Shown: positions 1 to 64,000 of the stretch, in pieces
How positions within the stretch are numbered: position 1 is the first letter of the stretch
Layout: every line of letters begins with the position of its first letter
NCBI RefSeq assembly: GCF_027925385.1
Contig: NZ_AP027143.1
Coordinates: 62,001-126,000 of the forward strand
DNA length: 64,000 nucleotides
Reading direction: 5' to 3'
Source of the DNA: Methylocystis iwaonis
GTDB lineage: Bacteria > Pseudomonadota > Alphaproteobacteria > Rhizobiales > Beijerinckiaceae
Position numbers and translations under genes: made by a program
The notes under the pieces: model-generated
The model's database searches: none
What the model saw: the letters and a program-made list of their open reading frames with translations, nothing else
Told to the model about the DNA's origin: nothing

Positions 1-453
1 GCTCAGCCCCATCCAGACGCCTGTGCGCGAACCTTCGAGTTCGGTTGCGGCGATTCCCGCGTGCTCGATCGCGCGCCAGCTCGTTTCGAGCATCAGACGA
101 TGTTGCGGGTCCATGCTGATCGCTTCACGCGGCGCGATCCCGAAGAACTGCGCGTCGAATTCATCCACTGCGTCCAACAAACCCGCCCGACGCGTGATGG
201 TTTTCCCGGCCGCGTCGGAGTCTGGCGAGTAAAAGGCGTCGGCGTCCCAGCGGTCCGGAGGGATCGTGGAGATCGCATCGCGTTCCTCGCGCAGCAAGGC
301 CCAGAAAGAGTCGGCGTCTTCGCCCCCAGGAAATCGCCCTTCATATCCGATGATCGCGATCGGATCGCCCGTGCCGGCTTCGAGTTCCGAAACCCGTCGC
401 CGAAGAGTCTCCAGCGCGACAACTGCTTTTTTTCTAAAGTCGAGATCGCTCAT
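1..453 (-). CDS. Type I polyketide synthase, N-terminal part (cut by window edge)
   Basis: The first 151 residues of a type I polyketide synthase reading leftward off the window. A charged leader (residues 1-30) is followed by a ketosynthase domain that opens with IAIIGYEGRFPGG (about 32-45). It continues with the DRWD element (67-70) and the MDPQHRLMLE motif (114-123) typical of modular PKS ketosynthases. The catalytic Cys and His residues and all later domains lie outside the window, so module content and product cannot be judged. The ATG at 453 has GAGGA about 8 bases upstream. It is the last visible gene of a leftward operon with a thioesterase, an acyl-AMP ligase-ACP, an SCP2 protein and a Rieske oxygenase. 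The domain assignment is firm; the completeness of the gene is unknown. Confidence 0.88.
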   Translation of the reverse strand, partial: MSDLDFRKKAVVALETLRRRVSELEAGTGDPIAIIGYEGRFPGGEDADSFWALLREERDAISTIPPDRWDADAFYSPDSDAAGKTITRRAGLLDAVDEFDAQFFGIAPREAISMDPQHRLMLETSWRAIEHAGIAATELEGSRTGVWMGLS

Positions 454-469
454 TTTTATCCTCGCGTCA

Positions 470-1276
470 TTAAGCAATTGCACTGGCCGCGCCTCGCGCG
501 GCCGTGAAAGACGAGCAGCTTTGCTCGAGGAGCTCGATCAGCAGTTGCTGGCCAGCGGGCGTCCGGAAATAAAAGTGGTCGCCCTCGACGAACCTCGATT
601 TGAACCCTATGCGGCTATGCCTCCCCCACGCGTTCATTTCAGCGCGCGATGCGACAGGATCGGATATTCCGCCTACTGCGGTGATAGGACAGGGCAATGG
701 ACGCCGTTCCCGCCATCGGTACTGTTCGTTGATCCGCAGATCCGCTTGCAAGGCGCGGCCGATCATCGCGACATAGTCGGGCTCCTCGAGCAACATGGCG
801 GGAATATTGCGATGTAATTCGGCGATCTTGAACACGATGTCGCGAGTGGGGAGATGCGACAGCCTGGGCGTTCGGGACACGAGGTGCGGGGCGATCCGGC
901 CGGACACGACGAGATGCGCCGCGTCAGCCGCGATGCAACCGTCGTCATACAAGCGATGCAGGACCTCGTAGGCAAGCAGGGCGCCGAAGCTATGCCCAAA
1001 GACGACGAGGCGACGGTTGGCCAGCTCTGCGACCGCCGCCGCCAGCGGCGAGACGAGAGCCTCTAAATGACGCGCGGGCTCCTCGCGGAGGCGAAACTCG
1101 CGGCCGGGCAGCGATGCGATGTACACATCCGCGCAGGCGCGCAATGGTTCGATCAAAGATCGATATCCGACCGCGCCGCCGCCGGCCGAAGGGAAACAGA
1201 TGAGCGCCACAGGCGCGTCTGCGGGGCCGGGCAACGGCCAGAGCCAGCCGGGAGCGCTAGAAATTGAACGATTCAT
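470..1276 (-). CDS. Type II thioesterase (alpha/beta hydrolase, GrsT/RifR-like)
   Basis: A 268-residue thioesterase of the external type II class, which removes stalled or mis-primed acyl groups from carrier proteins of PKS/NRPS lines. The nucleophile elbow GHSFGA places Ser at residue 96. An Asp in GISDP (206) and a His in GDHFYF (234) complete a plausible catalytic triad. FPSAGGG near residue 29 is the usual N-terminal signature of the family. No signal peptide is seen, so it should be cytoplasmic. It sits 16 bases before the PKS start, consistent with an editing role in the same operon. Length is normal for the family. Confidence 0.9.
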   Translation of the reverse strand: MNRSISSAPGWLWPLPGPADAPVALICFPSAGGGAVGYRSLIEPLRACADVYIASLPGREFRLREEPARHLEALVSPLAAAVAELANRRLVVFGHSFGALLAYEVLHRLYDDGCIAADAAHLVVSGRIAPHLVSRTPRLSHLPTRDIVFKIAELHRNIPAMLLEEPDYVAMIGRALQADLRINEQYRWRERRPLPCPITAVGGISDPVASRAEMNAWGRHSRIGFKSRFVEGDHFYFRTPAGQQLLIELLEQSCSSFTAARGAASAIA

Positions 1277-1419
1277 TGTCGAAAGCTCGCAATGTCAGTG
1301 AAAGTCAGCTCGAGGCGCCTGCGCGCCGCTGAGCAAGATCTGTTGAAAGCCCCGCTTCGATCGTGGACGCGTTCGCGCGCGGTTCGATCGTGAGCGGGGA
1401 GTTTTTTATAACGGCGTCG

Positions 1420-3576
1420 CTATCGTCGATCGATCTTCAGCGCCGCGTCTATGCTGTCTTCCAGCAGAGCGTCGAGGGCTGCTTCGTCTAGAAGGTCGAT
1501 CTCCTGTTTGATCGTCGACTCCTCCCAAGCCATCGGTGGCGGGACGATGCGCTTCTCGGAGCCGACGCCGAGCGCCTCTTCGCGGATAAGCCTCGCGAGC
1601 GCTTCGACCGTCGGGTATTCGATCATCAGCGTCACGGGGAACGAATGTTTGAACGCGGCTGACAAAGCGTTGCTCAACATGACGCCTTTGAGAGAATCGA
1701 TTCCGAGCTCCATGAGCGGCGTTTTCCAGGTGACGCCTTCCACGCCGCATTCGCGCTCCAGCCATTCCGCCAGCCGTCGCTCCAGCACGCCCGGCTGGGT
1801 GAGGGGCTCGCCGGTCAGGTCCATGACCGGGACCTGCAAGGTCGAGCGCCACTCGTGCACCACGGACAAGGCGCCATCCTCCAAGGCGGCGCGACATTGC
1901 GCGCGCTGAACTTTGCCGCTGGAGGTCATCGGCAAGCCGAAAGGCCGGAGCAGCACGACGCGATCGAGCGCCAATTGATGTTCGCGCGCCACGTTACGCC
2001 GGACTGCGTCGAAAACCTCGGCAGGATCCACGCTGCGCCAAGCGCCGCGGCTCAATTCCTGCACCGCAACGACATGCACGGCGTCGCCGTCCTCGACGCC
2101 AAATACCGCGCAGGCCCCCGCGCGAAGCGCGGGGTGGCTGGATTCCACCGTCAGCTCGATGTCCTGCGGGTAATGATTTACGCCCCGAATGATGATGACG
2201 TCCTTACGCCGGCCGGTTACGTAGAGTTCGCCTTCGTGTATGAAACCAAGGTCGCCCGTGCGCAGGAATGGACCCTCGCCTGCGGCGGTGCGGGCGCCGA
2301 AGACAGCGGCCGATTCCGCCGGCTTGCCCCAGTAGCCCTGGCCGATGCTGCCGCCGCGCAGCCAGATTTCGCCCACGGTCGACGCCTGGACATCGGTCAG
2401 CGTTTCCGGGTTCACAATCCGAATCTCTGTATCGAGCGCAGGCACGCCGGAGCTGACCAGGCGCTTTGCCTGCGCAGTCTTTTCGTCACACAGGATCACG
2501 CTGCCTTTGCGCAAGGCCGTCTCGTCGACCGTGCGCACGATCGGCGGAACAAGGTCGCGCTTGCCCGAAACAAGAAGAGTAGCCTCGGCAAGGCCGAAAG
2601 CCGGCGAGAGGCGTTCCGGCCGGAAGCCCGCGGGAGCGAATGTGGCGATGAAGTCGGCCACCGTGGATGCGCGCACGGGCTCGGCGCCGTTCCACGCCAG
2701 ATCCCACGACGAGAGGTCGAGTCCGTCGACGCCCTGCGTGCGCGCGGCGTCGACGCATGCTTGATAGCCAAAGTTGGGGCCGCCGCCCATGGTGCCGCGA
2801 AAACGCGTAAATGCGCGCATCCACCGCATTGGATTCTGAACGAAGCTCGCTGAGGCCATCAAATAAACCGAGCCTCCGGCCCAGGTGGGCTCGAGCGCCC
2901 CCGCCACGAGCCCCATATCGTGGAACAGCGGCAGCCAGCTAACGCCGACGGAGTCGGGCGACGATCCGAGCCCGTCTTGCAGCGCCCGCAGATTGCTTGC
3001 CAAATTGCCGTGACTTATCATCACGCCGGCAGGCGCGCGCGTGGAGCCGGACGTATATTGAAGAAACGCCAGGTCTCCCGCGCCGCGGGCGATCTCCCGG
3101 AATGCGTCGCTTCGATCCGGAAGTCTGTCCGTCGCCACCACCGACACGGAGGCGGAGTCGCCTGCCTCTACGAAACGACGCTCGATCATGTCGGCGTATT
3201 TGTCGATCGTGAGGACGAGCTTCGCGCCGCTGTCGACCGCGATGAGCTCGAGCCGCCTATCCTTGCCATGCGCGAGCGGCAGGGCCGCTGGCACGGCCAC
3301 AGCCCCGGCGTAGAGGCAACCATAAAATGCAGCGAGGAAGTCGAGGCAAGTCGGATAGGCCAGAATCACTCTGGCCCCCTCGGCGCCACGTTCCTGAAGA
3401 AAGGCGGCCATCGATCGCGCTCGGCGGTCGAGTTCCGCGTAGGTCCAGCAGTCGCGGACTTCGAGATCGTCGTCGAGGAAGGCCAGGGCCAACCGGCTGG
3501 GGTTGGCCGCAACATGGCGCCGCAGACGGTCCGTCACCAGATCTTTGTGATTTGTCGGGTTAATTGAGCTAATCAT
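1420..3576 (-). CDS. Fatty acyl-AMP ligase with C-terminal acyl carrier protein
   Basis: About 718 residues. The N-terminal two thirds is an adenylate-forming enzyme of the fatty acyl-AMP ligase class. It shows the DRLRRHVAANPSRLALAFLD opening, the P-loop YTSGSTRAPAGVMISHGNL and the WLPLFHDMGL motif. These enzymes activate a free fatty acid as acyl-AMP and pass it to a carrier protein rather than to CoA. The C-terminus is an ACP with GIDSLK, the Ser (about 628) being the phosphopantetheine site. The fused carrier suggests it loads a fatty-acid starter onto the neighbouring PKS. An upstream GTG at 3690 in the same frame would add 38 residues. I prefer the ATG at 3576 because family similarity begins there, although no strong ribosome site is visible before either. 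Confidence 0.9.
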   Translation of the reverse strand: MISSINPTNHKDLVTDRLRRHVAANPSRLALAFLDDDLEVRDCWTYAELDRRARSMAAFLQERGAEGARVILAYPTCLDFLAAFYGCLYAGAVAVPAALPLAHGKDRRLELIAVDSGAKLVLTIDKYADMIERRFVEAGDSASVSVVATDRLPDRSDAFREIARGAGDLAFLQYTSGSTRAPAGVMISHGNLASNLRALQDGLGSSPDSVGVSWLPLFHDMGLVAGALEPTWAGGSVYLMASASFVQNPMRWMRAFTRFRGTMGGGPNFGYQACVDAARTQGVDGLDLSSWDLAWNGAEPVRASTVADFIATFAPAGFRPERLSPAFGLAEATLLVSGKRDLVPPIVRTVDETALRKGSVILCDEKTAQAKRLVSSGVPALDTEIRIVNPETLTDVQASTVGEIWLRGGSIGQGYWGKPAESAAVFGARTAAGEGPFLRTGDLGFIHEGELYVTGRRKDVIIIRGVNHYPQDIELTVESSHPALRAGACAVFGVEDGDAVHVVAVQELSRGAWRSVDPAEVFDAVRRNVAREHQLALDRVVLLRPFGLPMTSSGKVQRAQCRAALEDGALSVVHEWRSTLQVPVMDLTGEPLTQPGVLERRLAEWLERECGVEGVTWKTPLMELGIDSLKGVMLSNALSAAFKHSFPVTLMIEYPTVEALARLIREEALGVGSEKRIVPPPMAWEESTIKQEIDLLDEAALDALLEDSIDAALKIDRR

Positions 3577-3714
3577 TTGCTGTATCCCAAAATGGCGCGA
3601 TCGATCGTTCGCCTCGCCGGCTGTCACGGCGAGAACGTGCTCTGTTGATTTTCGCTTTGCCGCGCTCGGGTCGTCGTTTCCGACGACCACGAAACGCTTG
3701 CCCGGCGTGGGACT

Positions 3715-4038
3715 TTAAGCCGGCGCCATCAGCTTCTTGAGTTTGAGCGCCAGCCCCATGTCGCCGTCGACTTTCAGCTTGCCGGAGAAAAACAGTTCCC
3801 GACTGTCGACCTCGCCATCGGCCAGCCGGATAAAATCGGCGGCGCCCATGCGGAAGGTACAGTCGGCCGCTCCGTCGCCTTCAAAAACGCCGGGCGCCTC
3901 CGTCAGATCGAGCACGAATGTGCAGACGGCGTCGTCATTGAGCACAAATTTGTACCGGACATTGGCCGCGCTCGCCCGCTCCTTGTTCGAAAAAACGATT
4001 GCATTGGCTCTTTCCAATATTTCTTTGACCGTAACCAT
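3715..4038 (-). CDS. SCP2 sterol-binding domain protein
   Basis: A 107-residue stand-alone SCP2-like domain. It has the expected alternation of short strands and helices and the C-terminal pattern FFSGKLKVDGDMGLALKL seen in lipid-binding SCP2 proteins. These small proteins have a hydrophobic tunnel for acyl chains or other lipids. It has no signal peptide. It lies 30 bases after the Rieske oxygenase and before the acyl-AMP ligase in the same leftward operon. By inference it may carry or present a fatty acyl intermediate to that oxygenase or ligase. The ATG at 4038 follows a GAGGCCTCTC element. Confidence 0.88.
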   Translation of the reverse strand: MVTVKEILERANAIVFSNKERASAANVRYKFVLNDDAVCTFVLDLTEAPGVFEGDGAADCTFRMGAADFIRLADGEVDSRELFFSGKLKVDGDMGLALKLKKLMAPA

Positions 4039-4068
4039 GAGAGGCCTCCTCGTATCTCGAATGTCCGC

Positions 4069-5220
4069 TTACGCCGGCTCGGGTTGAAATTCGTCGATCT
4101 GCGACAGGATGCTCTCGTCGGGTACGGAAAACACGGCGGGCGGCTCCCCTCTCTCGATGCGGGCAATCTCGCGCGCATAGAGCTTTCTCAGCAGGATGAT
4201 CGCCGCGTCGGAGCTGCCCAGGCGGTTCTTCGAACGGTCGGGGATGACGCCCTGCCCCTTGAGAACAATGCCATCTTCGATGAGCACGAGGTCGGGACGA
4301 GAGTCGACGTCTTCCCAGCGCATGCGCCCGGACAACACGGAATCGACGACATTTTCGACGGTGGGTAGCGTTTCGACGTATCGGAGGCCGGCGCGCACGC
4401 CCTCGGCGACGTTGCGTCCCTCCTCGGGGGACAGATGTGTTGCGATGAAGATGAAAAACATCTTGTGGCTGACGTCGTCGATCGGGACGTTCCACAGGAA
4501 GCTCTTGAATCCCCGCAACACCCCGGCGCCCGAATTGAAATACAGCATGTTGGGCATGAACAGCGCCAGCTTGCGCAGGTAGCCGCTCGGGAATGACGTA
4601 TATTGCATCAGACCATAATCGGTCGCGCGCGCTGCGGAGGCCGGGATTTCACCCGCGTTGCCCGCGTCCTGATAGATGCCCTCGGCATGGACCCAACGCT
4701 GGTGAACGTCGTCGACCGTATTCTCCAGGTCGTGAAAATAATTCCATTTGCGCTGTTCCACGACATGGAAATAGCCGTAGCGCTCCAACCCGGGCCAGCG
4801 CGGCAGCGGCGGCGCAGGATCGGGACCCAGATACGCCCAGATCAAACCAAAATATTCCTCGACCGGATAGCTGCGCAAACGCACTTTCGACGAGAAACAC
4901 TTCGGCTCGAAAGGCTGCTCGACGCACTGGCCGGAAGCGTCGAACTGCCAGCCGTGATAGCGGCAACGAATGCTGTCGCCCTCGACTTTGCCGACCGAGA
5001 GCACGAGCCCTCTATGCGGACAGCGCCCCTCGACGATGTGCGCGACATTATCTTCGCCGCGATAAAGCGTGAGCTCCTCACCCAGGATTTTCAGCGGCAC
5101 GGGATGCGCGACTTTGAGTTCTTCGGAAACAAATACGGGTTGCCAAAAGCGCCTCAGAAGCACGCCAGCAGAGCACCCGGGTCCAGTGTGCTCGAAATCA
5201 ACGTCTGTCAAACTACTCAT
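4069..5220 (-). CDS. Rieske non-heme iron oxygenase, alpha subunit type
   Basis: 383 residues. The N-terminal Rieske domain binds a [2Fe-2S] cluster through Cys67, His69, Cys86 and His89 (motifs CPHRG and CRYHGW). The catalytic domain carries ENTVDDVHQRWVH, whose His173 and His178 are the likely mononuclear iron ligands. Enzymes of this architecture hydroxylate or desaturate small organic substrates using electrons from a separate reductase, which is not encoded nearby. As first gene of the operon with SCP2, acyl-AMP ligase-ACP, thioesterase and PKS, it is probably a tailoring enzyme for the lipid or polyketide made there. The ATG at 5220 has GAGGA 7 bases upstream. The substrate is unknown. 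Confidence 0.9.
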   Translation of the reverse strand: MSSLTDVDFEHTGPGCSAGVLLRRFWQPVFVSEELKVAHPVPLKILGEELTLYRGEDNVAHIVEGRCPHRGLVLSVGKVEGDSIRCRYHGWQFDASGQCVEQPFEPKCFSSKVRLRSYPVEEYFGLIWAYLGPDPAPPLPRWPGLERYGYFHVVEQRKWNYFHDLENTVDDVHQRWVHAEGIYQDAGNAGEIPASAARATDYGLMQYTSFPSGYLRKLALFMPNMLYFNSGAGVLRGFKSFLWNVPIDDVSHKMFFIFIATHLSPEEGRNVAEGVRAGLRYVETLPTVENVVDSVLSGRMRWEDVDSRPDLVLIEDGIVLKGQGVIPDRSKNRLGSSDAAIILLRKLYAREIARIERGEPPAVFSVPDESILSQIDEFQPEPA

Positions 5221-5430
5221 TTCAGCATCCTCGAGTTGTGACGCAGTTGCGCGATCAACTAGCGGAGCCAGTTAGGCCTTCCCTCGGGCGTTAACCTGTG
5301 TGCTAATGCACATGAGACGCGCTGGCGGGACTCCGCCTCGAAGAACCATTCGGGTTCGACAGAGACTCTAGCTAATATGACTCGCAGAGCGTGGCGCTGG
5401 CGCTGAAGCACGACTCTGCGTCATTGCGTT

Positions 5431-7302
5431 TCAGGGTGTCTGCTCTAATATCGTCGCAGATGTTTCGCGCCTTTCCGAGACGGCGAAAACGGGAAGCTTT
5501 TCGCTTCTGCCTCTCACGGCGATATGCGCGAGCTTCTGCACATCATACCGATCCGAGACCCTCTCCGCGGTTTCCGGTCCGACGATGACGCCGACGCCGA
5601 ACTCTTTCGTCAGGCCCTCTAGTCGCGAGGCCAGATTCACTGTGTCGCCAAGCACAGAGTAGTCGTAGCGCCAGCGCGACCCGATGTTGCCCACCACGCA
5701 TACCCCCGTGCTGACCCCTACCCCGACGGCGAGGGGCACATGGGTCGGGTCTTCGGCCGCAAGCTGTGTATTGAGGCGTGCGACCGTCTCTCCCATCCGA
5801 ACGGCTGTGGCGACGGCGGCGTGGGGGTGGTCAGCGACAGGGACCGGGGCGTTCCAGAACGCCATCACGCAATCGCCCATGTATTTGTCGATGGTGCCGC
5901 GCGTCGCCAGCACTTCGGCGGAGAGCGCGTCCAGCAGTCGGTTGATGATCGTCATGAGCTTGATCGGATCATCTTTCAGACGCTCGGACAGGCCTGTGAA
6001 ACCGCGCACGTCGCAAAACAAAACGGTAATCTCGCGCCGCTCTCCGCCGAGCTGGAGCGCTTTCGGGTCTTTCATCAACTCTTCGACGAGCGCCGGCGCG
6101 ACATAGCGCGCGAAGGCGTTAGAGATCTGCGCGCGCAGACGCCGCTCGCGCGCATAATCGAAGCCTACGCGCGCCCCGTAAGCGCCCACGACGGCCAGGG
6201 CCGGAGCGACCGGGGCAAGCCATAAGCGCTCATAGCGGAGCAGCAGATAGCTTCCAATAATCACAGCGATAACCATCAGAGCTGGCTCGGCCGCCTGACG
6301 AAGGGCCGTCTGCCCCGTGCGAAAGCCTGCGCCGATCCACGCCGAGAAAAACACAGCGAGACTCAACACGCTCTGGCTCACCGGCGTCGTCCACAGGCGG
6401 TAACTCAGATTGTCGAGAATCGTCGCGTGCAGCTCGATGCCCGCGGTCATCGTGGCGTCATGGATCGTGAAGGGCGTCTGGAACGCGTCCGTCGCGCTGC
6501 TGTCCGTCGCGGGCGCCGCCTTGAGGCTGAGGCCAACGAGCACCGTGCGGTCTTTGAAAAACCCGGCGGGGAGGAAGCGTTTCGGATCGAGCGCCTGATA
6601 ATAGGAGACGGTCGGATAAGTTCTGGCGCCGCCGAAGAACTGTAGCAAAGCGCCGGGTGGGCTTTTCTTCGTCGTCCCGCCGCGCGCGCTCAGGACGGCT
6701 TCGACGAAGCTTTCCTCGATGGGCGGCGCCCGCCGCATCACGCCGTCCCCGTCGAGGTTCACAGAAGTGTCGCCGGATCTGGCGCCGCCAGCCAGCAGCA
6801 TCGGAAGAGGGTTCACGCGAGAGACCTGCGTGCCCTGATCCATGTGGATGACGTCTTGAACGGCGGCAAGCACATTGTCCGGGCCGAGCGCCTGCGCCAA
6901 CACCACATCGTCCTCCGGATCGGCCGGTTCCGCGAAAAGGACGTCTAGCGCCACGACGCGTGCGCCCGCCGCGCGTAGCTGTTTCACGAGGCGCGCATGG
7001 AGCGCGCGCGGCCAAGGCCAGCGCGCTCCGACCTCGGCGAAGGAGGGTTCGTCGATCGCGACAATGACTGCGCCTGGCGCCGGCGGCCTCGCCGGCCAGA
7101 GAGTCGAAAGCAGGTCGTACGCCCGCGCCTCGGCGAACTGCATGTCGGCGCGCGCATGCAGCGCCGAGAGGAGAACGGCGATTAAAATGGCCAGCAGCAA
7201 TCCACGGCGCGATGGATGCGCGCGGGCCCATGCGTTCATGACGCGTGAAAACATGTCGCCCATGCGGGCGCGGGCTCCCGACAGACGCGCTCCGCCGAGC
7301 AT
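5431..7302 (-). CDS. CHASE2-domain adenylate/guanylate cyclase
   Basis: About 623 residues. A short cytoplasmic start and one membrane helix lead into an extracytoplasmic CHASE2 sensor domain (AVIVAIDEPSF, WPWPR). Three further hydrophobic helices follow, then a class III nucleotide cyclase domain. The two metal-binding Asp residues lie in FCDVRGFT and KYMGDCVMAFWNAP, and the substrate-binding loop reads YSVLGDTVNLASRLE. The protein should make cAMP (or cGMP) in response to a periplasmic signal. The chosen ATG at 7302 shares its A with the stop codon of the preceding FecR-barrel gene (TGATG), suggesting translational coupling; an ATG at 7263 is an alternative. Genes for CHASE2 cyclases next to FecR-domain proteins recur in Proteobacteria. 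Confidence 0.88.
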   Translation of the reverse strand: MLGGARLSGARARMGDMFSRVMNAWARAHPSRRGLLLAILIAVLLSALHARADMQFAEARAYDLLSTLWPARPPAPGAVIVAIDEPSFAEVGARWPWPRALHARLVKQLRAAGARVVALDVLFAEPADPEDDVVLAQALGPDNVLAAVQDVIHMDQGTQVSRVNPLPMLLAGGARSGDTSVNLDGDGVMRRAPPIEESFVEAVLSARGGTTKKSPPGALLQFFGGARTYPTVSYYQALDPKRFLPAGFFKDRTVLVGLSLKAAPATDSSATDAFQTPFTIHDATMTAGIELHATILDNLSYRLWTTPVSQSVLSLAVFFSAWIGAGFRTGQTALRQAAEPALMVIAVIIGSYLLLRYERLWLAPVAPALAVVGAYGARVGFDYARERRLRAQISNAFARYVAPALVEELMKDPKALQLGGERREITVLFCDVRGFTGLSERLKDDPIKLMTIINRLLDALSAEVLATRGTIDKYMGDCVMAFWNAPVPVADHPHAAVATAVRMGETVARLNTQLAAEDPTHVPLAVGVGVSTGVCVVGNIGSRWRYDYSVLGDTVNLASRLEGLTKEFGVGVIVGPETAERVSDRYDVQKLAHIAVRGRSEKLPVFAVSERRETSATILEQTP

Positions 7303-10300
7303 CAGAAGCGGACCCTCACGCTTGCGGCGAGGGTGCGCCGTTCGCCGGCAACAGCCTCGCTCTGAGCGCGCGCCGCCCATTGATCATATCGCCTGTCGAA
7401 CAGGTTGAGCACCGAGAAGCCGAAGAGGAAACGGCGGTCCTGCGTTTCGAAGCTCGCGCTCAGATCGGTGGTCCACAACGGCTTGAGCTCGACTCCTCCC
7501 GGCGCGTCGAAGCGTCGGCCAATGTAGTTCTGGACGACGCTGAAACGAAGGCGGCTCGGGTGGACGAAGGTCAGACCAGCCCGCCCGAAGCGCTTGGGGA
7601 TGTAAGGAACGTCCACGGCGTCGCCGTTGGCGTCGGTTGTCCGCGACCGGGCGAGACCGACTGCGCCGAACACGCCGACGCCATGCGTGAGCCAGAGGTT
7701 GGCGCTCGCGCTCAGAGTATCGAGGCGCGCTTTGGCGAGGTCGAAGGTCTCGAGCGTGTCGGGAACCCCTACCCTAAGCCCAGAGGCGCGCTGGCGCTGG
7801 TATTCCACCGAAGTGAAAATCTGTGATGTCCATTCGGCGTCGTAACGGAGCGCCGCCGTCTCCTTGCGCCCGGCGAGCAGGAGCGGGATACTGTTCGGGA
7901 CGAGACCAAGCGTCGCGACCGGCGCCAGCGAGAAGCTGCTCGGCAGTTCTGTGTCGCGTCGCCAGGCCGCCCGCAACCACTGGCCGTCAATGGGCGCGAA
8001 GCCGACGCCAACGCGTGGATTGACCCTTGTTTCGACCGATGTGTTGCTCGTATCCAGTCGGACGGCTTCGAGGCCAGCCTCCGCCTGAAAATTGTCGATC
8101 GGCTGCCAGGTGGCGAACGAATAGATCCGGCCGGCGGTGAAATTGACGCTGGCCGCATTGTTCACCAATTGGGTCGCCTGAGTGTCGAAGGCAGGAATGG
8201 TCAGCCTCAGGAAATCGTTCTCGGCGGCGCGCGAGCGGCCAGTCTGCACTTCAACGCCGCTACGCAACGTAAGGTCGCCCACGCCGAACAAGTGGCTCGC
8301 GGCGGCTGTCAGCGTATCGGTTTCGACCCTGCGTCTCACTTGCGTCTCGAGAGTCATCGGAAATAGGTTGAAAAACGGGTCGAGCAGGGCGGAGATAGCA
8401 AAGCGGCGGTCTCGAAGCTCGGAGCGCGTTCCGACGACCGCCATGTTCAGCACGTCTCGATAGCCGAAGGTGTGGCTGTAGCCCGCGCCAGCTTGGCCCG
8501 CGCGAATTTTGCGGCGATCTTCGTCCGCGAGAGTGATCGCCGGCGAGATCAGGTCCGGCTCGACGGCGCTCGCGGCGCTCCAGAACAGGAACCGGTCTGC
8601 GGCGTTCGGCGCCATGCCAACAAAGATACTTGCGTTCTGCGCTTTCTCGCCGCCGGGATAGCGGTCGGCGCGATCCATTGCGCGAGTCTGCGAGGCGCTG
8701 ATAGAGACGGCGGTCGGAACCGGGTCGTTGGCGAACGCTTGCGCCGACGCCTCGCTCCACCAGCCGCCTGATCCGCCCCGGTTGATCCACGACCCGCCGA
8801 TCTCGACGTCGAGAAACGGGCGTCTCAGCAAGTCGATGCGCCCAAGCCGGCTGGAAACCGCCAAGGGATCGAGCAGAAGTCCCTGGATAACGAAATTCCC
8901 GGCAACGTCGGCGTGCTCAGCGCCATTGAGCTCATCGAGGGTGGATAAAGTGAAGAAAGGCCGTGTTCGGCGGGCGGCCGAATAATCGAAGTAACTGACC
9001 GCCGTGAAAGGATCGGCGACGCGATCGGTGTAGAAGCGCGCCCACTCGTCGAGTCCCAGGAGCCGATAGGCGTCGCCCAGATAGCTTCCTCCCGTGCGGG
9101 TGGCGGCCAGGGCGGAGAAAAACCCGCCCCGGTTACGATAGCGGCGCACGGCCTCGCGGGCGTTGAGAATCGCCGCGTCCGCGTCACGCTGGTCGATGGC
9201 GATCGCGGTGCGCGCGATAGAGGTGACGGGATCGTTCTTGTCCAGGCGGTCGGCGTTGTCGAAGGCCTGGGCGGCGATCTGGAGGTCTCCAGACTGGTAT
9301 TGGACGATGGCGGTCATCAAGAGCGCTTGCGCCGAAGCGGGATTGGCCGCGCTTCCCGCCAGCACATATTCCAGCGCCTTGGTCATGTCGCCGGTCTGGA
9401 GGTAATAACGGCCTTTCGCCGTGTAGGCTGCGTCGAGGGACGGGTCGAGTTCGAGCGCCCTGTCGATCAATTGCCCCGCCTCCCGCACGCGGCTCTGATC
9501 CAGCAGCACGGTCGCGAGATTCGCGTAGGGGACCGGGTTATAGGGATCTTCTGCTATCCCCCGACGATAGGCGGCCTCGGCCTCGAGGTTCGCGTCGCGC
9601 GCATATTCCGCCAGCCCGAGCGCATTCCAGACGCTGCTCGAACCCGGCGCGAGACGGGCGGCTTCGGTCAGGTCGCGAACCGCGCCATCTAGGTCGTTAT
9701 CGATCAATCCTTTGAGCGAGCCTGAGGCGTACAGCGTCTCTGCGCTTGTCGGGTCGATCGCGCGCAGTTGCTCGACCATCGCGCGCAGCGCGCTGCGCCG
9801 ATCCATAAGCACGGCAATCTCGGATGACAAAAGAACCGTTCTGAGGTCGCGCGGATGCGTCTTCGTCGCCAGATCGAGGATCGTCTGAGCCTCGCCGATG
9901 GTTTTGCCGAACGCGGTGACATAGGCTGCGCAGAAGCTTTGATTGGCGTCGCCGGCCTTGGGCCAGGGCAACAGCTTCTTGGGATTCGCCAGCGTCGCCG
10001 CCGCGAAATATCCGCATTCGGCCTCCTCCCGCCGCGGCCCGCTCAGGGAGCGCGCCGCGCGTGCGAAAAGCGTCGCGGCTTCGGCGTAGCGCTTCTCCGA
10101 GCCGGCGACGATCGCCTCGACAAGATCGAGCCTTGCTCGCAGAGCGCCGACCGAGCCGCCGCCCTCTCGACCTTCCAAGCGCCGCCGCGCTTCGGCGATT
10201 GCGTGCTGAAGCGTCTCGCGTCGGTCGATATTGACGCCGGTTTCGGCTATGCGCAGCCAGTCCTCCGCCGTTCTCGAGGCGGCGGGAATGGCGGTTAGAC

Positions 10301-10985
10301 GGGCCAGCTCGGCCTGACGCCGACTACCTTGCAGCGGCGACGCCAAAAGCTGACGGAACAAATCGCGCAGCTCCACATAGAACAACATCTGCTCGCGGTC
10401 GTCGGAGCGTACGAGGACCGTCTTCGTGGGCTTCTCGCCGATGCGGGCGCTCGCCGCCTCCCCCTGGCGCACTATCACCGATCCCTGCGGATTGGAGAGC
10501 TCGATCTCCCCTTCCATGACGACGAGCGCCGTGCGGTCGCCCTGGACGTTGAGCGACCAGTCGGTGCCGCGAATGGCCGCGGCTGCGGCCGGCGTGTTGA
10601 CCTTGACGCCGGAGCCTCCGCGTGAGGCCCGGGCCCAAACCGCGCCCCCCGGAAGCGTGAGTTCGGTCGTTCCTTGTTCCGGGCTCGACGCGATGGCGTT
10701 GACGACGAGGGTCGACTGGCGGCCGAGACGAATTGTCGTCTGGTCGGCAAAGGTGATTCCCAAAGCGCCGAGTTCGCCGGTCTTCAGCGTGTCGCCGCCG
10801 AGGACATCCTGCGTAACCACGGCGGGACGCCAATGTCCTTCGCGCAGGATCCGAAGCTCTTCGCCGCCCTTGGCGGAGACGATCACGCCGGCGCGCGGCG
10901 GCGGTCGGGGGAACGGTTCCTGGGCGTAAGCGACCTGGCTCCACAAAACGCCTAAGACAATCGACAAGCAGAAAAACCGACGCAA
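7302..10985 (-). CDS. Secreted FecR-TPR protein with C-terminal outer-membrane barrel
   Basis: A 1227-residue exported protein starting at a TTG that has AAGGGGGG 6 bases upstream. A signal peptide ends at about AYA-Q22. Residues about 35-200 form a FecR domain (GDTLKTGELGALGITFADQT, then GAVWARAS and the RGTDWSL element). Residues about 230-660 are helical TPR repeats (for example DPYNPVPYANLATVLLDQ). The last 500 or so residues alternate polar and apolar strands and end LAASVRVRF, a C-terminal aromatic typical of outer-membrane barrels. The barrel resembles TonB-dependent receptors without a plug domain. It is coupled to the CHASE2 cyclase, so the pair may sense or assemble something at the envelope. 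The joining of all three modules in one chain is unusual. Confidence 0.8.
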   Translation of the reverse strand: MRRFFCLSIVLGVLWSQVAYAQEPFPRPPPRAGVIVSAKGGEELRILREGHWRPAVVTQDVLGGDTLKTGELGALGITFADQTTIRLGRQSTLVVNAIASSPEQGTTELTLPGGAVWARASRGGSGVKVNTPAAAAAIRGTDWSLNVQGDRTALVVMEGEIELSNPQGSVIVRQGEAASARIGEKPTKTVLVRSDDREQMLFYVELRDLFRQLLASPLQGSRRQAELARLTAIPAASRTAEDWLRIAETGVNIDRRETLQHAIAEARRRLEGREGGGSVGALRARLDLVEAIVAGSEKRYAEAATLFARAARSLSGPRREEAECGYFAAATLANPKKLLPWPKAGDANQSFCAAYVTAFGKTIGEAQTILDLATKTHPRDLRTVLLSSEIAVLMDRRSALRAMVEQLRAIDPTSAETLYASGSLKGLIDNDLDGAVRDLTEAARLAPGSSSVWNALGLAEYARDANLEAEAAYRRGIAEDPYNPVPYANLATVLLDQSRVREAGQLIDRALELDPSLDAAYTAKGRYYLQTGDMTKALEYVLAGSAANPASAQALLMTAIVQYQSGDLQIAAQAFDNADRLDKNDPVTSIARTAIAIDQRDADAAILNAREAVRRYRNRGGFFSALAATRTGGSYLGDAYRLLGLDEWARFYTDRVADPFTAVSYFDYSAARRTRPFFTLSTLDELNGAEHADVAGNFVIQGLLLDPLAVSSRLGRIDLLRRPFLDVEIGGSWINRGGSGGWWSEASAQAFANDPVPTAVSISASQTRAMDRADRYPGGEKAQNASIFVGMAPNAADRFLFWSAASAVEPDLISPAITLADEDRRKIRAGQAGAGYSHTFGYRDVLNMAVVGTRSELRDRRFAISALLDPFFNLFPMTLETQVRRRVETDTLTAAASHLFGVGDLTLRSGVEVQTGRSRAAENDFLRLTIPAFDTQATQLVNNAASVNFTAGRIYSFATWQPIDNFQAEAGLEAVRLDTSNTSVETRVNPRVGVGFAPIDGQWLRAAWRRDTELPSSFSLAPVATLGLVPNSIPLLLAGRKETAALRYDAEWTSQIFTSVEYQRQRASGLRVGVPDTLETFDLAKARLDTLSASANLWLTHGVGVFGAVGLARSRTTDANGDAVDVPYIPKRFGRAGLTFVHPSRLRFSVVQNYIGRRFDAPGGVELKPLWTTDLSASFETQDRRFLFGFSVLNLFDRRYDQWAARAQSEAVAGERRTLAASVRVRF

Positions 10986-11526
10986 TAGACCCCCCTTATG
11001 CGAAAAGCCTTTTAATCCGGAAGCCGCACACGGTTATGCCTTAGCGCGATATCTTGCCACGCTCCAGGCGAGATCGAAACGCCCAGTTCCGCTCACGCTA
11101 TAGCTTAAAGGGGAAAGCCGAGACCGAATCCAGGAGGTATTTTTCCAGAAATTCGGGCGGAATTTCCATATATCAGCGGGATTAATAGTCGGCCCGACGA
11201 ACGGCCGGCTATACGCAACAGCAATTCATCGATGAGCCACTTGGACCGTCAGGCGTCTCCGCAGGCGAAAAAATCTGTGGGTACCTTTCGCGGCAGAGGG
11301 GCTTCAACGGCGATATGGCGAAATCAGTTGGCCCAGGGATTGAGCGTCTCGCCTTTACTGCTCAGCTTGCCCTCTTGGCGCGATTTTCGCTCTATGTTCG
11401 GCGACATGCGGCGCTCCTACCGGGCGGGCCGAAAGCTTTCGTCGCGCCGAAAAACCCTGTGCCCCAATTGCGTCGACCTCTTTATGCCCTATAATACGCC
11501 CTCTAAATCAGGCAAAATAGCTTCCA
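10986..11526. other. Intergenic region without a supported gene
   Basis: 541 bases between the start of the FecR-barrel gene and the antitoxin gene, which diverge. The right end carries the antitoxin promoter. A rightward frame from 11232 overlaps the antitoxin out of phase and has no recognisable protein features, so it is not called. A promoter for the leftward FecR-cyclase pair is expected in the AT-richer stretch near 11000-11200, but no clear boxes stand out. Confidence 0.6.
11468..11495 (+). promoter_or_regulatory. Promoter of antitoxin-toxin operon
   Basis: A perfect -10 box TATAAT (11490-11495) lies 16 bases after TTGCGT (11468-11473), a 4/6 match to the -35 consensus. Transcription would start near 11502, about 25 bases before the antitoxin ATG at 11527. 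Such promoters are normally autorepressed by the antitoxin; no long dyad overlapping the boxes was recognised. Confidence 0.6.
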
Positions 11527-11988
11527 ATGGTCACTCCCAAATCCCGCGCAACAACAACCAAGACAACAGCGTCCGTCCGCCGCAAATCACGGGCAAAGGC
11601 CGCGGCCGATTTTCCAGCCGGGCTGGAGCCCGCGCCCTTGGTTGCGGACCTTATGAATCACCGGGGCTTGGTCACCGTGGATAAAGTCGCGACGACATTC
11701 GGCATGTCGAAGGGACAAATCGCCGAAACCGTCGGATTGAGCCGGGAGGCGTTCTACAAGCTCGCCCGGTTGGAGGCGCCCAAGACCCAGTCCCGCCTCA
11801 AGGAAATGCTCGAGATCGTGTCGCGCGTCTCGGATTGGGCAGGCGGCAAGGAGCAGGCGATGGCTTGGTATCGCGCCCAGCCGATCGCCGCTTTCGGCGG
11901 GCGCACGGCAGAGTCTCTGGTGAAGGACGGGCAAGCCGGCGCGCTACGCGATTACCTCGATCATATCGCGCAAGGCGGCTTTGCTTGA
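11527..11988 (+). CDS. Antitoxin, Xre/MbcA/ParS family (DUF2384)
   Basis: A 153-residue antitoxin. A Lys/Arg/Thr-rich N-terminal tail (1-30) is followed by a helix-turn-helix-like region (VDKVATTFGMSKGQIAETVGL) that should bind the operon promoter. The C-terminal toxin-binding domain matches the MbcA/ParS type (MLEIVSRVSDWAGGKEQAMAWYRA, then the AFGGRTAESLVKDGQ element). The family neutralises RES-domain toxins, and the next gene encodes one with a 4-base overlap. It is probably a plasmid maintenance or stress module. The ATG at 11527 lies directly downstream of a good promoter. Confidence 0.9.
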   Translation: MVTPKSRATTTKTTASVRRKSRAKAAADFPAGLEPAPLVADLMNHRGLVTVDKVATTFGMSKGQIAETVGLSREAFYKLARLEAPKTQSRLKEMLEIVSRVSDWAGGKEQAMAWYRAQPIAAFGGRTAESLVKDGQAGALRDYLDHIAQGGFA

Positions 11989-12503
11989 GATTTCAGGCGA
12001 CCTGCTACAGGGCGCATGATCCGCGTTGGTCTTTTGCTCCGCTCTCGGGGGCAGGCGCCGCGATACGCGGGGCGCGCTTCAACCCGAAAGGCGCGCCGGC
12101 GCTCTATCTCGCACTCACGATCATGACAGCCGTCAAGGAGATCAACCAAGGCTTCGCGCACAAGATCGAACCCTGCGTGCTCTGCTCATACGACGTCGAT
12201 TGCGAAGATGTTGTCGATCTTCGAACCGAAGATAACCGCAAAACTGCTGGCGTCTCTCTGGACGATATGGCCTGCGCCTGGTTCTCTGACATTTCGCAGG
12301 GGCGGGAGCCGGCTTCTTGGCGGGTCGCTCAGCGGCTCATAAATGCCGGCGCTGCGGGCATCCTTGTCCCGAGCTTCGCACCGGGAGCCAGCGAGCCTGA
12401 CCAAAACCTTGTTTTGTGGAAATGGGGCGAGCATCTCCCTCACAAAGTTTCTGTCTACGATCCAAGCGGCCGCCTGCCAAAAGATCAGCTCTCCTGGAAA
12501 TGA
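11985..12503 (+). CDS. RES-domain toxin (NAD+-consuming type)
   Basis: A 172-residue RES-family toxin. Family members (MbcT, ParT, Xre-RES toxins) attack NAD+ or ADP-ribosylate targets. Visible conserved features are CYRAHDPRWSFAPLSGAGA near the start, then the GARFNPKGAPALYLALT segment holding the Arg, Asn, Gly and Tyr of the RES motif, and a Glu in AVKEINQGF. The start is taken as TTG at 11985, which overlaps the antitoxin stop (TTGA) and has AAGGCGG about 8 bases upstream. Homology begins within a few residues of this point. It is an operon partner of the upstream antitoxin. Confidence 0.85.
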   Translation: MRFQATCYRAHDPRWSFAPLSGAGAAIRGARFNPKGAPALYLALTIMTAVKEINQGFAHKIEPCVLCSYDVDCEDVVDLRTEDNRKTAGVSLDDMACAWFSDISQGREPASWRVAQRLINAGAAGILVPSFAPGASEPDQNLVLWKWGEHLPHKVSVYDPSGRLPKDQLSWK

Positions 12504-12530
12504 TCCGAAGACGCCATTCTTAGACCAGCG

Positions 12531-13742
12531 TCATTTCGAGCCGGCTGAAAGCGCGAGGCTGATAAGCCGCGCCGCGTCTTCGATTTCCTGAGGCTTGGTC
12601 AGAACATCCGGACAGACCCGCAAAATGTCGCCGCGCGCATCGCAGACGACGCCCGCCTCCTCGAGCCTGCGCACGCAGTCTCTGGCTTGCGGCGTGCGGA
12701 TCGCGAGGAAGGCGCCGCGCGGCGCGCCGGGAGATAGAGTTTTGACCCCATTTGCGGCAAGCAGGTCTTGGAGCCGCGCGCATTGCGCGAGCGAATGGGC
12801 GCGCAGCCGCTCGACGCCGATCGCGCGTGTGAATTCGAGACCGGCGTGCGCCTGATAAAAGGGCGCGATGGCCGGTGTGGACTCGAGCCAACCGTCGCCG
12901 CCGGCCGCTACGCGCGCTTCCTCCGCCCGGGTGAAGTTGAAAGGCTCTGGGCGCGCGAACCAGCCCGTGTCCAAGGTGCGCATCGTCGCGAGCCGTCGCG
13001 GATGCACGTAGAGCCAAGCGGCGCCCGGCCCGCCACGCAAATATTTGTAGGAACCGCCGATAGCGAAATCAACGTCGAGGCTTTGAACATCGACCGGCAG
13101 AGCGCCGGCGGCGTGGTAGAGGTCGAGGAGAACGCAGGCCCCCTGCTCTCGCGCCGCATGCACGATCGCCGCCGCATCCTGCAACCACTGCCCGGTGTCG
13201 TAAAAAACGAGAGAAAAAACGACGAGATCGGGCTTTTGCCCCAGCCCGTCGATGAAGTCCTCTTCCCCGTACAGCCGGTTCGCGCGCGGCGCGATCCATT
13301 GCAGTTCGACGCGCCCGCGCCCGGCGAAGCTTTTCAACAAGAAGTCAATCGAATCGAATTCGCTGCGCGTCGTCAGCACGCGGATCGGCCTGTCGAAACA
13401 GTTCAGCACCGCCCGCAGCCCCTGGCCGGCGCTCGTTTTCGGGACAATGCATCCCGGTTTCGGCGCATTGATCAAGGCGCCCACATTGGCCCGAAAAGCG
13501 CCTACCTCTGCGAGCCATTCTTCCCAGGCGCCGCCGAGATTGTCATACCAGGCAGCCGTATAGCGCTCGAGGTCCGCCTGCATCCTGTCGAGCGGACGCC
13601 CGAGAGAATGGTTCGCGAGATAAATTGTGCCCGGATTCGTTCCGAGCACACGGGAAAATAGCGGATCGACGCAGCGCCGCAGCAATGTGTCCTGTAGAGG
13701 TCCCGGCCCGAGAGCGGCCACGGCAGTCGTGATGTCATCCAT
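12531..13742 (-). CDS. kynU: Kynureninase
   Basis: About 403 residues, a PLP-dependent fold type I enzyme that cleaves kynurenine to anthranilate and alanine (or 3-hydroxykynurenine to 3-hydroxyanthranilate). The PLP lysine is in GGSYKYLRGGPGAAWLYV, the cofactor Asp in LLDLYHAAGALPVD, and the N-terminal YLANHSLGRPLDRM is typical of the family. The ATG at 13742 shares its first base with the stop of the tryptophan dioxygenase gene (TGATG); a GTG one codon earlier (13745) is also possible. With kynA it forms a two-gene tryptophan-to-anthranilate operon. The intervening kynurenine formamidase is not in the window. Confidence 0.92.
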   Translation of the reverse strand: MDDITTAVAALGPGPLQDTLLRRCVDPLFSRVLGTNPGTIYLANHSLGRPLDRMQADLERYTAAWYDNLGGAWEEWLAEVGAFRANVGALINAPKPGCIVPKTSAGQGLRAVLNCFDRPIRVLTTRSEFDSIDFLLKSFAGRGRVELQWIAPRANRLYGEEDFIDGLGQKPDLVVFSLVFYDTGQWLQDAAAIVHAAREQGACVLLDLYHAAGALPVDVQSLDVDFAIGGSYKYLRGGPGAAWLYVHPRRLATMRTLDTGWFARPEPFNFTRAEEARVAAGGDGWLESTPAIAPFYQAHAGLEFTRAIGVERLRAHSLAQCARLQDLLAANGVKTLSPGAPRGAFLAIRTPQARDCVRRLEEAGVVCDARGDILRVCPDVLTKPQEIEDAARLISLALSAGSK

Positions 13743-14593
13743 CACGCCGATCCGATCCGTGTGCGAACGTCGAGCAACTCGGGGAAGAAGACATAGTCGA
13801 CGATCCGTCGCAGGAAGGCGACGCCTGACGAGCCTCCGGTTCCTTTCTTGAAGCCGATGATGCGTTCAACCGTTTTGACGTGCCGGAAACGCCAGAGCTG
13901 GAACAGCTCGTCTATGTCGATAAGCTTTTCGCATAAGGCGTAGACCGGCCAATGGGCGGAAGGCTCCGCATAGATGCGCTCGAACACCGGCACGAGGGCC
14001 GGATTGCGCACATAGGGGGCGCTCCAGTCCCGGCTAAGACAGGATTGAGGCACCGCGTGGCCATGTCGCGCCAGATAGCGCTGAAATTCGTCGTAAAGGC
14101 TTGGGCTTTCGAGCTCTCGGCGAAGCTCCTCGCAGATTTTTGGGTCATGCGCAAAAAGCTGGAGAACATCCTTCTGCTTGTTGCCGAGGATAAATTCGAC
14201 TGTGCGATACTGGTAAGATTGCAGGCCCGACGCCGGCCCGAGCATGGGGCGGAATTTGGCGTAATCGCTTGGCGTCAGCGTTTCGAGCACCGACCATTGA
14301 TCGAAGAGCTGCCGCTCGATGCACTTCACGCGAGAAAGAATTTTCTCGCAGGGGTCGAGCGTGTCGCGCATGATGGCGCTGCGGGCGGCGCGCAGCTCAT
14401 GCAAGATGAGCTTGAACCATAGCTCCGCCACCTGATGCTGAATGATGAAGAGCATTTCGTCGTGCTCGGCGCCGAGCGGGTACTGAGCGCTCAATAAGGT
14501 ATCGAGCTTCAAATAATCCGCATAGGTCATACGCCCAGCAAGGTCGCGATCGATCTGGTCTTCGAGTGGACGGACCGGCTGTGTCTCTGTCAT
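13742..14593 (-). CDS. kynA: Tryptophan 2,3-dioxygenase
   Basis: About 283 residues. This heme enzyme opens the indole ring of L-tryptophan to N-formylkynurenine. Diagnostic segments are [32 protein letters not shown] (substrate contact and heme pocket), [19 protein letters not shown] and the C-terminal [20 protein letters not shown]. Length is normal for the bacterial tetrameric enzyme. Two ATG codons stand 6 bases apart (14599, 14593); either may be used. It is translationally coupled to kynU, giving a short kynurenine route that could feed anthranilate or degrade tryptophan. Confidence 0.94.
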
Positions 14594-14799
14594 CTTCATG
14601 GCTCAGCAGTGACTGCCTCAAAGCGTCGGGCCCCGGGACGCCAGGCCTAATCGCTCGCATGACTCCATTCGAGCGGAAGCGCGCTAGACAAAGGGCTATT
14701 GCGCTCATGAGGGCATATGTAATAGCCACTCCAAGGTTGGTCGATTGCATATGCAAAACCGAGAAGGCGCCTGATCGCCATAACAGCCGAAAGCCAAGC

Positions 14800-15165
14800 A
14801 TGTTCGCCGAAGCAAGAAAAAAAGCCGCCAAATTAGGTCTCGACGCGACGCGCCGTCACATTTTCCTCTGCGTGAAATGCAGCCAGCAGGCCTGTTGCAG
14901 CGACGAACTGGCCGCCCGGTCCTGGGACCATCTCAAGAAAAGGCTGAAGGAGCTCGGCCTGAGCGAGGCTGGCGGCGTCCAGCGCACCAAAGCGGACTGC
15001 CTCCGAATTTGTTCTAGCGGGCCTGTTGCGGTCGTCTATCCAGAGGGCGTCTGGTACGGGCGATGCACTCCAGAGAACCTCGATAAGATTATCGAAGAGC
15101 ACCTTGTTGGCGGCACGGTCGTCGACGCGCTGCGCATTGCCGGGCCAATGGCTGCGTATTCTTGA
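14800..15165 (+). CDS. Thioredoxin-like (2Fe-2S) ferredoxin
   Basis: A 121-residue protein of the thioredoxin-like [2Fe-2S] ferredoxin family. Cluster cysteines are visible in [14 protein letters not shown] near residue 25 and in [19 protein letters not shown] near residue 68. The [20 protein letters not shown] ending is typical. Members act as small cytoplasmic electron carriers and are frequent in methylotrophs, cyanobacteria and diazotrophs. The ATG at 14800 was chosen because the family fold begins just after it; the longer frame upstream is not protein-like and overlaps the kynA leader. It stands alone, divergent from kynA. Confidence 0.85.
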
Positions 15166-15198
15166 GGCTCGTCGCCGAGATAAAGGCGGGCGCCGCTC

Positions 15199-15327
15199 TC
15201 AGGAGCGCGGCATAGACAGGACTACGATGGACTGCCCTTTGATCTCGGCCTTGCTATAGCCCGCGACCGGATAATCGAGCTTTCGCAGAGAAGACGCGCT
15301 CGAACGAAGAGTTCCAGTCCTGGACAC
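15199..15327 (-). CDS. Possible small protein, 42 residues
   Basis: A short leftward frame beginning at a GTG (15327) with a GGCGGGTAG element just upstream, ending LDYPVAGYSKAEIKGQSI plus about ten further residues. Composition of its second half looks protein-like, and it follows the secreted protein gene at 15329 without a gap. No family is recognised. It could also be the eroded 3' end of a longer gene. Confidence 0.25.
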   Translation of the reverse strand: MSRTGTLRSSASSLRKLDYPVAGYSKAEIKGQSIVVLSMPRS

Positions 15328-15328
15328 T

Positions 15329-15796
15329 CTACCCGCCCCGACCAAAGTAACGTAGGCTCAGTGGGCGTTCGAGCGATCGATCGGGTTTCCCGAGACCATA
15401 GGCGAGGCGCGAGGCTGCGGTGATGTCTATTCTGAAGTCGACGCGTCGGCCAAGCCGCGCCCCGTCGGGGCGAATTGTGACCTTCAGCGTATAGGCCCCG
15501 TCGCGGGGAAGCGTGACTTCCCGACTCGCGCCCTGTGTCTCGCCCGATCTGAAGATTGGCGTATGGGTGGAAAGCGACGTCACGGAAATGACGAGCCATT
15601 TCATGCGCGCCGAATGGATTTTGATCAGAACGCGCTGACCCGAGCGAGCGTAGAAAACATCTTCATGCGTCTGCCAGCCCTGCAGCGTCCCACGCACATG
15701 GATCGGCAAGTGACCATAATGATGCCTTTTCTCGACGGCGAACGCCGGAGCCGCCCAGAGAGCGAAAAGGACAGCCGCGAGAAGACCCGCCTTCAT
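15329..15796 (-). CDS. Small secreted protein of unknown function
   Basis: About 155 residues with a clear signal peptide (MKAGLLAAVLFALWAAPAFA) and a predicted mature protein of about 135 residues. It is rich in short beta segments such as VLIKIHSARMKWLVISVTS and AYTLKVTIRPDGARLGR. The pattern resembles small beta-sandwich periplasmic proteins of the PPC or inhibitor type, but I do not recognise a family. The ATG at 15796 was chosen because it begins the signal peptide; the in-frame extension to 16009 is the antisense shadow of the carbonic anhydrase gene. It stands between the ferredoxin and carbonic anhydrase genes. Confidence 0.7.
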   Translation of the reverse strand: MKAGLLAAVLFALWAAPAFAVEKRHHYGHLPIHVRGTLQGWQTHEDVFYARSGQRVLIKIHSARMKWLVISVTSLSTHTPIFRSGETQGASREVTLPRDGAYTLKVTIRPDGARLGRRVDFRIDITAASRLAYGLGKPDRSLERPLSLRYFGRGG

Positions 15797-15857
15797 TCTA
15801 ACGATCCTCTCTCCCCTGCCCTTGTCTGCCGGTGATTCCATGCGGGCGGAAAGCGCG

Positions 15858-16517
15858 CTAGACGCTGCGCGCGGCGGGCGGCGCGGCGCCCTCCCCGTCT
15901 CGGTGCAAGGTGAGCGGCCCGAACTGACGGGCTTGCGGATCGTAGCCGAAGACCTCGCCCGTCTCGATCTTGTAGACCCAGCCGTGCAGATTAAGATTAC
16001 CCTGCGCAAGGCCGGAGGCGACGACCGGATGTGTGCGCAGATTCTCGAGCTGCATCAGCACGTTTTCCTGAACGGCGACGTTGAGCAGGCGCGTCGGATC
16101 GGCTTCTGGATATTTGTCCCGCAGGATACGCGGCGTCGACTCGGCGTTGGCAAGCCAATTCGTGAGCGCGGGGAATCGCGCAGGCGGCGGCGGATCGAGG
16201 ATCGCCTCCACGGCGCCGCAATGGGAATGGCCGCAGACGACGATGTCTCGCACGCCGATCGCCGCTACTGCGAACTCGATCGTCGCCGCCTCGCCGCTGT
16301 GAGGATTATAGGGCGGCACGAAATTGCCGGCGTTGCGCATGATAAAGAGCTCGCCTGGCGCTGTCTGGGTGAGAAGATTGGGATCAATGCGCGAATCCGC
16401 ACAGGTGATGAACATTGTTTCGGGCCTCTGGCCAAGCGCCAGGCGCTCGAACAGCGCGCGCTGCGAGCCAAAGATTTCACTCTGGAAATGATGGAGACCC
16501 TCGACAAGCCGCTGCAT
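15858..16517 (-). CDS. Beta-class carbonic anhydrase
   Basis: 219 residues, interconverting CO2 and bicarbonate. Zinc ligands are Cys39 (in CADSRIDP), His97 and Cys100 (in CGHSHCGAV), with the Asp41-Arg43 dyad intact. The segment GELFIMRNAGNFVPPYNP is characteristic of the cyanobacterial/proteobacterial beta class. No signal peptide, so cytoplasmic. It is divergent from a SulP-type transporter gene with about 145 bases between them; such pairs commonly handle bicarbonate uptake and conversion. Confidence 0.95.
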   Translation of the reverse strand: MQRLVEGLHHFQSEIFGSQRALFERLALGQRPETMFITCADSRIDPNLLTQTAPGELFIMRNAGNFVPPYNPHSGEAATIEFAVAAIGVRDIVVCGHSHCGAVEAILDPPPPARFPALTNWLANAESTPRILRDKYPEADPTRLLNVAVQENVLMQLENLRTHPVVASGLAQGNLNLHGWVYKIETGEVFGYDPQARQFGPLTLHRDGEGAAPPAARSV

Positions 16518-16662
16518 CGCCTTCTCCTTACCGGGACTCCTAAAAAGATGACGGCCTCCGGAGTGAATTCAAGCAAGCGGCCCGCGCTTTCGGCGCCGCT
16601 GGGCTGGTAGAACGAGGCGCTCCCATTATTTCTCCTCAGAAACATTCGAGGAGAAGACGCCG

Positions 16663-18218
16663 ATGGAGTCACTGAAGGCGCCGCTTGCGCGAACATTCGG
16701 ACACGACCTTTTCGCCTCCATCGTCGTCTTTCTGGTGGCGCTGCCGCTTTCAATGGGCATCGCAATTGCCTCCGGCGTGCCCATGGAAAAGGCTGCGCCG
16801 GTGGGTCTGGTGACGGCGATCGTCGGCGGCCTGGTTGTTGGACCGCTGTCCGGCAGCCCCTTGCAAGTGAGCGGCCCCGCCGCGGGCTTGACCGTTATGG
16901 TCGCAGCATTCATTCAGAAATTCGGCTTCGAAGCGCTCGGGATCATTGTTGCGATCGGCGGATCGATCCAGGTTCTTGCCGGGCTTTTCCGGCTGGGTCC
17001 CGTGTTTCGCGCCGTGTCCCCGGCGCTCATTCAAGGGATGCTCGCGGGCATCGGCGTGCTGATTTTCGCCTCGCAATTTCACGTCATGGTCGACGACGCG
17101 CCGCCGGGCACGGGCCAGGAATTCGGCGGCGTGATCAATCTGTGGTTCATCCCCGAAGCGGTGTTCAAAGGGATTACCGTAGCTGAGCATCGACCCGCCG
17201 CGATGATCGGCCTTCTGACGATCACGATCGTCGCCTTATGGTCTGTTCTCGCGCCGAAAGCGCTGAGGCTCGTGCCGGCGGCGCTGCTCGGCGTCGTCGC
17301 CGCCACCGCGGCTGCGGCCATATTCGATCTCGACATGAGGCGCGTGCCCGTGCCGGAGAGCCTGCTCGACGCGGCGCGTGCGCCGAGCCTCGCCGATCTC
17401 GACGCCTTGCGCGACATTGGCGTCTGGCTCGCCGGTCTGTCGCTCGCCTTCGTCGCCAGCGCCGAATCGCTGCTCACCGCCACGGCGGCAGATTCACTCC
17501 AGCGCCATGCCGAGCGCACGCGTTACAGCCGTGAGCTCGTCGCGCAGGGGACAGGCAATATTCTGTGCGGCTTCTTGAACGTCTTGCCGCTGACCGGCGT
17601 TATCGTGCGCACGTCCGCCAACATCATGGCGGGCGGGCGTACGCGCCTTTCGGCGTTCCTCCATGGGGCCTGGATGCTGCTCTTCGTGCTGCTGCTGCCG
17701 CAACTGCTCAGCATGATTCCAATCGCCGCCCTTGCGCCATTCTCGTTTACACCGGCGTGAAGCTCGTGAAGGTGGACTTCGCTACGGATCTCTGGAGACA
17801 GGATCGCATCGAGGCGCTCGTCTTCGGCGTCACTTTCGCGGGCGTCGTTGGATTCGATCTTCTAACAGGCATATTGCTCGGCATCGGCGTATCGCTGGCG
17901 AGGCTCGTCTACACTTTCTCTCATCTCGACATTCGAGTCGAAAAGGACGAAGCTTCAGGCGTCGCGCATGTGTTTCTCGACGGCGCCGCGACCTTCATCC
18001 GTCTGCCGAGGTTCGCCGGCGTTTTCGAGAAGATTCCGGCGGGCTATGACGCGCATATTCATCTGAGCGGACTCACTTATATCGACCACGCCTGCCTGAC
18101 GATGCTCATGGACTGGGGCGAGAATTTCGAAGCGGCGGGCGGCCGCCTCCATCTCGACTGGGACGTCGTGCACAGGCTCTTCGAAGAAAAGGCTTGGCGC
18201 CCGGCGAATGCGACCTGA
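16663..18218 (+). pseudogene. SulP-family anion transporter split by a one-base frameshift
   Basis: A SulP permease (sulfate/bicarbonate type) of about 518 residues if repaired. The first frame (16663-17760) gives the membrane domain, with LPLSMGIAIASGVP, the GPAAGLTVMVAAFIQKFG segment and LVAQGTGNILCGFLNVLPLTG. It ends prematurely just after SMIPIAALA. The protein resumes in the next frame at AILVYTGVKLVKVDF and finishes with a STAS-like domain (IHLSGLTYIDHACLTMLMDW). Adding one G near 17737 restores the expected AALAAILVYTG. Either the gene is recently broken or the base is a sequencing error. RBS CGAGGAG precedes the ATG at 16663. Pairing with the carbonic anhydrase suggests bicarbonate uptake. 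Confidence 0.88.
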
Positions 18219-18240
18219 GCGCGACGCGAGGAATGCAGCA

Positions 18241-18696
18241 GTGGACCGCTTCCAGATCCTTCCGCATCTCGCCGCGCTCGGCGCAGCTTATGTCCTCGCC
18301 CTGCCGATCGGATGGGATCGGGAAAAGGAAGACCGCAGCGCTGGGCTGAGAACCTTCCCGCTCGTGGCGATCGCGTCTTGTGGCTTCATTCAGGCTGCGG
18401 AGTCGATCCTCGTGAATTCGCCCGAAGGGGTTGCGCGCATCGTCGAAGGAGTCGTCACCGGCATCGGCTTCATCGGCGGCGGCGCGATCCTCAAGACTGG
18501 CGCCTCGGTTCATGGGACGGCGACGGCGGCAAGCCTTTGGGCGACAGGCGCGGTCGGAGTCGCCGTCGCGCTCGGAAGCTATGACGTTGCGGTCGCCATC
18601 GCGACCTTGACCTTCGTGACGCTGAAGCTCATCACGCCCTTCAAAGTGGAAGAAGAGACGGAAGACGCGCGGGCAAAGCGAGACGGCGAGACCTGA
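18241..18696 (+). CDS. MgtC/SapB-family membrane protein
   Basis: About 151 residues with four or five hydrophobic segments. Conserved MgtC features are the LPIGWDREKEDRSAGLRTFPLVAIASCG block near the start, then GIGFIGGGAILK followed by HGTATAASLWATGAVGVAVALG. MgtC proteins sit in the inner membrane and affect magnesium-limited growth and F-ATPase activity. I chose the GTG at 18241 because GAGGA lies 8 bases upstream; an in-frame ATG at 18208 overlaps the end of the SulP gene. It probably shares a transcript with that transporter. Confidence 0.85.
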   Translation: MDRFQILPHLAALGAAYVLALPIGWDREKEDRSAGLRTFPLVAIASCGFIQAAESILVNSPEGVARIVEGVVTGIGFIGGGAILKTGASVHGTATAASLWATGAVGVAVALGSYDVAVAIATLTFVTLKLITPFKVEEETEDARAKRDGET

Positions 18697-18702
18697 TCAG
18701 CG

Positions 18703-19302
18703 CTATTGCGAGCCCGTTCCCACCGCCGCCGCATATGTCTGGATCTGACGCAGATGCTGCATAACGGTCGGCAAGACCTCTGAAGCGAGGCCCTTGAGCG
18801 CCGGGTTCAGACCGGACCCGATCTCATAGGACAAAAGCTGCGCAGCCTTTTGATGTTCGGCGAGCTGATACGTCCAGAAGCGCCTGTCGAAGTCAGGACC
18901 GCTCGCGCTCCGCAACTCGTCCAGCATAGCGGCGCGCTCCTTGTCGAGAGCCGCAGGCGCAGACACGCCGGCGTCCCTCGCAATGGCGGCGAGCCGCTCG
19001 CCCAACGCTGCGTGATCTTTCGTCATACGCTCGCTGAATTGCGCGACCGCGGCGTCCGCGCGTTTTTGTCCGCCGAGCTGCGCGACTTCAGCTCCGGCCA
19101 TGCGGTTCGTCGCCGCCGCGCGCAGGAAAAGCCTGTCCGCGTCGTTGAACGTGCTGGCTTCACGCGTCGCTATTGCGCTTCCTTTCGCGCTGGGCGGCGG
19201 CGCCAAGGCGGGATTTCCTGCGCCTGTCCGCCTGTCTGGCGCTTGCGCGAGAGCCGGCCAAGCCAAAGCGACGAGAATGAGCGGTAAATAGCATATGCGC
19301 AT
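18703..19302 (-). CDS. DUF4142 periplasmic protein
   Basis: 199 residues with a signal peptide (MRICYLPLILVALAWPALAQ) and a predominantly helical mature part. The DUF4142 signature is visible: FLRAAATNRMAGAEVAQLG, the FSERMTKDHAALGERLAAIA block and RFWTYQLAEHQKAAQLLSYE. The fold is a ferritin-like helical bundle; the role is not established. Its convergent neighbour is the MgtC-like gene, 6 bases away, and the diheme cytochrome gene lies upstream in the same direction (about 35 bases after its own start), so the two may be cotranscribed. Confidence 0.88.
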   Translation of the reverse strand: MRICYLPLILVALAWPALAQAPDRRTGAGNPALAPPPSAKGSAIATREASTFNDADRLFLRAAATNRMAGAEVAQLGGQKRADAAVAQFSERMTKDHAALGERLAAIARDAGVSAPAALDKERAAMLDELRSASGPDFDRRFWTYQLAEHQKAAQLLSYEIGSGLNPALKGLASEVLPTVMQHLRQIQTYAAAVGTGSQ

Positions 19303-19337
19303 GCTGAGGCCCTTTCGGAATTCTCGCGTCTCTATCG

Positions 19338-20732
19338 CTACAGCGTCAGCATATAGGCGACGAGAGCGTCCTTCTCTTCCTGCGTGAGCTTCACGCCCAA
19401 CACGAGGTTGAAGAATTCAACCGTATCGGCGAGCGTCAGCAGACGGCCGTCGTGCAGATAGGGCGGCGTATCCTTTATCCCCCGCAAGGTGAAGGTCTTG
19501 ATCGGCCCGTCGGGCAGCGCCACCAGCCCGTTGATCGTCTGCCCGATCTCGTAGAACCGTTCGAGCTTCAGATCATGCATATTGTTGTCGAGGAAAGACG
19601 TCTGAGGGATGTGACACTCGGCGCAACGCCCTTTGCCGAGGAAGAGTTTCTCGCCCGAAAGCTCCTGCTGCGTCGCCTTTGCGGGATCGAGCCTGCCTGT
19701 CGGGTCGAGTTTCGGAGCCGGCGGGAAATCGATGATGTTCTGCATTTGCGCCATCATCGCGACTTGATCGGGCCGGTTGGGAAGGTGGACGCCCTTACGC
19801 TGCGCGCTGACATGATCGCCATTGAAATAGGCGGTGCGCTGCTCGAATTCGGTGAAATCCTCTACGGACCGCAGCGAGCGCTTGGACCCGTGGATTTGCT
19901 GATTGAACATGCCGCGAAGACTGACCGTATCGAGGCGGAACCGCGAAGCCTGGGGCCGAACGTCGGGGGTGAGGTGAAAAGCGGCGTTGGTGTGAAAATT
20001 CGAATGGCAATCGAGGCAACTGATGCCGAGCGATTGCTCGGCGACCTTGCGATCTTCCGTTTGGTTGAATTCCTCCTGCGGGAATGGCGTCAGCAGGAGG
20101 CGCAATCCTTCGAGCTGCACCGGCGTGAGGAACCCGACCATCATGGAATAATGGTTCTTGATGGTCAGGAGCTGTCCGCGAGATACGTCGCCGAGTTCGG
20201 GGTGGGTGGTCAAAAAAATCGGCGGGGGAAACTCCGGCGTAAAATGCGCGGGCAGATCGAAATCCACGTCGAATCGCTTCAGGTCGCGCCCCTCTTGCCG
20301 ATTGATCTCGTCGATCTGTTGCTTTGGAATGACCTGGCCGCCCGTCGCCTGCTTGACGTGCGGAAGCGGCATGAAGCCCGCGGGCAATAAACCTTTCTTG
20401 CGGATGTCGTCGGGGGTCATCGACGCGAGGCTGTCCCAGGAGACGCCTTGCGGCAATCTGACGCGAACGGCGCCCTGCACCGGCTTGCGCCCGCCGGACA
20501 TCATCGCGCCCGGCTGAGCGCGGTCCGACAGGTCGTAGCGCTCTTGCATCAGCGATTGCTGCCGCTGCATAACGCCCGGCTTTTGCGCTTCGTCCTCGGC
20601 CCTCACTGCGTCGAAAGGCTGGGTCGGCAACGGCCGATAGGTCGCATCGGGCGGTAAAGGATCGGCCGTCGCGCAGGACGTCGCTACAACAAACGCGATC
20701 GGCGCAATCGAGGAAAGCGCGTGACGGAACAT
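19338..20732 (-). CDS. Diheme c-type cytochrome, cytochrome c peroxidase-related
   Basis: About 464 residues. An exported start (MFRHALSSIAPIAFVVATSC, possibly a lipoprotein signal) is followed by a soluble domain with two heme c motifs, CLDCH and CAECH. The C-terminal part (FTLRGIKDTPPYLHDGRLLTLADTVEFFNLVLG) is the region shared by cytochrome c peroxidases and MauG-like diheme proteins. Possible roles are peroxide reduction or a periplasmic oxidation. The ATG at 20732 is preceded by GGGAGG 5 bases upstream, so the in-frame extension to 20903 is rejected. It lies upstream of the DUF4142 gene. Confidence 0.85.
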   Translation of the reverse strand: MFRHALSSIAPIAFVVATSCATADPLPPDATYRPLPTQPFDAVRAEDEAQKPGVMQRQQSLMQERYDLSDRAQPGAMMSGGRKPVQGAVRVRLPQGVSWDSLASMTPDDIRKKGLLPAGFMPLPHVKQATGGQVIPKQQIDEINRQEGRDLKRFDVDFDLPAHFTPEFPPPIFLTTHPELGDVSRGQLLTIKNHYSMMVGFLTPVQLEGLRLLLTPFPQEEFNQTEDRKVAEQSLGISCLDCHSNFHTNAAFHLTPDVRPQASRFRLDTVSLRGMFNQQIHGSKRSLRSVEDFTEFEQRTAYFNGDHVSAQRKGVHLPNRPDQVAMMAQMQNIIDFPPAPKLDPTGRLDPAKATQQELSGEKLFLGKGRCAECHIPQTSFLDNNMHDLKLERFYEIGQTINGLVALPDGPIKTFTLRGIKDTPPYLHDGRLLTLADTVEFFNLVLGVKLTQEEKDALVAYMLTL

Positions 20733-21245
20733 GTGGGCCTCCCGCAGCGAACCCCTGCGTCCTCCGAACGCAGCACATATCTCAACAATTCCCAGTTCAT
20801 CGAGTTCCGACAGCGACGCTTGGTCGGGCGCGTGAAGAGCTGCGACCTTCCTCGGTCGGCGCCGCGCTTCGGCCGACGCTCCGCGGGCACAGAGGTTCTG
20901 CACTGTTCAATCCGCCTCATATTAGTGCGACCGGTGTGCTGTTTGCTTAGTTTGCAGACATGGCCGCCTCCAAAATATTCAGCCTTAAACTGGGCAAGAT
21001 CAGCGTTGCCCCGCAATCAGTTAGCGCCATGGGATAACGCGTCCCTGTCTTCATTTGGCGCGCCCTTTGCATTCTCCCACGCCAGATGCGCCGACTTTGG
21101 CGCCAGCTCCCAATGATGGGTCACGCAGCAACGCCGCTGCTCCAGAACTTGCCGCAACCGTGCGGCGGTTCTGGGCAGCGGCGTTTTTTTGTTTTCAGCG
21201 AGCCGCTCTTTCGCGCGCGTCGAGCTGAAGGAGCGAGGGGGAGAT
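20733..21245. other. Intergenic region holding a terminator-like hairpin
   Basis: 513 bases between the divergent cytochrome gene and the outer-membrane protein gene. No supported gene. It contains a long hairpin plus T tract (21130-21190) that would stop rightward transcription before the next gene, so the stretch 20930-21190 may hold a small RNA or a leader subject to attenuation. Confidence 0.5.
21130..21190 (+). terminator. Rho-independent terminator or attenuator
   Basis: Outer arms 21130-21148 (AACGCCGCTGCTCCAGAAC) and 21168-21185 pair with a single bulged base. An inner stem GCCGC/GCGGC caps the hairpin. The 3' arm runs straight into a T tract ending at 21190. This is among the strongest rightward terminator signals in the window, yet no gene lies immediately upstream in that direction. 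The downstream gene starts at 21246. Confidence 0.75.
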
Positions 21246-22352
21246 ATGAGTGAGAGAACGATGAGCAGAATCGGCGGCGCCATTTTTATGCTCTGCCTCG
21301 CCGCGTCTGGCGCCTGGGCGGATGGCGCGCCAAAAAGCGAGGTGACCCCGCCGCCGCAACCCTTGCCGCCCCAGCCCTTGGCGCCCGCGCCGCTTGGGGT
21401 CTTCGGCGCCGACATGCCGCCAGCCGGTAAGCTGATTTTGTCGATCGTCCCGCAGTTCCTCGGACGGTCAACGTCGCTCGAAGGCGCGCGCCCTGTCTCC
21501 TCGCAGGAGATTGTCGCGACGACGCCTTGGTTTTTCGACCCGCGGCAAAAATTGCGCGGCGTGCCGCAAAGCGCTCTTCAAGCGGTTCAGACCGTCCAAT
21601 TGGCCTATGGCGTGACGAAAGTTCTCTCGATCGTTGTCGCGACGGGCATGACTGAAAAAAATCTCAGTTTTCTCACCTTCAAGGGACTGAGCGGGATTAC
21701 GCCTCTCGGCATGAGCTACACGGGAACCGACAGCATATCGGATACAACGGCGTCAGCGATCTGGCGCGTTTATGAAGATCCCATCAATCGCGTGCAGGTC
21801 AATGTCGGCATGTCGTTCCCGACCGGGAGCAACCACAACACATTTACCTTGTTGCAACCGAACGGAACCTACGCAACGACGCGCGCCTTTTATGCAATGC
21901 AGATCGGGACGGGGACATTCGACGCAATGCCCGGCGTCGTTTACGCCGGCCAACTGAATAATTGGTCCTGGGGCCTGTCTTATCGCGGGCGTTTTCCGCT
22001 CGCCGCAAATCCGGAAGGCTATCGGTGGGGCGATCTCCACGAATTTACCGGGTGGGGCGGATATAGCTGGATCCCCGGCGTGACGACGACTTTTCGCGTG
22101 ACAGGCAGCCTCGAAGGCCCAATCCGAGGCTTCGACTGGAACATCGCTGGAAAGGCGCAGGCGGCGAATCCGAAATTCTATGGCGGCCAGCGCGTGGAGC
22201 TCTTTGGCGGCGCGACGATCAGCGGCAAATTGGTGGGATATGAAAATGTCCTTCTTGCAATCGAAGCCGGGTTGCCGGTCTATCAGAATCTAAACGGCCC
22301 TCAGCTATCGAAAGCGTGGCAAGCGGGGCTGGCGCTGCGCTTCAAGATCTAG
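21246..22352 (+). CDS. Outer-membrane beta-barrel protein, phenol-degradation MetA-like
   Basis: About 368 residues with a signal peptide (ending SGAWA-D) and a Pro-rich linker (PPPQPLPPQPLAPAPLG). A barrel-like domain follows, made of alternating strands such as VQVNVGMSFPTGSNHNTF and WSWGLSYRGRFPLAANPEGYRWGD, ending in LALRFKI. The organisation fits the family of putative channel proteins known from phenol-degradation clusters and many metal or hydrocarbon contexts. Substrate unknown. The ATG at 21246 has GAGGGGGAG upstream. It is preceded by a strong hairpin and may be controlled by attenuation. Confidence 0.7.
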   Translation: MSERTMSRIGGAIFMLCLAASGAWADGAPKSEVTPPPQPLPPQPLAPAPLGVFGADMPPAGKLILSIVPQFLGRSTSLEGARPVSSQEIVATTPWFFDPRQKLRGVPQSALQAVQTVQLAYGVTKVLSIVVATGMTEKNLSFLTFKGLSGITPLGMSYTGTDSISDTTASAIWRVYEDPINRVQVNVGMSFPTGSNHNTFTLLQPNGTYATTRAFYAMQIGTGTFDAMPGVVYAGQLNNWSWGLSYRGRFPLAANPEGYRWGDLHEFTGWGGYSWIPGVTTTFRVTGSLEGPIRGFDWNIAGKAQAANPKFYGGQRVELFGGATISGKLVGYENVLLAIEAGLPVYQNLNGPQLSKAWQAGLALRFKI

Positions 22353-22386
22353 GGCCTCGCGCCGCAGCAGAAACTGGCGAAGCCAA

Positions 22387-22404
22387 AGGCGCCTGCTGGC
22401 GCTT
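22387..22404 (+). terminator. Short hairpin after the outer-membrane protein gene
   Basis: AGGCGCC and GGCGCTT form a 7-bp stem with a TGCT loop, 35 bases after the stop of the barrel gene and 60 bases before nasT. There is no T tract, so it is a weak terminator or processing element. Confidence 0.3.
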
Positions 22405-22463
22405 CTCCAGCCATCGCGCTTAATGTAAGTGGGCGCAAACCCAATTCCTGCGGATACAGGGCC

Positions 22464-23036
22464 GTGAAAATCGTTATCGTCGACGAAAACCCGATCCGCG
22501 CAGTCATCCTTGAAGAGGGCCTGCGAGAGGCGGGGCTTGGGCAGGTCCAGCGGATAGGCGAGATGAACAATCTTCTCGCGCGAATCTACGCCATCGATCC
22601 GGATGTGATTCTGATCGACCTCGAAAACCCGTCTCGAGACACGCTGGAGCAGATGTTTCAGGTGAGTCGCGCCGTGCGCAGGCCCATCGCCATGTTTGTC
22701 GACCAGAGCGACGCCGTTTCGATACAAAGATCCGTGGATGCGGGCGTGTCCGCCTATATCGTCGACGGATTGAAGAAAGAGCGCATCAAATCCATACTCG
22801 ACCTTTGCGTCTCGCGGTTCAACGCCTTTTCCAAGCTTCAAAGCGAGCTCGAGCGTGCGAAAGACGATCTCGAGCAGCGGAAAGACGTCGACCGCGCGAA
22901 GGGCATATTGATGAAGTCGAAGAACATCTCCGAGGACCAGGCTTATCGGCTGATGCGCAGCGCCGCGATGCGGGAAAATAAGAAGATTGGCGACATCGCC
23001 AGATCGATCATTATGGCGAGAGAGCTGCTGAAATGA
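22464..23036 (+). CDS. nasT: ANTAR-domain response regulator / antiterminator NasT
   Basis: 190 residues. An N-terminal receiver-like domain (MKIVIVDENPIRAVILEEGL, with phosphoacceptor-position Asp in DVILIDLENP) is joined by a coiled linker to an ANTAR RNA-binding domain (DRAKGILMKSKNISEDQAYRLMRSAAM). In nitrate assimilation, NasT binds paired hairpins in the leader of target mRNAs and prevents termination. Without nitrate, NasS sequesters it. The gene starts at GTG 22464 and overlaps nasS by 4 bases (ATGA). The most likely target here is the 363-base leader in front of nirB. Confidence 0.92.
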   Translation: MKIVIVDENPIRAVILEEGLREAGLGQVQRIGEMNNLLARIYAIDPDVILIDLENPSRDTLEQMFQVSRAVRRPIAMFVDQSDAVSIQRSVDAGVSAYIVDGLKKERIKSILDLCVSRFNAFSKLQSELERAKDDLEQRKDVDRAKGILMKSKNISEDQAYRLMRSAAMRENKKIGDIARSIIMARELLK

Positions 23037-24196
23037 AAATTGTGCGGATTGGCTTCATCCCGCTCGTCGATGCGGCGACTTTGCTCATAGCGGTCGACAA
23101 AGGATTTACGGCGGAGGAAGGTCTGGACGTCCAGTTGGTTCGGGAGGCGTCATGGTCCAACATTCGTGACAAATTGGCCATAGGCTTGTTCGACGCCGCT
23201 CATCTCCTCGCGCCAATGGCCGTGGCTTCGAACCTCGGCCTTGGACATGTAAAGGCGCCGCTCGTCTCTCCCATCAGCCTCGCCATGAACGGCAACGCAA
23301 TCACTTTGTCGCGCAAGCTATTTCTCGAGCTGCAAGAAGCTTCTGATGACAGGCTTTCAGATCCCGCGGTAAGCGCCAAGGCGCTCGGAAAGATCGTTCA
23401 AAAACGCGCGGAGCATGGCGACGAGCCTCTGACATTCGGGATGACGTTTCCCTTCTCGATGCACAACTATGAACTTCGCTATTGGCTGGCCGAAGGCGGA
23501 ATCGACCCGGACGAGGACGTACGACTAGTCGTGCTTCCGCCGCCCTATATGGTCGAAAGCTTAACGAGAGGGCAGATCGACGGCTTCTGTGTCGGCGCAC
23601 CCTGGAGCTCCTTGGCCGTCGACGCCGACGTCGGAATCATTCTTCACTTTGGTTGCGAAATCTTCTCCCGCGCGCCGGAGAAGGTCTTGGCCATGCGCGA
23701 GGCCGCTGCGGCGGATGATCCAGACGTCGCGGCCGCTTTGGCGCGCGCGATCTCTCGGGCGGCGACGTATGTCGATGATCCGACGAACCGCGACGACGTC
23801 GTAAGCGTGTTGGCGCGTCCGGATTGCATTGGCGTTGGTCACCACGCGATCCGAGGCACGCTCGCGGGGCAAATAAACCTCGACTCGCGGGGCGGCGCGC
23901 GCGCATGTGAAGATTATCTCATATTTGGAAAAAATAACGCCTGCCGGCCCGATCCTCGCCATGCCGTTTGGATTTATGCGCAAATGCTCCGCTGGGGCCA
24001 GGCTCGCTTTTCTACCGGGCTCGTGGAGATTGCGAAAGCAGTCTATCGCCCCGATCTTTACGACGCAGCTATTGGCGTTCGGGAGGTCTCGTCCCCATCG
24101 CTTCCCGACGTCGTCGGCGCGTTTGCGGGGCCTGATCTCGACGAGCGTGATCTCGATTCTTATTTGAACGGCTTTGATATCGGCTCGAAAATTTGA
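23033..24196 (+). CDS. nasS: Nitrate-sensing NrtA-like protein NasS
   Basis: 387 residues homologous to the nitrate-binding proteins NrtA/NasF of ABC transporters, but with no signal peptide (MKIVRIGFIPLVDAATLLIA). It is therefore cytoplasmic, as expected for the sensor NasS. Typical segments are EASWSNIRDKLAIGLFDAAHLLAPM, PFSMHNYELRYWLAEGGIDPD and the VGAPWSSLA loop. NasS holds NasT in a complex that nitrate or nitrite dissociates. It overlaps nasT by 4 bases, so the two are made together. No nrtBC-type permease genes accompany it; transport in this cluster is by the NarK-type protein. Confidence 0.9.
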   Translation: MKIVRIGFIPLVDAATLLIAVDKGFTAEEGLDVQLVREASWSNIRDKLAIGLFDAAHLLAPMAVASNLGLGHVKAPLVSPISLAMNGNAITLSRKLFLELQEASDDRLSDPAVSAKALGKIVQKRAEHGDEPLTFGMTFPFSMHNYELRYWLAEGGIDPDEDVRLVVLPPPYMVESLTRGQIDGFCVGAPWSSLAVDADVGIILHFGCEIFSRAPEKVLAMREAAAADDPDVAAALARAISRAATYVDDPTNRDDVVSVLARPDCIGVGHHAIRGTLAGQINLDSRGGARACEDYLIFGKNNACRPDPRHAVWIYAQMLRWGQARFSTGLVEIAKAVYRPDLYDAAIGVREVSSPSLPDVVGAFAGPDLDERDLDSYLNGFDIGSKI

Positions 24197-24559
24197 GCGC
24201 CCAGTCTCTAGGCAATCAAATTATGTTTTGAGCTAGCGGCGCCCCTGAAGTAAGCGCCAAAGACAATAATCGACAAGCTTGCAAGTTGGCGCATTCGCCT
24301 GGGAGCCCGCGATTTCTCGCGAGATGGACGCGCATCGAGGAAGTTGCGCGTATTTGGCCCGCTTCCTGCAAGAGAGTTTTCGGTCAACGACGACCTCCGG
24401 TCCGCCGGAACCGCGCCCAACGATGGGCTCGGTCACAGACGCCGCCGTGGAATCCTGCAAAAGATTCCAAGGCGACGCGGTCGTCTTGCCAAGCTTCATA
24501 GAAACAAGACGATCGACTGTGTGAACGGACCGCGAGGACGCTCAACAGAAGTCGAGAAT
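24197..24559 (+). promoter_or_regulatory. nirB leader region, candidate NasT-controlled leader
   Basis: 363 bases between nasS and the nirB start with no supported gene. Several hairpins can be drawn. CGCGA/TCGCG lies about 24310-24323. A longer stem at about 24403-24430 has arms GAACCGCGCCCA and TGGGCTCGGTC. GGAATC/GATTCC lies about 24450-24469, and directly after it an 8-bp stem (AAGGCGAC/GTCGTCTT). Neighbouring nasT makes antitermination control likely. I did not find a clear pair of hexaloops with the A1/G4 ANTAR consensus, so the assignment rests on context. Confidence 0.45.
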
Positions 24560-27040
24560 ATGCCTGTCACCACGCATCAAGCGAATAGACCCAAGCTCGT
24601 TGTCGTCGGCAACGGAATGGCGGCCGGCCGCGTGCTCGAAGAGCTTTTTGAGCGCCGATCGGGAGCATTCGATGTGAGCGTTTACGGCTCGGAGCCGCGC
24701 GTCAATTACAACCGCATCATGTTGTCGCCGGTTCTCGCCGGTGAGAAGGCCTATGAGGACATCATTATTCATGGCGAGAGCTGGTATGCCCGCCATGGGG
24801 TTGCGCTGCATAAGGGCGAGACGGTCGTCTCCATCGATCGAAACGCAAAGCGCGTGACGACGGCGTCAGGCCGGAACGAGCATTACGACAAACTGCTCAT
24901 CGCGACCGGTTCCGCGCCAATCGCCATCCCCGTTCATGGCGTCGATCTGCCCGGCGTTGTCACCTTCCGTGACCTCGACGACGTCGACGCCATGCTGGGA
25001 CAGGCTGAAAAAGGCGGCCATGCGGTTGTCATCGGCGGTGGGTTGTTGGGATTGGAGGCGGCGGCTGGGCTCAAGTCAAAGGGGATGGCGGTGACCGTCG
25101 TTCACTTGATGCCAACGTTGATGGAGCGGCAACTGGATCCCTCCGCGGGCTATCTGTTGCAGAAAGCCATCGAGAGGCGCGGCATCGAGGTTCTGACCGG
25201 AACGAACACTCAGGCGATCCTCGGCAGCTCGAAGGTCGAAGCCGTCAAGCTGGACGGAGGCAGAGACATTCGCTGTGACATGGTCGTGATGGCGGTGGGG
25301 ATTCGACCCAATGCGCGTCTCGCCAAAGAGGCAGGTCTCGTGGTCGAGCGCGGCGTCAGGGTCGATGACGAAATGCTCACCAGCGATCCTGATATTTATG
25401 CAGTCGGCGAATGCGTCGAGCATCGCGGCCAATGCTACGGCCTTGTGGCGCCTCTTTTCGAAATGGCCAAAGTTGTGGCGGCGCGGCTGTGCGGCGATAG
25501 CGCGGCGCGCTACCAGGGTTCGGTCGTTTCTACGAAACTGAAAGTATCGGGCATTGATCTTTTCTCCGCCGGCGATTTTACGCTGGGAGACGACGATGAC
25601 GAGATCATTTTGCGCGATCCATCGCGCGGCGTCTACAAGCGCATCGTGCTTCGGGATAATCGCCTCAAGGGCGCAGTGCTTTACGGCGAGACCGAAGACG
25701 GACCGTGGTTATTCGACCTCCTGAAAAAAGAGACGGACATCGCCGCGATGCGCGATACGCTCATCTTTGGGCAGGCGTATCAGGGAGGATCGCCGCTGGA
25801 CCCTACGGCGGCCGTTGCAGTGTTGCCGGATGATGCGGAGATCTGCGGCTGCAACGGCGTATGTAAAGCAGCGATCGTTTCGACGATCACGGAACAGGGC
25901 CTGACGTCTCTCGACGAGGTGCGGGCGCAGACGAAGGCGTCCGCCTCCTGCGGTCAATGCACATCCAAAGTGGAAGCGTTGATCGTCGGCGCGCTTGGAG
26001 ACACATACAAAGGCGCGACGCGTAAGCCCATGTGTAGGTGCACGGACCTCACGCATGAGGAAGTGCGCGGCTTTATTGTCTCCAGAAGCCTCTCCTCTCT
26101 GCCGGCTGTTATGCAAGAACTCGGCTGGAAGACCTCCTGCGGTTGCCCTTCCTGCCGACCAGCGTTGAATTACTATCTGCTTTGCGCATTCCCGCTGGCT
26201 TACCGCGACGATGCACAATCGCGCTTCGTCAATGAGCGCGTGCACGCAAACATCCAAAAGGATGGCACCTTCTCTGTCGTCCCGCGCATGTGGGGCGGGC
26301 TGACGACTCCGAATGAATTGCGCGCCATCGCAGATGTTGCGGATCGCTTCAGTATCCCGACCGTCAAAGTCACAGGCGGGCAGCGTATCGATTTGCTCGG
26401 GGTCAAAAAAGAAGATTTGCCTGCCGTGTGGGCGGAACTCAATCGCGCCGGGCTCGTCTCGGGCCATGCCTACGCCAAGGGATTGCGTACGGTGAAGACC
26501 TGCGTCGGCAAGGAATGGTGCCGGTTCGGCACGCAGGATTCCACGGGACTCGGCGTTAAGCTCGAGCGGCTGTTGTGCGGCTCCTGGACGCCCGCCAAAG
26601 TAAAACTCGCCGTATCTGGCTGTCCGCGCAATTGCGCCGAGGCGACGGTGAAGGACATTGGCGTCATCTGCGTGGATTCGGGGTTCGATATTCATATTGC
26701 AGGGGCGGCCGGGCTGCATGTGCGCGCAACGGACCTTCTTGGGCATGTCGAGACCGAAGAGGAAACGCTCGAATATGTCGCCGCGATCTTGCAGCTCTAT
26801 CGAGAAGAGGCCGCCTATCTCGACCGGCTTTACAAATGGGTCGAGAAAACCGGCCTGGAGCGCGTGCGTCATATAATCACGGAAGATCATGTAGCGCGCA
26901 AAGCGCTTTATGAACGCTTCCTCGTTTCACAGCGCGCCGTGCGCAAGGATCCTTGGGCGGAACGCGCGGCGGGCTTCAACGCGCAGGAATTCGCACCCTT
27001 GGCGATCGTTGCGCCCATTGCGCAACTTGCGGCGGAGTGA
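24560..27040 (+). CDS. nirB: Assimilatory nitrite reductase large subunit NirB
   Basis: About 826 residues. It begins with an FAD/NAD(P)H oxidoreductase domain (KLVVVGNGMAAGRVLEEL, GGGLLGLEAAAGL, YAVGECVEHRG). Two BFD-like [2Fe-2S] segments follow: CGCNGVCK with CGQC, then CRCTD with CGCPSC. The C-terminal siroheme/[4Fe-4S] domain has cluster ligands in TCVGKEWCRFG and SGCPRNCAEA. The enzyme reduces nitrite to ammonium in the cytoplasm. The ATG at 24560 starts the nucleotide-binding fold directly; the open frame to 24344 is leader sequence. It heads the nirB-nirD-nasA-narK operon. Confidence 0.95.
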   Translation: MPVTTHQANRPKLVVVGNGMAAGRVLEELFERRSGAFDVSVYGSEPRVNYNRIMLSPVLAGEKAYEDIIIHGESWYARHGVALHKGETVVSIDRNAKRVTTASGRNEHYDKLLIATGSAPIAIPVHGVDLPGVVTFRDLDDVDAMLGQAEKGGHAVVIGGGLLGLEAAAGLKSKGMAVTVVHLMPTLMERQLDPSAGYLLQKAIERRGIEVLTGTNTQAILGSSKVEAVKLDGGRDIRCDMVVMAVGIRPNARLAKEAGLVVERGVRVDDEMLTSDPDIYAVGECVEHRGQCYGLVAPLFEMAKVVAARLCGDSAARYQGSVVSTKLKVSGIDLFSAGDFTLGDDDDEIILRDPSRGVYKRIVLRDNRLKGAVLYGETEDGPWLFDLLKKETDIAAMRDTLIFGQAYQGGSPLDPTAAVAVLPDDAEICGCNGVCKAAIVSTITEQGLTSLDEVRAQTKASASCGQCTSKVEALIVGALGDTYKGATRKPMCRCTDLTHEEVRGFIVSRSLSSLPAVMQELGWKTSCGCPSCRPALNYYLLCAFPLAYRDDAQSRFVNERVHANIQKDGTFSVVPRMWGGLTTPNELRAIADVADRFSIPTVKVTGGQRIDLLGVKKEDLPAVWAELNRAGLVSGHAYAKGLRTVKTCVGKEWCRFGTQDSTGLGVKLERLLCGSWTPAKVKLAVSGCPRNCAEATVKDIGVICVDSGFDIHIAGAAGLHVRATDLLGHVETEEETLEYVAAILQLYREEAAYLDRLYKWVEKTGLERVRHIITEDHVARKALYERFLVSQRAVRKDPWAERAAGFNAQEFAPLAIVAPIAQLAAE

Positions 27041-27049
27041 GGACGCGCG

Positions 27050-27388
27050 ATGACTCATCTTTCGCCAAACTGGTTCGACATTGGGCCACTCGAGCAAATC
27101 CCTCAACGCGGCGCGCGTGTCGTCAAAACGCCGCGACGAAACATAGCGGTCTTCCGCACCGCCGGAGACGAGGTCTTCGCCCTCGAGAATCGATGCCCCC
27201 ACAAGGGCGGCCCTTTGAGCGAGGGCATCATTCATGGCCGAAAGGTCGCCTGCCCTCTCCACAACTGGATCATCGATCTCGACAGCGGATCCGCCACCGG
27301 AGCCGATCACGGCTGTGCGCGCAGTTTTCCAGTCAAGATCGAAAAGGGGCGCGTCTATCTCGAAATGACCGTCGCCGTTACGCCATGA
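27050..27388 (+). CDS. nirD: Nitrite reductase small subunit NirD
   Basis: 112 residues, a Rieske-type domain. The full ligand set is present (CPHKGGPLSEG and CPLHNW), so it may bind a [2Fe-2S] cluster; in some NirD proteins the cluster is lost. It partners NirB in NAD(P)H-dependent nitrite reduction. It lies 9 bases after nirB and 10 bases before nasA, with GAGGACGCGCG preceding the ATG, which fits a tight operon. Confidence 0.93.
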   Translation: MTHLSPNWFDIGPLEQIPQRGARVVKTPRRNIAVFRTAGDEVFALENRCPHKGGPLSEGIIHGRKVACPLHNWIIDLDSGSATGADHGCARSFPVKIEKGRVYLEMTVAVTP

Positions 27389-27398
27389 AGGAGCGACA

Positions 27399-30104
27399 AT
27401 GAGCGCGTCTTCTAAAATCATTCGCACGACTTGCCCCTATTGCGGAACCGGATGCGGCGTCAAGGCGACCGTTTCCGCCTCCGGCGGAGTCCATATTTCC
27501 GGAGATGAAAAGCATCCGGCGAATTTCGGCCGGCTTTGCATCAAGGGCGCGACCCTCGCCGAGACGTTGACGCTAAACGAGCGTTTGCTTCATCCGCGAA
27601 TTTTCGACAAACGCGCGAGTTGGAGCGAGGCGCTTGCAATGGTCGCCGGCCGCTTTCGGGAGGCGATACAGACCTACGGCCCCAGTTCCGTCGCCTTCTA
27701 TGTCTCCGGACAGATGCTCACAGAAGATTACTACGTCGCCAATAAGCTGATGAAAGGTTACATCGGCTCCGCAAATATCGACACTAATTCTCGTCTCTGC
27801 ATGGCGTCGACCGTCGCCGGGCACAAGCGCGCCTTCGGCGCAGACATTGTCCCGAATGTTTATGAGGATCTCGAACTTTCGGACCTCGTTGTTCTAGTCG
27901 GATCGAACCTCGCCTGGTGCCATCCGGTGCTATTTCACCGCCTCGAAAACGCAAAGGCCGCACGGCCCGAGATGCGAGTCGTCAACGTCGATCCCCGGCG
28001 CACGGCGACGAGCGAAATTTCCGACCTCCAGCTTTCAATTGCGCCCGGCTCCGACGTCGCGCTTTTTCTTGGCTTGCTCCGTCATCTCGATCGCAGCGGG
28101 AAATGCGACGCATCTTACGTGGCCCTTCACACCCACGGGTTCGACGATGCGCTCGCCATCGCGGATTCATGGGACGTCGCTTCCGTGGCGAAAGCAACAG
28201 GGATTGAAGAGGCGTCACTGCAGCGCTTCTACGAGCTTTACGCTGAGAATGAGCGCGTCGTGACGGTCTACTCACAAGGAGTAAATCAGTCGATTTGCGG
28301 AACCGACAAGGTCAATGCGATCCTGAACTGCCATCTCGCGACGGGGCGTATCGGAAAGCCCGGCGCGGGGCCTTTTTCGGTGACGGGGCAACCAAACGCC
28401 ATGGGTGGGCGCGAGGTTGGCGGGCTCGCCAATCAGCTCGCCTGCCATATGGAGCTTCATGATCCGCGGCACCAGGATATCGTGCGGCGCTATTGGCGTT
28501 CGCCCACTATCGCAACCAAGCCCGGCCTCAAAGCCGTTGATCTCTTCAAGGCCGTCTCCGACAGGACGATCAAGGCGCTGTGGATTATTGGGACAAATCC
28601 AGCCGATAGCTTGCCCGACGCCGACAGTGTGAAGGCTGCGCTGGCCTCATGCCCCTTTGTCGTTGTTTCGGACGTCGTAGAGCGCACGGATACATCCGAA
28701 TTTGCGCATGTCCTGCTTCCGGCGCGCGCCTGGGGAGAGAAGGACGGAACGGTCACGAATTCGGAACGGCGCATCTCGCGTCAAAGGCCGTTGCGTCAGG
28801 CTCCCGGCGATACCATGCCCGATTGGTGGAGCATTTGCCGTGTTGCGAAGCTTATGGGTTATTCAAGGGGTTTCGACTACGGCGGGCCCCATGACATTTT
28901 TCGGGAATACGCCGGTCTTTCGGGTCATCTGAATAATGGATCACGGGATTTCGATATCTCGGACTACGACGACATTTCGCAACGCGATTATGACAGCCTT
29001 TCCCCTTTCCAATGGCCGCGGCGCAAGGGCTCATTCCTGAGCAGACGATCGGAAAGGTTCTTCGCCAACGGCGGCTTCTTCACGCCGGACGGCCGCGCGC
29101 GCTTTATCGTCACGCCGTTTCATCCGCCCAAGAAGCGCAATGCGGGGTTGTTCACTCTCAACACTGGCCGTATCCGGGATCAGTGGCACACCATGACCCG
29201 GACGGGCGTCGCGCCAAGCCTATCGCGGCACATCGTCGAGCCCTTTGTCGAAATTCACCCGGCGGACGCCCGAGCCCTCGATATTCTGCCGGCGAGTCTG
29301 GCGCGTCTTTCTAATGCGCATGGCTCGGTGATTCTTCGCGCGCTTGTCACCGATCGCCAAAGGAGAGGGTCGCTTTTTGCGCCGATCCACTGGACGCAGC
29401 AGAATTCGAGCTGCGGCCGCATCGACGCGCTTGTCGGCGCGAATACGGATCCGATTTCCGGCCAGCCAAATTCGAAAGGCGCGTTCGTTGGCATCGAGCC
29501 TTGGCCGGCTGCCTGGTTCGGCTTCGCGCTGACGCGCAACAAACCAAGCGATGTCGACGCCGGCTACTGGGCGCTGGCGCGAACGGGTTTTGGCTGGCGT
29601 ATGGAGCTCGCGGGCCTAAGCGAACCGGAAGACTTCGAAAGATACGCCCGCGAACTCTTTGGCGTCACCGCGGACAGCGCAGCACTCGCCTGCGTCGAGG
29701 ATTTCGGACGAGGGGCGTTTCGTTTCCTTGCCCATCAACATGGTCGGGCGCTGGGCTTGTTTATCATGTCGCGAGAACCCGTCGAAGCGGCGCGTGCGTT
29801 TTTGTGCGAGAAATTCGCCTCGCATGATCCAAAAGACTTGATGTCGCTTCTTGCCGCCCGGCCGCTGTCGCACGCCGATTGCGGCCGCACGGTCTGCATC
29901 TGCCACGGGGTCGGCGCGAAAGAGATAGAGGTGGCGATCGACGGCCGCGCGCGAACGGTCGAAGCCATCGGGCGCGCGACGCGCGCCGGGACGGGGTGTG
30001 GCTCATGCCGCCCCGAGATTCAGCGCCTCATCAATGAAAAAGCCAGCCACGCCCAGCGCGCGCCGGCGCCGGCCCAGGATTCACCCCAAGAGGAGCACGC
30101 ATGA
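27399..30104 (+). CDS. nasA: Assimilatory nitrate reductase catalytic subunit
   Basis: 901 residues of the molybdopterin oxidoreductase family. The N-terminal [4Fe-4S] site is in TTCPYCGTGCGVKAT, with the fourth Cys in GRLCIKG. The body has Mo-bis-PGD signatures such as NIDTNSRLCMASTVAGHKRA and TGQPNAMGGREVGGLANQL. A molydopterin-binding domain follows (LFTLNTGRIRDQWHTMTR). The C-terminus carries a BFD-like [2Fe-2S] domain (CICHGVGAKE, then GTGCGSCRPEIQ). It reduces nitrate to nitrite in the cytoplasm. No Tat signal is present, as expected for NasA. It overlaps narK by 4 bases. A separate NasC-type reductase is absent, so the electron donor is unknown. Confidence 0.95.
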   Translation: MSASSKIIRTTCPYCGTGCGVKATVSASGGVHISGDEKHPANFGRLCIKGATLAETLTLNERLLHPRIFDKRASWSEALAMVAGRFREAIQTYGPSSVAFYVSGQMLTEDYYVANKLMKGYIGSANIDTNSRLCMASTVAGHKRAFGADIVPNVYEDLELSDLVVLVGSNLAWCHPVLFHRLENAKAARPEMRVVNVDPRRTATSEISDLQLSIAPGSDVALFLGLLRHLDRSGKCDASYVALHTHGFDDALAIADSWDVASVAKATGIEEASLQRFYELYAENERVVTVYSQGVNQSICGTDKVNAILNCHLATGRIGKPGAGPFSVTGQPNAMGGREVGGLANQLACHMELHDPRHQDIVRRYWRSPTIATKPGLKAVDLFKAVSDRTIKALWIIGTNPADSLPDADSVKAALASCPFVVVSDVVERTDTSEFAHVLLPARAWGEKDGTVTNSERRISRQRPLRQAPGDTMPDWWSICRVAKLMGYSRGFDYGGPHDIFREYAGLSGHLNNGSRDFDISDYDDISQRDYDSLSPFQWPRRKGSFLSRRSERFFANGGFFTPDGRARFIVTPFHPPKKRNAGLFTLNTGRIRDQWHTMTRTGVAPSLSRHIVEPFVEIHPADARALDILPASLARLSNAHGSVILRALVTDRQRRGSLFAPIHWTQQNSSCGRIDALVGANTDPISGQPNSKGAFVGIEPWPAAWFGFALTRNKPSDVDAGYWALARTGFGWRMELAGLSEPEDFERYARELFGVTADSAALACVEDFGRGAFRFLAHQHGRALGLFIMSREPVEAARAFLCEKFASHDPKDLMSLLAARPLSHADCGRTVCICHGVGAKEIEVAIDGRARTVEAIGRATRAGTGCGSCRPEIQRLINEKASHAQRAPAPAQDSPQEEHA

Positions 30105-31363
30105 AACTCGACGACTTCAGAAAAGCTGGCCATTGGCCCACGCTGCTTGCCGCTTTCCTTTATTTCGACATCAGCTTCATGGCCTGGGTCTCTCTCGGTC
30201 CGCTGATGATCTACATCACCAAAGGCATGCAGATCCCTGTCGAGGACAAGTTGTCGCTCGTGGCGATTCCGGTTCTTGGCGGCGCCTTTTTCCGCGTGCC
30301 GCTCGGGCTTATTGCCGATAGCATCGGTTCGAAAAAGGCGGGGATCGTCGCCCAAGCGATCGTGATGTTCGCTGTTGCGCTCGTCAGCGTCCTCGGACTA
30401 ACCGGTCCTTCAGCGATCGCGCTCTTCGGGATTGTGCTCGGCATCGCCGGGGCGTCTTTCGCCGTCGCCCTGCCCCAGGCGGGGCGCTGGTATCCGCCGC
30501 AATACCAAGGCTTGGTGATGGGCATCGCAGGCGCCGGAAATATGGGCGTTGTGCTGGACGCGTTGTTCGCGCCGTGGATCGCCGAGACATATGGCTGGCG
30601 AACGGTTTACGGTGTGCTTTTCGCCTTGATGCTCGCCGTCTTTGCGATTTACGCAATCGCCGCGAAGGACGCGCCGGGCGCGAAGGCGACGATCAGCCTG
30701 TCCGATTACGGCAAGATATTGCGCGACTCCGACAGCCTATGGTTCATGTTCTTCTACTTCATCACTTTCGGCGGCTTTGTCGGGCTCGCCTCTGCGCTGC
30801 CGCTTTACTTCACGGCGCAGTACCACGCGTCCGGCGTCGCCGCCGGACTGATGGTCTCCATCATCGTCGCCTTTGGCTCGGGTTTCCGACCCGTTGGCGG
30901 CTACATCGCCGATCGGATCGGCGGCGTGAAGACGTTGTCTTTTCTCTTTGCGGCCGTCTCGCTGTGCTACTTCGCGATCGCGCTTCTACCTGCCGGGCCG
31001 GCCCCGGCGGCTGGCGCGGCGGGCTGGAATCTGACGCAGCTTCCGCCGGTCGCCTTCGCGGCGGTCGGCTTGTTCTCTATCGGCGTGCTCTGCCTTGGCA
31101 TGGGGAATGGCGCGGTGTTCCAGTTGCTGCCGCAAAGGTTCCGCCGGGAGATCGGCGCCATGACGGGTCTCGTCGGCGCGGCGGGGGGCCTGGGCGGCTT
31201 TTTCCTCGCCAAAACCCTGGCTTTTTCGAAAGGCGCCACAGGCGGCTTCAGCGGCGGCTTTGTTTTCTTCGGCCTTCTTGCGCTGCTCGGCCTCATCGGC
31301 TTGTTTATCGTGAAGACCCGGTGGCGCACCACGTGGGGCGCGGTGTCTGGGGCGAGAATCTAG
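30101..31363 (+). CDS. narK: NarK-type nitrate/nitrite transporter (MFS)
   Basis: 420 residues with about 12 hydrophobic helices. The nitrate signature motifs of the NNP family are recognisable: GIAGASFAVALPQAGRWYPP and, in the second half, GLVGAAGGLGGFFLAKTLAF. It brings nitrate into the cell and possibly exports nitrite. Its ATG overlaps the nasA stop (ATGA), giving translational coupling. It is the only nitrate importer in the cluster, since NasS lacks ABC partners. Confidence 0.93.
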   Translation: MKLDDFRKAGHWPTLLAAFLYFDISFMAWVSLGPLMIYITKGMQIPVEDKLSLVAIPVLGGAFFRVPLGLIADSIGSKKAGIVAQAIVMFAVALVSVLGLTGPSAIALFGIVLGIAGASFAVALPQAGRWYPPQYQGLVMGIAGAGNMGVVLDALFAPWIAETYGWRTVYGVLFALMLAVFAIYAIAAKDAPGAKATISLSDYGKILRDSDSLWFMFFYFITFGGFVGLASALPLYFTAQYHASGVAAGLMVSIIVAFGSGFRPVGGYIADRIGGVKTLSFLFAAVSLCYFAIALLPAGPAPAAGAAGWNLTQLPPVAFAAVGLFSIGVLCLGMGNGAVFQLLPQRFRREIGAMTGLVGAAGGLGGFFLAKTLAFSKGATGGFSGGFVFFGLLALLGLIGLFIVKTRWRTTWGAVSGARI

Positions 31364-31381
31364 CTGATTTCGAGGCGACTC

Positions 31382-33085
31382 GTGCTGACCCGCTACGATC
31401 ACGATCTTCGCGTCGAAGCGGGCTTCGCCAGTGAGAAAGGCCGGCGGCCAGACAATCAGGATTACGTGGGGATTTGTTTCGGCCCTAGCGGCGCCGGCGC
31501 ATTGCAGGGAGTGGTCGCCGCCGTCGCTGACGGCGTCGGCGGCCACAAGGGCGGACGCGCGGCGGCTGAAACCGCGGTTCGCGCCTTTATGGAAGGTTAT
31601 TATGCTCAGCCAGAAACGATCGGGGTCATTCGCGCCGCAGCCCGATCCCTCGAAGCCGCCAACGCCTGGATCGCCGCGCAGGGACGCGTCGATCCGACGC
31701 TTCAAGGGATGGCGACGACTTTCAGCGCCGCTATTCTCTCGCGCCGCGCCGCTTTTGTGGTTCACGTCGGCGATACGCGCGTTTATCGACTGAACGCAGG
31801 CGGTCTGGAGCTGCTGACGCAAGATCACATCGTCGGGGGCGGCGATTTCGCCACCCTGCGCCGTGCGATGGGATTCGAGGAGGCGCTGCTCTTCGATCAG
31901 GCGTCTATCAGTCTCGCCTTGCATGATCGCTTCCTGATTTGCTCCGACGGGGTCCATGGGTCGCTGCGCAATCGCGCTCTACGCGGGATGCTTGGGGAGC
32001 GGCGTTCGCCGCAAGAAACTGCGGAGACCATCGTCGAAGCAGCGCTCCGCGCCGGAAGCAGCGACAATGCGACCGCCCTTGTTCTGGACGTCGTCGATTT
32101 GCCTCCGGCGGATGAGCGCGCCTTATCGCGCGCTATCGAGGCTCTCCCTATTCGAGAGTGGCCTGCGGTCGGCGAAACATTGGACGGGTTCCGCTTGGAA
32201 TCGGTTCTTTCCGAGGGACGTTACAGCCTGTTGATGCGGGCGACAGACCTGCAAACTGGCAGGTCTCTGGCGCTGAAATTTCCTCACGCCCGCGTTGCCG
32301 AGGACGAAACCTACAGGCTCGCCTTCGTCAATGAGGCGTGGGTGGCTGCGCGGGTGAGGAGCCCCTTTATCGGCGAAATCGTCGAACTGCCGCCGGGGCG
32401 GCAGACCCGCCTTTATTCGGCGATGCCGTTCTACGAAGGCGAGACGCTAGAGCAGCGCCTGCGGCGGAAGCCGAGCGTCGGGCTGGCGGAGGGCCAATTG
32501 ATTGCGACGCGCCTTTCCCGGGCCGTCGCGACGTTGCATCGCTCTGGCGTCATCCATCGCGATGTGAAGCCAGATAACGTGATACTCCTGCGGGAAGGCG
32601 GGCTGAAGCTCGTCGACCTCGGCGTGTGCCGCGCCCCGCGCCTGGATGATTTCACGAGCCAGGAGATTCCCGGCACGCCGAGCTACATGGCGCCAGAGCT
32701 GTTTCAAGGCGCGGTGGGCGACGAAAGCTCCGATCTCTATGCGACCGGCGTCACGATCTACCGCATGTTCACTGGCGCCTATCCCTATGGCGAAGTCGAA
32801 CCCTTTAGTAAGCCGCGTTTCGGGCGGCCGCAGCCGCTTTGCGCAAAAAGGCCCGATCTTCCCGCTTGGCTCGATTTAGCGGTTCGAAAAGCTATTGCAG
32901 TCGATCCGCGCGACCGCTTCGGCGACGTCCTGGAGTTCGGTTTCGAGATCGAGAATGGCGCGGCGCGGAGCGGGCCTGCGCCGTTGCGCAAACAATCCCT
33001 TTACGAGCGCAATCCTCTCGCGTTCTGGCAAGGACTCTGTCTGCTGCTGGCTTGTCTGCTGATCGCGTCGCTGGCGCTACGATGA
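31382..33085 (+). CDS. Bifunctional PP2C phosphatase / Ser-Thr kinase, membrane anchored
   Basis: 567 residues. Residues 1-245 are a PP2C-type phosphatase (RRPDNQDYVG, the DGVGGHKGG metal loop, HVGDTRVYRL, ICSDGVHG, SSDNATALV). Residues about 255-540 are a Hanks-type kinase with the catalytic HRDVKPDNVI, a DLG in place of DFG, and GTPSYMAPE. The usual Gly-rich loop is poorly preserved (LSEGRYSLLMRA) while the VAIK-type Lys is present (LALKFPH). A single membrane helix ends the protein (FWQGLCLLLACLLIASLAL). It starts at GTG 31382, 18 bases after narK. Such fusions occur in nitrate clusters of other Proteobacteria; the target is not known. Confidence 0.88.
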   Translation: MLTRYDHDLRVEAGFASEKGRRPDNQDYVGICFGPSGAGALQGVVAAVADGVGGHKGGRAAAETAVRAFMEGYYAQPETIGVIRAAARSLEAANAWIAAQGRVDPTLQGMATTFSAAILSRRAAFVVHVGDTRVYRLNAGGLELLTQDHIVGGGDFATLRRAMGFEEALLFDQASISLALHDRFLICSDGVHGSLRNRALRGMLGERRSPQETAETIVEAALRAGSSDNATALVLDVVDLPPADERALSRAIEALPIREWPAVGETLDGFRLESVLSEGRYSLLMRATDLQTGRSLALKFPHARVAEDETYRLAFVNEAWVAARVRSPFIGEIVELPPGRQTRLYSAMPFYEGETLEQRLRRKPSVGLAEGQLIATRLSRAVATLHRSGVIHRDVKPDNVILLREGGLKLVDLGVCRAPRLDDFTSQEIPGTPSYMAPELFQGAVGDESSDLYATGVTIYRMFTGAYPYGEVEPFSKPRFGRPQPLCAKRPDLPAWLDLAVRKAIAVDPRDRFGDVLEFGFEIENGAARSGPAPLRKQSLYERNPLAFWQGLCLLLACLLIASLALR

Positions 33086-33405
33086 GCGCAAATGGCGTTG
33101 TGTCAGGGACTGTCGACGCTGATATCACAACATGGCCATCGGCGGCGGGGTCTGGCGCGCGCCTTTGTCAGCAATTGCGCCGAGCGCTTACCGGAGCCGG
33201 AGAGACTTAGAGCGGTTCCGTTCTGCGAGCCCAACTCCCCTGCCCTGCTGGGACACCCCGTCTCTGGCGCTCGGGGCCCCGGCAAGGGCTCTGTCGACGT
33301 GCTTTCTCCCCTTCCGGCTTGAGCGGTTTTCCCATCGGAGCGCCCGCCTTGCGCATACGTAGAATGCTCGACCGATTTTGTCACTTTGGCCAGAAATGTC
33401 TTGTG

Positions 33406-33419
33406 AGACAATATTGTCT
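33406..33419. promoter_or_regulatory. Perfect 14-base palindrome, possible repABC operator
   Basis: AGACAATATTGTCT is a perfect palindrome in AT-rich sequence about 40 bases before the first parS and 190 bases before repA. In repABC plasmids, RepA represses its own promoter by binding a dyad in this position, so an operator function is plausible. No independent support is visible in the sequence. Confidence 0.45.
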
Positions 33420-33461
33420 AAGCGGCGGCTCGAAATGATCCGACGACGTCTTCGGTCCTGG

Positions 33462-33477
33462 GTTGGCCGCGGCCAAC
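33462..33477. promoter_or_regulatory. parS partition site 1
   Basis: GTTGGCCGCGGCCAAC is a perfect 16-base palindrome that fits the known repABC parS consensus (GTT, four bases, GC, four bases, AAC). It is repeated exactly inside the repB gene. RepB is expected to bind it. Confidence 0.85.
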
Positions 33478-33611
33478 TCCGTCATCTAGTTCCCGAAATT
33501 CGGCGTTAACGTCTCGTTTACCTAAAATTCGTTGCGCACAGGCGCCGAATCGTGGTCCTGATACGGGCCAAGGCGAATTTGCGCTTTCAAATCGTATCGC
33601 AGGAAAAAATC

Positions 33612-34823
33612 GTGGGTGCGCAGATAAACGAGGCGACGGCAACTTCCGATGCGCGGATCTCCGCGCATGCGCGCCTTTTGTCCGAACAGCTTCAGGCCCT
33701 TGGCACACGACTTTTTCCCCCCGACAGTCACAAGTCGCTCCGATCCTTCTCATCGGGGGAAGCTGCGAAACTTTTGCACGTGTCAGACGGATATCTTCGA
33801 CAGCTCTCCCTCGACGGGATCGGCCCCGCGCCTGAAATAAGCGCTTCGGGACGGCGCTCTTACACGCTCGCACAGATTAACGAGCTGCGCACGCATATAG
33901 CCAGGGTCAAACCGCGCGATGCGCTGTCCGTGTTGCCGCATCGCCGGCCGGGCGAGAAAATGCAGACCATCGCCTGCGTCAATTTCAAGGGCGGGTCGGC
34001 AAAAACGACGACGTGTCTGTATCTTGCGCAATATTTGGCGATGTCGGGCTTCCGGGTGCTTGCCGTCGATCTCGATCCTCAGGCCTCCCTGTCCGCCCTG
34101 CTCGGATTGCAGCCGGAATTCGACCTTGCCGAAGGGGACACGCTTTATGGCGCCATCCGATATGACGGGGCCCGACGTTCGGTCAGAGATTGCGTTCGCA
34201 AGACCTATTTCGACGGACTGGACCTCATTCCCGGCAATCTCGAGCTCATGGAGTTCGAGCACGAAACGCCGCGCGCCTTGGCCCTTGGGACGCGGCTGCC
34301 CGGCGGCATGTTCTTCGAGCGCGTCGGGAATGCTCTCGCTGAAGTCGAAGCCGACTACGATATCGTTGTCGTCGATTGCCCGCCCCAGCTCGGCTATCTG
34401 ACGCTCGGCGCGCTTTGTGCGGCGACAGCGCTTCTGATTACGGTTCATCCGCAAATGGTCGACGTCGCGTCCATGTCGCAGTTTTTGCTGATGGCGTCCG
34501 ATTTGATGGCGGTGGTTCGAAAAGCGGCCGGCGATCTCCGTCACGACTTTATTCGCTACGTCATCACGCGACACGAGCCGCATGACGGGCCGCAGTCGCA
34601 GGTCGTAGCGCTGCTTCGGAGCCTTTTCGGCGAGGAGGTTCTCGCCGCCTCGGCGTGGAAATCGACGGCCATTGCGGATGCGGGGCTTACCAAGCAATCG
34701 CTATACGAGCTCGAGCGCGGATCGATCGGGCGTGCGACTTACGACCGCGCCATCGAGTCTCTGGAAGCGGTCAATAGCGAAATTCTCGGGCTCATTCTCA
34801 AAACCTGGGGGCGGATTCCATGA
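33612..34823 (+). CDS. repA: Plasmid partitioning ATPase RepA (ParA family)
   Basis: About 403 residues. An N-terminal helix-turn-helix region (FSSGEAAKLLHVSDGYLRQLS) for autoregulation is followed by a ParA-type ATPase. Its deviant Walker A is VNFKGGSAKTT, with LAVDLDPQASLSALLG and VVVDCPPQLGYLTLGAL as later motifs. It drives plasmid segregation together with RepB and parS. The GTG at 33612 has AGGA 7 bases upstream; a GTG at 33552 is an in-frame alternative. It overlaps repB by 4 bases (ATGA). Confidence 0.94.
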   Translation: MGAQINEATATSDARISAHARLLSEQLQALGTRLFPPDSHKSLRSFSSGEAAKLLHVSDGYLRQLSLDGIGPAPEISASGRRSYTLAQINELRTHIARVKPRDALSVLPHRRPGEKMQTIACVNFKGGSAKTTTCLYLAQYLAMSGFRVLAVDLDPQASLSALLGLQPEFDLAEGDTLYGAIRYDGARRSVRDCVRKTYFDGLDLIPGNLELMEFEHETPRALALGTRLPGGMFFERVGNALAEVEADYDIVVVDCPPQLGYLTLGALCAATALLITVHPQMVDVASMSQFLLMASDLMAVVRKAAGDLRHDFIRYVITRHEPHDGPQSQVVALLRSLFGEEVLAASAWKSTAIADAGLTKQSLYELERGSIGRATYDRAIESLEAVNSEILGLILKTWGRIP

Positions 34824-35803
34824 GCCGACGGAACATTTTGACCTCGCTCCTTGAGGACAAGTTGGCCGCGGCCAACTCATCCGACCGCCCTGCCCCGCAA
34901 AGCAACGACAGGGTCCTTGCGGGGCCGGTGCGAACGATGAGCTTGACGCTTGATCGGATGGCGGAAGAATCCCGGACGCTCCAGGAGGCGCTCGCCACCG
35001 GCTCGGCGGTGGTCGAATTGGACCCCCAATCCGTCGACGTTTCTTTTGTCAAAGACAGATTTTCCGGTCTCGACGATCCCGAGTTTCAGACGCTCAAGGA
35101 ATCGCTTCGGGCCCACGGTCAGGAAGTCCCTATTCTCGTGAGGCCCCATCCAACGCGCAGCGGCGGATATCAGGCGGCCTATGGGCATAGGCGATTGAAG
35201 GCCGCGCAAGACCTCGGGATCAAGATCAAAGCCGTCGTGCGCAATCTCGATGACCGGCAGCTCGTTATTGCGCAAGGCATCGAGAATTCCGCGCGGCGCG
35301 ATCTCTCTTTTATCGAGCGCGCCGTTTTTGCTCGATCCCTCGAGGACAGCGGGCACGACCGCAGCGTGATTATGGCGGCGCTCTCCACCGACAAAACCGA
35401 GCTTTCGAAGCTGATCACAGCCGCGCGGGCCCTGCCCGATGCAGTCGTTCGAGCGATCGGACCGGCGCCGAAAGCCGGACGGCGACGATGGCTCCAACTA
35501 GCCGAGCTTTTGCGCGGGCGAAAAACGCTCGCGCGTGTCGAGGCGGTTCTCTCCGACGCAAATTTGCCGGCGGACTCCGACGCCCGATTTCTGAAGGCGT
35601 TCGCGGCGGCGATGGAAAAGGCGTCCAAGACGACGCGCGACGAGATATGGAAACGCCCCGATGGCGCGCCTCTGGCGCGCATCAGTCGCGATCCCAAGGC
35701 GACCATATTGCGCTTCGACGAGAAAATAGAGCCCGATTTCGGGGCTTACGTCGCCAGGCGCCTGAGCGATCTCTATGAGGAATTCCGCACAAGTCGTGAG
35801 TAG
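34820..35803 (+). CDS. repB: Plasmid partitioning protein RepB (ParB family)
   Basis: 327 residues. The N-terminus is MSRRNILTSLLEDKLAAANS, typical for RepB. It is followed by a ParB nuclease-like domain (LRAHGQEVPILVRPHP, AAYGHRRLKAAQDLG, QLVIAQGIENSARRDLSFIERAVFA) and a helix-turn-helix region (SVIMAALSTDKTELSKLIT). It binds parS and works with RepA. A second perfect parS lies inside its own coding sequence at codons 14-19. repC follows after 187 bases that hold the antisense RNA gene. Confidence 0.95.
   Translation: MSRRNILTSLLEDKLAAANSSDRPAPQSNDRVLAGPVRTMSLTLDRMAEESRTLQEALATGSAVVELDPQSVDVSFVKDRFSGLDDPEFQTLKESLRAHGQEVPILVRPHPTRSGGYQAAYGHRRLKAAQDLGIKIKAVVRNLDDRQLVIAQGIENSARRDLSFIERAVFARSLEDSGHDRSVIMAALSTDKTELSKLITAARALPDAVVRAIGPAPKAGRRRWLQLAELLRGRKTLARVEAVLSDANLPADSDARFLKAFAAAMEKASKTTRDEIWKRPDGAPLARISRDPKATILRFDEKIEPDFGAYVARRLSDLYEEFRTSRE
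34861..34876. promoter_or_regulatory. parS partition site 2, inside repB
   Basis: The same 16-base palindrome GTTGGCCGCGGCCAAC as at 33462, here within the 5' coding part of repB (encoding KLAAAN). Exact identity between a non-coding and a coding copy argues for selection on the DNA site. Confidence 0.85.
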
Positions 35804-35845
35804 CGGATCGTTGCGTAGGAATATCAGGAAAGAAAAGGAACCAGC

Positions 35846-35900
35846 AAAAGAAAAAGGCCCCCGAAACGTCACCGCCCGGAAGCCCTTCTCATAGCGTAGC
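35846..35900 (-). ncRNA. Antisense counter-transcribed RNA of repABC
   Basis: In the repB-repC gap the minus strand carries a -35/-10 pair followed by a compact terminator. Arms GGCTTCCG (35877-35884) and CGGGGGCC (35856-35863) pair with two G-U wobbles and are followed by TTTTTCTTTT on that strand. This gives an RNA of about 55 bases, in the position and orientation of the known repABC ctRNA. That RNA pairs with the repC leader and lowers RepC synthesis, setting copy number and incompatibility. Confidence 0.8.
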
Positions 35901-35906
35901 ACCTAG

Positions 35907-35935
35907 AGAATCCCACTTCCGCGAATCGCTGTCAA
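35907..35935 (-). promoter_or_regulatory. Promoter of the antisense RNA
   Basis: On the minus strand a perfect TTGACA (35930-35935) is followed after 17 bases by GATTCT (35907-35912). Transcription would begin near 35900. The perfect -35 box and ideal spacing fit a strong constitutive promoter, as expected for a copy-number control RNA. Confidence 0.75.
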
Positions 35936-35964
35936 GTGTCGGCGCCGTTTCGGCGAGCTGATTT

Positions 35965-35987
35965 CTTTTGCCTGAACGAGGCAAAAG
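35965..35987 (+). promoter_or_regulatory. Hairpin at the repC ribosome binding region
   Basis: CTTTTGCC and GGCAAAAG form a perfect 8-bp stem around a 7-base loop, ending 3 bases before the repC ATG (35991). The loop and 3' arm contain the only Shine-Dalgarno-like bases (GAGG), so folding would hide the start site. This fits ctRNA control, in which antisense pairing favours the closed form. Confidence 0.65.
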
Positions 35988-35990
35988 AGC

Positions 35991-37337
35991 ATGCGCACAT
36001 ATTCAACGACGCCCTTTGGGCGGCGATCGTTGTCGCTTGCCATGGTGGCGGCGCAAGCGGCGACACGGGATTTTGTCGCCCAACCCGACGCATCGGAGAC
36101 GGCTGTCCATAAATGGCGGCTGTTTCGCTCCCTCACAGAAGCTAAGAGCCCGCTCGGCGTCACTGATCGCGCGCTGTCGGTGCTTCATGCCCTGCTGAGC
36201 TTCCACCAGGAAACCGCGCTGACTCTGTCCAAGGGCGGGACGAAGGCCGCTGCGAAGGAGGGGATTGATCCCCTCGCGCCTGGCGTCGTCGTTTTCCCAT
36301 CTAACAAAGAACTTTCGATCCGCGCCCACGGCATGGCGCCGGCGACTCTGCGGCGGCATCTTGCCTCGCTCGTAGAGGCCGGCCTGATCATCCGGCGCGA
36401 CTCGCCGAACGGTAAACGGTTCGCGAGACGCGGGGAAGGCGGCGCGATAGAGGAGTCTTTTGGTTTCGACCTGACGCCGTTGATTGCACGCGCCAACGAA
36501 ATCGAAAATCTCGCCGACGAGGTGCGCGCGGAGAACCGCGCCATGGCCCTGTTGCGCGAAAAAATCACGCTCACTCGGCGCGACATCGTCAAGATGATCG
36601 AGACCGGCATTGCGGAGGGCGTTCCCGGCGATTGGGACGCCCGCCACGGCGATTATCGAGCGCTTTCCGGCCGCTTGGCGCGCAAGATGACGCGGGCAGG
36701 GTTGGAGGCTTTGGCTACGGAACTGGCGGAGCTTGCGGGGGAAATCACCAACGATCTGGAAACCCATGTGAAACGCCAAAAAACAAGCGGCAATGAGTCT
36801 CAGACTGAGCGTCACATACAGAATCAAACCACAAACATTTCTGATCTTGAACCTCGCCTTCGAGAAGGCAGGGTCGAACCGCTCGGGCCAATCGTCGAAG
36901 ACACGGAAGGCGATAGGGCAGGAGATTTGGGAGGAAAGCTACCCGATCCTAAACTCGAAGCCCGTGCCGCCGTCGCGCCGCGCGCTTACCCGCTCGGAAT
37001 GGTGCTGCAAGCCTGCCCGGACATCGTCGATTACGCCAAGGGCGGTGAGATTTCTTGTTGGCGCGACTTGGTGGACGCGTCCGCCATCGTGCGGTCGGCC
37101 TTAGGCGTTTCGCCAGACGCCTGGTCGCAGGCGCTCGATGTTTTGGGCGAGCATGACGCTGCGATCGTTATCGCCGCGATCCTTCAGCGGGGCGATGAAA
37201 TCAAATCTGCAGGCGGCTATTTGCGGGTTTTGACGGCCAAGGCGCGGGCAGGGGAATTCTCCCTCGGGCCAGTGCTGATGGCGCTGCTGCGCGGAAAGGC
37301 TGGGAAAACAGCGCGGGAGCGAAAAAGGGCAGGGTGA
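35991..37337 (+). CDS. repC: Plasmid replication initiator RepC
   Basis: 448 residues, the initiator of repABC replicons. The N-terminal part contains the conserved TPFGRRSLSLAMVAAQ start, then KWRLFRSLTEAKSPLGVTDRALSVLHALLSF. A winged-helix DNA-binding region follows (PSNKELSIRAHGMAPATLRRHLASLVEAGLI). The C-terminal part has the PDIVDYAKGGEISCWRDLV element. Its expression is probably limited by the antisense RNA and hairpin just upstream. In this plasmid family the replication origin lies within repC; the local AT-rich stretch at about 36770-36850 is the best candidate. Confidence 0.95.
   Translation: MRTYSTTPFGRRSLSLAMVAAQAATRDFVAQPDASETAVHKWRLFRSLTEAKSPLGVTDRALSVLHALLSFHQETALTLSKGGTKAAAKEGIDPLAPGVVVFPSNKELSIRAHGMAPATLRRHLASLVEAGLIIRRDSPNGKRFARRGEGGAIEESFGFDLTPLIARANEIENLADEVRAENRAMALLREKITLTRRDIVKMIETGIAEGVPGDWDARHGDYRALSGRLARKMTRAGLEALATELAELAGEITNDLETHVKRQKTSGNESQTERHIQNQTTNISDLEPRLREGRVEPLGPIVEDTEGDRAGDLGGKLPDPKLEARAAVAPRAYPLGMVLQACPDIVDYAKGGEISCWRDLVDASAIVRSALGVSPDAWSQALDVLGEHDAAIVIAAILQRGDEIKSAGGYLRVLTAKARAGEFSLGPVLMALLRGKAGKTARERKRAG
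36770..36850. other. AT-rich segment inside repC, candidate oriV
   Basis: This stretch is clearly richer in A and T than the rest of repC (for example CGCCAAAAAACAAGCGGCAA and AATCAAACCACAAACATTTC). In characterised repABC plasmids the origin maps to an AT-rich part of the repC coding sequence. The assignment is by position and composition only. Confidence 0.4.
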
Positions 37338-37650
37338 CATTCCGAGGCCACTTGGCGCTTTGACGATTGCCCGAGCGGTCGAGGTTGCGCTCGGCATCCG
37401 AGGACCAGCGGACCATTATCGCAGCGTTGGAGAATGTGTTTGAAACTTGCGCTCGTGAGCGCGTCGCCGGTTGTCCGGCCGGAAGCGTGCATGGTGCTGG
37501 CGGCGAGAACCTTTCGGCGAAGGAAGGCCTGCGGCTTGCTCAATCTTGGAGCGAGTGCGTATCGCGCGCCGTTGCTGGCTTCACGATGGCTACGGCCCAT
37601 GTGACGCCAGCGATTTAAGCCTCGAATGAGTGAGGCGCTCGCCAGAGGAT
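37338..37650. other. Intergenic region between repC and the recombinase gene
   Basis: 313 bases between the convergent repC and recombinase genes. Several short frames cross it, but none has protein features I recognise. No convincing terminator was found. Confidence 0.5.
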
Positions 37651-38757
37651 TCACAACCCCGAGGCTTTGGTGAGATTGACCTTGAAGCGGTCGCGCTTGC
37701 GTTGGTAGCGGCGGGTCATTTCCGGGGAGGCGTGGCCGAGGTGTTTTTGCACATGGGCTTCCTCGATCCGCGCCGAGCTTGCGAGGCCGGCGCGCAAGGA
37801 ATGGCCGGAAAAAGCCAGGCGGCGCTCGCCCTCAGGGAGATCGCCGCGCAGGCCAGCGGCGAGGGCGGTTTTCTGCACGAGCCGCGCGACATGTTTATCG
37901 GTCAGGCGCTCCGGCGAGACGCCGCCATTTTTGCGGGCGACGGGACGAAACACCGGCCCGTGACTGATCCGCCCGAGCCTCAGCCAGGTCTCCAGCATGG
38001 CGACGGGGCAGGTGAGGGGAGAGGAGCCACGGCCGATTTCGACCTCGCGCCAGCCGGTCTTGCCGTTGATGGTGAGCAGCAGGCCGCCCTCGCCGGACGC
38101 GTCTGAAGCGCGCGTCTCTGGCGATTCCCCGGCGCTGCTGTTCGCGGGACGAAAAACCTCGATCCAGCCGGTCCCGTCTTCGGTCTGGCCGGGGCCGCAA
38201 TCGAGCCCGACGATTTCCGAGCGGCGCAGGCCGCCGGCGAAGCCGATGGCGAGAATGGCCTTGTCGCGCAGTCCGCGTAGATCGTTGTCGAGGACGGCGA
38301 GCATGGCGAGCAGCTCGTCGGCGAAGATCGCTTGCTTTTGGACCGGCGGGCGGCCGTGGGTCCGGCGAATGCCGGCGAGCACTGTCGCAATATGCCGATC
38401 CGAGGCGTCGAGCGGCGCGCCGAGCTGGCGATAGCGCCAGCAGATGCCGGACAGCCGGCGCTCGAGCGACGCGACGCTCAGCGGATTGCGGCCGGGGGCC
38501 GCTTCCATGCAGGCGGCGAGATAGAGCCCGACGGTTTGCGGGGCCGGGGGCAGGGGGGCGAGCCCCTGGCGTCGCAGCCAGGAGGCGAACGACCGCCAAT
38601 CGGCGTCATAGGCGCGCTGGGTGTTCTCCGCCCGGGCGGCGCGGGCGTAATCGCGGGCTTTTTCCGAAAGCGCGGCGAGATGCGGCGAGGGGGCCCGCTC
38701 GGCGAGCGGCGCGCCGCCGTGGTCGCCGGCGTCCTGATTGTCGTCGATGTCGGCCAT
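37651..38757 (-). CDS. Tyrosine recombinase (XerC/D-like), plasmid resolution type
   Basis: 368 residues. An N-terminal SAM-like DNA-binding domain (YARAARAENTQRAYDADWRSF) is followed by the catalytic domain. The active-site residues seen are Arg in GFAGGLRRSEIVGLDC, His-x-x-Arg in FSGHSLRAG, His in KHLGHASPEM and Tyr in TRRYQRKRD. It is divergent from a DUF1403 gene, next to repABC and a plasmid-type ScpB. This arrangement fits dimer resolution or another maintenance recombination rather than phage integration. A perfect dyad of suitable geometry lies in the intergenic region. Confidence 0.92.
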   Translation of the reverse strand: MADIDDNQDAGDHGGAPLAERAPSPHLAALSEKARDYARAARAENTQRAYDADWRSFASWLRRQGLAPLPPAPQTVGLYLAACMEAAPGRNPLSVASLERRLSGICWRYRQLGAPLDASDRHIATVLAGIRRTHGRPPVQKQAIFADELLAMLAVLDNDLRGLRDKAILAIGFAGGLRRSEIVGLDCGPGQTEDGTGWIEVFRPANSSAGESPETRASDASGEGGLLLTINGKTGWREVEIGRGSSPLTCPVAMLETWLRLGRISHGPVFRPVARKNGGVSPERLTDKHVARLVQKTALAAGLRGDLPEGERRLAFSGHSLRAGLASSARIEEAHVQKHLGHASPEMTRRYQRKRDRFKVNLTKASGL

Positions 38758-38886
38758 GTCGTCCTCGTTTTAGCGCCCTTTTGGGGCGCTGGGCGTCTTT
38801 TCGGGCGGAAAAATCCGACGCCGGGGCGGGCTTTGGGAGGCCGAAAAGCGGGCTTACCGCCCAGAAATCCGCGCCTCTCGATTCGT

Positions 38887-38911
38887 GTCCGATAAGCGCA
38901 CATTATCGGAC
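38887..38911. repeat. Dyad with 7-base centre, candidate recombination core site
   Basis: Perfect 9-base arms GTCCGATAA and TTATCGGAC flank the 7-base centre GCGCACA, located between the divergent recombinase and DUF1403 genes. Core sites for tyrosine recombinases have two inverted binding elements of about 9-13 bases around a 6-8 base crossover region. It could alternatively be an operator for the two genes. Confidence 0.55.
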
Positions 38912-39011
38912 CTAGATAGGAGAAGACAATAGCGGCGCTTTTTATTTGAATTCGCTTGCGTAAGCGCCGCAGTTGGATAGACTCACGACGATCCGAATCT
39001 TTTATGCCCTC

Positions 39012-40040
39012 ATGATCGCCCTCGCGCCGCTCGCTCACCGTCCCCGCCAAAAAAACGCCGCCGATGCAGACGACGCGGGGCGCGACGCTTTGCCGGCAAA
39101 CGCCTTTCCGAAATGGGCGCGCGCTTCCCTCCCCACGCTCGACAGCATGTCCGACGTCGAGGCCGCCGTCCTCGCCGGCGCCAGTCTCGCCGCGCTCCAC
39201 GCCGTCGTCACGAGCGGGCAGCGGGAGGCGCCGCCGTTCCTGGGCGTCTTGCGCGCGCGCCAGGCCCTCGCCGCGGCGGCGCATTGCGCGCCGGCGGCGC
39301 GTCTGCGCGAGGATGACGCCGCTTTGCGCGACGCGCTGCTGCTCGCGGCCCCGGACGCGGCGCTTAGCCCCGCCGGCCGCCTGCACGCGCTGTTTCGCCT
39401 GTTCGGGGCCCCGCGGTTCGGGGGAGATCATGGCGACGTCGAGTGCGCCGGGGAGCTGCTGGGCCTGAATGGCGACATGGCAGAGTATGCCGAGATCGTT
39501 TGCGCCCATGTCGCCGGCGCTGGCGAGCCGCTCGGGCGATCGGTCGCCGCGGCGCAGGCGATCGCGCGCCGGGCAGGCGCGAACGGCGCGCGGGCCGAAG
39601 CCGCAGAGCTGCTCGCGCTCTGGGGGGCAGACCTCGTGCTGGCGAAACGTCTCGGCTGGGAGCGCCCGCTCGCCTTGCTCGCCCTGCGGGTCGGTGGGAT
39701 GCGCGATGCGACGGGGCGGCGCCTGCGTCCGGGCGACGCGGCGTGGCCGAGCGCGGCGCTGCGCGCCTATGCGCTGGCCGCCGCGGATGCGCATTTGGCC
39801 GCCGTCGATCTCCAGCGCCGCGCGTCGATGCTGGTCGCCGTCCTGCCGAAACTGCGCGCCAAGCCCGCCGGCCGCGTCGTCGCGCTGCTGCTCGCCGACG
39901 ACGGCGTCACCCCCGCCGCCGCGGCCCGGGCGACCGGCATGTCCGATCGCGCCGCGCGGCGGCTTTTCGACCGGCTCGTTGAACTGGGCGGCGCGCGCGA
40001 GCTGACCGGGCGCGAAACTTTCAGGATCTACGGACTGTGA
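39012..40040 (+). CDS. DUF1403-family plasmid protein
   Basis: About 342 residues, helical and very Ala-rich. It resembles DUF1403 proteins found on plasmids of Rhizobiales (ALPANAFPKWARASLPTLDSMSDVEAAVLAGASLAAL, then WGADLVLAKRLGWERPLALLAL and a C-terminal helix-turn-helix-like TPAAAARATGMSDRAARRLFDRLVELGG). The C-terminal part suggests DNA binding. I chose the first ATG (39012); a TTG at 38973 is in frame. It is followed closely by the ScpB-like gene, and the recombinase, DUF1403 and ScpB genes form a linked set. The function is unknown. Confidence 0.7.
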   Translation: MIALAPLAHRPRQKNAADADDAGRDALPANAFPKWARASLPTLDSMSDVEAAVLAGASLAALHAVVTSGQREAPPFLGVLRARQALAAAAHCAPAARLREDDAALRDALLLAAPDAALSPAGRLHALFRLFGAPRFGGDHGDVECAGELLGLNGDMAEYAEIVCAHVAGAGEPLGRSVAAAQAIARRAGANGARAEAAELLALWGADLVLAKRLGWERPLALLALRVGGMRDATGRRLRPGDAAWPSAALRAYALAAADAHLAAVDLQRRASMLVAVLPKLRAKPAGRVVALLLADDGVTPAAAARATGMSDRAARRLFDRLVELGGARELTGRETFRIYGL

Positions 40041-40119
40041 TGAGCAAACCACGATGCACCCGCGCCAATCGGCGCTCGTACGGAGCGCTTCGCGCGTCGC
40101 GTCCGGCGGGCGGGCGCCC

Positions 40120-40833
40120 ATGAGCCGCCGCCGCAGCCCGCCCACGGAACTCGACCAGGAGCTCGCAGAATTCCCCGAGGCGTTACGCTGGCGCGAATGG
40201 ATGGGCCGCGTCGAGGCGGCGATCTTCGCCGCCCCGGCGCCCGTCCCGCGCGAGACGCTGGCGCAGCTCGTCGGCGCCGCCTGCCGGCTCGACGATCTTC
40301 TCGCCGACATCGACGCCGAACTGCGCGCGCGCCCTTACGAGATCGTCCGCGTCGCCGGCGGCTGGCAGTTCCGCACGCGGCCGCGCCACGCCGCCGCGTT
40401 GCGCGCGATCGAGGGCTCCAAAGACGCCGGGGCGCCGGAATTCACCAAGCTCGAGATGATCGCGCTCTCGGCCATCGCCTATCTGCAGCCGGTCACGAGG
40501 GCGGAGCTTTCCCGCTTTGCCGGGCGCGAGATCAGCCGCGACGTCATCGGCCGGCTGAAGAGCTGCGGCGTCATCGACGCCGGCCCGCGCGCCCCGGCGC
40601 CCGGTGCGCCGATCGCCTGGGTGACGACCAAGCGCTTCCTCGAAATCTTCGCGCTCGACAGCCTGCGTGATCTGCCGGACCTCGAAGCGCTGGAACGGGG
40701 CGGGCTAATCCGGTCGGAGTCAGATGAGGGCGTCGACGCGGCGCTCGACGACGCGTTGGGGGTGGATGGAGGGGCTGACGAGGACGAAGAGCCGGAGACG
40801 CCAGAATTCGATGAATCCGACGTCGGGGCTTGA
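40120..40833 (+). CDS. ScpB-like segregation protein, plasmid paralogue
   Basis: About 237 residues. The two winged-helix units of ScpB are recognisable: RVEAAIFAAPAPVPRETLAQLV, then EIVRVAGGWQFRTRPRHA, and ALSAIAYLQPVTRAELSRFAG with WVTTKRFLEIFALDSLRDLP. Chromosomal ScpB bridges SMC-kleisin rings. A plasmid paralogue beside repABC and a recombinase suggests a role in plasmid segregation or resolution. The acidic tail (DEDEEPETPEFDES) is unusual. The ATG at 40120 is preferred to 40054 because homology starts just downstream. Confidence 0.8.
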   Translation: MSRRRSPPTELDQELAEFPEALRWREWMGRVEAAIFAAPAPVPRETLAQLVGAACRLDDLLADIDAELRARPYEIVRVAGGWQFRTRPRHAAALRAIEGSKDAGAPEFTKLEMIALSAIAYLQPVTRAELSRFAGREISRDVIGRLKSCGVIDAGPRAPAPGAPIAWVTTKRFLEIFALDSLRDLPDLEALERGGLIRSESDEGVDAALDDALGVDGGADEDEEPETPEFDESDVGA

Positions 40834-41195
40834 GAAAGCGCCTCCCGCTCTTTGATGGCGTTATCACTCCGACGCCAGCTTCGAGGGTGGAGTATCGGAC
40901 CGCCAACCGCAGCCTCAGGCTACCGCCTTTGGACCCGTCCTTTCGAGGTCACGGCAACTAGATGGATAGCGCAGATTCCGTCGGCTGAAATGCCTCGGAA
41001 TGCCGCCCTTTTAAATCGTCTTCCTAACAGCGCCCCAACTTCGCGGCCACGTTCGAGGGCATATTCCGGCTCCTGCGAGCGCTTCATGAAGCGCCGCTCC
41101 CTAAGGCCAGTGTAAGCCGAAAAATCTCGCAACAGGCCCTCGGATTCTGCGATGCCCCCTTGACGGTCGAGCTCGTGCCTGTTTCCACTGGCGGC
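40834..41195. other. Intergenic region without a supported gene
   Basis: 362 bases after the ScpB-like gene. A leftward frame crosses it (EPEYALERGREVGALLGRRF) and looks partly protein-like, but its N-terminal part would be antisense to the DUF2946 gene and no family is recognised. It may contain an eroded gene end. Confidence 0.4.
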
Positions 41196-41627
41196 ATGGC
41201 TTCGTTTTGGGCGCATCACGGCCGGCTGAGGAGCGCGCTCGCCGCGGGCGCCGCGGCTTGGCTGCTGCTCCTGCAGCTCTTCCTTACCGTTGTGGTGGAG
41301 GCGCATGCTTCGCGCTTCGGCTCGGCGGATGTCGCCGTCGCGGCAGCGGGACAGGATTGCATCGCGCCTTCCGGCGATCGCGCCCCGCGGGACCATGCCG
41401 ACGGCCATGGCCATTGCGTCTTGTGCCGGATTTGCCCGCAGCATGACGCGGCCGACGCCGATCCGGTTGCGTTTCTTCATTATGTGATCGCCTTCCTCTA
41501 TCCGCGCTCCTCCGGCGAGCCGGTTTTCTTCCGCAACCGCCTGCCGCCGCCGGAGGGGACCGGCGGGTCGCGCGTCTTTTCGTCCCGTGCGCCACCGCCG
41601 ACCGCCTTGAGCTCTCGACTCTATTGA
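41196..41627 (+). CDS. DUF2946-like membrane/periplasmic protein
   Basis: About 143 residues. One hydrophobic helix near the start (ALAAGAAAWLLLLQLFLTVVVEA) is followed by a His/Cys-rich segment (HADGHGHCVLCRICPQHD) typical of DUF2946 proteins, which often lie near metal uptake genes. The pattern suggests metal binding in the periplasm. The ATG at 41196 begins just before the helix; a TTG at 41160 is possible. It precedes the ECF sigma, anti-sigma and TonB receptor genes in the same direction. Confidence 0.65.
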   Translation: MASFWAHHGRLRSALAAGAAAWLLLLQLFLTVVVEAHASRFGSADVAVAAAGQDCIAPSGDRAPRDHADGHGHCVLCRICPQHDAADADPVAFLHYVIAFLYPRSSGEPVFFRNRLPPPEGTGGSRVFSSRAPPPTALSSRLY

Positions 41628-41690
41628 TCTCTTTGCTGGTCTCGATATCCGCCTCGAGCAGATGTCGATGACCGCTGCAGGCGGCGGTGT

Positions 41691-42191
41691 ATGTCGGAAA
41701 AGAAATCCCATCTTATTCACGAGTTGTTCGTGCGTAACAGACGCGCGCTAACGGCCTATCTGGTGCGTCGCGTCGGCTCCGAGGCCGCTCACGACTTGTT
41801 GCAGGAGACTTTCGTGCGTGCGCTGCGCCACGATCGGTTCGACGACGTCGCGGATCCGCCGGCCTTTCTGCAGAGGATCGCGGCAAATCTGACTCGCGAC
41901 TACGGGCGCCGCCGCAGGACGGAAGCAAAATATCTGAGCTTCGACCGAATCCTCGGCGAGCCGCCGAGCTGGGACGCGCCCCAGGACGAGATCGTCGATC
42001 GTGACCGGCGGGCGCAGCGTCTCGCCTCGGCGATTGAGGCCCTGCCGCCACGCTGCCGCGAGGTCTTCGAACTCTGCGCCTTCGAGGATATGCCGCTCCC
42101 GGAGATTGCGAGGCGGCTGGGCGTCACGGAGCGCATGGTGCGGCAACATATGAGGATAGCCATGCAGCGTTGCTGGGCGGCGATCAGATGA
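41691..42191 (+). CDS. FecI-like ECF sigma factor
   Basis: 166 residues. Region 2 (LTAYLVRRVGSEAAHDLLQETFVRAL) and region 4 (LPPRCREVFELCAFEDMPLPEIARRLGVTERMV) of an ECF sigma factor are present. FecI-type factors are activated through a FecR-like membrane protein when a TonB-dependent receptor binds its siderophore. The next two genes encode exactly those partners, so the promoter it recognises probably lies before the receptor gene (43228-43345). Confidence 0.92.
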   Translation: MSEKKSHLIHELFVRNRRALTAYLVRRVGSEAAHDLLQETFVRALRHDRFDDVADPPAFLQRIAANLTRDYGRRRRTEAKYLSFDRILGEPPSWDAPQDEIVDRDRRAQRLASAIEALPPRCREVFELCAFEDMPLPEIARRLGVTERMVRQHMRIAMQRCWAAIR

Positions 42192-42282
42192 CAGATTTAT
42201 GGTTCGACCTTCCTTTTTTCGCGTCCGCGCGTCGTATCGGGCGATGGGCGGAGATTGTCCGAGAGCAGGGGACGACGTCGGC

Positions 42283-43227
42283 ATGATGAAGAGAATGGAC
42301 GACGACGCCCCCGATCGTGACGACGGCCATGACGCTGCGATCGAATGGTGGTTGCAGGAAAAGGCCGGCGACATAGACGGCGAGCGCCGTATTGCCTTTG
42401 AGGCTTGGCTCGCAGCCGATCCCGCCCATGCTCAGGCCTATGCGGACATTACTGAAATGTTCTCGGAGGCGCAGGGGCTGCGGCGCGCCCGCCGCCGTCA
42501 GGCACACGGCGTGCGACGGACCTGGTGGGCTGCGGCCAGCGTTGCACTCGCGGCTTCTCTCGCTTTTTTCGGTTGGCTCGCCGAATTCGCGAACCGTCAT
42601 CCGGCTGATTATTCGACCGGCGTCGGGGAACGCAGGACGGTGACGCTCACCGATGGCTCGCGTGTCGAGCTCGATTCCGATTCGGCGATCGCCGTGCGCG
42701 TCGAGACGGGATTGCGGCGCGTGACGCTGCTCTCGGGAGAGGCCTGGTTCGAGGTCGCGCCCATCGCCTCGCGTCCCTTTGTCGTGGAGGCGGCGGGCGG
42801 CACGGTCACGGCGCTCGGCACCGCCTTCGACGTTGCGCTCCAGAAAAATGGCGCGCGCGTCGCTGTGAGCGAACATGCGGTGGCGGTCGCGAGCGGCGGC
42901 GAGCGGCTGATCGTCGAGATGAGACAGGAGACCTCATACGAAGCGAATACGCCGGCGCGGACGCCCGTGAGCGTCGCCGCCGAGAATGTCGCAGCTTGGC
43001 GGCGCAGCGCGCTCGTCGTCGAGGACCGTTCGCTCGGTGAGGCGCTCGCGATGCTCGGCCGCTATCGCCATGGATATGTGTTTTGCCTGCGCGCCTCGAC
43101 CTGCGCGCGGCGGGTGAGCGGCGTCTTCTCGACCGCCGAGCCGCTCACGACGTTGCGCGAGATCGAATTTTTCCTCGGCCTGCGCGCCATACATTTCACC
43201 GATTACCTGATTTTCCTAACCGAGTGA
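42283..43227 (+). CDS. FecR-like transmembrane anti-sigma factor
   Basis: About 314 residues. The N-terminal cytoplasmic DUF4880 part (AIEWWLQEKAGDIDGERRIAFEAWLAADPAHAQAYADI) binds the sigma factor. One membrane helix follows (RTWWAAASVALAASLAFFGWLAEF), then a periplasmic FecR domain (VGERRTVTLTDGSRVELDSDSAIAVR, GEAWFEVAP, GTAFDVAL). The C-terminal part receives the signal from the receptor. The start at 42283 is preceded by AGGGGA; the frame extends to 42199 without protein-like sequence. Confidence 0.92.
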   Translation: MMKRMDDDAPDRDDGHDAAIEWWLQEKAGDIDGERRIAFEAWLAADPAHAQAYADITEMFSEAQGLRRARRRQAHGVRRTWWAAASVALAASLAFFGWLAEFANRHPADYSTGVGERRTVTLTDGSRVELDSDSAIAVRVETGLRRVTLLSGEAWFEVAPIASRPFVVEAAGGTVTALGTAFDVALQKNGARVAVSEHAVAVASGGERLIVEMRQETSYEANTPARTPVSVAAENVAAWRRSALVVEDRSLGEALAMLGRYRHGYVFCLRASTCARRVSGVFSTAEPLTTLREIEFFLGLRAIHFTDYLIFLTE

Positions 43228-43345
43228 CGCACCGGGCCAAGAGCTGCCCGAATCTTTTTTATCAACCCACATTCCGAAATCGTCATGAGAGCGTCGAGTT
43301 GGTCACGGGCGGAGACGGCCGGGGCACATTCGGTGGAAAGCGGCG

Positions 43346-45898
43346 ATGACGAAAAAAGGTCTGTGTTACGAGGGTGCGGCGTTGGGTTCGACAATTGCGG
43401 CAATGACATTCGGCGCCTTCGCGTTGGGAGGAACACCTGCGGAGGCGTCCCTCTCGCCGCAAGAGCGCAGCGGCGTCGTGATGGTCTACGACATTCCCGC
43501 AGGATCGGTGGCGACGGCTTTGAACGCCTTCGCCGTGAAAAACGGGCTGCATCTGCTCTACGATGCGCGCGTGACACGGATGCTCCGCACGACGGGGCTT
43601 TCTGGATCTTTCTCGATGCGCGAAGGGCTCGACAGGCTGCTCGAGGGAACCGGTCTGTCCTATCGCTTCGGGGGGCCGGACGAAAAGGCGGTGTCGATCA
43701 TTCTCGCGCAGAACGATAGGGGCGCGCGCAGCGACGCGGGGTTCCAGGCGCTCCCGCCGATTGACGTGGGCGCGACGAAGCGGACCGACGTCGAGGCGAC
43801 AAATCCGGACGACAAGAAGGCATATAGCGCCGACCGCGGCGCTATCACCGAAGGAACGGGGACCTACACGACGCCGCTCGTGACGGTCGCCGGCAAGGTG
43901 CCGCTGCCCAGAAAGGAGATACCGCAGTCTGTCTCGGTGATGACGAGGGGACAGATGAATGACATGCAGCTCACCACCGTGCAGGACGCGATGTTCTGGG
44001 TGCCCGGAGTCTCGACCATTGCTAACGACGTCACGCAAGGATGGCCGGCCTCACGCGGCTACACCCTCGGCGTCGCTTATGACGGCGTCCCGACCTACGA
44101 TGGTCTTGCCGGCTATCAGCAACTGGATCTCGCTGTCTACGATCGCATCGAAGTGTTGAAAGGTCCGGCTGGTCTGCTATCTGGAGCGGGAAATCCGGGC
44201 GGCATCGTCAATATTGTGAGAAAACGGCCGCAGGACGAATTCAAGCTCCGAACGGAATTCACCGCCGGTTCGTGGGACAATTATCGCGGGTTGATCGATG
44301 TGACCGGTCCGATAAACGAAGAGCGGACCTTTCGCTATCGTGCGCTGGTGCTCCACCAGGACAAGCACTTCTTCTTCACGCCGTCGCAACCTGAAGACAA
44401 ATGGCTGGGCTATGGCTCGCTCGAATATGACATCACCCCCAATACACTGCTGAACGTCGCCTACACACGCCAGCGCACCAGTGACCCCGCCTATAGCGGG
44501 CAACCAGTCGCTGCGCTTTCTTATTTCGGCGGGACGAGCCCCTATTTCCTGAATGTGCCCAGATCCTGGAATCCCTATCCGGATTGGACTCAAGCCAAAT
44601 GGGACACGGAGGACAAAAATATCCGCTTGGAGCATCGGTTCGGTGAAGACTGGGTCGCAAAGGTGAATTTTAATCGACGCGACATAGGCTACGAGTTCGC
44701 GGACGCCTATCCGAACAGCGGCGTCAATCCTTCCAATTGGACGGCGCAATATGCGCGCCGCCATTACATGTATTATTATCATCGTACGGGTCTCGACTCC
44801 TATCTGTCCGGCACGCTGCCTTGGGCGATGATCAAGAACACGTTGACGATCGGCTATAACTATGATCGGTTCACCTATGAATATAAGGGCGCCCCGCGCG
44901 TCTATGTGAACAACATCCCAGTCCTTTGGCCGAATGCAATCGGTCCGAATCTCAATCCCTTTACGACGGGCGGCCAGAATCAAACTTTGCAGCATGGAGC
45001 CTATAGCCAACTTCGCTTGACGCCAATCGATCCACTGACTTTCGTCTTCGGTGGTCGATTGACGAATTTCTTTGCCAAGAACCGCAATGTTTTCCCAAGC
45101 GCGTCTGCCAATTGGTCATATGGCGCGAAATCCAACCACCGCTTCTCTCCCTATCTCGCCGGCATTTTCCGGGTGACCGATGAAATCAATATCTATGGCA
45201 GCTACTCGGATATTTTCATTCCGCAGACGAACCAGAAAGCTGACGGAATCACGCTCGATCCGCAGGTCGGCGGGCAGTTCGAAGCCGGCGTCAAAGGCGA
45301 GTTCCTGAACAAGAAGCTCAACGCCTCGGCCGCGTGGTTCGAGATCAACGACCGGAATCGTCCTTATGCAGATCCCGCCAACCCGGGCTACTATCTTCAA
45401 GCCGGCAAGGCGGAATCCACTGGCGTCGAAGTAGAATTCTCCGGGAAGCCTCTTGCGGATATCGAACTGCCAATCATCCAAAGTCCGTTGCCAGGGCTCG
45501 ACGTCGTCGGTGGCTACACCTATCTGCAAACGAAGCTCATCGTAGACAAAAACAGTCCGGGGCGGCCGATCAGTTCGTGGTATCCGACCCATATGTTCAA
45601 GATCTGGGGCAAATATGATTTCGAGGGGGAGTGGAAAGGGCTGACGATCGGCGCAGGCGTCGTAGCGGAGAGCGGCCTGTCCGGCGCGATCAATACATTG
45701 AACGAGGCCCGACATGGGCCGGCGTTTGCCGTCATCAATGCAATGACGTCGTACAAGATCAACGACCATCTGACGCTGCAGTTCAATCTCAACAACATAA
45801 CCGACCAGAAATATTACATGCGCGTCGGCGGCGCCAACACTTACAACACGCCGGGCGATCCTCGGAACTTCATGGTGACGTTGCGCGGCGAATTGTGA
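43346..45898 (+). CDS. TonB-dependent siderophore receptor with N-terminal signalling domain
   Basis: 850 residues. After an exported start, residues about 45-115 form a secretin/TonB short N-terminal (STN) domain (VVMVYDIPAGSVATALNAFAVKNGLHLLYDARV) that contacts the FecR-like protein. A linker and plug domain follow (EIPQSVSVMTRGQMND, IEVLKGPAGLLSGAGNPGGIVN), then a 22-strand type barrel ending NFMVTLRGEL. Architecture matches FpvA/FhuE-type ferric siderophore transducers, though the siderophore is unknown. Part of this gene (43568-43913) has a decayed near-copy at 62690-63000. Confidence 0.94.
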   Translation: MTKKGLCYEGAALGSTIAAMTFGAFALGGTPAEASLSPQERSGVVMVYDIPAGSVATALNAFAVKNGLHLLYDARVTRMLRTTGLSGSFSMREGLDRLLEGTGLSYRFGGPDEKAVSIILAQNDRGARSDAGFQALPPIDVGATKRTDVEATNPDDKKAYSADRGAITEGTGTYTTPLVTVAGKVPLPRKEIPQSVSVMTRGQMNDMQLTTVQDAMFWVPGVSTIANDVTQGWPASRGYTLGVAYDGVPTYDGLAGYQQLDLAVYDRIEVLKGPAGLLSGAGNPGGIVNIVRKRPQDEFKLRTEFTAGSWDNYRGLIDVTGPINEERTFRYRALVLHQDKHFFFTPSQPEDKWLGYGSLEYDITPNTLLNVAYTRQRTSDPAYSGQPVAALSYFGGTSPYFLNVPRSWNPYPDWTQAKWDTEDKNIRLEHRFGEDWVAKVNFNRRDIGYEFADAYPNSGVNPSNWTAQYARRHYMYYYHRTGLDSYLSGTLPWAMIKNTLTIGYNYDRFTYEYKGAPRVYVNNIPVLWPNAIGPNLNPFTTGGQNQTLQHGAYSQLRLTPIDPLTFVFGGRLTNFFAKNRNVFPSASANWSYGAKSNHRFSPYLAGIFRVTDEINIYGSYSDIFIPQTNQKADGITLDPQVGGQFEAGVKGEFLNKKLNASAAWFEINDRNRPYADPANPGYYLQAGKAESTGVEVEFSGKPLADIELPIIQSPLPGLDVVGGYTYLQTKLIVDKNSPGRPISSWYPTHMFKIWGKYDFEGEWKGLTIGAGVVAESGLSGAINTLNEARHGPAFAVINAMTSYKINDHLTLQFNLNNITDQKYYMRVGGANTYNTPGDPRNFMVTLRGEL

Positions 45899-45965
45899 AC
45901 GCTCGAACAGGCGGTTTCCATTGCGCCCAATGGTCTTGATGCTTTGTATTTTTATGGAGATTTTC

Positions 45966-46296
45966 TCGCCGAGCGATCGGCCAAAACGGCGCGCCGAAGA
46001 ATGTCACGATCGACAAGAGCGGCGCCACACGCTCCAATCGAGAGCTACAATGCAGAGAACGAGTCGGGCATCGAGATCCAGCGGAGGAAAATATCTCAAC
46101 AACATCGTCGAACAGGACCACCGAGCAATCAAGCGGGTTGTGTGGCGGGTGCTGGGGTTCAAATCCTTTCGCTCGGCCGCAGCAACGCTCGCCGGCGTCG
46201 AGCTCATGCACATGATCCGAAAAGGGCAGTTGCAAACGACGGGCAAATTGCGCCCAGCAAAGGCAGTTCTACGCTCTCGGGCGTAAGCCGCGAGAA
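45966..46296 (+). pseudogene. IS6-family transposase remnant A (3' part)
   Basis: The 3' third of an IS6-family transposase gene, recognisable by YLNNIVEQDHRAIKRV, GFKSFRSAAATLAGVELMHM and IRKGQLQTTGKL. Frames shift within it (the MSRSTRA / NAENESGIEIQRRK part is in another frame), the N-terminal domain is missing and no terminal repeat follows. It is closely similar in DNA to remnant B at 60380-60762, same orientation. Similarity stops near 46296, where a soxC-like remnant begins on the other strand. Confidence 0.88.
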
Positions 46297-46445
46297 GCGC
46301 CCGGCTCGGTAATCCAAGGCTCGACGACAAGCGTTTCGCCACGTGCGCGGCCGACGACGCCGAAGCCTCCGGCGGCGGCAAGAAACCAATGTCGATCGAT
46401 GAGGCCGCCGCCCGCCGTGAACTCCGGCTTGTCGCGCTTCTTCAT
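46285..46445 (-). pseudogene. N-terminal remnant resembling SoxC-type sulfite dehydrogenase
   Basis: A leftward frame starting ATG at 46445 gives MKKRDKPEFTAGGGLIDRHW followed by FLAAAGG and, near its end, VVEPWITEPGA. The layout (charged start, GGGLIDR-WFL, short apolar stretch, then a PW...PGA element) resembles the N-terminus of SoxC-type sulfite dehydrogenases. It is cut by IS6 remnant A after about 50 residues, and the reading frame ends in the IS sequence. The family call is tentative. Confidence 0.35.
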
Positions 46446-46678
46446 GAACCCGTCCGCATCAGACGGCTGCGCCCAACGAGGCGCGAACCTAGCTCATTTA
46501 TCTACGCGGTAAGTAGGAAATAGACAAGGAAAAAGGACGGCAGCGGCGCTGCGCGAGGACAAAGCAAGATTCACAAAGGCAAGCATCCGCTCCGTATCCG
46601 GAGACGCGCTCTAGCGTTGGATCGCAGCAGTTGCATCGCCGCGGTTTGAGCTTGACGTTATATTTATACCATAATAGT

Positions 46679-46691
46679 AGTCTTATAGACT
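46679..46691. promoter_or_regulatory. Perfect palindrome upstream of the GlcG/HbpS-like gene
   Basis: AGTCTTATAGACT, 20 bases before the ATG, in an AT-rich island with a TTGACG box at 46652. It may be an operator close to the transcription start. Low AT-rich islands are rare in this window, which makes it stand out. Confidence 0.4.
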
Positions 46692-46710
46692 GCTGGAAGG
46701 GAATAAAAGA

Positions 46711-47256
46711 ATGCGATCGAACCTGCTCTGCGCATTTGCCGTTTATGTCCTCGCGACCGCGCCGGCGCTCGCTCAATCGGCCACGTCGGGACCGGCACAG
46801 GGCGCAGCCGCACCTTCGCAAAGTCCGCCGCCGCCCCCCGCGCGCGGTCCTTCGCTCGAGCTCGCGATCGAGGCGGCGCAAGCGGCGATCGACGCCGGAA
46901 AGGCTGCCGATCAAAAAGTGGCGGTGAGCGTCATCGATTCCTCCGGAGTGCTGAAGGCGGTCCTCGTTTCTGACGGCGTCGGACCCCGCGCGGTGCACAA
47001 CAGCAACTTCAAGGCGCAGGCGGCGCTCGCCTTCAAGAAGACCTCCGGCGAGCTGGCCGAGCAGGTCAAGAACAACAAAACGCTCGCCGATCAGATCGCC
47101 GCGAACCCGAACTATCTCGCGCGCGCGGGCGCTGTTCTCATCAAGGTCAATGACGAGGTTATCGGCGCGATCGGCGTTGGCGGCGCGCGTGGCGCCGACA
47201 AGGATGAACAATATGCGCTCGCGGGTCTGCAACGCGTGCAGCCGCGGCTGAAATAG
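46711..47256 (+). CDS. GlcG/HbpS-like heme-binding-family secreted protein
   Basis: 181 residues. A signal peptide (ending ATAPALA-Q) and a Pro/Ser linker (PSQSPPPPPARG) are followed by a GlcG/HbpS domain: LELAIEAAQAAIDAGKAADQKVAVSVIDSSGVL, then FKAQAALAFKKTSGELAEQV and the glycine-rich GAIGVGGARGADKDEQYALAGL. HbpS-type proteins bind heme or small ligands extracellularly. GGAAGGGA lies 7 bases before the ATG. It stands alone between an IS remnant and an amidase gene, with its own AT-rich promoter region. Confidence 0.85.
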   Translation: MRSNLLCAFAVYVLATAPALAQSATSGPAQGAAAPSQSPPPPPARGPSLELAIEAAQAAIDAGKAADQKVAVSVIDSSGVLKAVLVSDGVGPRAVHNSNFKAQAALAFKKTSGELAEQVKNNKTLADQIAANPNYLARAGAVLIKVNDEVIGAIGVGGARGADKDEQYALAGLQRVQPRLK

Positions 47257-47485
47257 GCTGCGCGCCTTCCCGTGGGCGATGAAATCGCCGACAGGGTTTC
47301 TCGTCGTCAGCTCGGCCGATCATCAGCTCGGCCGAGCAGTGACCCATCACGAACACCTTGCCTCCCTCAATACTTCTTTTTGCACTTTGGTTCCTGAAGG
47401 TTGAACTTGGCTTACACGCCGAGATGGCGTCGCGGAAAGCAATAAAAGCGGCATACAAAAATCGTCCAAGGCCAGGGAGGCAGCC

Positions 47486-48856
47486 ATGTCGCAGGATCTC
47501 ACACAACTGACCGCCTATGAGCTGATCGAGGCGTATCGCACAAAAACGCTTTCCCCAGTGGAGGCGACTATGGCGACGCTGAAGCGCATCGGAGAACTCC
47601 AGCCACATTTCAACGCCTATCGCGCCGTCGGCGCCGATGCTGCGCTCGCGCAAGCAAAGGTCTCGGAAGCGCGCTGGGCGCGCGGCGCGCCGAAAGGTTT
47701 GCTCGACGGCGTGCCGGTGGGCTTCAAAGACCTGCTCAACGTGCAAGGTTTCCCGACGCGCAAGGGCAGCCTTGCGACTCCCGACATCATCCAGCAGGCC
47801 GACTCCCCGCCGGCGGCGCGTCTACGAGAAGCGGGCGCGGTCATTCTCGGGAAAACCCAGACCGCTGAATTCGGCCTCAAGGGCCTCACCGAAACGAAGC
47901 TCGGCGGCGTGACGCCGAACGCCTGGGACCGCCAATATGTGAGCGGCGGCAGCAGCGGCGGCGCGGCGGTCGCAGCGGCATTGGGGCTCGGGCCGTTGCA
48001 AGTCGGCACTGACGGCGGCGGCTCGATCCGTAATCCGGCAGCCGTCAATGGCGTATTCGGCTTCAAGCCGACATTCGGCCGCGTCGCGGGCTATCCGCAC
48101 AATGGCTCGTTGTTCCATATCGGCCCCCTCACGCGGACGGTGACGGACGCCGCACTGCTCCTCAATGTCATTGCGCAGCCGGACGTGCGCGACTGGCAAA
48201 GCCTGCCGAGCGACATTTGCGATTGGAGAGAGAATCTCGACAGCGGCGTGAAAGGTCTGCGCATCGCCTACAGCCGGACGCTCGGCTATGTGAAAGTCGA
48301 TCCCGGCCTCGCCGCCGTCGTCGATCGCGCGGTCGCGCGCCTATCGGAGCTCGGCGCCATCGTGGAAGAGACCGATCCCGGTTTCAGAGATCCGTCGCCG
48401 ATCATCGACGCCATCAATTCCGAGCGCGCGATCAGGCTGCGCAGCGAGATCGGCGTGGCGGGGCTGGATTTGATCGATCCGGGCATCCGCGCGCGCGTTG
48501 AAAAGCTCGAACGTTATACGCTTGCGGAAGTCGTCGAGGCGAATGAGCGCCGCACCGATCTCGCGATCCTCATGCGACGTTTCCACGAGAAATACGATCT
48601 TTTGGTCACGCCCGTGCAGTCGCAGCCCGTCCCGCGCCTCGGGACGCCGCCGCAGACGCCTTTCGCTTTCCCCTTCAACATCACGCAGCAGCCCGGCGCA
48701 TCGATTCCCGCGGGCTTCGACAATAACGGGCTGCCGGTCGGCCTCCATGTCGTCGGCCCGCAATATGGCGACCTCACAGTGCTTCGCCTAGCGCGCGCCT
48801 TCGAGAAGCTACAGCCATTTCCGACGCCGCATCTCGATTCGTTGAGCAAGCTGTAA
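47486..48856 (+). CDS. Amidase (amidase signature family)
   Basis: 456 residues. The Ser-cisSer-Lys triad of the family is visible: Lys in GVPVGFKDLLNVQG, cis-Ser in GGSSGGAAVAAALGLGPLQ, and nucleophile Ser in the same run followed by GTDGGGSIRNPAAVNGVFG. It hydrolyses an amide; related enzymes act on aryl or aliphatic amides, and the substrate is not predictable. Length is normal, no signal peptide. RBS CAGGGAGG lies 6 bases before the ATG. No operon partner is evident. Confidence 0.92.
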   Translation: MSQDLTQLTAYELIEAYRTKTLSPVEATMATLKRIGELQPHFNAYRAVGADAALAQAKVSEARWARGAPKGLLDGVPVGFKDLLNVQGFPTRKGSLATPDIIQQADSPPAARLREAGAVILGKTQTAEFGLKGLTETKLGGVTPNAWDRQYVSGGSSGGAAVAAALGLGPLQVGTDGGGSIRNPAAVNGVFGFKPTFGRVAGYPHNGSLFHIGPLTRTVTDAALLLNVIAQPDVRDWQSLPSDICDWRENLDSGVKGLRIAYSRTLGYVKVDPGLAAVVDRAVARLSELGAIVEETDPGFRDPSPIIDAINSERAIRLRSEIGVAGLDLIDPGIRARVEKLERYTLAEVVEANERRTDLAILMRRFHEKYDLLVTPVQSQPVPRLGTPPQTPFAFPFNITQQPGASIPAGFDNNGLPVGLHVVGPQYGDLTVLRLARAFEKLQPFPTPHLDSLSKL

Positions 48857-48899
48857 TCGCCGTTTTTGAACGGCGTCGGCAAGCTCATCGCCGCTGTAC

Positions 48900-49038
48900 A
48901 GGAGCGACGAGCGAGAGCGTCGAACTCATTTAGTCGATCAGGACTGTACCGGTCGCGCGCGTCAGCTCGACTTCCGCAAAGCAAGGCATACACCCCTTCG
49001 ATGATCCATGTGTCGTCGGAATGATCGGTCCAGCGCAA
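48900..49038 (-). pseudogene. Possible P-loop kinase fragment
   Basis: A leftward frame gives DDTWIIEGVYALLCGSRADA, reminiscent of the central part of small adenylate-kinase-like P-loop proteins (W-I-x-E-G-V-Y). There is no P-loop before it and the frame runs on into antisense of the amidase gene. If real, it is a decayed fragment. Confidence 0.2.
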
Positions 49039-49128
49039 ATGATCGAGATCGTGAATCGGCTGTTGCTGATCATCATGAGACGTGACGCTCCGCTACCTAG
49101 TGCGTGTCACGCCGGCAGCGCCTACGAA

Positions 49129-49569
49129 TTACGCCCCACTCGGAGGGGTGAACGAAAACCGCTTGAGTTCGTCGCGGTCATGCCAGCCGATGGCTCGCCA
49201 AAACGCTAGCCCGGCGCCGTTGTCCGCGAAAACGTCGATGTGAATCTTCTCGATCCCTTCTGCTGCGATGGCGGCGACCGTCCGAGCAACGAGGCCGCGC
49301 GCGACGCCCCGACGCCGGAATTGAGGGCTCACCGATACATGATACAGATAGCCGCGCCTTCCGTCGTGGCCGCCGAGCACGCAGCCCGCAAGCATTCCCT
49401 CTGCATCCGCAACAAAACTCATGCCGGGATTGCGAGCAAGAAATCTCGCGACACCGTCGACGCTATCGGAGCCGCTCATGCCGACGCCCTCTTGCCATAA
49501 CAACGCCTCGACGAGGCTGTCGTAATCGTCGATTGTGAGAAGGCGGAACTGAAAGCCTGCCGAGATCAT
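49129..49569 (-). CDS. GNAT-family N-acetyltransferase
   Basis: About 146 residues. The acetyl-CoA binding motif A is visible as VSVSPQFRRRGVARGLVARTVAAIA, preceded by the beta strand pair GCVLGGHDGRRGYLYHV and followed by FADNGAGLAFWRAIGWHDRDELKRFSF. The acceptor is unknown. The ATG at 49569 starts the fold (FQFRLLTIDDYDSL); the in-frame extension upstream overlaps the end of the HEAT-repeat gene. It may be cotranscribed with that gene. Confidence 0.88.
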   Translation of the reverse strand: MISAGFQFRLLTIDDYDSLVEALLWQEGVGMSGSDSVDGVARFLARNPGMSFVADAEGMLAGCVLGGHDGRRGYLYHVSVSPQFRRRGVARGLVARTVAAIAAEGIEKIHIDVFADNGAGLAFWRAIGWHDRDELKRFSFTPPSGA

Positions 49570-49667
49570 TGGTTTTCGGACGAGCCCTGCACGGTATTGG
49601 CAGTATGCCAAATGTTCAGAGAGCAAGCAAAACCCGGATCGATTATGAAAGTTCGCGGCAAGCCCGA

Positions 49668-50648
49668 TCAACCGCCTTGAAAAGTATCACTTTTGATGAG
49701 GTGTATCGACCAGCGCGCGATCTTGCGCACGTCTGGATCGGGGTCGTCGACCGCGCCGGCAAGATAGGGCAGCGCCTCCGGCCGGCGAATTTCGCCGAGC
49801 GCCGCGGCTGCTTCCTTGCGCAGATTGCTGACGGGATGCGACAGCAACCCGCCGAGCGCGGGGATGGCGTCCGCTGTTGAAAGCCGCCCCAGGGCGCTTG
49901 CGGCCTTGAGCGCGACTTGCCAAGCGTCGTCCGATAGGGCGTCGATCAGCGCGCGCTCGGCCCCCGCCGCGCGGAGCTTCCCAGCAAGAACCGCCGCGGC
50001 CTCGCGCACTTGCCAATGCCCATCGGCAAGACCCGAGAAGAGCGCGTCGATCACCGCATCGGCGGGCGCGAAGGCGAGCGCCGACAGCGCCGCGCGCCTC
50101 ACATCGACATCAGGGTCTGTCGCCGCCCCGAGCAAAGCCGGCAGCGCGTCGGCGCGCTTGAGGTAGGCGAGCGCGCCGATCGCCTCGCGCCGCACATGCG
50201 GGTCGGAATCGGCAAGCGCGTCGATCGCCACGGGAAAGGTCGCTCCGACGCGCAGATCGCGCAGCCCGCGCCAGACGGCGGCGCGCACGTCCGCGCGTGG
50301 ATGGCCGATAAGCGCGAGCAGCGGCGTGGCCGCCTCGGGCGCGCGCAATTCGCACAGGCTGGCGCCGGCGGCAGCCGCGACGGACGAGTCCGCGTCGAGC
50401 AGAGCGTTTGCGAGCGCCTGCGCGACGGCAGGGCCGTCGAACTGCTCCAACCCCGCCGCCGCCGCGAGGCGCACGCCGGGATCGGGATCGCTCAGGGCGC
50501 GGATGAGAAGCGCTTCTCCATTCGCCTCGGCGCTTTCGGCAAGTTCGAGCATCGCCATGCGGCGCTCATCCGCGTCCGAACTTTTGAAACGCGCCTCGAT
50601 GTCTTCGATATCGAGGCTCTGATCCTCGAAAATGCTGTCCCGCGCCAT
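49668..50648 (-). CDS. HEAT-repeat protein of the AprA-like module
   Basis: About 326 residues made almost wholly of HEAT-type helical repeats (for example SDPDPGVRLAAAAGLEQF, GHPRADVRAAVWRGLRDL and ATDPDVDVRRAALSALAFA), roughly eight units of about 31 residues. Such alpha-solenoids are scaffolds, and related proteins act as lyases or chaperones in cofactor assembly. The ATG at 50648 is preferred because the in-frame extension upstream is the shadow of the ferredoxin gene. It starts 5 bases after that gene's stop, so it belongs to the leftward flavoprotein-ferredoxin operon. Confidence 0.88.
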   Translation of the reverse strand: MARDSIFEDQSLDIEDIEARFKSSDADERRMAMLELAESAEANGEALLIRALSDPDPGVRLAAAAGLEQFDGPAVAQALANALLDADSSVAAAAGASLCELRAPEAATPLLALIGHPRADVRAAVWRGLRDLRVGATFPVAIDALADSDPHVRREAIGALAYLKRADALPALLGAATDPDVDVRRAALSALAFAPADAVIDALFSGLADGHWQVREAAAVLAGKLRAAGAERALIDALSDDAWQVALKAASALGRLSTADAIPALGGLLSHPVSNLRKEAAAALGEIRRPEALPYLAGAVDDPDPDVRKIARWSIHLIKSDTFQGG

Positions 50649-50653
50649 GACAA

Positions 50654-50887
50654 TCACCGCAGCAGATAGGGGATCGAAACGCTCACCGCCTTGGTCGGGC
50701 AGTCGAGTTCGCATGGCAGGCAATACCAGCACTCGTCGTAACGCATATGCGCTTTGCCGGTCTCCGGATTGATCCACAGCACATCGAGCGGGCAGACGTC
50801 GATGCAAACCGTGCAGCCCTTGTCTGCAATGCACTTCTCCGCATCGATGTTGACCGGAAACTCGGAAGGGTTCTCCGCGAAGGACAT
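50654..50887 (-). CDS. AprB-like ferredoxin, two [4Fe-4S] clusters
   Basis: About 77 residues. Two cluster motifs are visible, CIADKGCTVCIDVCP and CWYCLPCELDCP, arranged as in the beta subunit of adenylylsulfate reductase and related ferredoxins. The protein lacks the long C-terminal tail of true AprB. It starts 7 bases after the AprA-like flavoprotein stop and is probably its electron-transfer partner. The ATG at 50887 is preferred; the longer frame overlaps the flavoprotein end. Confidence 0.88.
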   Translation of the reverse strand: MSFAENPSEFPVNIDAEKCIADKGCTVCIDVCPLDVLWINPETGKAHMRYDECWYCLPCELDCPTKAVSVSIPYLLR

Positions 50888-50894
50888 CGGCGCC

Positions 50895-52631
50895 TCAACT
50901 GTGAGCGGGAATGCGAAGACGATGATAGGCGTCGCGCTCTGTCGTCTCGACTGGCACCACGTAGGGGTCGACCGGCCGCTTGCGGCAGGAGATGCCGCCG
51001 CGCTCATTCTTGTAGAGCTGGGTATGACAAAACCAGCTCTCGTCGTCTGTCTCAGGATGGTCGAGGCGATGGTGGTAGAGGCCCCAACGACTCTCGGTGC
51101 GGTAGAGTGAAGCGGCTGCGGCCATTTCCGCGCAGTCCAGAATCGAATGGACCTCGAGCGCGCGCATCAGCTCGTGCGCATCGCGCGCGGCGAGGCGCGG
51201 TAGGTCGGCGCGAAGTTCAGCGAAGCGCTTCTGCGCAATTTCATATTTGCGCGTCACTTTTGGCGGCTGCAGATAATCGTTGACGAAGCGCCGGATCTTG
51301 TATTCCACCTGATTGGGCGGCAGTCCGGTCTCGTTGCGCAATGGCGCGCGCGTTCGTTCCCGCTCGGCCTCCACCTGTGCGGCGCCATAGTCCGCAAGAT
51401 CGACCTCATCTGCAAAGCTCGCGGAATGCTCACCGGCGATCGCGCCGTTGACGAAGGCGCCGAGCATGTAATTGTGCGGCACGCTCGCCATGTCGCCCGC
51501 CGCATAGAGGCCCGGGACGGTCGTGCGGGCAAACTCGTCGACCCAGACGCCCGACGCGCTGTGTCCGGAGCAAAAGCCGATTTCCGAAATATGCATCTCG
51601 ACCATGTCTTTGCGGTAATTGGTTTTCCGACCCTTGTGAAACAGCCCGCGCGAGGGCCTTTCCACCTTGTGCAAGATGTTCTCGACCTCCGCGATGGTCT
51701 CCGGCGCAAGGTGATCGAACTTGAGAAAGACGGGACCTCCACCGCCCTGGAGTTCGCGATAGAACTCCAGCATCATCTGCCCCGACCAATAGTCGCATTC
51801 GATGAAGCGCGCGCCGCTGGCGTTCGCCGTATAGGCGCCAAAGGGCCCACCGACATAGGCGCAGGCCGGACCGTTATAGTCCTTGATCAACGGATTGATC
51901 TGGAAGCATTCGAGATTGGTGAGCTCCGCGCCCGCATGAAACGCCATTGCGTAACCGTCGCCCGAATTGGCGGGGTTCTCGTACGTTCCCCACAGATAGC
52001 CAGAGGCTGGAAGGCCTAGACGCCCGGCTGCGCCGGCCGCGAGAATGACCGCCTTGGCGCGAATGACGAGAATTTCAGCGCTCCGGCTGTTGATCGCGAT
52101 GGCCCCTGCAATGCGGCCGTCGGCGCCGGTGAGCAGGCGCGTCGCCATGTAGCGGTTCGAGATCAGCACCTGCGCCTTGCGCAATTGCCGGTACAGGACC
52201 TTCTTGATCGACGCGCCCTCCGGCATCGGCAGCACGTAGGTTCCAAGATGATGAACCTTTTTGATGTCGTAGTCGCCATTCTCGTCCTTGAGGAATTTCA
52301 CCCCCCATTGGTCGAGTTCACGGATCATGTCGAAGGAGCGCTCAGCGTAGGCAAGCAGCGCCTTCTGATAGACGATTCCGTCATTGGCGATGGTGATTTC
52401 CCGTACATATTGCTCGGGCGTGGCGAAGCCCGGCACGACGGCGTTGTTCAATCCGTCCATGCCGACGGCGATCGCCCCTGACCGCTTCACATTGGCTTTT
52501 TCGAGCAAAACGACTTTCAGCGCAGGGTTCGCAGTCTTGGCCTTGTAGGCTGCGAGGGGCCCCGCAGTCCCTCCGCCGATCACCAGAACATCGGCTTCGA
52601 AAATGGTCTCGGCGTCGTCGTTGGCCGTCAC
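50895..52631 (-). CDS. AprA-like / fumarate reductase-type flavoprotein
   Basis: About 578 residues. The FAD-binding domain opens with ADVLVIGGGTAGPLAAYKA and carries EKANVKRSGAIAVGMDGLNN, a pattern close to AprA (alpha subunit of adenylylsulfate reductase). Later elements include the GFCSGHSASGVWV segment, GLYAAGDMASVPHNYMLGAFVNGAIAGE (C-terminal FAD contact) and a helical C-terminal domain. It lacks a signal peptide. With the ferredoxin and HEAT-repeat gene it forms an operon divergent from an ABC importer. The true reaction is unknown: APS/sulfite chemistry is one possibility. The GTG at 52631 has GGGAG upstream; ATG 52652 is an alternative. Confidence 0.85.
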   Translation of the reverse strand: MTANDDAETIFEADVLVIGGGTAGPLAAYKAKTANPALKVVLLEKANVKRSGAIAVGMDGLNNAVVPGFATPEQYVREITIANDGIVYQKALLAYAERSFDMIRELDQWGVKFLKDENGDYDIKKVHHLGTYVLPMPEGASIKKVLYRQLRKAQVLISNRYMATRLLTGADGRIAGAIAINSRSAEILVIRAKAVILAAGAAGRLGLPASGYLWGTYENPANSGDGYAMAFHAGAELTNLECFQINPLIKDYNGPACAYVGGPFGAYTANASGARFIECDYWSGQMMLEFYRELQGGGGPVFLKFDHLAPETIAEVENILHKVERPSRGLFHKGRKTNYRKDMVEMHISEIGFCSGHSASGVWVDEFARTTVPGLYAAGDMASVPHNYMLGAFVNGAIAGEHSASFADEVDLADYGAAQVEAERERTRAPLRNETGLPPNQVEYKIRRFVNDYLQPPKVTRKYEIAQKRFAELRADLPRLAARDAHELMRALEVHSILDCAEMAAAASLYRTESRWGLYHHRLDHPETDDESWFCHTQLYKNERGGISCRKRPVDPYVVPVETTERDAYHRLRIPAHS

Positions 52632-52714
52632 GCTGCACTCCCGCTGGCGCATCAGCCAAGCCGGCGGACGCGATCTTGTTGCTACTCTAAGGCATGTTAG
52701 TCTATATTACAGGT

Positions 52715-53524
52715 ATGATTTCATCGAGTCCATCGGCAGTCCGCGCCGGACACGTCGAACTGCGCAATCTCACGGTCGCTTATCGTGGCGCGGCGGCGTT
52801 GCGAGATTTCGGGATCGCGGCGGAGCCGGGGCAATTCATCTGCTTTCTCGGCCCTTCGGGCTGTGGCAAATCCACCGCCTTGAATGCCATCGCCGGCTTT
52901 CTTCCCCCAACCTCCGGTGAGGTTCTTGTCGATGGCGCGCCGATCCGCGGGCCGGGCGCCGACCGTGGCGTCGTCTTCCAGCACTATTCGCTGTTTCCAT
53001 GGAAGACGGCCGTGGCGAACATCGCCTTTGGTCTGCGCATGCGAGGGATCGGAAGCGCCGAAGCGCGACGGGCGGCGTACGAGTGGATCGATCGCGTCGG
53101 GCTATCCGGTTTCGCCGACCGCTATCCCCACACGCTCTCGGGCGGCATGCAGCAACGCGTCGCGATCGCGCGTGCATTGATCAACCGGCCCTCGGTCTTG
53201 TTGATGGACGAGCCATTCGGCGCGCTCGACGCGCAGGCGCGCGCGCTCATGCAGGAGTTGCTGCTCGATCTCTGGCGAGACGTCGGCGCCACTATATTCT
53301 TTGTCACCCATGATGTGGACGAAGCGATCTATCTGGCGGACAGAGTGATTGTCTTCAGCGCCGCGCCGGGGCGCGTCATACTCGATTTGCCCATCGACTT
53401 GCCGAGTCCCCGCCCCCCGGACATCTCCGCGAGCGGCCCCTTCAATGCGGCGAAGTTGCAGTGCCTCGAGCTGATTCGTCGCGAGGGTCGTCGGATCTTC
53501 GACCTGTCGGAGTCCGCTGCGTGA
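52715..53524 (+). CDS. ABC transporter ATP-binding protein, NrtD/SsuB/TauB type
   Basis: About 269 residues. Walker A is GPSGCGKST, the Q loop FQHYSLFPWKT, the signature LSGGMQQRVAIARAL and Walker B VLLMDEPFGALD, followed by the H loop VTHDVDEAIYLADRVIV. This subgroup serves nitrate, sulfonate, taurine or bicarbonate importers. The start is uncertain: ATG at 52715 or at 52694, since neither has a clear ribosome site. It is divergent from the AprA-like gene and coupled to the permease gene by a GTGA or nearby start. Confidence 0.9.
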   Translation: MISSSPSAVRAGHVELRNLTVAYRGAAALRDFGIAAEPGQFICFLGPSGCGKSTALNAIAGFLPPTSGEVLVDGAPIRGPGADRGVVFQHYSLFPWKTAVANIAFGLRMRGIGSAEARRAAYEWIDRVGLSGFADRYPHTLSGGMQQRVAIARALINRPSVLLMDEPFGALDAQARALMQELLLDLWRDVGATIFFVTHDVDEAIYLADRVIVFSAAPGRVILDLPIDLPSPRPPDISASGPFNAAKLQCLELIRREGRRIFDLSESAA

Positions 53525-53529
53525 CCGTC

Positions 53530-54366
53530 ATGCAAGTCATACGCAGGGGAATCCGAGCCGATGAGCTTCGTCCCGCTGGTTCGAAAACGAATATCACCCC
53601 GGCGTGGCGCTGGAGCGTGAGAATTTTTTCTCTCGTGGCGCTTCTCGCGGCCTGGCAATATGCCTCCCTGTCGAAGGCGCACTTCTCCTTCCTCACCTTC
53701 GCCTTCACGCCCGCTCCGACGCAGGTGTTCGACTCGCTCCTCGAGCTTTCGCATTCGGGAAGGCTGCTGTCGCATGTCGAGGCCAGCCTCGCGCGCGTTC
53801 TCGCAGGCTATGCTCTCGCCTCTTTATTTGGAATCGCTCTCGGCGGCCTCGTTGCGCGCAGGCCCTTTTTTGAGGACGCGCTGCTGACGCCTCTCGAACT
53901 CCTGCGGCCGATTCCCGCGGTCGCCTGGATACCTCTTGCGATCCTGATGTTCCCGTCGTCCGAAGCGTCGATGGTTTTCATCACCTTCATGGGCGCGCTG
54001 TTCCCAATCTTGCTCAACACGATTCATGGCGTGCGGGACATTGACGCCCGGCTCATCGCATCCGCGCGCTCACTGGGCGCCGGCGGCGTCACTGTCGTCG
54101 TCGAAGTGGTGCTGCCAGGCGCCTTGCCGAGCATATTCACCGGCCTCGCGATCGGCATGGGAACGAGTTGGTTCTGCCTCGTGACCGCAGAGATGATTTC
54201 GGGCCAGTTCGGCGTCGGCTATTTCACCTGGGAATCCTACACCCTCCAGAATTACCCAGATATCGTCGCGGGCATGGCGATCATCGGCGTTCTCGGTTTC
54301 CTGAGCAGCGCCATCGTCAGACGGATCGGCTGCGCGCTCACACCATGGCGGGAAGAAAGCCAGTGA
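53530..54366 (+). CDS. ABC transporter permease, SsuC/TauC type
   Basis: About 278 residues with six hydrophobic helices (for example FSLVALLAAWQYASL and GYALASLFGIALGGLVA). The EAA loop contacting the ATPase is visible as SARSLGAGGVTVVVEVVLPGALPSIFTGL. It matches permeases of the nitrate/sulfonate/taurine/bicarbonate class. The ATG at 53530 is in frame with a GTG at 53521 that would overlap the ATPase stop. It is the middle gene of the importer operon. Confidence 0.9.
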   Translation: MQVIRRGIRADELRPAGSKTNITPAWRWSVRIFSLVALLAAWQYASLSKAHFSFLTFAFTPAPTQVFDSLLELSHSGRLLSHVEASLARVLAGYALASLFGIALGGLVARRPFFEDALLTPLELLRPIPAVAWIPLAILMFPSSEASMVFITFMGALFPILLNTIHGVRDIDARLIASARSLGAGGVTVVVEVVLPGALPSIFTGLAIGMGTSWFCLVTAEMISGQFGVGYFTWESYTLQNYPDIVAGMAIIGVLGFLSSAIVRRIGCALTPWREESQ

Positions 54367-54399
54367 TCGCGTCGCCTCGAAAGCACGGGTGAAATTGAA

Positions 54400-55797
54400 A
54401 TGCGACTGCTTCGAATCTGCGGCATTCTTTCATGGATCCTTGCGACGCCGATGGGCGCGGCTGCGGAAACAATTCGCATCGCGATCGGAACGCAGGATAC
54501 GACGATCAATTGCGCCGCGGGCGGACTACTGATTCGCGAACTCGATCTTCTGCGGCGCCATCTCCCGCATGACGGCAAGTATAAGGACGCGACATACGAC
54601 ATTCAGTGGAAGAATTTCTCGAGCGGCGCGCCGATCACGAATGAAATGGTCGCGGGCAAGCTCGATGTCGGCGTGATGGCCGACTTCCCCGGCGCGCTGA
54701 ACGGCGTCGCCTTCAAGAAGGCCGGCAAAAGCAGCCGGTTCATCACGGTGCTGTCCGGCAGCATCCGCGGAAGCGGCAATGGCGTCGTCGTGCCGATCGC
54801 TTCGCCGGCGCAATCGCTCGCTGAGTTGAAGGGCAAGACGATCTCCGTGCCCTTTGCTTCGACAGCGCATGGCATGCTGCTGCGCGCTGTCGCTGATCTC
54901 GGCTGGGATCCGGGGCGCGACGTGAAGATCATCGCGCAGGCTCCCGAGGTCGCAGGTTCGGCGCTGCAAAGCGGGCAGATCGACGCGCACGCCGACTTCG
55001 TGCCTTTCGCGGAACTTTTTCCTGCGCGCGGCTTTGCCCGCAAGATCTTCGATGGCGCCCAGGCGGGCGTTCCGACTTTCCACGGCGCTCTCGTGGACTC
55101 TGATTACGCCGAGAAATATCCAGAGCTTGTCGTCGCCTATCTCCGCGCCGTCATCGACGCGAACAGGCTGTTGGCCGGCGAGCCGGAAAAATACAGCGAG
55201 TTGATCGCCAAGGCCACCGGCATCGACGCCCCTGTCGTCTATCTCTTTCATGGCCCACTCGGACTTCAGACACGCGACCTGACGTGGAAGAAGGAGTATC
55301 GACAGGATCTCGCGACCTCGATCGAAACGCTCAAGCTGTTGAAGCGCGCCGACACCGGCCTCGATCTCGAAACATTCATCGACGATAGATTTCTCCGCGC
55401 CGCTTTCAAGGCGTCTGGACTCGACTACGACACTGAGCTTGCGCACTACGCCTCGACGACGAGTGAGCTGATGACCGAAGTGAGCCTTTCCGCAGAGCTC
55501 TGGTTGGAGGGCGAGTCCAAAGTCCACCGCTATGCATCGCCGGACGCGGCGTTCGCCGCTCTGACCCAGTTCGAAACGCAAGGCAAGAAAATCCGCGCCG
55601 CCTATGCGCAGGACCGCAGCAACGGCATCAAGATATTTGCCAACCGCGCCTGGTATGTCGCCGCGTCATCAGGGCGGCTCGATGCGTTTTTCTCGAAAGC
55701 CGACGCGGAATCCTTCGCCGCGAAGTCGGGCGGAAAGGTGCAGGACTTCGACGCGATCCTTCAAAGTAAACCGAGCCCAACTCGGAGGCCAGGATGA
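54400..55797 (+). CDS. ABC substrate-binding protein with NosL-like C-terminal tail
   Basis: 465 residues. A signal peptide ends near MGAAA-ET. Residues about 25-330 are a SsuA/TauA/NrtA-type binding protein (TIRIAIGTQDTTINCAAGGLL, MVAGKLDVGVMADFPGALNGV, EVAGSALQSGQIDAHADFVPF). The extra last 110 residues end with a segment resembling the copper-chaperone NosL (ANRAWYVAASSGRLDAFFSK, then FAAKSGGKVQDFDAIL). Typical family members are about 330 residues, so the tail is an addition. The two-domain arrangement suggests a metal-linked or otherwise unusual ligand. It overlaps the following GNAT gene by 4 bases. Confidence 0.82.
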   Translation: MRLLRICGILSWILATPMGAAAETIRIAIGTQDTTINCAAGGLLIRELDLLRRHLPHDGKYKDATYDIQWKNFSSGAPITNEMVAGKLDVGVMADFPGALNGVAFKKAGKSSRFITVLSGSIRGSGNGVVVPIASPAQSLAELKGKTISVPFASTAHGMLLRAVADLGWDPGRDVKIIAQAPEVAGSALQSGQIDAHADFVPFAELFPARGFARKIFDGAQAGVPTFHGALVDSDYAEKYPELVVAYLRAVIDANRLLAGEPEKYSELIAKATGIDAPVVYLFHGPLGLQTRDLTWKKEYRQDLATSIETLKLLKRADTGLDLETFIDDRFLRAAFKASGLDYDTELAHYASTTSELMTEVSLSAELWLEGESKVHRYASPDAAFAALTQFETQGKKIRAAYAQDRSNGIKIFANRAWYVAASSGRLDAFFSKADAESFAAKSGGKVQDFDAILQSKPSPTRRPG

Positions 55798-56384
55798 GCC
55801 TGCAAAGCATTCCGACGCTTCGTGGCCCGGATATGCTATTGCGAGAATTTCGTGCAGGTGATGCGCGGGAGCGTTTCGAGCTCGGAAACGACCCCGCAAT
55901 CATGCGAATGTTTGGAGTGGACCCGACTGACATCCCGGCGCTGACAGAGGCCGGCGTCCGCCGCTGGGTCGATGATTTGGCAAAGCATCCCCACGCCTGG
56001 GCGATCGAACACGAAGGGAGCTGGCTCGGCGAAATCAGGCTCGACAAAATGAACAAGCAGGATCGTCGCGCGCAATTGGCGATCGGGCTCTATGACCCAC
56101 ACAAGCTTGGGCGCGGTCTCGGCAGACAGGCAATACTTATCCTCCTTCGCTACGCCTTTGACGCGCTCGCCTTGCATCGCATCAGCGTGCGCGTCGTTTC
56201 CTACAACGCGCGAGCTATCGCCTGTTACCGCGCATGCGGCTTTGTAGAGGAAGGACGGGAACGCGAAGCGGCGCGCGTCGGCGACGAATGGCGCGATGAT
56301 GTGATCATGGGACTTCTCGCGCACGAGTTCGATAGTTCGAAATCATTAAGCAAGTTCTCGGGGTCTGTCGCAAATTTTGCGTGA
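55794..56384 (+). CDS. RimJ/RimL-type GNAT acetyltransferase, C-terminus altered by an IS end
   Basis: 196 residues. It has the family opening LRGPDMLLREFRAGDARERFELGND, a motif A region (IGLYDPHKLGRGLGRQAILILLRYAFDAL) and the C-terminal NARAIACYRACGFVEEGREREAARVGDEWRDDVIMGLL. Such enzymes acetylate an N-terminal Ser/Ala or a small substrate. The ATG overlaps the binding-protein stop (ATGA). The final residues (SGSVANFA) are read from an IS6-type terminal repeat at 56361, so the natural end of the protein has been replaced. Whether it still works is unknown. Confidence 0.85.
   Translation: MSLQSIPTLRGPDMLLREFRAGDARERFELGNDPAIMRMFGVDPTDIPALTEAGVRRWVDDLAKHPHAWAIEHEGSWLGEIRLDKMNKQDRRAQLAIGLYDPHKLGRGLGRQAILILLRYAFDALALHRISVRVVSYNARAIACYRACGFVEEGREREAARVGDEWRDDVIMGLLAHEFDSSKSLSKFSGSVANFA
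56361..56383. repeat. IS6-type terminal inverted repeat, left end
   Basis: 23 bases beginning GGGGTCTGTCGCAAATTTTG match, in inverse orientation, the right end at 60799-60821 with 21 of 23 positions identical. Sequence further inside (CAGCGGGCCTCTCG) is shared as well. It lies inside the last codons of the GNAT gene. The two ends bound a 4.46-kb block. Confidence 0.85.
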
Positions 56385-56495
56385 GTGCGAGACGCGCGAC
56401 AGCGGGCCTCTCGAGGCTTGAACCGCATAGAGAAACCACAAAATCATATCCCTATCTCAGTCGTCCTGAACTCCCCCGGGCCCCAGCAGCGCCAT

Positions 56496-57212
56496 TCAGT
56501 CCAGATGTGCGACGACAAGAAGACGCTTAATCTCGCCTGATTCAAAGGCACGCAAAAAGGCTGCGTAATCCTTGAAAACCACGCAACCGTTCGAGTCGCC
56601 TTTGGGCCCGAGCATATAAGTATGGGCGAGCAGGCCGGTGCGACCGAAGGTATTTGCGTCGCCAACAGGAACGAGACGTAGGGCCCGGACGCCATGAAAG
56701 GGCTGTTCCCTCAGCGTAATTTCGTAGGTGCTAGGCGGCGTTGCGCCGCGCATAGGTTCGTGAACAAAGCGAGGGTCATCAAGTCGCGCGCCGAGCCCTG
56801 AATGCGCCTCCAAGCGCTGGCCGTTCGGCAGATAAACTGTATGTGCGGCGATATCATATACGGCAGTGGCGAAGCCGAACCGTCTCAAAAGAAACGAATC
56901 GCCCTCTGGGGGTGCAATTTTGAGATTTGCCCGGCTGACCATGCGGTTGGATGCATCGGTCTGGTCAGATACAGCTCTTTCGGACGCGATACATCGGTCC
57001 GCCATTTTCACTGGGTATCCGAGGTCCCTCCACAGCTTGCAGCCATGGTCAGGAGCGAAGTGGGCGAGGAGGCCGAGCGTGAAAACGGCGCATGCGGCAA
57101 TGGCGAGTCCTATTGAAGTTGCCGTGCGAAAGCGAACCTCGAACGCCTGTATTCCTGTCGCGAGTAAAACCAGAACGGCGGTGATCAAGAGACAAGAGGA
57201 TAAATATTCCAT
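56496..57212 (-). CDS. Tlde1/DUF2778-like L,D-transpeptidase with membrane anchor
   Basis: 238 residues. Two hydrophobic helices at the start (CLLITAVLVLLATGIQAFEV and SIGLAIAACAVFTLGLLAHF) are followed by a periplasmic domain. It has NGQRLEAHSGLG, GATPPSTYEITLREQPFHG and the catalytic His/Cys pair in LAHTYMLGPKGDSNGCVVF. This matches DUF2778, the fold of the peptidoglycan-targeting Tlde1 effectors. The anchored version may act on the cell's own wall or as an immunity-linked factor. No secretion genes lie nearby. It lies within the block bounded by IS6-type ends. Confidence 0.75.
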   Translation of the reverse strand: MEYLSSCLLITAVLVLLATGIQAFEVRFRTATSIGLAIAACAVFTLGLLAHFAPDHGCKLWRDLGYPVKMADRCIASERAVSDQTDASNRMVSRANLKIAPPEGDSFLLRRFGFATAVYDIAAHTVYLPNGQRLEAHSGLGARLDDPRFVHEPMRGATPPSTYEITLREQPFHGVRALRLVPVGDANTFGRTGLLAHTYMLGPKGDSNGCVVFKDYAAFLRAFESGEIKRLLVVAHLD

Positions 57213-57479
57213 CAGAGCTCACTTTAAAGCAGATGAATTTGGGCAAGCCTTGGTCGGCTCATGTTGCAACAGGCGGGAAAATATGATGGGTGAAGTTGCA
57301 ACCAATCGGCGTCGACAGCCGTCTCCCCAAGTTTCATTTGAGAAGTGACATCCATCATGTGATGGGGTGGTGCAAGCGGCTTGTCGTCTCGATCTCAACG
57401 GGTGTCGGGCTATCATTTTTTTGTGCCAATTGGTTCGACCGCTGGACGCGGGCACGCTTGAAAATAGTCTACGGTCGGG

Positions 57480-57905
57480 TCAACGCAGATGCGAAGGCGC
57501 CTGGGGATTGTTGTCCGGATTGGTGTCGTGTTTCGAAAGCGAAACAATCAGCCCTTGTGCGACCAGCGGCGCAAGATCCGCCTCGAGTGCGTCGGCGCGG
57601 GCCTTGTCGTATACCTCGTCGCCATTGACATAGACTGCGAAGGACAGGGAATGCTTGGCCTTTTTCGACGGATCCTCGATCGTGGCCTTCGTCCATTTGT
57701 AGAGCGGGAAAGCATCAACGCTGCTCCGTTCCGCCTGCGTGACGTAATTGACGAAGGCGTCGTAGGTGCTGATGGCCGTCGCGCTATGACGGGCGAGAGC
57801 TTCTGCGATTGGCCTGAAGGCGGGATCATCCGGACGATGGCGCGCGCGGTCGGGCTGCTGCTCGTCGAGCCTGAAACGGATTTGATAGGCCCAGTGGGCG
57901 CTCAT
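57480..57905 (-). CDS. Conserved-looking cytoplasmic protein of unknown function
   Basis: About 141 residues, no signal peptide. It shows ordered alternation of helices and strands (HWAYQIRFRLDEQQPDRARH, HSLSFAVYVNGDEVYDKARA) and ends with a charged tail. No family is recognised. AAGGAC lies 6 bases before the ATG at 57905. It is downstream of the sterol desaturase gene in the fae operon, with a gap of 25 bases, so it is likely cotranscribed. Confidence 0.65.
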   Translation of the reverse strand: MSAHWAYQIRFRLDEQQPDRARHRPDDPAFRPIAEALARHSATAISTYDAFVNYVTQAERSSVDAFPLYKWTKATIEDPSKKAKHSLSFAVYVNGDEVYDKARADALEADLAPLVAQGLIVSLSKHDTNPDNNPQAPSHLR

Positions 57906-57930
57906 GTTGAGTCCTTTCGAAAGATTGCCC

Positions 57931-58815
57931 TCATGCGCGACTCTGCTCGACCGGGGCGCGAGACGGTGTGCGGCTGAACCAGTAAGAGGCGCTGTTGTAG
58001 TCGGATTGCCGCCGGCGCGATTGGAACATCGGCACGAAGAGCTGCACCCACCAGCGCTCCCTTCCGTATTCAAGGTCGTTCTCGACACCGGACGCCGGCG
58101 GATAGCGACGGGTGATCAGCGCCGTTCCAAACAAGACGTCCCAGAAGAAGAGTAGGTTTCCGAAGTTGCCGCGGTAATGACCGACGCCGTCCGCCTCGCT
58201 GAGCGCGTGATGGGCGAAATGCGTCGCCGGGGTGGAGATTGTCCGCTCCACGATCCAGGCGATGGGCGACAGACGAGGCGACCGATACAGATATTGATCC
58301 CAGCGCAATTCGCTGTGCGCGGCCGTGACCACGAGGAGCTTCACCAGCCCGTAGGCGACGGCGAAGGGTCCGGCGCCGAGAGAGACGAAGAAGGCGTTCG
58401 TCCAGATGTTCGGCATGAGGAAGGAATAGAGGAAGCCGTTCCGGAAGGTCATGCGTGCACCCATATAGGGCGCCGAATGATGGGCGCGGTGCCAAAGCCA
58501 AGTGTATTTGGTGTGGCCCAGCCGATGCCACCAATATTGAACCATGTCCTCCCCGATCAGATAAACGGGGATCCAGGCCACCCAGCTCAAGTGGCTGAAC
58601 CTGTCCCGCCATTCCGGGACCAGCGCCGCGGCGCCGCCTAGGACCAGCGCGAAAACCGCCGGCCGGCTCGCCAGTGGAAAGGCGATCGAAGCGAGATCGA
58701 GCGTCGTTTCGTCTCTGTCGGCTTTCGACAGATCGAGCCGCCCGGCGGCGGCCTCGGCCACGCTGAGCAGCACAAGGATCACGAGCGCAGAGTGGTTGAG
58801 CAATGTGACGAGCAA
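57931..58815 (-). CDS. Sterol desaturase/fatty acid hydroxylase-family membrane enzyme
   Basis: 294 residues with four or five membrane segments. The di-iron histidine boxes HRLGH, HRAHH and HFAHH are complete. The family includes C-4/C-5 sterol oxidases, fatty acid and carotenoid hydroxylases; lipid hydroxylation or desaturation is the likely reaction. Position directly after the fae genes (33 bases) suggests coexpression with C1 metabolism, which is unusual. The substrate cannot be predicted. Confidence 0.88.
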   Translation of the reverse strand: MLVTLLNHSALVILVLLSVAEAAAGRLDLSKADRDETTLDLASIAFPLASRPAVFALVLGGAAALVPEWRDRFSHLSWVAWIPVYLIGEDMVQYWWHRLGHTKYTWLWHRAHHSAPYMGARMTFRNGFLYSFLMPNIWTNAFFVSLGAGPFAVAYGLVKLLVVTAAHSELRWDQYLYRSPRLSPIAWIVERTISTPATHFAHHALSEADGVGHYRGNFGNLLFFWDVLFGTALITRRYPPASGVENDLEYGRERWWVQLFVPMFQSRRRQSDYNSASYWFSRTPSRAPVEQSRA

Positions 58816-58847
58816 GACCTGCCGCCTTTCCGCTGGATGTCGCCGAC

Positions 58848-59410
58848 TCAGCCCGGCGCGAAGGGATGCTTGGCGGTGACGCGGGCCGAGAGGACAGATT
58901 TCGCCGACGGATCGCCCGCGAGCGCCCGCGCGATGGCCTCCTTCGTGGCGCGATAGTTGAAGTCCTGGATTTTCCTGTCGTCGGCGGCGTCCCAGTGAAT
59001 GAAGACTCCGACAGAGATGAAGAGGTCTTCCGCCTGCTCGACCGGGATGATTCCCTCGGCGACCGAGTCCGCGACAGCCTTGGCGACGCCGTGCTGCGCC
59101 GGTCCGAACAGCTGGATCGCCTGACGGGCATTCTTGATGGTCACCTTGTTAAACAGGATTGTGTAGGGCTTGACGAGAAGGTTCGGCGCAATGACCGCGA
59201 GCAAGGTGGTGAAGCCGGGCTTATTGTTGACGAGCGCATTGGCGAAGGCCTTTTCGGCGGCGCTGCCGCGCGGGCCGATCAGGAGATGATATGCGCGACC
59301 TCATTGCCGTCGCCAACGAGGGCCTCGCCGACGCCAAGCTTCGAAAGCCCGGCGCTTTGCTGCGTCGTTTTGGGCGCGAAAATGCTGAGAAACTTGGTTA
59401 GAAGCGACAT
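58848..59410 (-). pseudogene. Second fae-like gene, broken by a one-base deletion
   Basis: A paralogue of formaldehyde-activating enzyme with a 24-residue N-terminal extension (MSLLTKFLSIFAPK...). The first frame reads to GNEVAHIIS and stops, while the rest (from GPRGSAAE onward) lies in the next frame, with [20 protein letters not shown] and [19 protein letters not shown]. Adding one G near 59287 restores the [10 protein letters not shown] expected from the intact copy. Either it is decaying or one base was lost in sequencing. It lies 111 bases after fae. Confidence 0.88.
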
Positions 59411-59434
59411 CAAGACCTCTACTTGGGCGAGTTG

Positions 59435-59500
59435 GCTGCGGGTGCGGGAAACGCGGTCGCACCCGCAGCTTTCCCCGGGAGGACGGCAAGGCCGTCTCCC
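59435..59500. repeat. Two hairpins between the fae genes
   Basis: A perfect 12-base inverted repeat (GCTGCGGGTGCG at 59435-59446, partner 59458-59469, 11-base loop) is followed by a 10-bp stem with one bulge at 59477-59500. Neither has a T tract on the transcribed strand. They may stabilise fae mRNA or reduce expression of the downstream genes. Confidence 0.6.
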
Positions 59501-59521
59501 CAGCGGTTTGCGTTCGCTGGA

Positions 59522-60031
59522 TCAGTTGGCCGCGAACGGATGCTTCGCTTCGTTGCGCTTCGCGACGACTTCGGAAGCCTTCGGCTCGCCGGCGACCGCG
59601 CGCGCGATGGCCTCTTTCGTGGCCTGGTAGTTGTAGTCCTGGATCTTCTTGTCGTCATTTGCTTCCCAATGGATGAACACGCCCACCGAGATGAAAAGGT
59701 CGTCCGCCTCTTCGAGAGGAATGACGCCTTCGGCGACAGAGTCGGCGACGGCCTTGGCGACGCCATGCTGCGCCGGACCAAAGAGCTGCACCGCCTGCTT
59801 TGCGCCCTTGATGGTGACCTTGTTAAAAAGAATGGTGTTTGGCTTCGCGAGGAGATTGGGTGCGATCACGGCGAGCAGTGTCGTGAAGCCATCCTTGTTG
59901 TTGACGAGCGCATTGGCGAAGGCGAGCTCCGCCGCGGAGCCGCGCGGTCCAATCAGCAGATCGATGTGAGCAACTTCGTTCCCTTCGCCCACGAGGGACT
60001 CGCCGACGAGAAGCTTGTTGATTTTAGCCAT
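59522..60031 (-). CDS. fae: Formaldehyde-activating enzyme
   Basis: 169 residues. It catalyses condensation of formaldehyde with tetrahydromethanopterin, the entry into the H4MPT oxidation pathway of methylotrophs. Signatures are [20 protein letters not shown] (with the catalytic His), [19 protein letters not shown] and [19 protein letters not shown]. Length is that of canonical Fae. AAAGGA lies 8 bases before the ATG. It heads a leftward operon with a broken paralogue, a sterol desaturase-family gene and a small unknown gene. Its promoter is visible upstream. Confidence 0.96.
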
Positions 60032-60075
60032 GTAACAATCCTTTTGACGCGCCCGCCCCTCCGCGGGCCGTCATA

Positions 60076-60103
60076 ATCATACCTAATTGGTAGAGATTAG
60101 CAA
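60076..60103 (-). promoter_or_regulatory. Promoter of the fae operon
   Basis: On the minus strand TTGCTA (60098-60103) is followed after 16 bases by TATGAT (60076-60081), 4/6 and 5/6 matches to the -35 and -10 consensus. Transcription would start near 60069, about 38 bases before the fae ATG. Confidence 0.6.
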
Positions 60104-60339
60104 CGGTGTCGACCAAGTAAAATTCATCCGTCCCGACGCACGTAGTCGTCGGCGCCGCCCCGATCGTCACCAATAGCGCCATGGCCTGCCGTAGACGCCG
60201 GGCCCCTGGGCGGGGCGGAATAGGAGGCGGCCCGCCGGTCGGCGGCGCGATCAAGGTCGGTGTCGAGCAGACACTTGGAAAAGCCGTCCGTTCTTGGCTG
60301 AAAGCCCTAAGACCGGTAGCGGGTTTCGTCCGCCGCGCG

Positions 60340-60762
60340 TCGTTGCGCAAGCCACTATCAGGAGGCTCAAGGCGATCACAAGGCGACGGTGGACTTCCTG
60401 CTGACGGCAAAGCGGGATCGCAAAGCGGCGTTGCGGTTCCTGCGCCGAGCGATCGGCAGAACGGCGCGCCGAAGATGATCACGATCGACAAGAGTGGCGC
60501 CAGCACCGCTGCGATCGAGAGCTACAATGCAGAGAACGAGGCGGACATCGAGATCAGGCGAAGGAAATATCTGAACAACATCGTCGAACAGGACCGCCGA
60601 GCGATCAAGCGGGTGGTGCGGCCGGCGCTGGGGTTCAAATCCTTTCGCTCGGCCGCAGCAACGCTCGCCGGCGTCGAGCTCATGCACATGATCCGAAAAG
60701 GGCAGTTGCAAACGACGGGCAAATTGCGCCCAGCAAAGCAGTTCTATGCTCTCGCGGCGTAA
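60340..60762 (+). pseudogene. IS6-family transposase remnant B
   Basis: A partial IS6-family transposase. In one frame GHKATVDFLLTAKRDRKAAL and FLRRAIGR are read. After a frameshift near 60460 the chain continues ITIDKSGASTAAIESYNAEN, YLNNIVEQDRRAIKRV and GFKSFRSAAATLAGVELMHM to QFYALAA. The N-terminal third is missing. The 3' end and its terminal repeat (60799-60821) are intact, so the element was once complete on this side. It is closely similar to remnant A at 45966-46296. Confidence 0.9.
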
Positions 60763-60798
60763 GCCGCGAGAGGCCCGCTGCCCTGCCTCTCGAGGCTT

Positions 60799-60821
60799 AC
60801 GCAAAATTTACGACAGAACCC
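60799..60821. repeat. IS6-type terminal inverted repeat, right end
   Basis: This is the end of the element carrying remnant B; its reverse complement matches 56361-56383 at 21 of 23 positions. No matching 8-base target duplication is seen between the outer flanks of the two ends. Confidence 0.85.
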
Positions 60822-60887
60822 AAAATTTCCTGTGCTTTTTCGGTCGCCGCGAGTTCCGCGCTCATGCTGGAAGCCCGCCATCAATGA

Positions 60888-60901
60888 TTATAGGACTATA
60901 A
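60888..60901. promoter_or_regulatory. Short palindrome in AT-rich region before the sugar dehydrogenase gene
   Basis: TTATAGGACTATAA (6-base arms, 2-base centre) lies in an AT-rich island beginning just after the IS end and running toward the gene at 61077. It may mark a promoter or operator. No clear -35/-10 pair could be fixed. Confidence 0.3.
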
Positions 60902-61076
60902 CACACTATAAAAATACAGAAATAAATCTGAGGCCGCTGGGCCGTAATCCGTGAGGAAAGCGGAATATGCGAGAAAATACGGACTATGTGTGGTAAGCCC
61001 GTCTTGAATGCCTCAGTTCGGCGGATTAATATCATAGTCGATGAATAGATAAATAGATTGGGTAAGGCGAATAGGA

Positions 61077-62435
61077 ATGCGTAGGAGATGGCTCGCGATC
61101 ATCGGCGTCGCTGCGGTCGGCGGCGCCGCGCTATCGGTAACGGCTCTCCGCTCGGAAACGGATCAGCGACTTATCGGCGCCGCCGCCTTCAGCGACTGGC
61201 GCGCGGATGCGCCTGGCGCATGGCGGCGGATTGGCCCGCAAGATTTACCGCGCCCGCTCGCGAGCGAGCCCAAAGCGGAGCGCTCCCAGGTCGTTCCGCG
61301 GCCCGAGGGCGCTGCGCTCAAAACGCTCGTGGGTTTCGAGGCTGAAGTTTTCGCTTCTGGGCTGAACGGACCGCGCGTTCTTAAATTTGCGCCCAACGGC
61401 GATTTGTTCGTGACGGAGAGCAACGCCGGACGCGTGCGCGTGTTTCGAATGAAGGACGAAGATATCAAGCCCGCGCAAAGCGAGATTTTCGCCGCCGAGC
61501 TCGAGCGGCCCTACGGTGTCGCCTTCTATCCGCCCGGCCCCAACCCACAATATGTCTATGTTGGAACGGTCTCGAAGGTCGTGCGCTTCCCTTACAAGCA
61601 AGGGGACCTCAAAGCGGCCGGCCCCGCCGAAATCGTCGCCGGTCCGCTGCCGGCGGAAAGCGGCCACTGGACCCGCGACATTGCCTTCTCGCCCGATGGA
61701 AAGACGCTCTTCGTCGCGGTTGGGTCCAAGAGCAATGTCGCGGATGGCCATGTTCGTCCTTCCGTCGCGGAAGTCGCCGAACTCGAGGCCAAGAATGGCG
61801 TTGGCGCAAGCTCGGGGCCCGAACTCGATCGCGCCGCCGTGCTCGCTTTTGATCCCGATGGCGCAAACAAGCGAATCTATGCGACGGGCATCCGCAACTG
61901 TTCCGGCTTACGCTTGCGGCCGAAGTCCGAGGATCTCTGGTGCGTCGTCAATGAGCGCGACATGCTCGGCGACGACTTGCCGCCCGATTATGCGACGCGC
62001 GTGAAGCCGGGCGCCTTTTATGGATGGCCGTGGTATTACATCGGCGGCAATCCCGATCCGCGTCATCTCGGCGCAAGGCCGGATCTCGCAGACAAGGTCA
62101 CGATACCGGACATTCTCCTGCAGCCTCATTCCGCCCCGCTCGGCCTCGCCTTTTACGATGGCGCGCAATTCCCGGCCGACTATAAAGGCGACGCGTTCGT
62201 GACGCTCCATGGTTCCTGGAATCGCGCCAAACGCACGGGCTACAAGGTCGTTCGTTTGAAGTTCAAAGATGGCGAACCGACAGGCGAATACCAGGATTTC
62301 CTGACGGGATTTGTCGTGGATGACACAAGGGTATGGGGGCGACCCGTCGATGCAACGGTCGCGCCCGACGGATCACTCCTCGTCAGCGAAGACGGGAACG
62401 GCGTCATCTTCAGAGTGCGCTACGTGGGCAGATGA
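61077..62435 (+). CDS. PQQ-dependent soluble sugar/sorbosone dehydrogenase-type protein
   Basis: 452 residues. An uncleaved or weakly cleaved signal anchor (WLAIIGVAAVGGAALSVTAL) is followed by a six-bladed propeller. Family features include FASGLNGPRVLKFAPNGDLFVTES, RDIAFSPDGKTLFVAVGSKSN, YATGIRNCSGLRLRP and HSAPLGLAFYDGAQFP near the C-terminus. These are periplasmic PQQ enzymes that oxidise aldoses or L-sorbosone; the substrate here is unknown. AGGA lies close before the ATG. PQQ is made by methylotrophs for methanol dehydrogenase, so the cofactor fits the host. Confidence 0.88.
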   Translation: MRRRWLAIIGVAAVGGAALSVTALRSETDQRLIGAAAFSDWRADAPGAWRRIGPQDLPRPLASEPKAERSQVVPRPEGAALKTLVGFEAEVFASGLNGPRVLKFAPNGDLFVTESNAGRVRVFRMKDEDIKPAQSEIFAAELERPYGVAFYPPGPNPQYVYVGTVSKVVRFPYKQGDLKAAGPAEIVAGPLPAESGHWTRDIAFSPDGKTLFVAVGSKSNVADGHVRPSVAEVAELEAKNGVGASSGPELDRAAVLAFDPDGANKRIYATGIRNCSGLRLRPKSEDLWCVVNERDMLGDDLPPDYATRVKPGAFYGWPWYYIGGNPDPRHLGARPDLADKVTIPDILLQPHSAPLGLAFYDGAQFPADYKGDAFVTLHGSWNRAKRTGYKVVRLKFKDGEPTGEYQDFLTGFVVDDTRVWGRPVDATVAPDGSLLVSEDGNGVIFRVRYVGR

Positions 62436-62689
62436 GAGATGCTAATCGCTTCGTAAGGCTCGAGGGTGATGTCACATTAACTCGTTCAAGGCGTAGCGAA
62501 GCCTATCGGTCTCGATTTCAGCCAGGTAACGCCATGGATCTCCACTCAGCATCGCCCTGAGGCGATGCAGATGGATGGCAATGGCGGAGTGGCGAGAGGG
62601 ACGGGCTGGAACGAACAGGTTGCGGAGCGCGGAGAAGACGTCTCCTTGTCGCTCGCGCCAAATCGCCAATTATGACTAGATGCGCGTGT

Positions 62690-63000
62690 TATGCGGATGC
62701 TACGCACGACGGGGCTTTCTGGAGCTTTCTCGATGCGTGAAGGGCTCGATAGGCTTCTCGAGGGAACCGGTCTGTCCTATCGCTTCGAGGGGCCGGACGA
62801 AAAGGCGGCGTCGATCATTCTCGCGCAGATCCAGGCCCTGCCGCCGATTGACGTTGGCGCGACGAAGCGGACGGACGTCGAGACGACGAATCCTGACGAC
62901 AAGAAGGCCTATAGCGCCGACTGCGGCGCTATCACCTAAGGAACGGGGACCTACACGGCGCCGCTCGTGACGGTCGCCGGCAAGGCGCCGCTGCCCATGT
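62690..63000 (+). pseudogene. Decayed copy of the TonB receptor signalling-domain region
   Basis: DNA nearly identical to 43568-43913 of the intact receptor gene. It reads MLRTTGLSGAFSMREGLDRL, then YRFEGPDEKAASIILAQ and VGATKRTDVETTNPDDKKAY in one frame. It lacks the signal peptide, plug and barrel and has a premature TAA at 62937 where the intact gene reads GAA. An internal stretch of about 40 bases (encoding DRGARSDAGF in the intact gene) is missing. The fragment ends at the convergent acyl-CoA dehydrogenase gene. Confidence 0.92.
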
Positions 63001-63010
63001 CAAGGACAAG

Positions 63011-64000
63011 TCAAGGCTGCATGAGCGTGTGTTGTAAAGAAAAGTTTCTTTCAGAGATATCCTTCAGCAGATGTTTTGTGGCCGGCGTCACGATCGCGAT
63101 GAAGTAGGACTCTCGAAGTCGCCGACTGTAGATCGAGCCGCGTAGATAGGCGCTGGAGCCGGCATGCAGCATCAGCGCCTGAGTTGCATCGAGAGCAAGA
63201 CGGGAGCCTTCGAGCCGCGCCTCGAGAACTCGCCGTAGATATTCGGGGGCCTGCTCCGAAGGCGTTTCAGCGAGCGTCATGATCTCGTGCTCCATCGCAT
63301 CGACGAACTCGTCCAGCGATGCCGGGCCAATCGGCAAATAGGCGTTCACGGCCCGTACACGCGAGGGCAGGGCGCGCATCAAATCGGCGCAGTTGCGGAC
63401 GAGCCCAATGGTCATGCCCGTTTGCAGCAGGAGAAAGCCTGGCTTGATCCGCTTGGCGAACCGGGTCAATGAGTCAGACAATACCATTTCATCGGGAATT
63501 AAAGCGTTCTTGAAGCCAACGGCCCGCGTTGCGGTCCCTTCCAGCGCAATGAATTGCGCCCCTTTACGGCTTTCGACGCCATCGAAACCAAGACGGGCGA
63601 TCGCCGTAACAACCGTGGCGCCCGCTTCGAAACAGAAGCCAAAATAATGGCCGTCTTCCAAATTCGACACCCAAGGCAAAACACCGTCCACGCGATAGCC
63701 GCCATCGACCCGACGCCCTTTGAGCCTTAGCGGCTCTACACCCGAAAGCGCCTTCATCGGGTTTGAGAGCCCAGTCCCGCCGAGAGCGGCGCCCGACGCA
63801 GCGTCTGCCTGCAAGCGTGCGCGCAAGCCGAGGTTCTCTGAGTTTTGCAGATACCAGCCAAAAGCATCCTGACACCAGACGCAGAAGGCGGTCGAGAGAC
63901 AGGCCTCCGCGACTGAGCTCATCGCACGGATAGCGGCTTGGAGATTAATCGCATGGTCTTCGCCGAAACCGTCATGATGCTGGGCGAAAGCGCCGGCCAA
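63011..64000 (-). CDS. Acyl-CoA dehydrogenase-family enzyme (N-terminus beyond the window)
   Basis: C-terminal 330 or so residues of an acyl-CoA dehydrogenase-type flavoprotein. It includes a substrate/FAD region (GGTGLSNPMKALSGVEPLRLKGRRVDGGYRVDGVLPWVSN) and a long C-terminal helical domain (SLDEFVDAMEHEIMTLAE and following). The start lies past base 64000. Related proteins act as acyl-CoA dehydrogenases or flavin monooxygenases of the DszC/SfnC group. The conserved catalytic base cannot be assigned from this part. It is convergent with the decayed TonB fragment. Confidence 0.82.
   Translation of the reverse strand: MAGAFAQHHDGFGEDHAINLQAAIRAMSSVAEACLSTAFCVWCQDAFGWYLQNSENLGLRARLQADAASGAALGGTGLSNPMKALSGVEPLRLKGRRVDGGYRVDGVLPWVSNLEDGHYFGFCFEAGATVVTAIARLGFDGVESRKGAQFIALEGTATRAVGFKNALIPDEMVLSDSLTRFAKRIKPGFLLLQTGMTIGLVRNCADLMRALPSRVRAVNAYLPIGPASLDEFVDAMEHEIMTLAETPSEQAPEYLRRVLEARLEGSRLALDATQALMLHAGSSAYLRGSIYSRRLRESYFIAIVTPATKHLLKDISERNFSLQHTLMQP

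Follow-up and report, generated by a model that had tools for sequence, protein, structure and literature searches.

A conserved cluster joining an AprA/SdhA-superfamily flavoprotein to an ABC importer, probably for a sulfur compound, in Methylocystis iwaonis

We have analyzed a cluster of six genes in a 64,000-nucleotide stretch of Methylocystis iwaonis DNA (contig NZ_AP027143.1, positions 62,001 to 126,000), referred to here as the window. The genes occupy positions 49668-55797, all of their reading frames are intact, and they form two divergent halves (Table 1). A first-pass annotation had proposed this layout, and it is borne out by the frames, by profile matches and by co-conservation. 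The 326-residue form of the HEAT protein starts at the ATG used in its homologues, the mechanically called ORF being longer, while the 578-residue form of the flavoprotein starts at a GTG at 52631. Depending on the choice of starts, the gap between the flavoprotein and ATPase genes measures 41 to 83 bases; the M. iwaonis annotation gives 83. That annotation also places GNAT genes at both flanking positions. They are possibly accessory to the cluster: beyond the window's genome, Methylocystis sp. Sn-Cys (L006) is the only one of the binding-protein loci with a counterpart of the leftward gene, and it has one of the rightward gene too. An amidase about 50% identical to that of the window is also found near the cluster in Nostoc edaphicum and in L157.

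Table 1. Genes of the cluster and its flanks, in window positions.
Feature	Coordinates	Strand	Details
Amidase (NF004815/PRK06169)	47486..48856	+	adjoins the cluster
GNAT acetyltransferase	49129..49671	-	directly downstream of the HEAT gene
HEAT-repeat protein	49668..50648	-	326 aa; Pfam HEAT_2, 160 bits
Short AprB-like ferredoxin	50654..50887	-	77 aa, 8 Cys
AprA/SdhA-superfamily flavoprotein (PRK08275/NF006131)	50895..52652 or 52631	-	585 or 578 aa
ABC transporter ATPase, TauB/SsuB/NrtC type	52694 (alternative start 52715)..53524	+	
ABC transporter permease, TauC/SsuC/SaoP type	53461..54366	+	PF00528, 75 bits
NMT1-like substrate-binding protein (SBP)	54400..55797	+	C-terminal NosL-like domain (about residues 361-460)
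GNAT acetyltransferase	55794..56384	+	4-base overlap with the end of the binding-protein gene

The ABC genes, the flavoprotein, the ferredoxin and the HEAT gene are conserved together in distant bacteria. The cluster occurs in several gene orders and extends from Proteobacteria to cyanobacteria and actinobacteria. Anchoring on the binding protein gave 80 loci, and by tblastn 77 of these carry the flavoprotein; the other three (L005, L057, L083) are on contigs that end before it. Conversely, 65 flavoprotein loci, which are not independent (there are several from single genera, and L006-L010 and L066 were fetched by the binding protein) and some of whose contigs end inside the cluster, all contain the ferredoxin by tblastn; 63 of them have the HEAT gene and 57 a gene of SBP type. 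The last figure becomes 48 of 59 when the six binding-protein-fetched loci and three loci with SBP hits at 25-27% identity are dropped. Locus L193, a 5-kb stretch, was excluded from the 65; the DNA of H7, H33, H36 and H46, whose annotation tables are empty, was included. The linkage between importer and flavoprotein that the first-pass annotation had taken as a test of its reading is thus observed. Of 398 genomes sampled in the phylum, 21 have a match to the flavoprotein family above its curated cut-off. A search of the class at a loose E-value found superfamily matches in 254 of 289 genomes, 4 of which pass the family cut-off; a search of the order yielded 26 of 297 genomes, and two more, each centred on another genome, yielded 11/200 and 10/200, largely the same genomes.

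The eight cysteines of the ferredoxin have the spacing of two [4Fe-4S] clusters. AprB has two such clusters and a long C-terminal tail; the 77-residue protein is without the tail and scores 27.1 bits against TIGR02060 (AprB; cut-off 135.65). The HEAT protein is matched by the HEAT region of PRK13800, and in Tsukamurella (L172) it is a fused C-terminal extension of the flavoprotein. Further partners recur at the flavoprotein loci: by tblastn, DUF971 is present in 48 of 65, FdxA in 24 and ferredoxin-NADP reductase (FNR) in 19, and by blastp on genes from a codon-usage caller, an NfnAB-like protein of 1153-1194 residues is present in 6. The best match of two NfnAB-like proteins scanned was PRK06567, below its cut-off. 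In Methylobacterium radiotolerans the genes stand in a row: DUF971, flavoprotein, ferredoxin, HEAT, Crp, SBP, permease, ATPase, FdxA and FNR. Either DUF971 or Mrp was counted among the recurrent partners. In the window's genome DUF971 and FdxA are on another contig, unlinked to the cluster, and the DUF971, FdxA and NAD(P)H:ferredoxin partners are not visible from the window alone.

The recurrence of DUF971/Mrp, FdxA and FNR or the NfnAB-like protein as partners suggests that the flavoenzyme consumes electrons derived from NAD(P)H. The opposite direction, in which the imported compound would be oxidised and its electrons passed by way of FdxA to NADP+, we consider unlikely. In its favour, FNR- and NfnAB-type proteins can in principle run either way and the superfamily is SDH-like; yet ferredoxin-NADP reductases of this type are usually suppliers of electrons in aerobes, and no QmoABC/AprM-like quinone-linked module is named in the annotated tables.

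The first-pass annotation had also recognised a NosL-like domain in the binding protein and had suggested a sulfur or metal-linked substrate. The domain is real as a fold. The tail scores 28.1 bits against the NosL Pfam profile (cut-off 24), Foldseek aligns it with NosL 7og7 (TM 0.60 by target length, E 3.7e-5, 28% identity), and a search at a loose E of up to 1 finds PF05573 in 14 of 16 aligned binding proteins. The AlphaFold model of the binding protein has a mean pLDDT of 58.3 and is better around the tail than elsewhere. NosL binds copper(I) through Cys and Met ligands, and this site is not conserved: the window's tail, fused to a periplasmic binding protein unlike the NosL chaperone, has no Cys, two of nine tails compared contain Cys, and the tail region of the 16 aligned proteins contains no invariant Cys or Met. 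A metal link is not supported. Import of a copper, mercury or similar complex that the flavoenzyme reduces would suit the NosL fold, which is common to MerB, and the presence of PCuAC in 2 of 65 loci and, in 3, of SCO1, TlpA and a membrane protein with weak resemblance to MerT. It would also suit the best NCBIfam match of the permease, SaoP (151.9 bits, below the cut-off of 295), and the second match of the ATPase, SaoA, likewise below cut-off; these statements are based on NCBIfam names, the Sao system being reportedly the subject of a paper by Haft and Gwadz. Against such a role stand the tails without conserved Cys or Met, the confinement of copper chaperones to those 3 loci, the low score of the MerT match (16.9 bits, cut-off 32.9) and the sulfonate-binding residues kept in the binding protein, and we regard it as rather improbable.

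All of the ABC proteins score below the cut-off of every named transporter family listed. For the ATPase, PRK11248 (TauB) gives 255.6 bits (cut-off 357); for the binding protein, TIGR01728 gives 115.4 (cut-off 163.5) and TIGR01729 gives 87.2 (cut-off 304.25). ATPase, permease and binding protein nevertheless belong to the same families as TauABC and SsuABC, and among solved structures the nearest binding proteins bind taurine and alkanesulfonates. According to PMC6906117, Gln30 and Gly61 of TauA coordinate the sulfonate, and Glu106 and Asp205 the taurine amine. Gln30 is kept in 34 of the 35 binding proteins aligned (the 35th starts after it) and Gly61 in all 35, while Glu106 is replaced by Asn and Asp205 by His in every one. 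Gln30 is an imperfect marker, since contrast proteins split on it: one of four other complete NMT1-like SBPs without a tested ligand has Gln at this position, and the two of these four that carry a sulfonate-SBP annotation differ, Gln being present in one and absent from the other. The CmpA/NrtA sequence intended as a pocket control was an N-terminal piece and gave no useful alignment. A Foldseek match to TauA/SsuA rests on the weak coordinates of the model, so that the comparison is backed by sequence instead. The importer also differs from TauABC/SsuABC in its added NosL-like domain and in having a flavin/iron-sulfur enzyme as its partner, not TauD or SsuD.

Uptake of another anion, such as nitrate, cyanate or thiocyanate, to be reduced by the flavoenzyme as a nitrogen or carbon source, also appears improbable. 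The transporter is of the NrtABC/SsuABC superfamily (ntrCD match, 217.5 bits) and the window contains nitrite/sulfite-reductase-type and molybdopterin oxidoreductase genes (24344-30104), but these are more than 19 kb from the cluster, the annotated neighbourhood tables of other records name neither a nitrate nor a nitrite reductase, and both the closest solved binding proteins and the pocket residues point elsewhere.

The flavoprotein is a member of NF006131/PRK08275 (1043.9 bits, cut-off 587). On TIGR02061 (aprA) it scores 175.1 bits (cut-off 641.75), five AprA loci scoring 967-1001 on the same scan, and on TIGR01812 it scores 152.3 (cut-off 567.3). Arg265 of Archaeoglobus fulgidus AprA and Arg317 in its TCLRNH loop are APS-binding residues. 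The first corresponds to Leu255 in the window, and all 17 members aligned have Leu there; the loop is absent from 9 of 9 members shown, where the aligned stretch DYWSGQMM is without Arg. The window's His364 aligns with the conserved active-site histidine of AprA, His398 in A. fulgidus, and is non-discriminating because SDH has the same His. His232 and Arg390 of Escherichia coli FrdA, the substrate residues of the SDH, FRD and aspartate oxidase flavoproteins, correspond to Asn253 and Met396 (PHNYM), both invariant in 14 sequences. With the AprA arginines and the SDH/FRD substrate residues absent, the database name of PRK08275 and PRK13800 (fumarate reductase/succinate dehydrogenase flavoprotein subunit) is misleading: judged by its aligned residues, the active site contradicts the activity that the name implies. 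The PRK08275/NF006131 family is uncharacterised.

Phylogeny also separates the flavoprotein from these enzymes. Long, fully supported branches part it from SDH and from AprA together with the PAPS reductase of Methanothermococcus thermolithotrophicus (MtPAPSR), the latter branch having a length of 4.87 and support of 100/100. Several branches of the tree are long, and the 17 PRK08275 rows lie on one side of a branch in 46% of 200 bootstrap trees; on the best tree the PRK08275 label needs two changes because the AprA/MtPAPSR and SDH groups join at different points. What the tree supports is the separation of PRK08275 from AprA/MtPAPSR and from SDH/NadB, rather than a PRK08275 clade. The first-pass view that this is not a true AprA thus agrees with scores, active-site residues and a tree that sets it well apart from AprA, SDH and NadB. 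A PF02910 search of the window's genome found no AprA; it matched this flavoprotein, one longer protein (SdhA by score) and L-aspartate oxidase. An AlphaFold model of the flavoprotein (14 sequences) was poor, with a mean pLDDT of 50.5, and was set aside.

The closest solved structure is the alpha subunit of MtPAPSR (8a8o, 249 bits; AprA, 185), in which an FAD subunit of this superfamily is likewise joined by a ferredoxin subunit carrying two [4Fe-4S] clusters. MtPAPSR serves assimilation, and the part of its description available (PMC10322725) mentions no ABC transporter, HEAT or DUF971 partner. It retains the AprA-type Arg (ALRVKD) where the window's family has Leu. AprBA resembles the window's pair in superfamily, in its 8-Cys ferredoxin partner and in the conserved His, and differs in its arginines, in the length of its ferredoxin and in its genomic company: as the first-pass annotation had remarked, sat, qmo and aprM are missing here, none being found among 20 window proteins scanned or named in the annotated tables of other records. 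Despite the 8a8o match, a true APS/PAPS reductase of assimilatory sulfate reduction, fed by import of sulfate or a sulfate ester, is very improbable given the missing arginines, the long branch and annotated tables that name neither sat nor an APS-kinase gene.

Neighbouring genes point to sulfur. Of 36 YeiH-family matches in 40 cluster genomes, 6 are no more than 10 kb from the flavoprotein, where 0.16 would be expected, an enrichment tested after the pattern had been noticed; three of the six are from one genus, the G914 copy is listed with an internal stop codon, and all six fall short of the curated cut-off for YeiH. A search of the window's genome at E 1e-20 found no match to YeiH. Matches to TauE/SafE are present in every one of the 40 proteobacterial cluster genomes and show no such enrichment, none of the matches listed being within 10 kb of the flavoprotein. 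Both YeiH and TauE/SafE genes are near the flavoprotein on three cyanobacterial plasmids, and in Nostoc metX and an O-acetylhomoserine sulfhydrylase gene are near the cluster.

Of the earlier interpretation, then, the uncharacterised uptake-and-conversion system stands, on the distinctness of the flavoprotein and the co-conservation of the ABC genes, as does the sulfur link, on the binding pocket and the YeiH enrichment; the metal link does not. We found no paper on the cluster in a literature search whose coverage left out most subscription journals, and the parts of PMC8557817 and PMC4501297 available have nothing on it. The cluster appears to be a conserved yet unstudied system that probably imports and alters a sulfur compound with an electron-consuming flavin/iron-sulfur enzyme. 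More specifically, we give about an even chance to a single unit that brings a small anion of sulfonate type (R-SO3- or something closely resembling it) into the cell and there reduces or cleaves it. The ABC importer would take up the anion, and electrons would pass from NAD(P)H through a ferredoxin-NADP reductase or the NfnAB-like protein to FdxA, the two-cluster ferredoxin, FAD and finally the substrate. The enzyme has the make-up of AprBA, an FAD subunit with a two-cluster ferredoxin, and lacks the residues for APS or dicarboxylates; an AprA-type attack by FAD N5 would have to work without the AprA arginines. The product would likely be sulfite, to be assimilated, or exported where a YeiH-type exporter is present, and HEAT and DUF971/Mrp may provide scaffolding and iron-sulfur maturation. 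Synteny is the basis on which the electron chain, the importer and these maturation factors are proposed.

Sulfonates are known to be cleaved by mono- and dioxygenases, lyases and glycyl-radical enzymes. A bolder and more tentative possibility is a ferredoxin-dependent, oxygen-independent reductive desulfonation, in which an AprBA-related FAD/iron-sulfur enzyme might draw on low-potential electrons to cleave an organosulfonate, once imported, to sulfite. If so, it would be distinct from all of these enzymes, and would be a desulfonation system of aerobes ranging from methanotrophs and Pseudomonas to cyanobacteria and actinobacteria. If the broader sulfonate-type reading is true, a widespread route of organosulfur use would have been overlooked, and a further functional branch of the AprA/SdhA superfamily would be opened to direct testing.

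Judged by its gene content across genomes, the cluster is one unit. All six genes reported by the first-pass annotation are intact and correctly placed in the window. A binding-protein profile scan, run on one genome per species, gave 471 confirmed stretches; among the best 80 of these 471, the flavoprotein gene is close by in 77, and the contigs of the other 3 end too early to include it. A second set of 65 loci centred on the flavoprotein (39 from proteobacterial genomes, 20 from plasmid records and 6 from the binding-protein set) contains the ferredoxin gene in 65, the HEAT gene in 63, the ATPase in 59, the binding protein in 57 and the permease in 55. The binding-protein matches of three loci (L170, L196 and L205) have only 25-27% identity; leaving them out, along with the six loci taken from the binding-protein set, gives 48 of 59. 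A HEAT match is lacking in two loci: Tsukamurella, in which the repeats are fused to the flavoprotein, and L195, whose contig stops beside the ferredoxin gene. Pseudomonas loci are unidirectional (GntR regulator, flavoprotein, ferredoxin, binding protein, permease, ATPase and HEAT, with DUF971 added in many), whereas the Methylocystis cluster is split into two divergent halves. That the content is kept although the order changes argues for a functional association over common inheritance as a block.

The flavoprotein scores 1043.9 bits against PRK08275 (NCBIfam NF006131; cut-off 587) and falls well short of the aprA, sdhA/frdA and nadB cut-offs. The nearest solved structures are the PAPS reductase of Methanothermococcus thermolithotrophicus (MtPAPSR, PDB 8a8o), followed by AprA. 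Among 28 aligned proteins, all 17 PRK08275 members have Leu where AprA has the APS-binding Arg265, and Asn where FrdA has His232. In the 9 members shown, the AprA loop bearing the second arginine is missing, and the position of FrdA Arg390 is covered by PHNYM, as it is in 14 further aligned sequences, including that of the window. The family has motifs of its own: KxVHH or QVHR, GxYVLPMP, FQINPLIKDYNGPACAYV, DYWSGQM, GHSASG and VPHNYM. In the window's protein, the FAD pocket includes Asn253, Leu255, His364 and the VHH and DYWSGQ motifs. In a maximum-likelihood tree, AprA and MtPAPSR are separated from the rest by a branch 4.87 changes per column long (support 100/100), and a second long, fully supported branch leads to the SDH/NadB group. 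The tree is unrooted, has long branches and does not show PRK08275 as a clade, the family being one side of a branch in 46% of the 200 bootstrap replicates. The first-pass annotation had asked whether this AprA-like protein lies outside AprA, and the tree places it apart from both groups. Scores, substituted active-site residues and supported branches together reject an identity as AprA, SDH or NadB, and the PRK08275-type system is misleadingly named.

According to PMC6906117, TauA contacts the sulfonate through Gln30 and three main-chain amides (Gly61, Gly79, Thr132), and the amine through Glu106, Thr132 and Asp205. We aligned 35 binding proteins of the cluster family with E. coli K-12 TauA and SsuA. 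Gln30 is kept in 34 of 35 (one sequence is incomplete) and Gly61 in all; the Gly79 position is Gly or Ala and that of Thr132 is Thr or Ala. In all 35, Glu106 is replaced by Asn, Trp176 by Phe and Asp205 by His. The anion site thus resembles that of sulfonate binders while the rest of the pocket, including the amine residues, does not, a pattern suggesting that the ligand is of sulfonate type but is not taurine. The contrast with other binding proteins is weak, however: of four, whose ligands are putative, one has Gln at the Gln30 position.

Some neighbouring genes are related to sulfur. Among 36 YeiH-family matches (E 1e-20) in 40 cluster genomes, 6 are within 10 kb of the flavoprotein with 0.16 expected, and counting three of one genus once leaves four (Poisson probability 2.6e-5). 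This was a post hoc test; all 6 score below the curated cut-off, and the listing gives one of them an internal stop codon. YeiH occurs in 8 of the 65 loci, amidase in 6, TauE in 5 and Mrp in 4. No TauE/SafE match is close to the flavoprotein among those listed for the 40 genomes; in Leptolyngbya, two Pseudanabaena and Aquabacterium, however, TauE/SafE genes are 1 to 4 kb away from genes of the cluster, and in Acinetobacter the distance is 6 kb. In Nostoc, metX and an O-acetylhomoserine sulfhydrylase gene follow just past the cluster copy.

A ferredoxin-NADP reductase (FNR) gene adjoins the cluster in 19 of 65 loci, and one for the seven-iron ferredoxin FdxA is near in 24. In Methylobacterium radiotolerans FdxA scores 157.2 bits (cut-off 135) and the reductase 170.8 (cut-off 390). 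An NfnAB/glutamate-synthase-beta-like protein (1153-1194 aa) is encoded within or close to the cluster in Acidithiobacillus caldus and five proteobacterial loci; all six have FdxA and none an FNR match. The occurrence of one ferredoxin with two distinct NAD(P)H:ferredoxin modules suggests that the flavoenzyme consumes electrons, although both modules could in principle run backwards. The window's genome has its FdxA and DUF971 genes on another contig.

DUF971 is present in 48 of the 65 loci, and its gene overlaps HEAT in Acinetobacter and Paraburkholderia records. Three cyanobacterial plasmids have instead an Mrp/NBP35 gene overlapping or abutting HEAT, and Nostoc has one a short way after it; two of these cyanobacterial proteins were confirmed as NUBPL-type iron-transfer ATPases. 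The HEAT, DUF971 and Mrp/NBP35 proteins would aid in assembling or holding the iron-sulfur enzyme. Regulators are Crp-type (25 loci), GntR-type (24 and 10, two query groups) and LysR (4). Nostoc edaphicum and locus L157 also have, close to the cluster, an amidase 50% identical to that of the window, accompanied in N. edaphicum by two GNAT genes; the combination of GNAT and amidase may indicate detoxification or intermediates that are N-acetylated. Nostoc locus L170 encodes two HAD hydrolases, a methyltransferase, GNAT and a VOC protein between flavoprotein and ferredoxin (11692-14873). In L165, L166 and L167, SCO1 genes follow a CCATP-motif gene, one copy of which encodes a weakly MerT-like protein; PCuAC is present in L165 and L166.

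Features of the window and of related loci
Feature	Coordinates	Remark
CHASE2/guanylate-cyclase-domain gene	5431-7380	adjoins FecR-domain/TPR gene
FecR-domain/TPR protein	7302-10985	very long, 1227 aa
Nitrite/sulfite-reductase-type flavoprotein	24344-27040	
Molybdopterin oxidoreductase	27399-30104	with BFD domain
Protein kinase/PP2C fusion	31382-33085	
Amidase	47486-48856	
CCATP-motif membrane protein	L165:16508-17224	between permease and ATPase genes
CCATP-motif membrane protein	L166:2913-3629	between permease and ATPase genes
CCATP-motif membrane protein	L167:16709-17317	between permease and ATPase genes

Elsewhere in the window, the genes at 24344-33085 resemble an assimilatory nitrate cluster that contains an unusual kinase/phosphatase gene. 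ORFs 38478-40310 (610 aa) and 19338-20903 (521 aa) have no Pfam match at E 1e-10 and may be spurious antisense frames.

A Methylocystis iwaonis SD4 plasmid, annotated with identical gene order, matches 94% of the 18-kb stretch around the cluster (44000-62000) at 97.9% identity. Short matches to this stretch occur in other Methylocystis plasmids, one of them under an IS6 transposase. The contig (C2 of a Methylocystis-like genome, whose closest named matches are Methylocystis) may therefore be a plasmid. The flavoprotein is absent at E 1e-120 from G455, the sole other genome listed under the same genus, so the cluster looks accessory.

That the system handles a metal or metal complex is a weak alternative. 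At its C-terminus the binding protein does carry a domain with the NosL fold, as the first-pass annotation held, and metal-type neighbours occur among the 65 loci (SCO1 3, TlpA 3, MerT-like 3, PCuAC 2). The tail recurs in the cyanobacterium Leptolyngbya (29.2 bits) and, below the Pfam cut-off, in Acinetobacter; the Tsukamurella protein has no Pfam tail match. The tail has no conserved Cys or Met in the aligned binding proteins, which makes a copper role unlikely; that it docks onto the permease is conjecture. In the literature searched, we found no published description of the cluster. The best supported reading, to which we give roughly even chances on these comparisons, is a conserved uptake-and-reduction system that would import a sulfonate-type anion.
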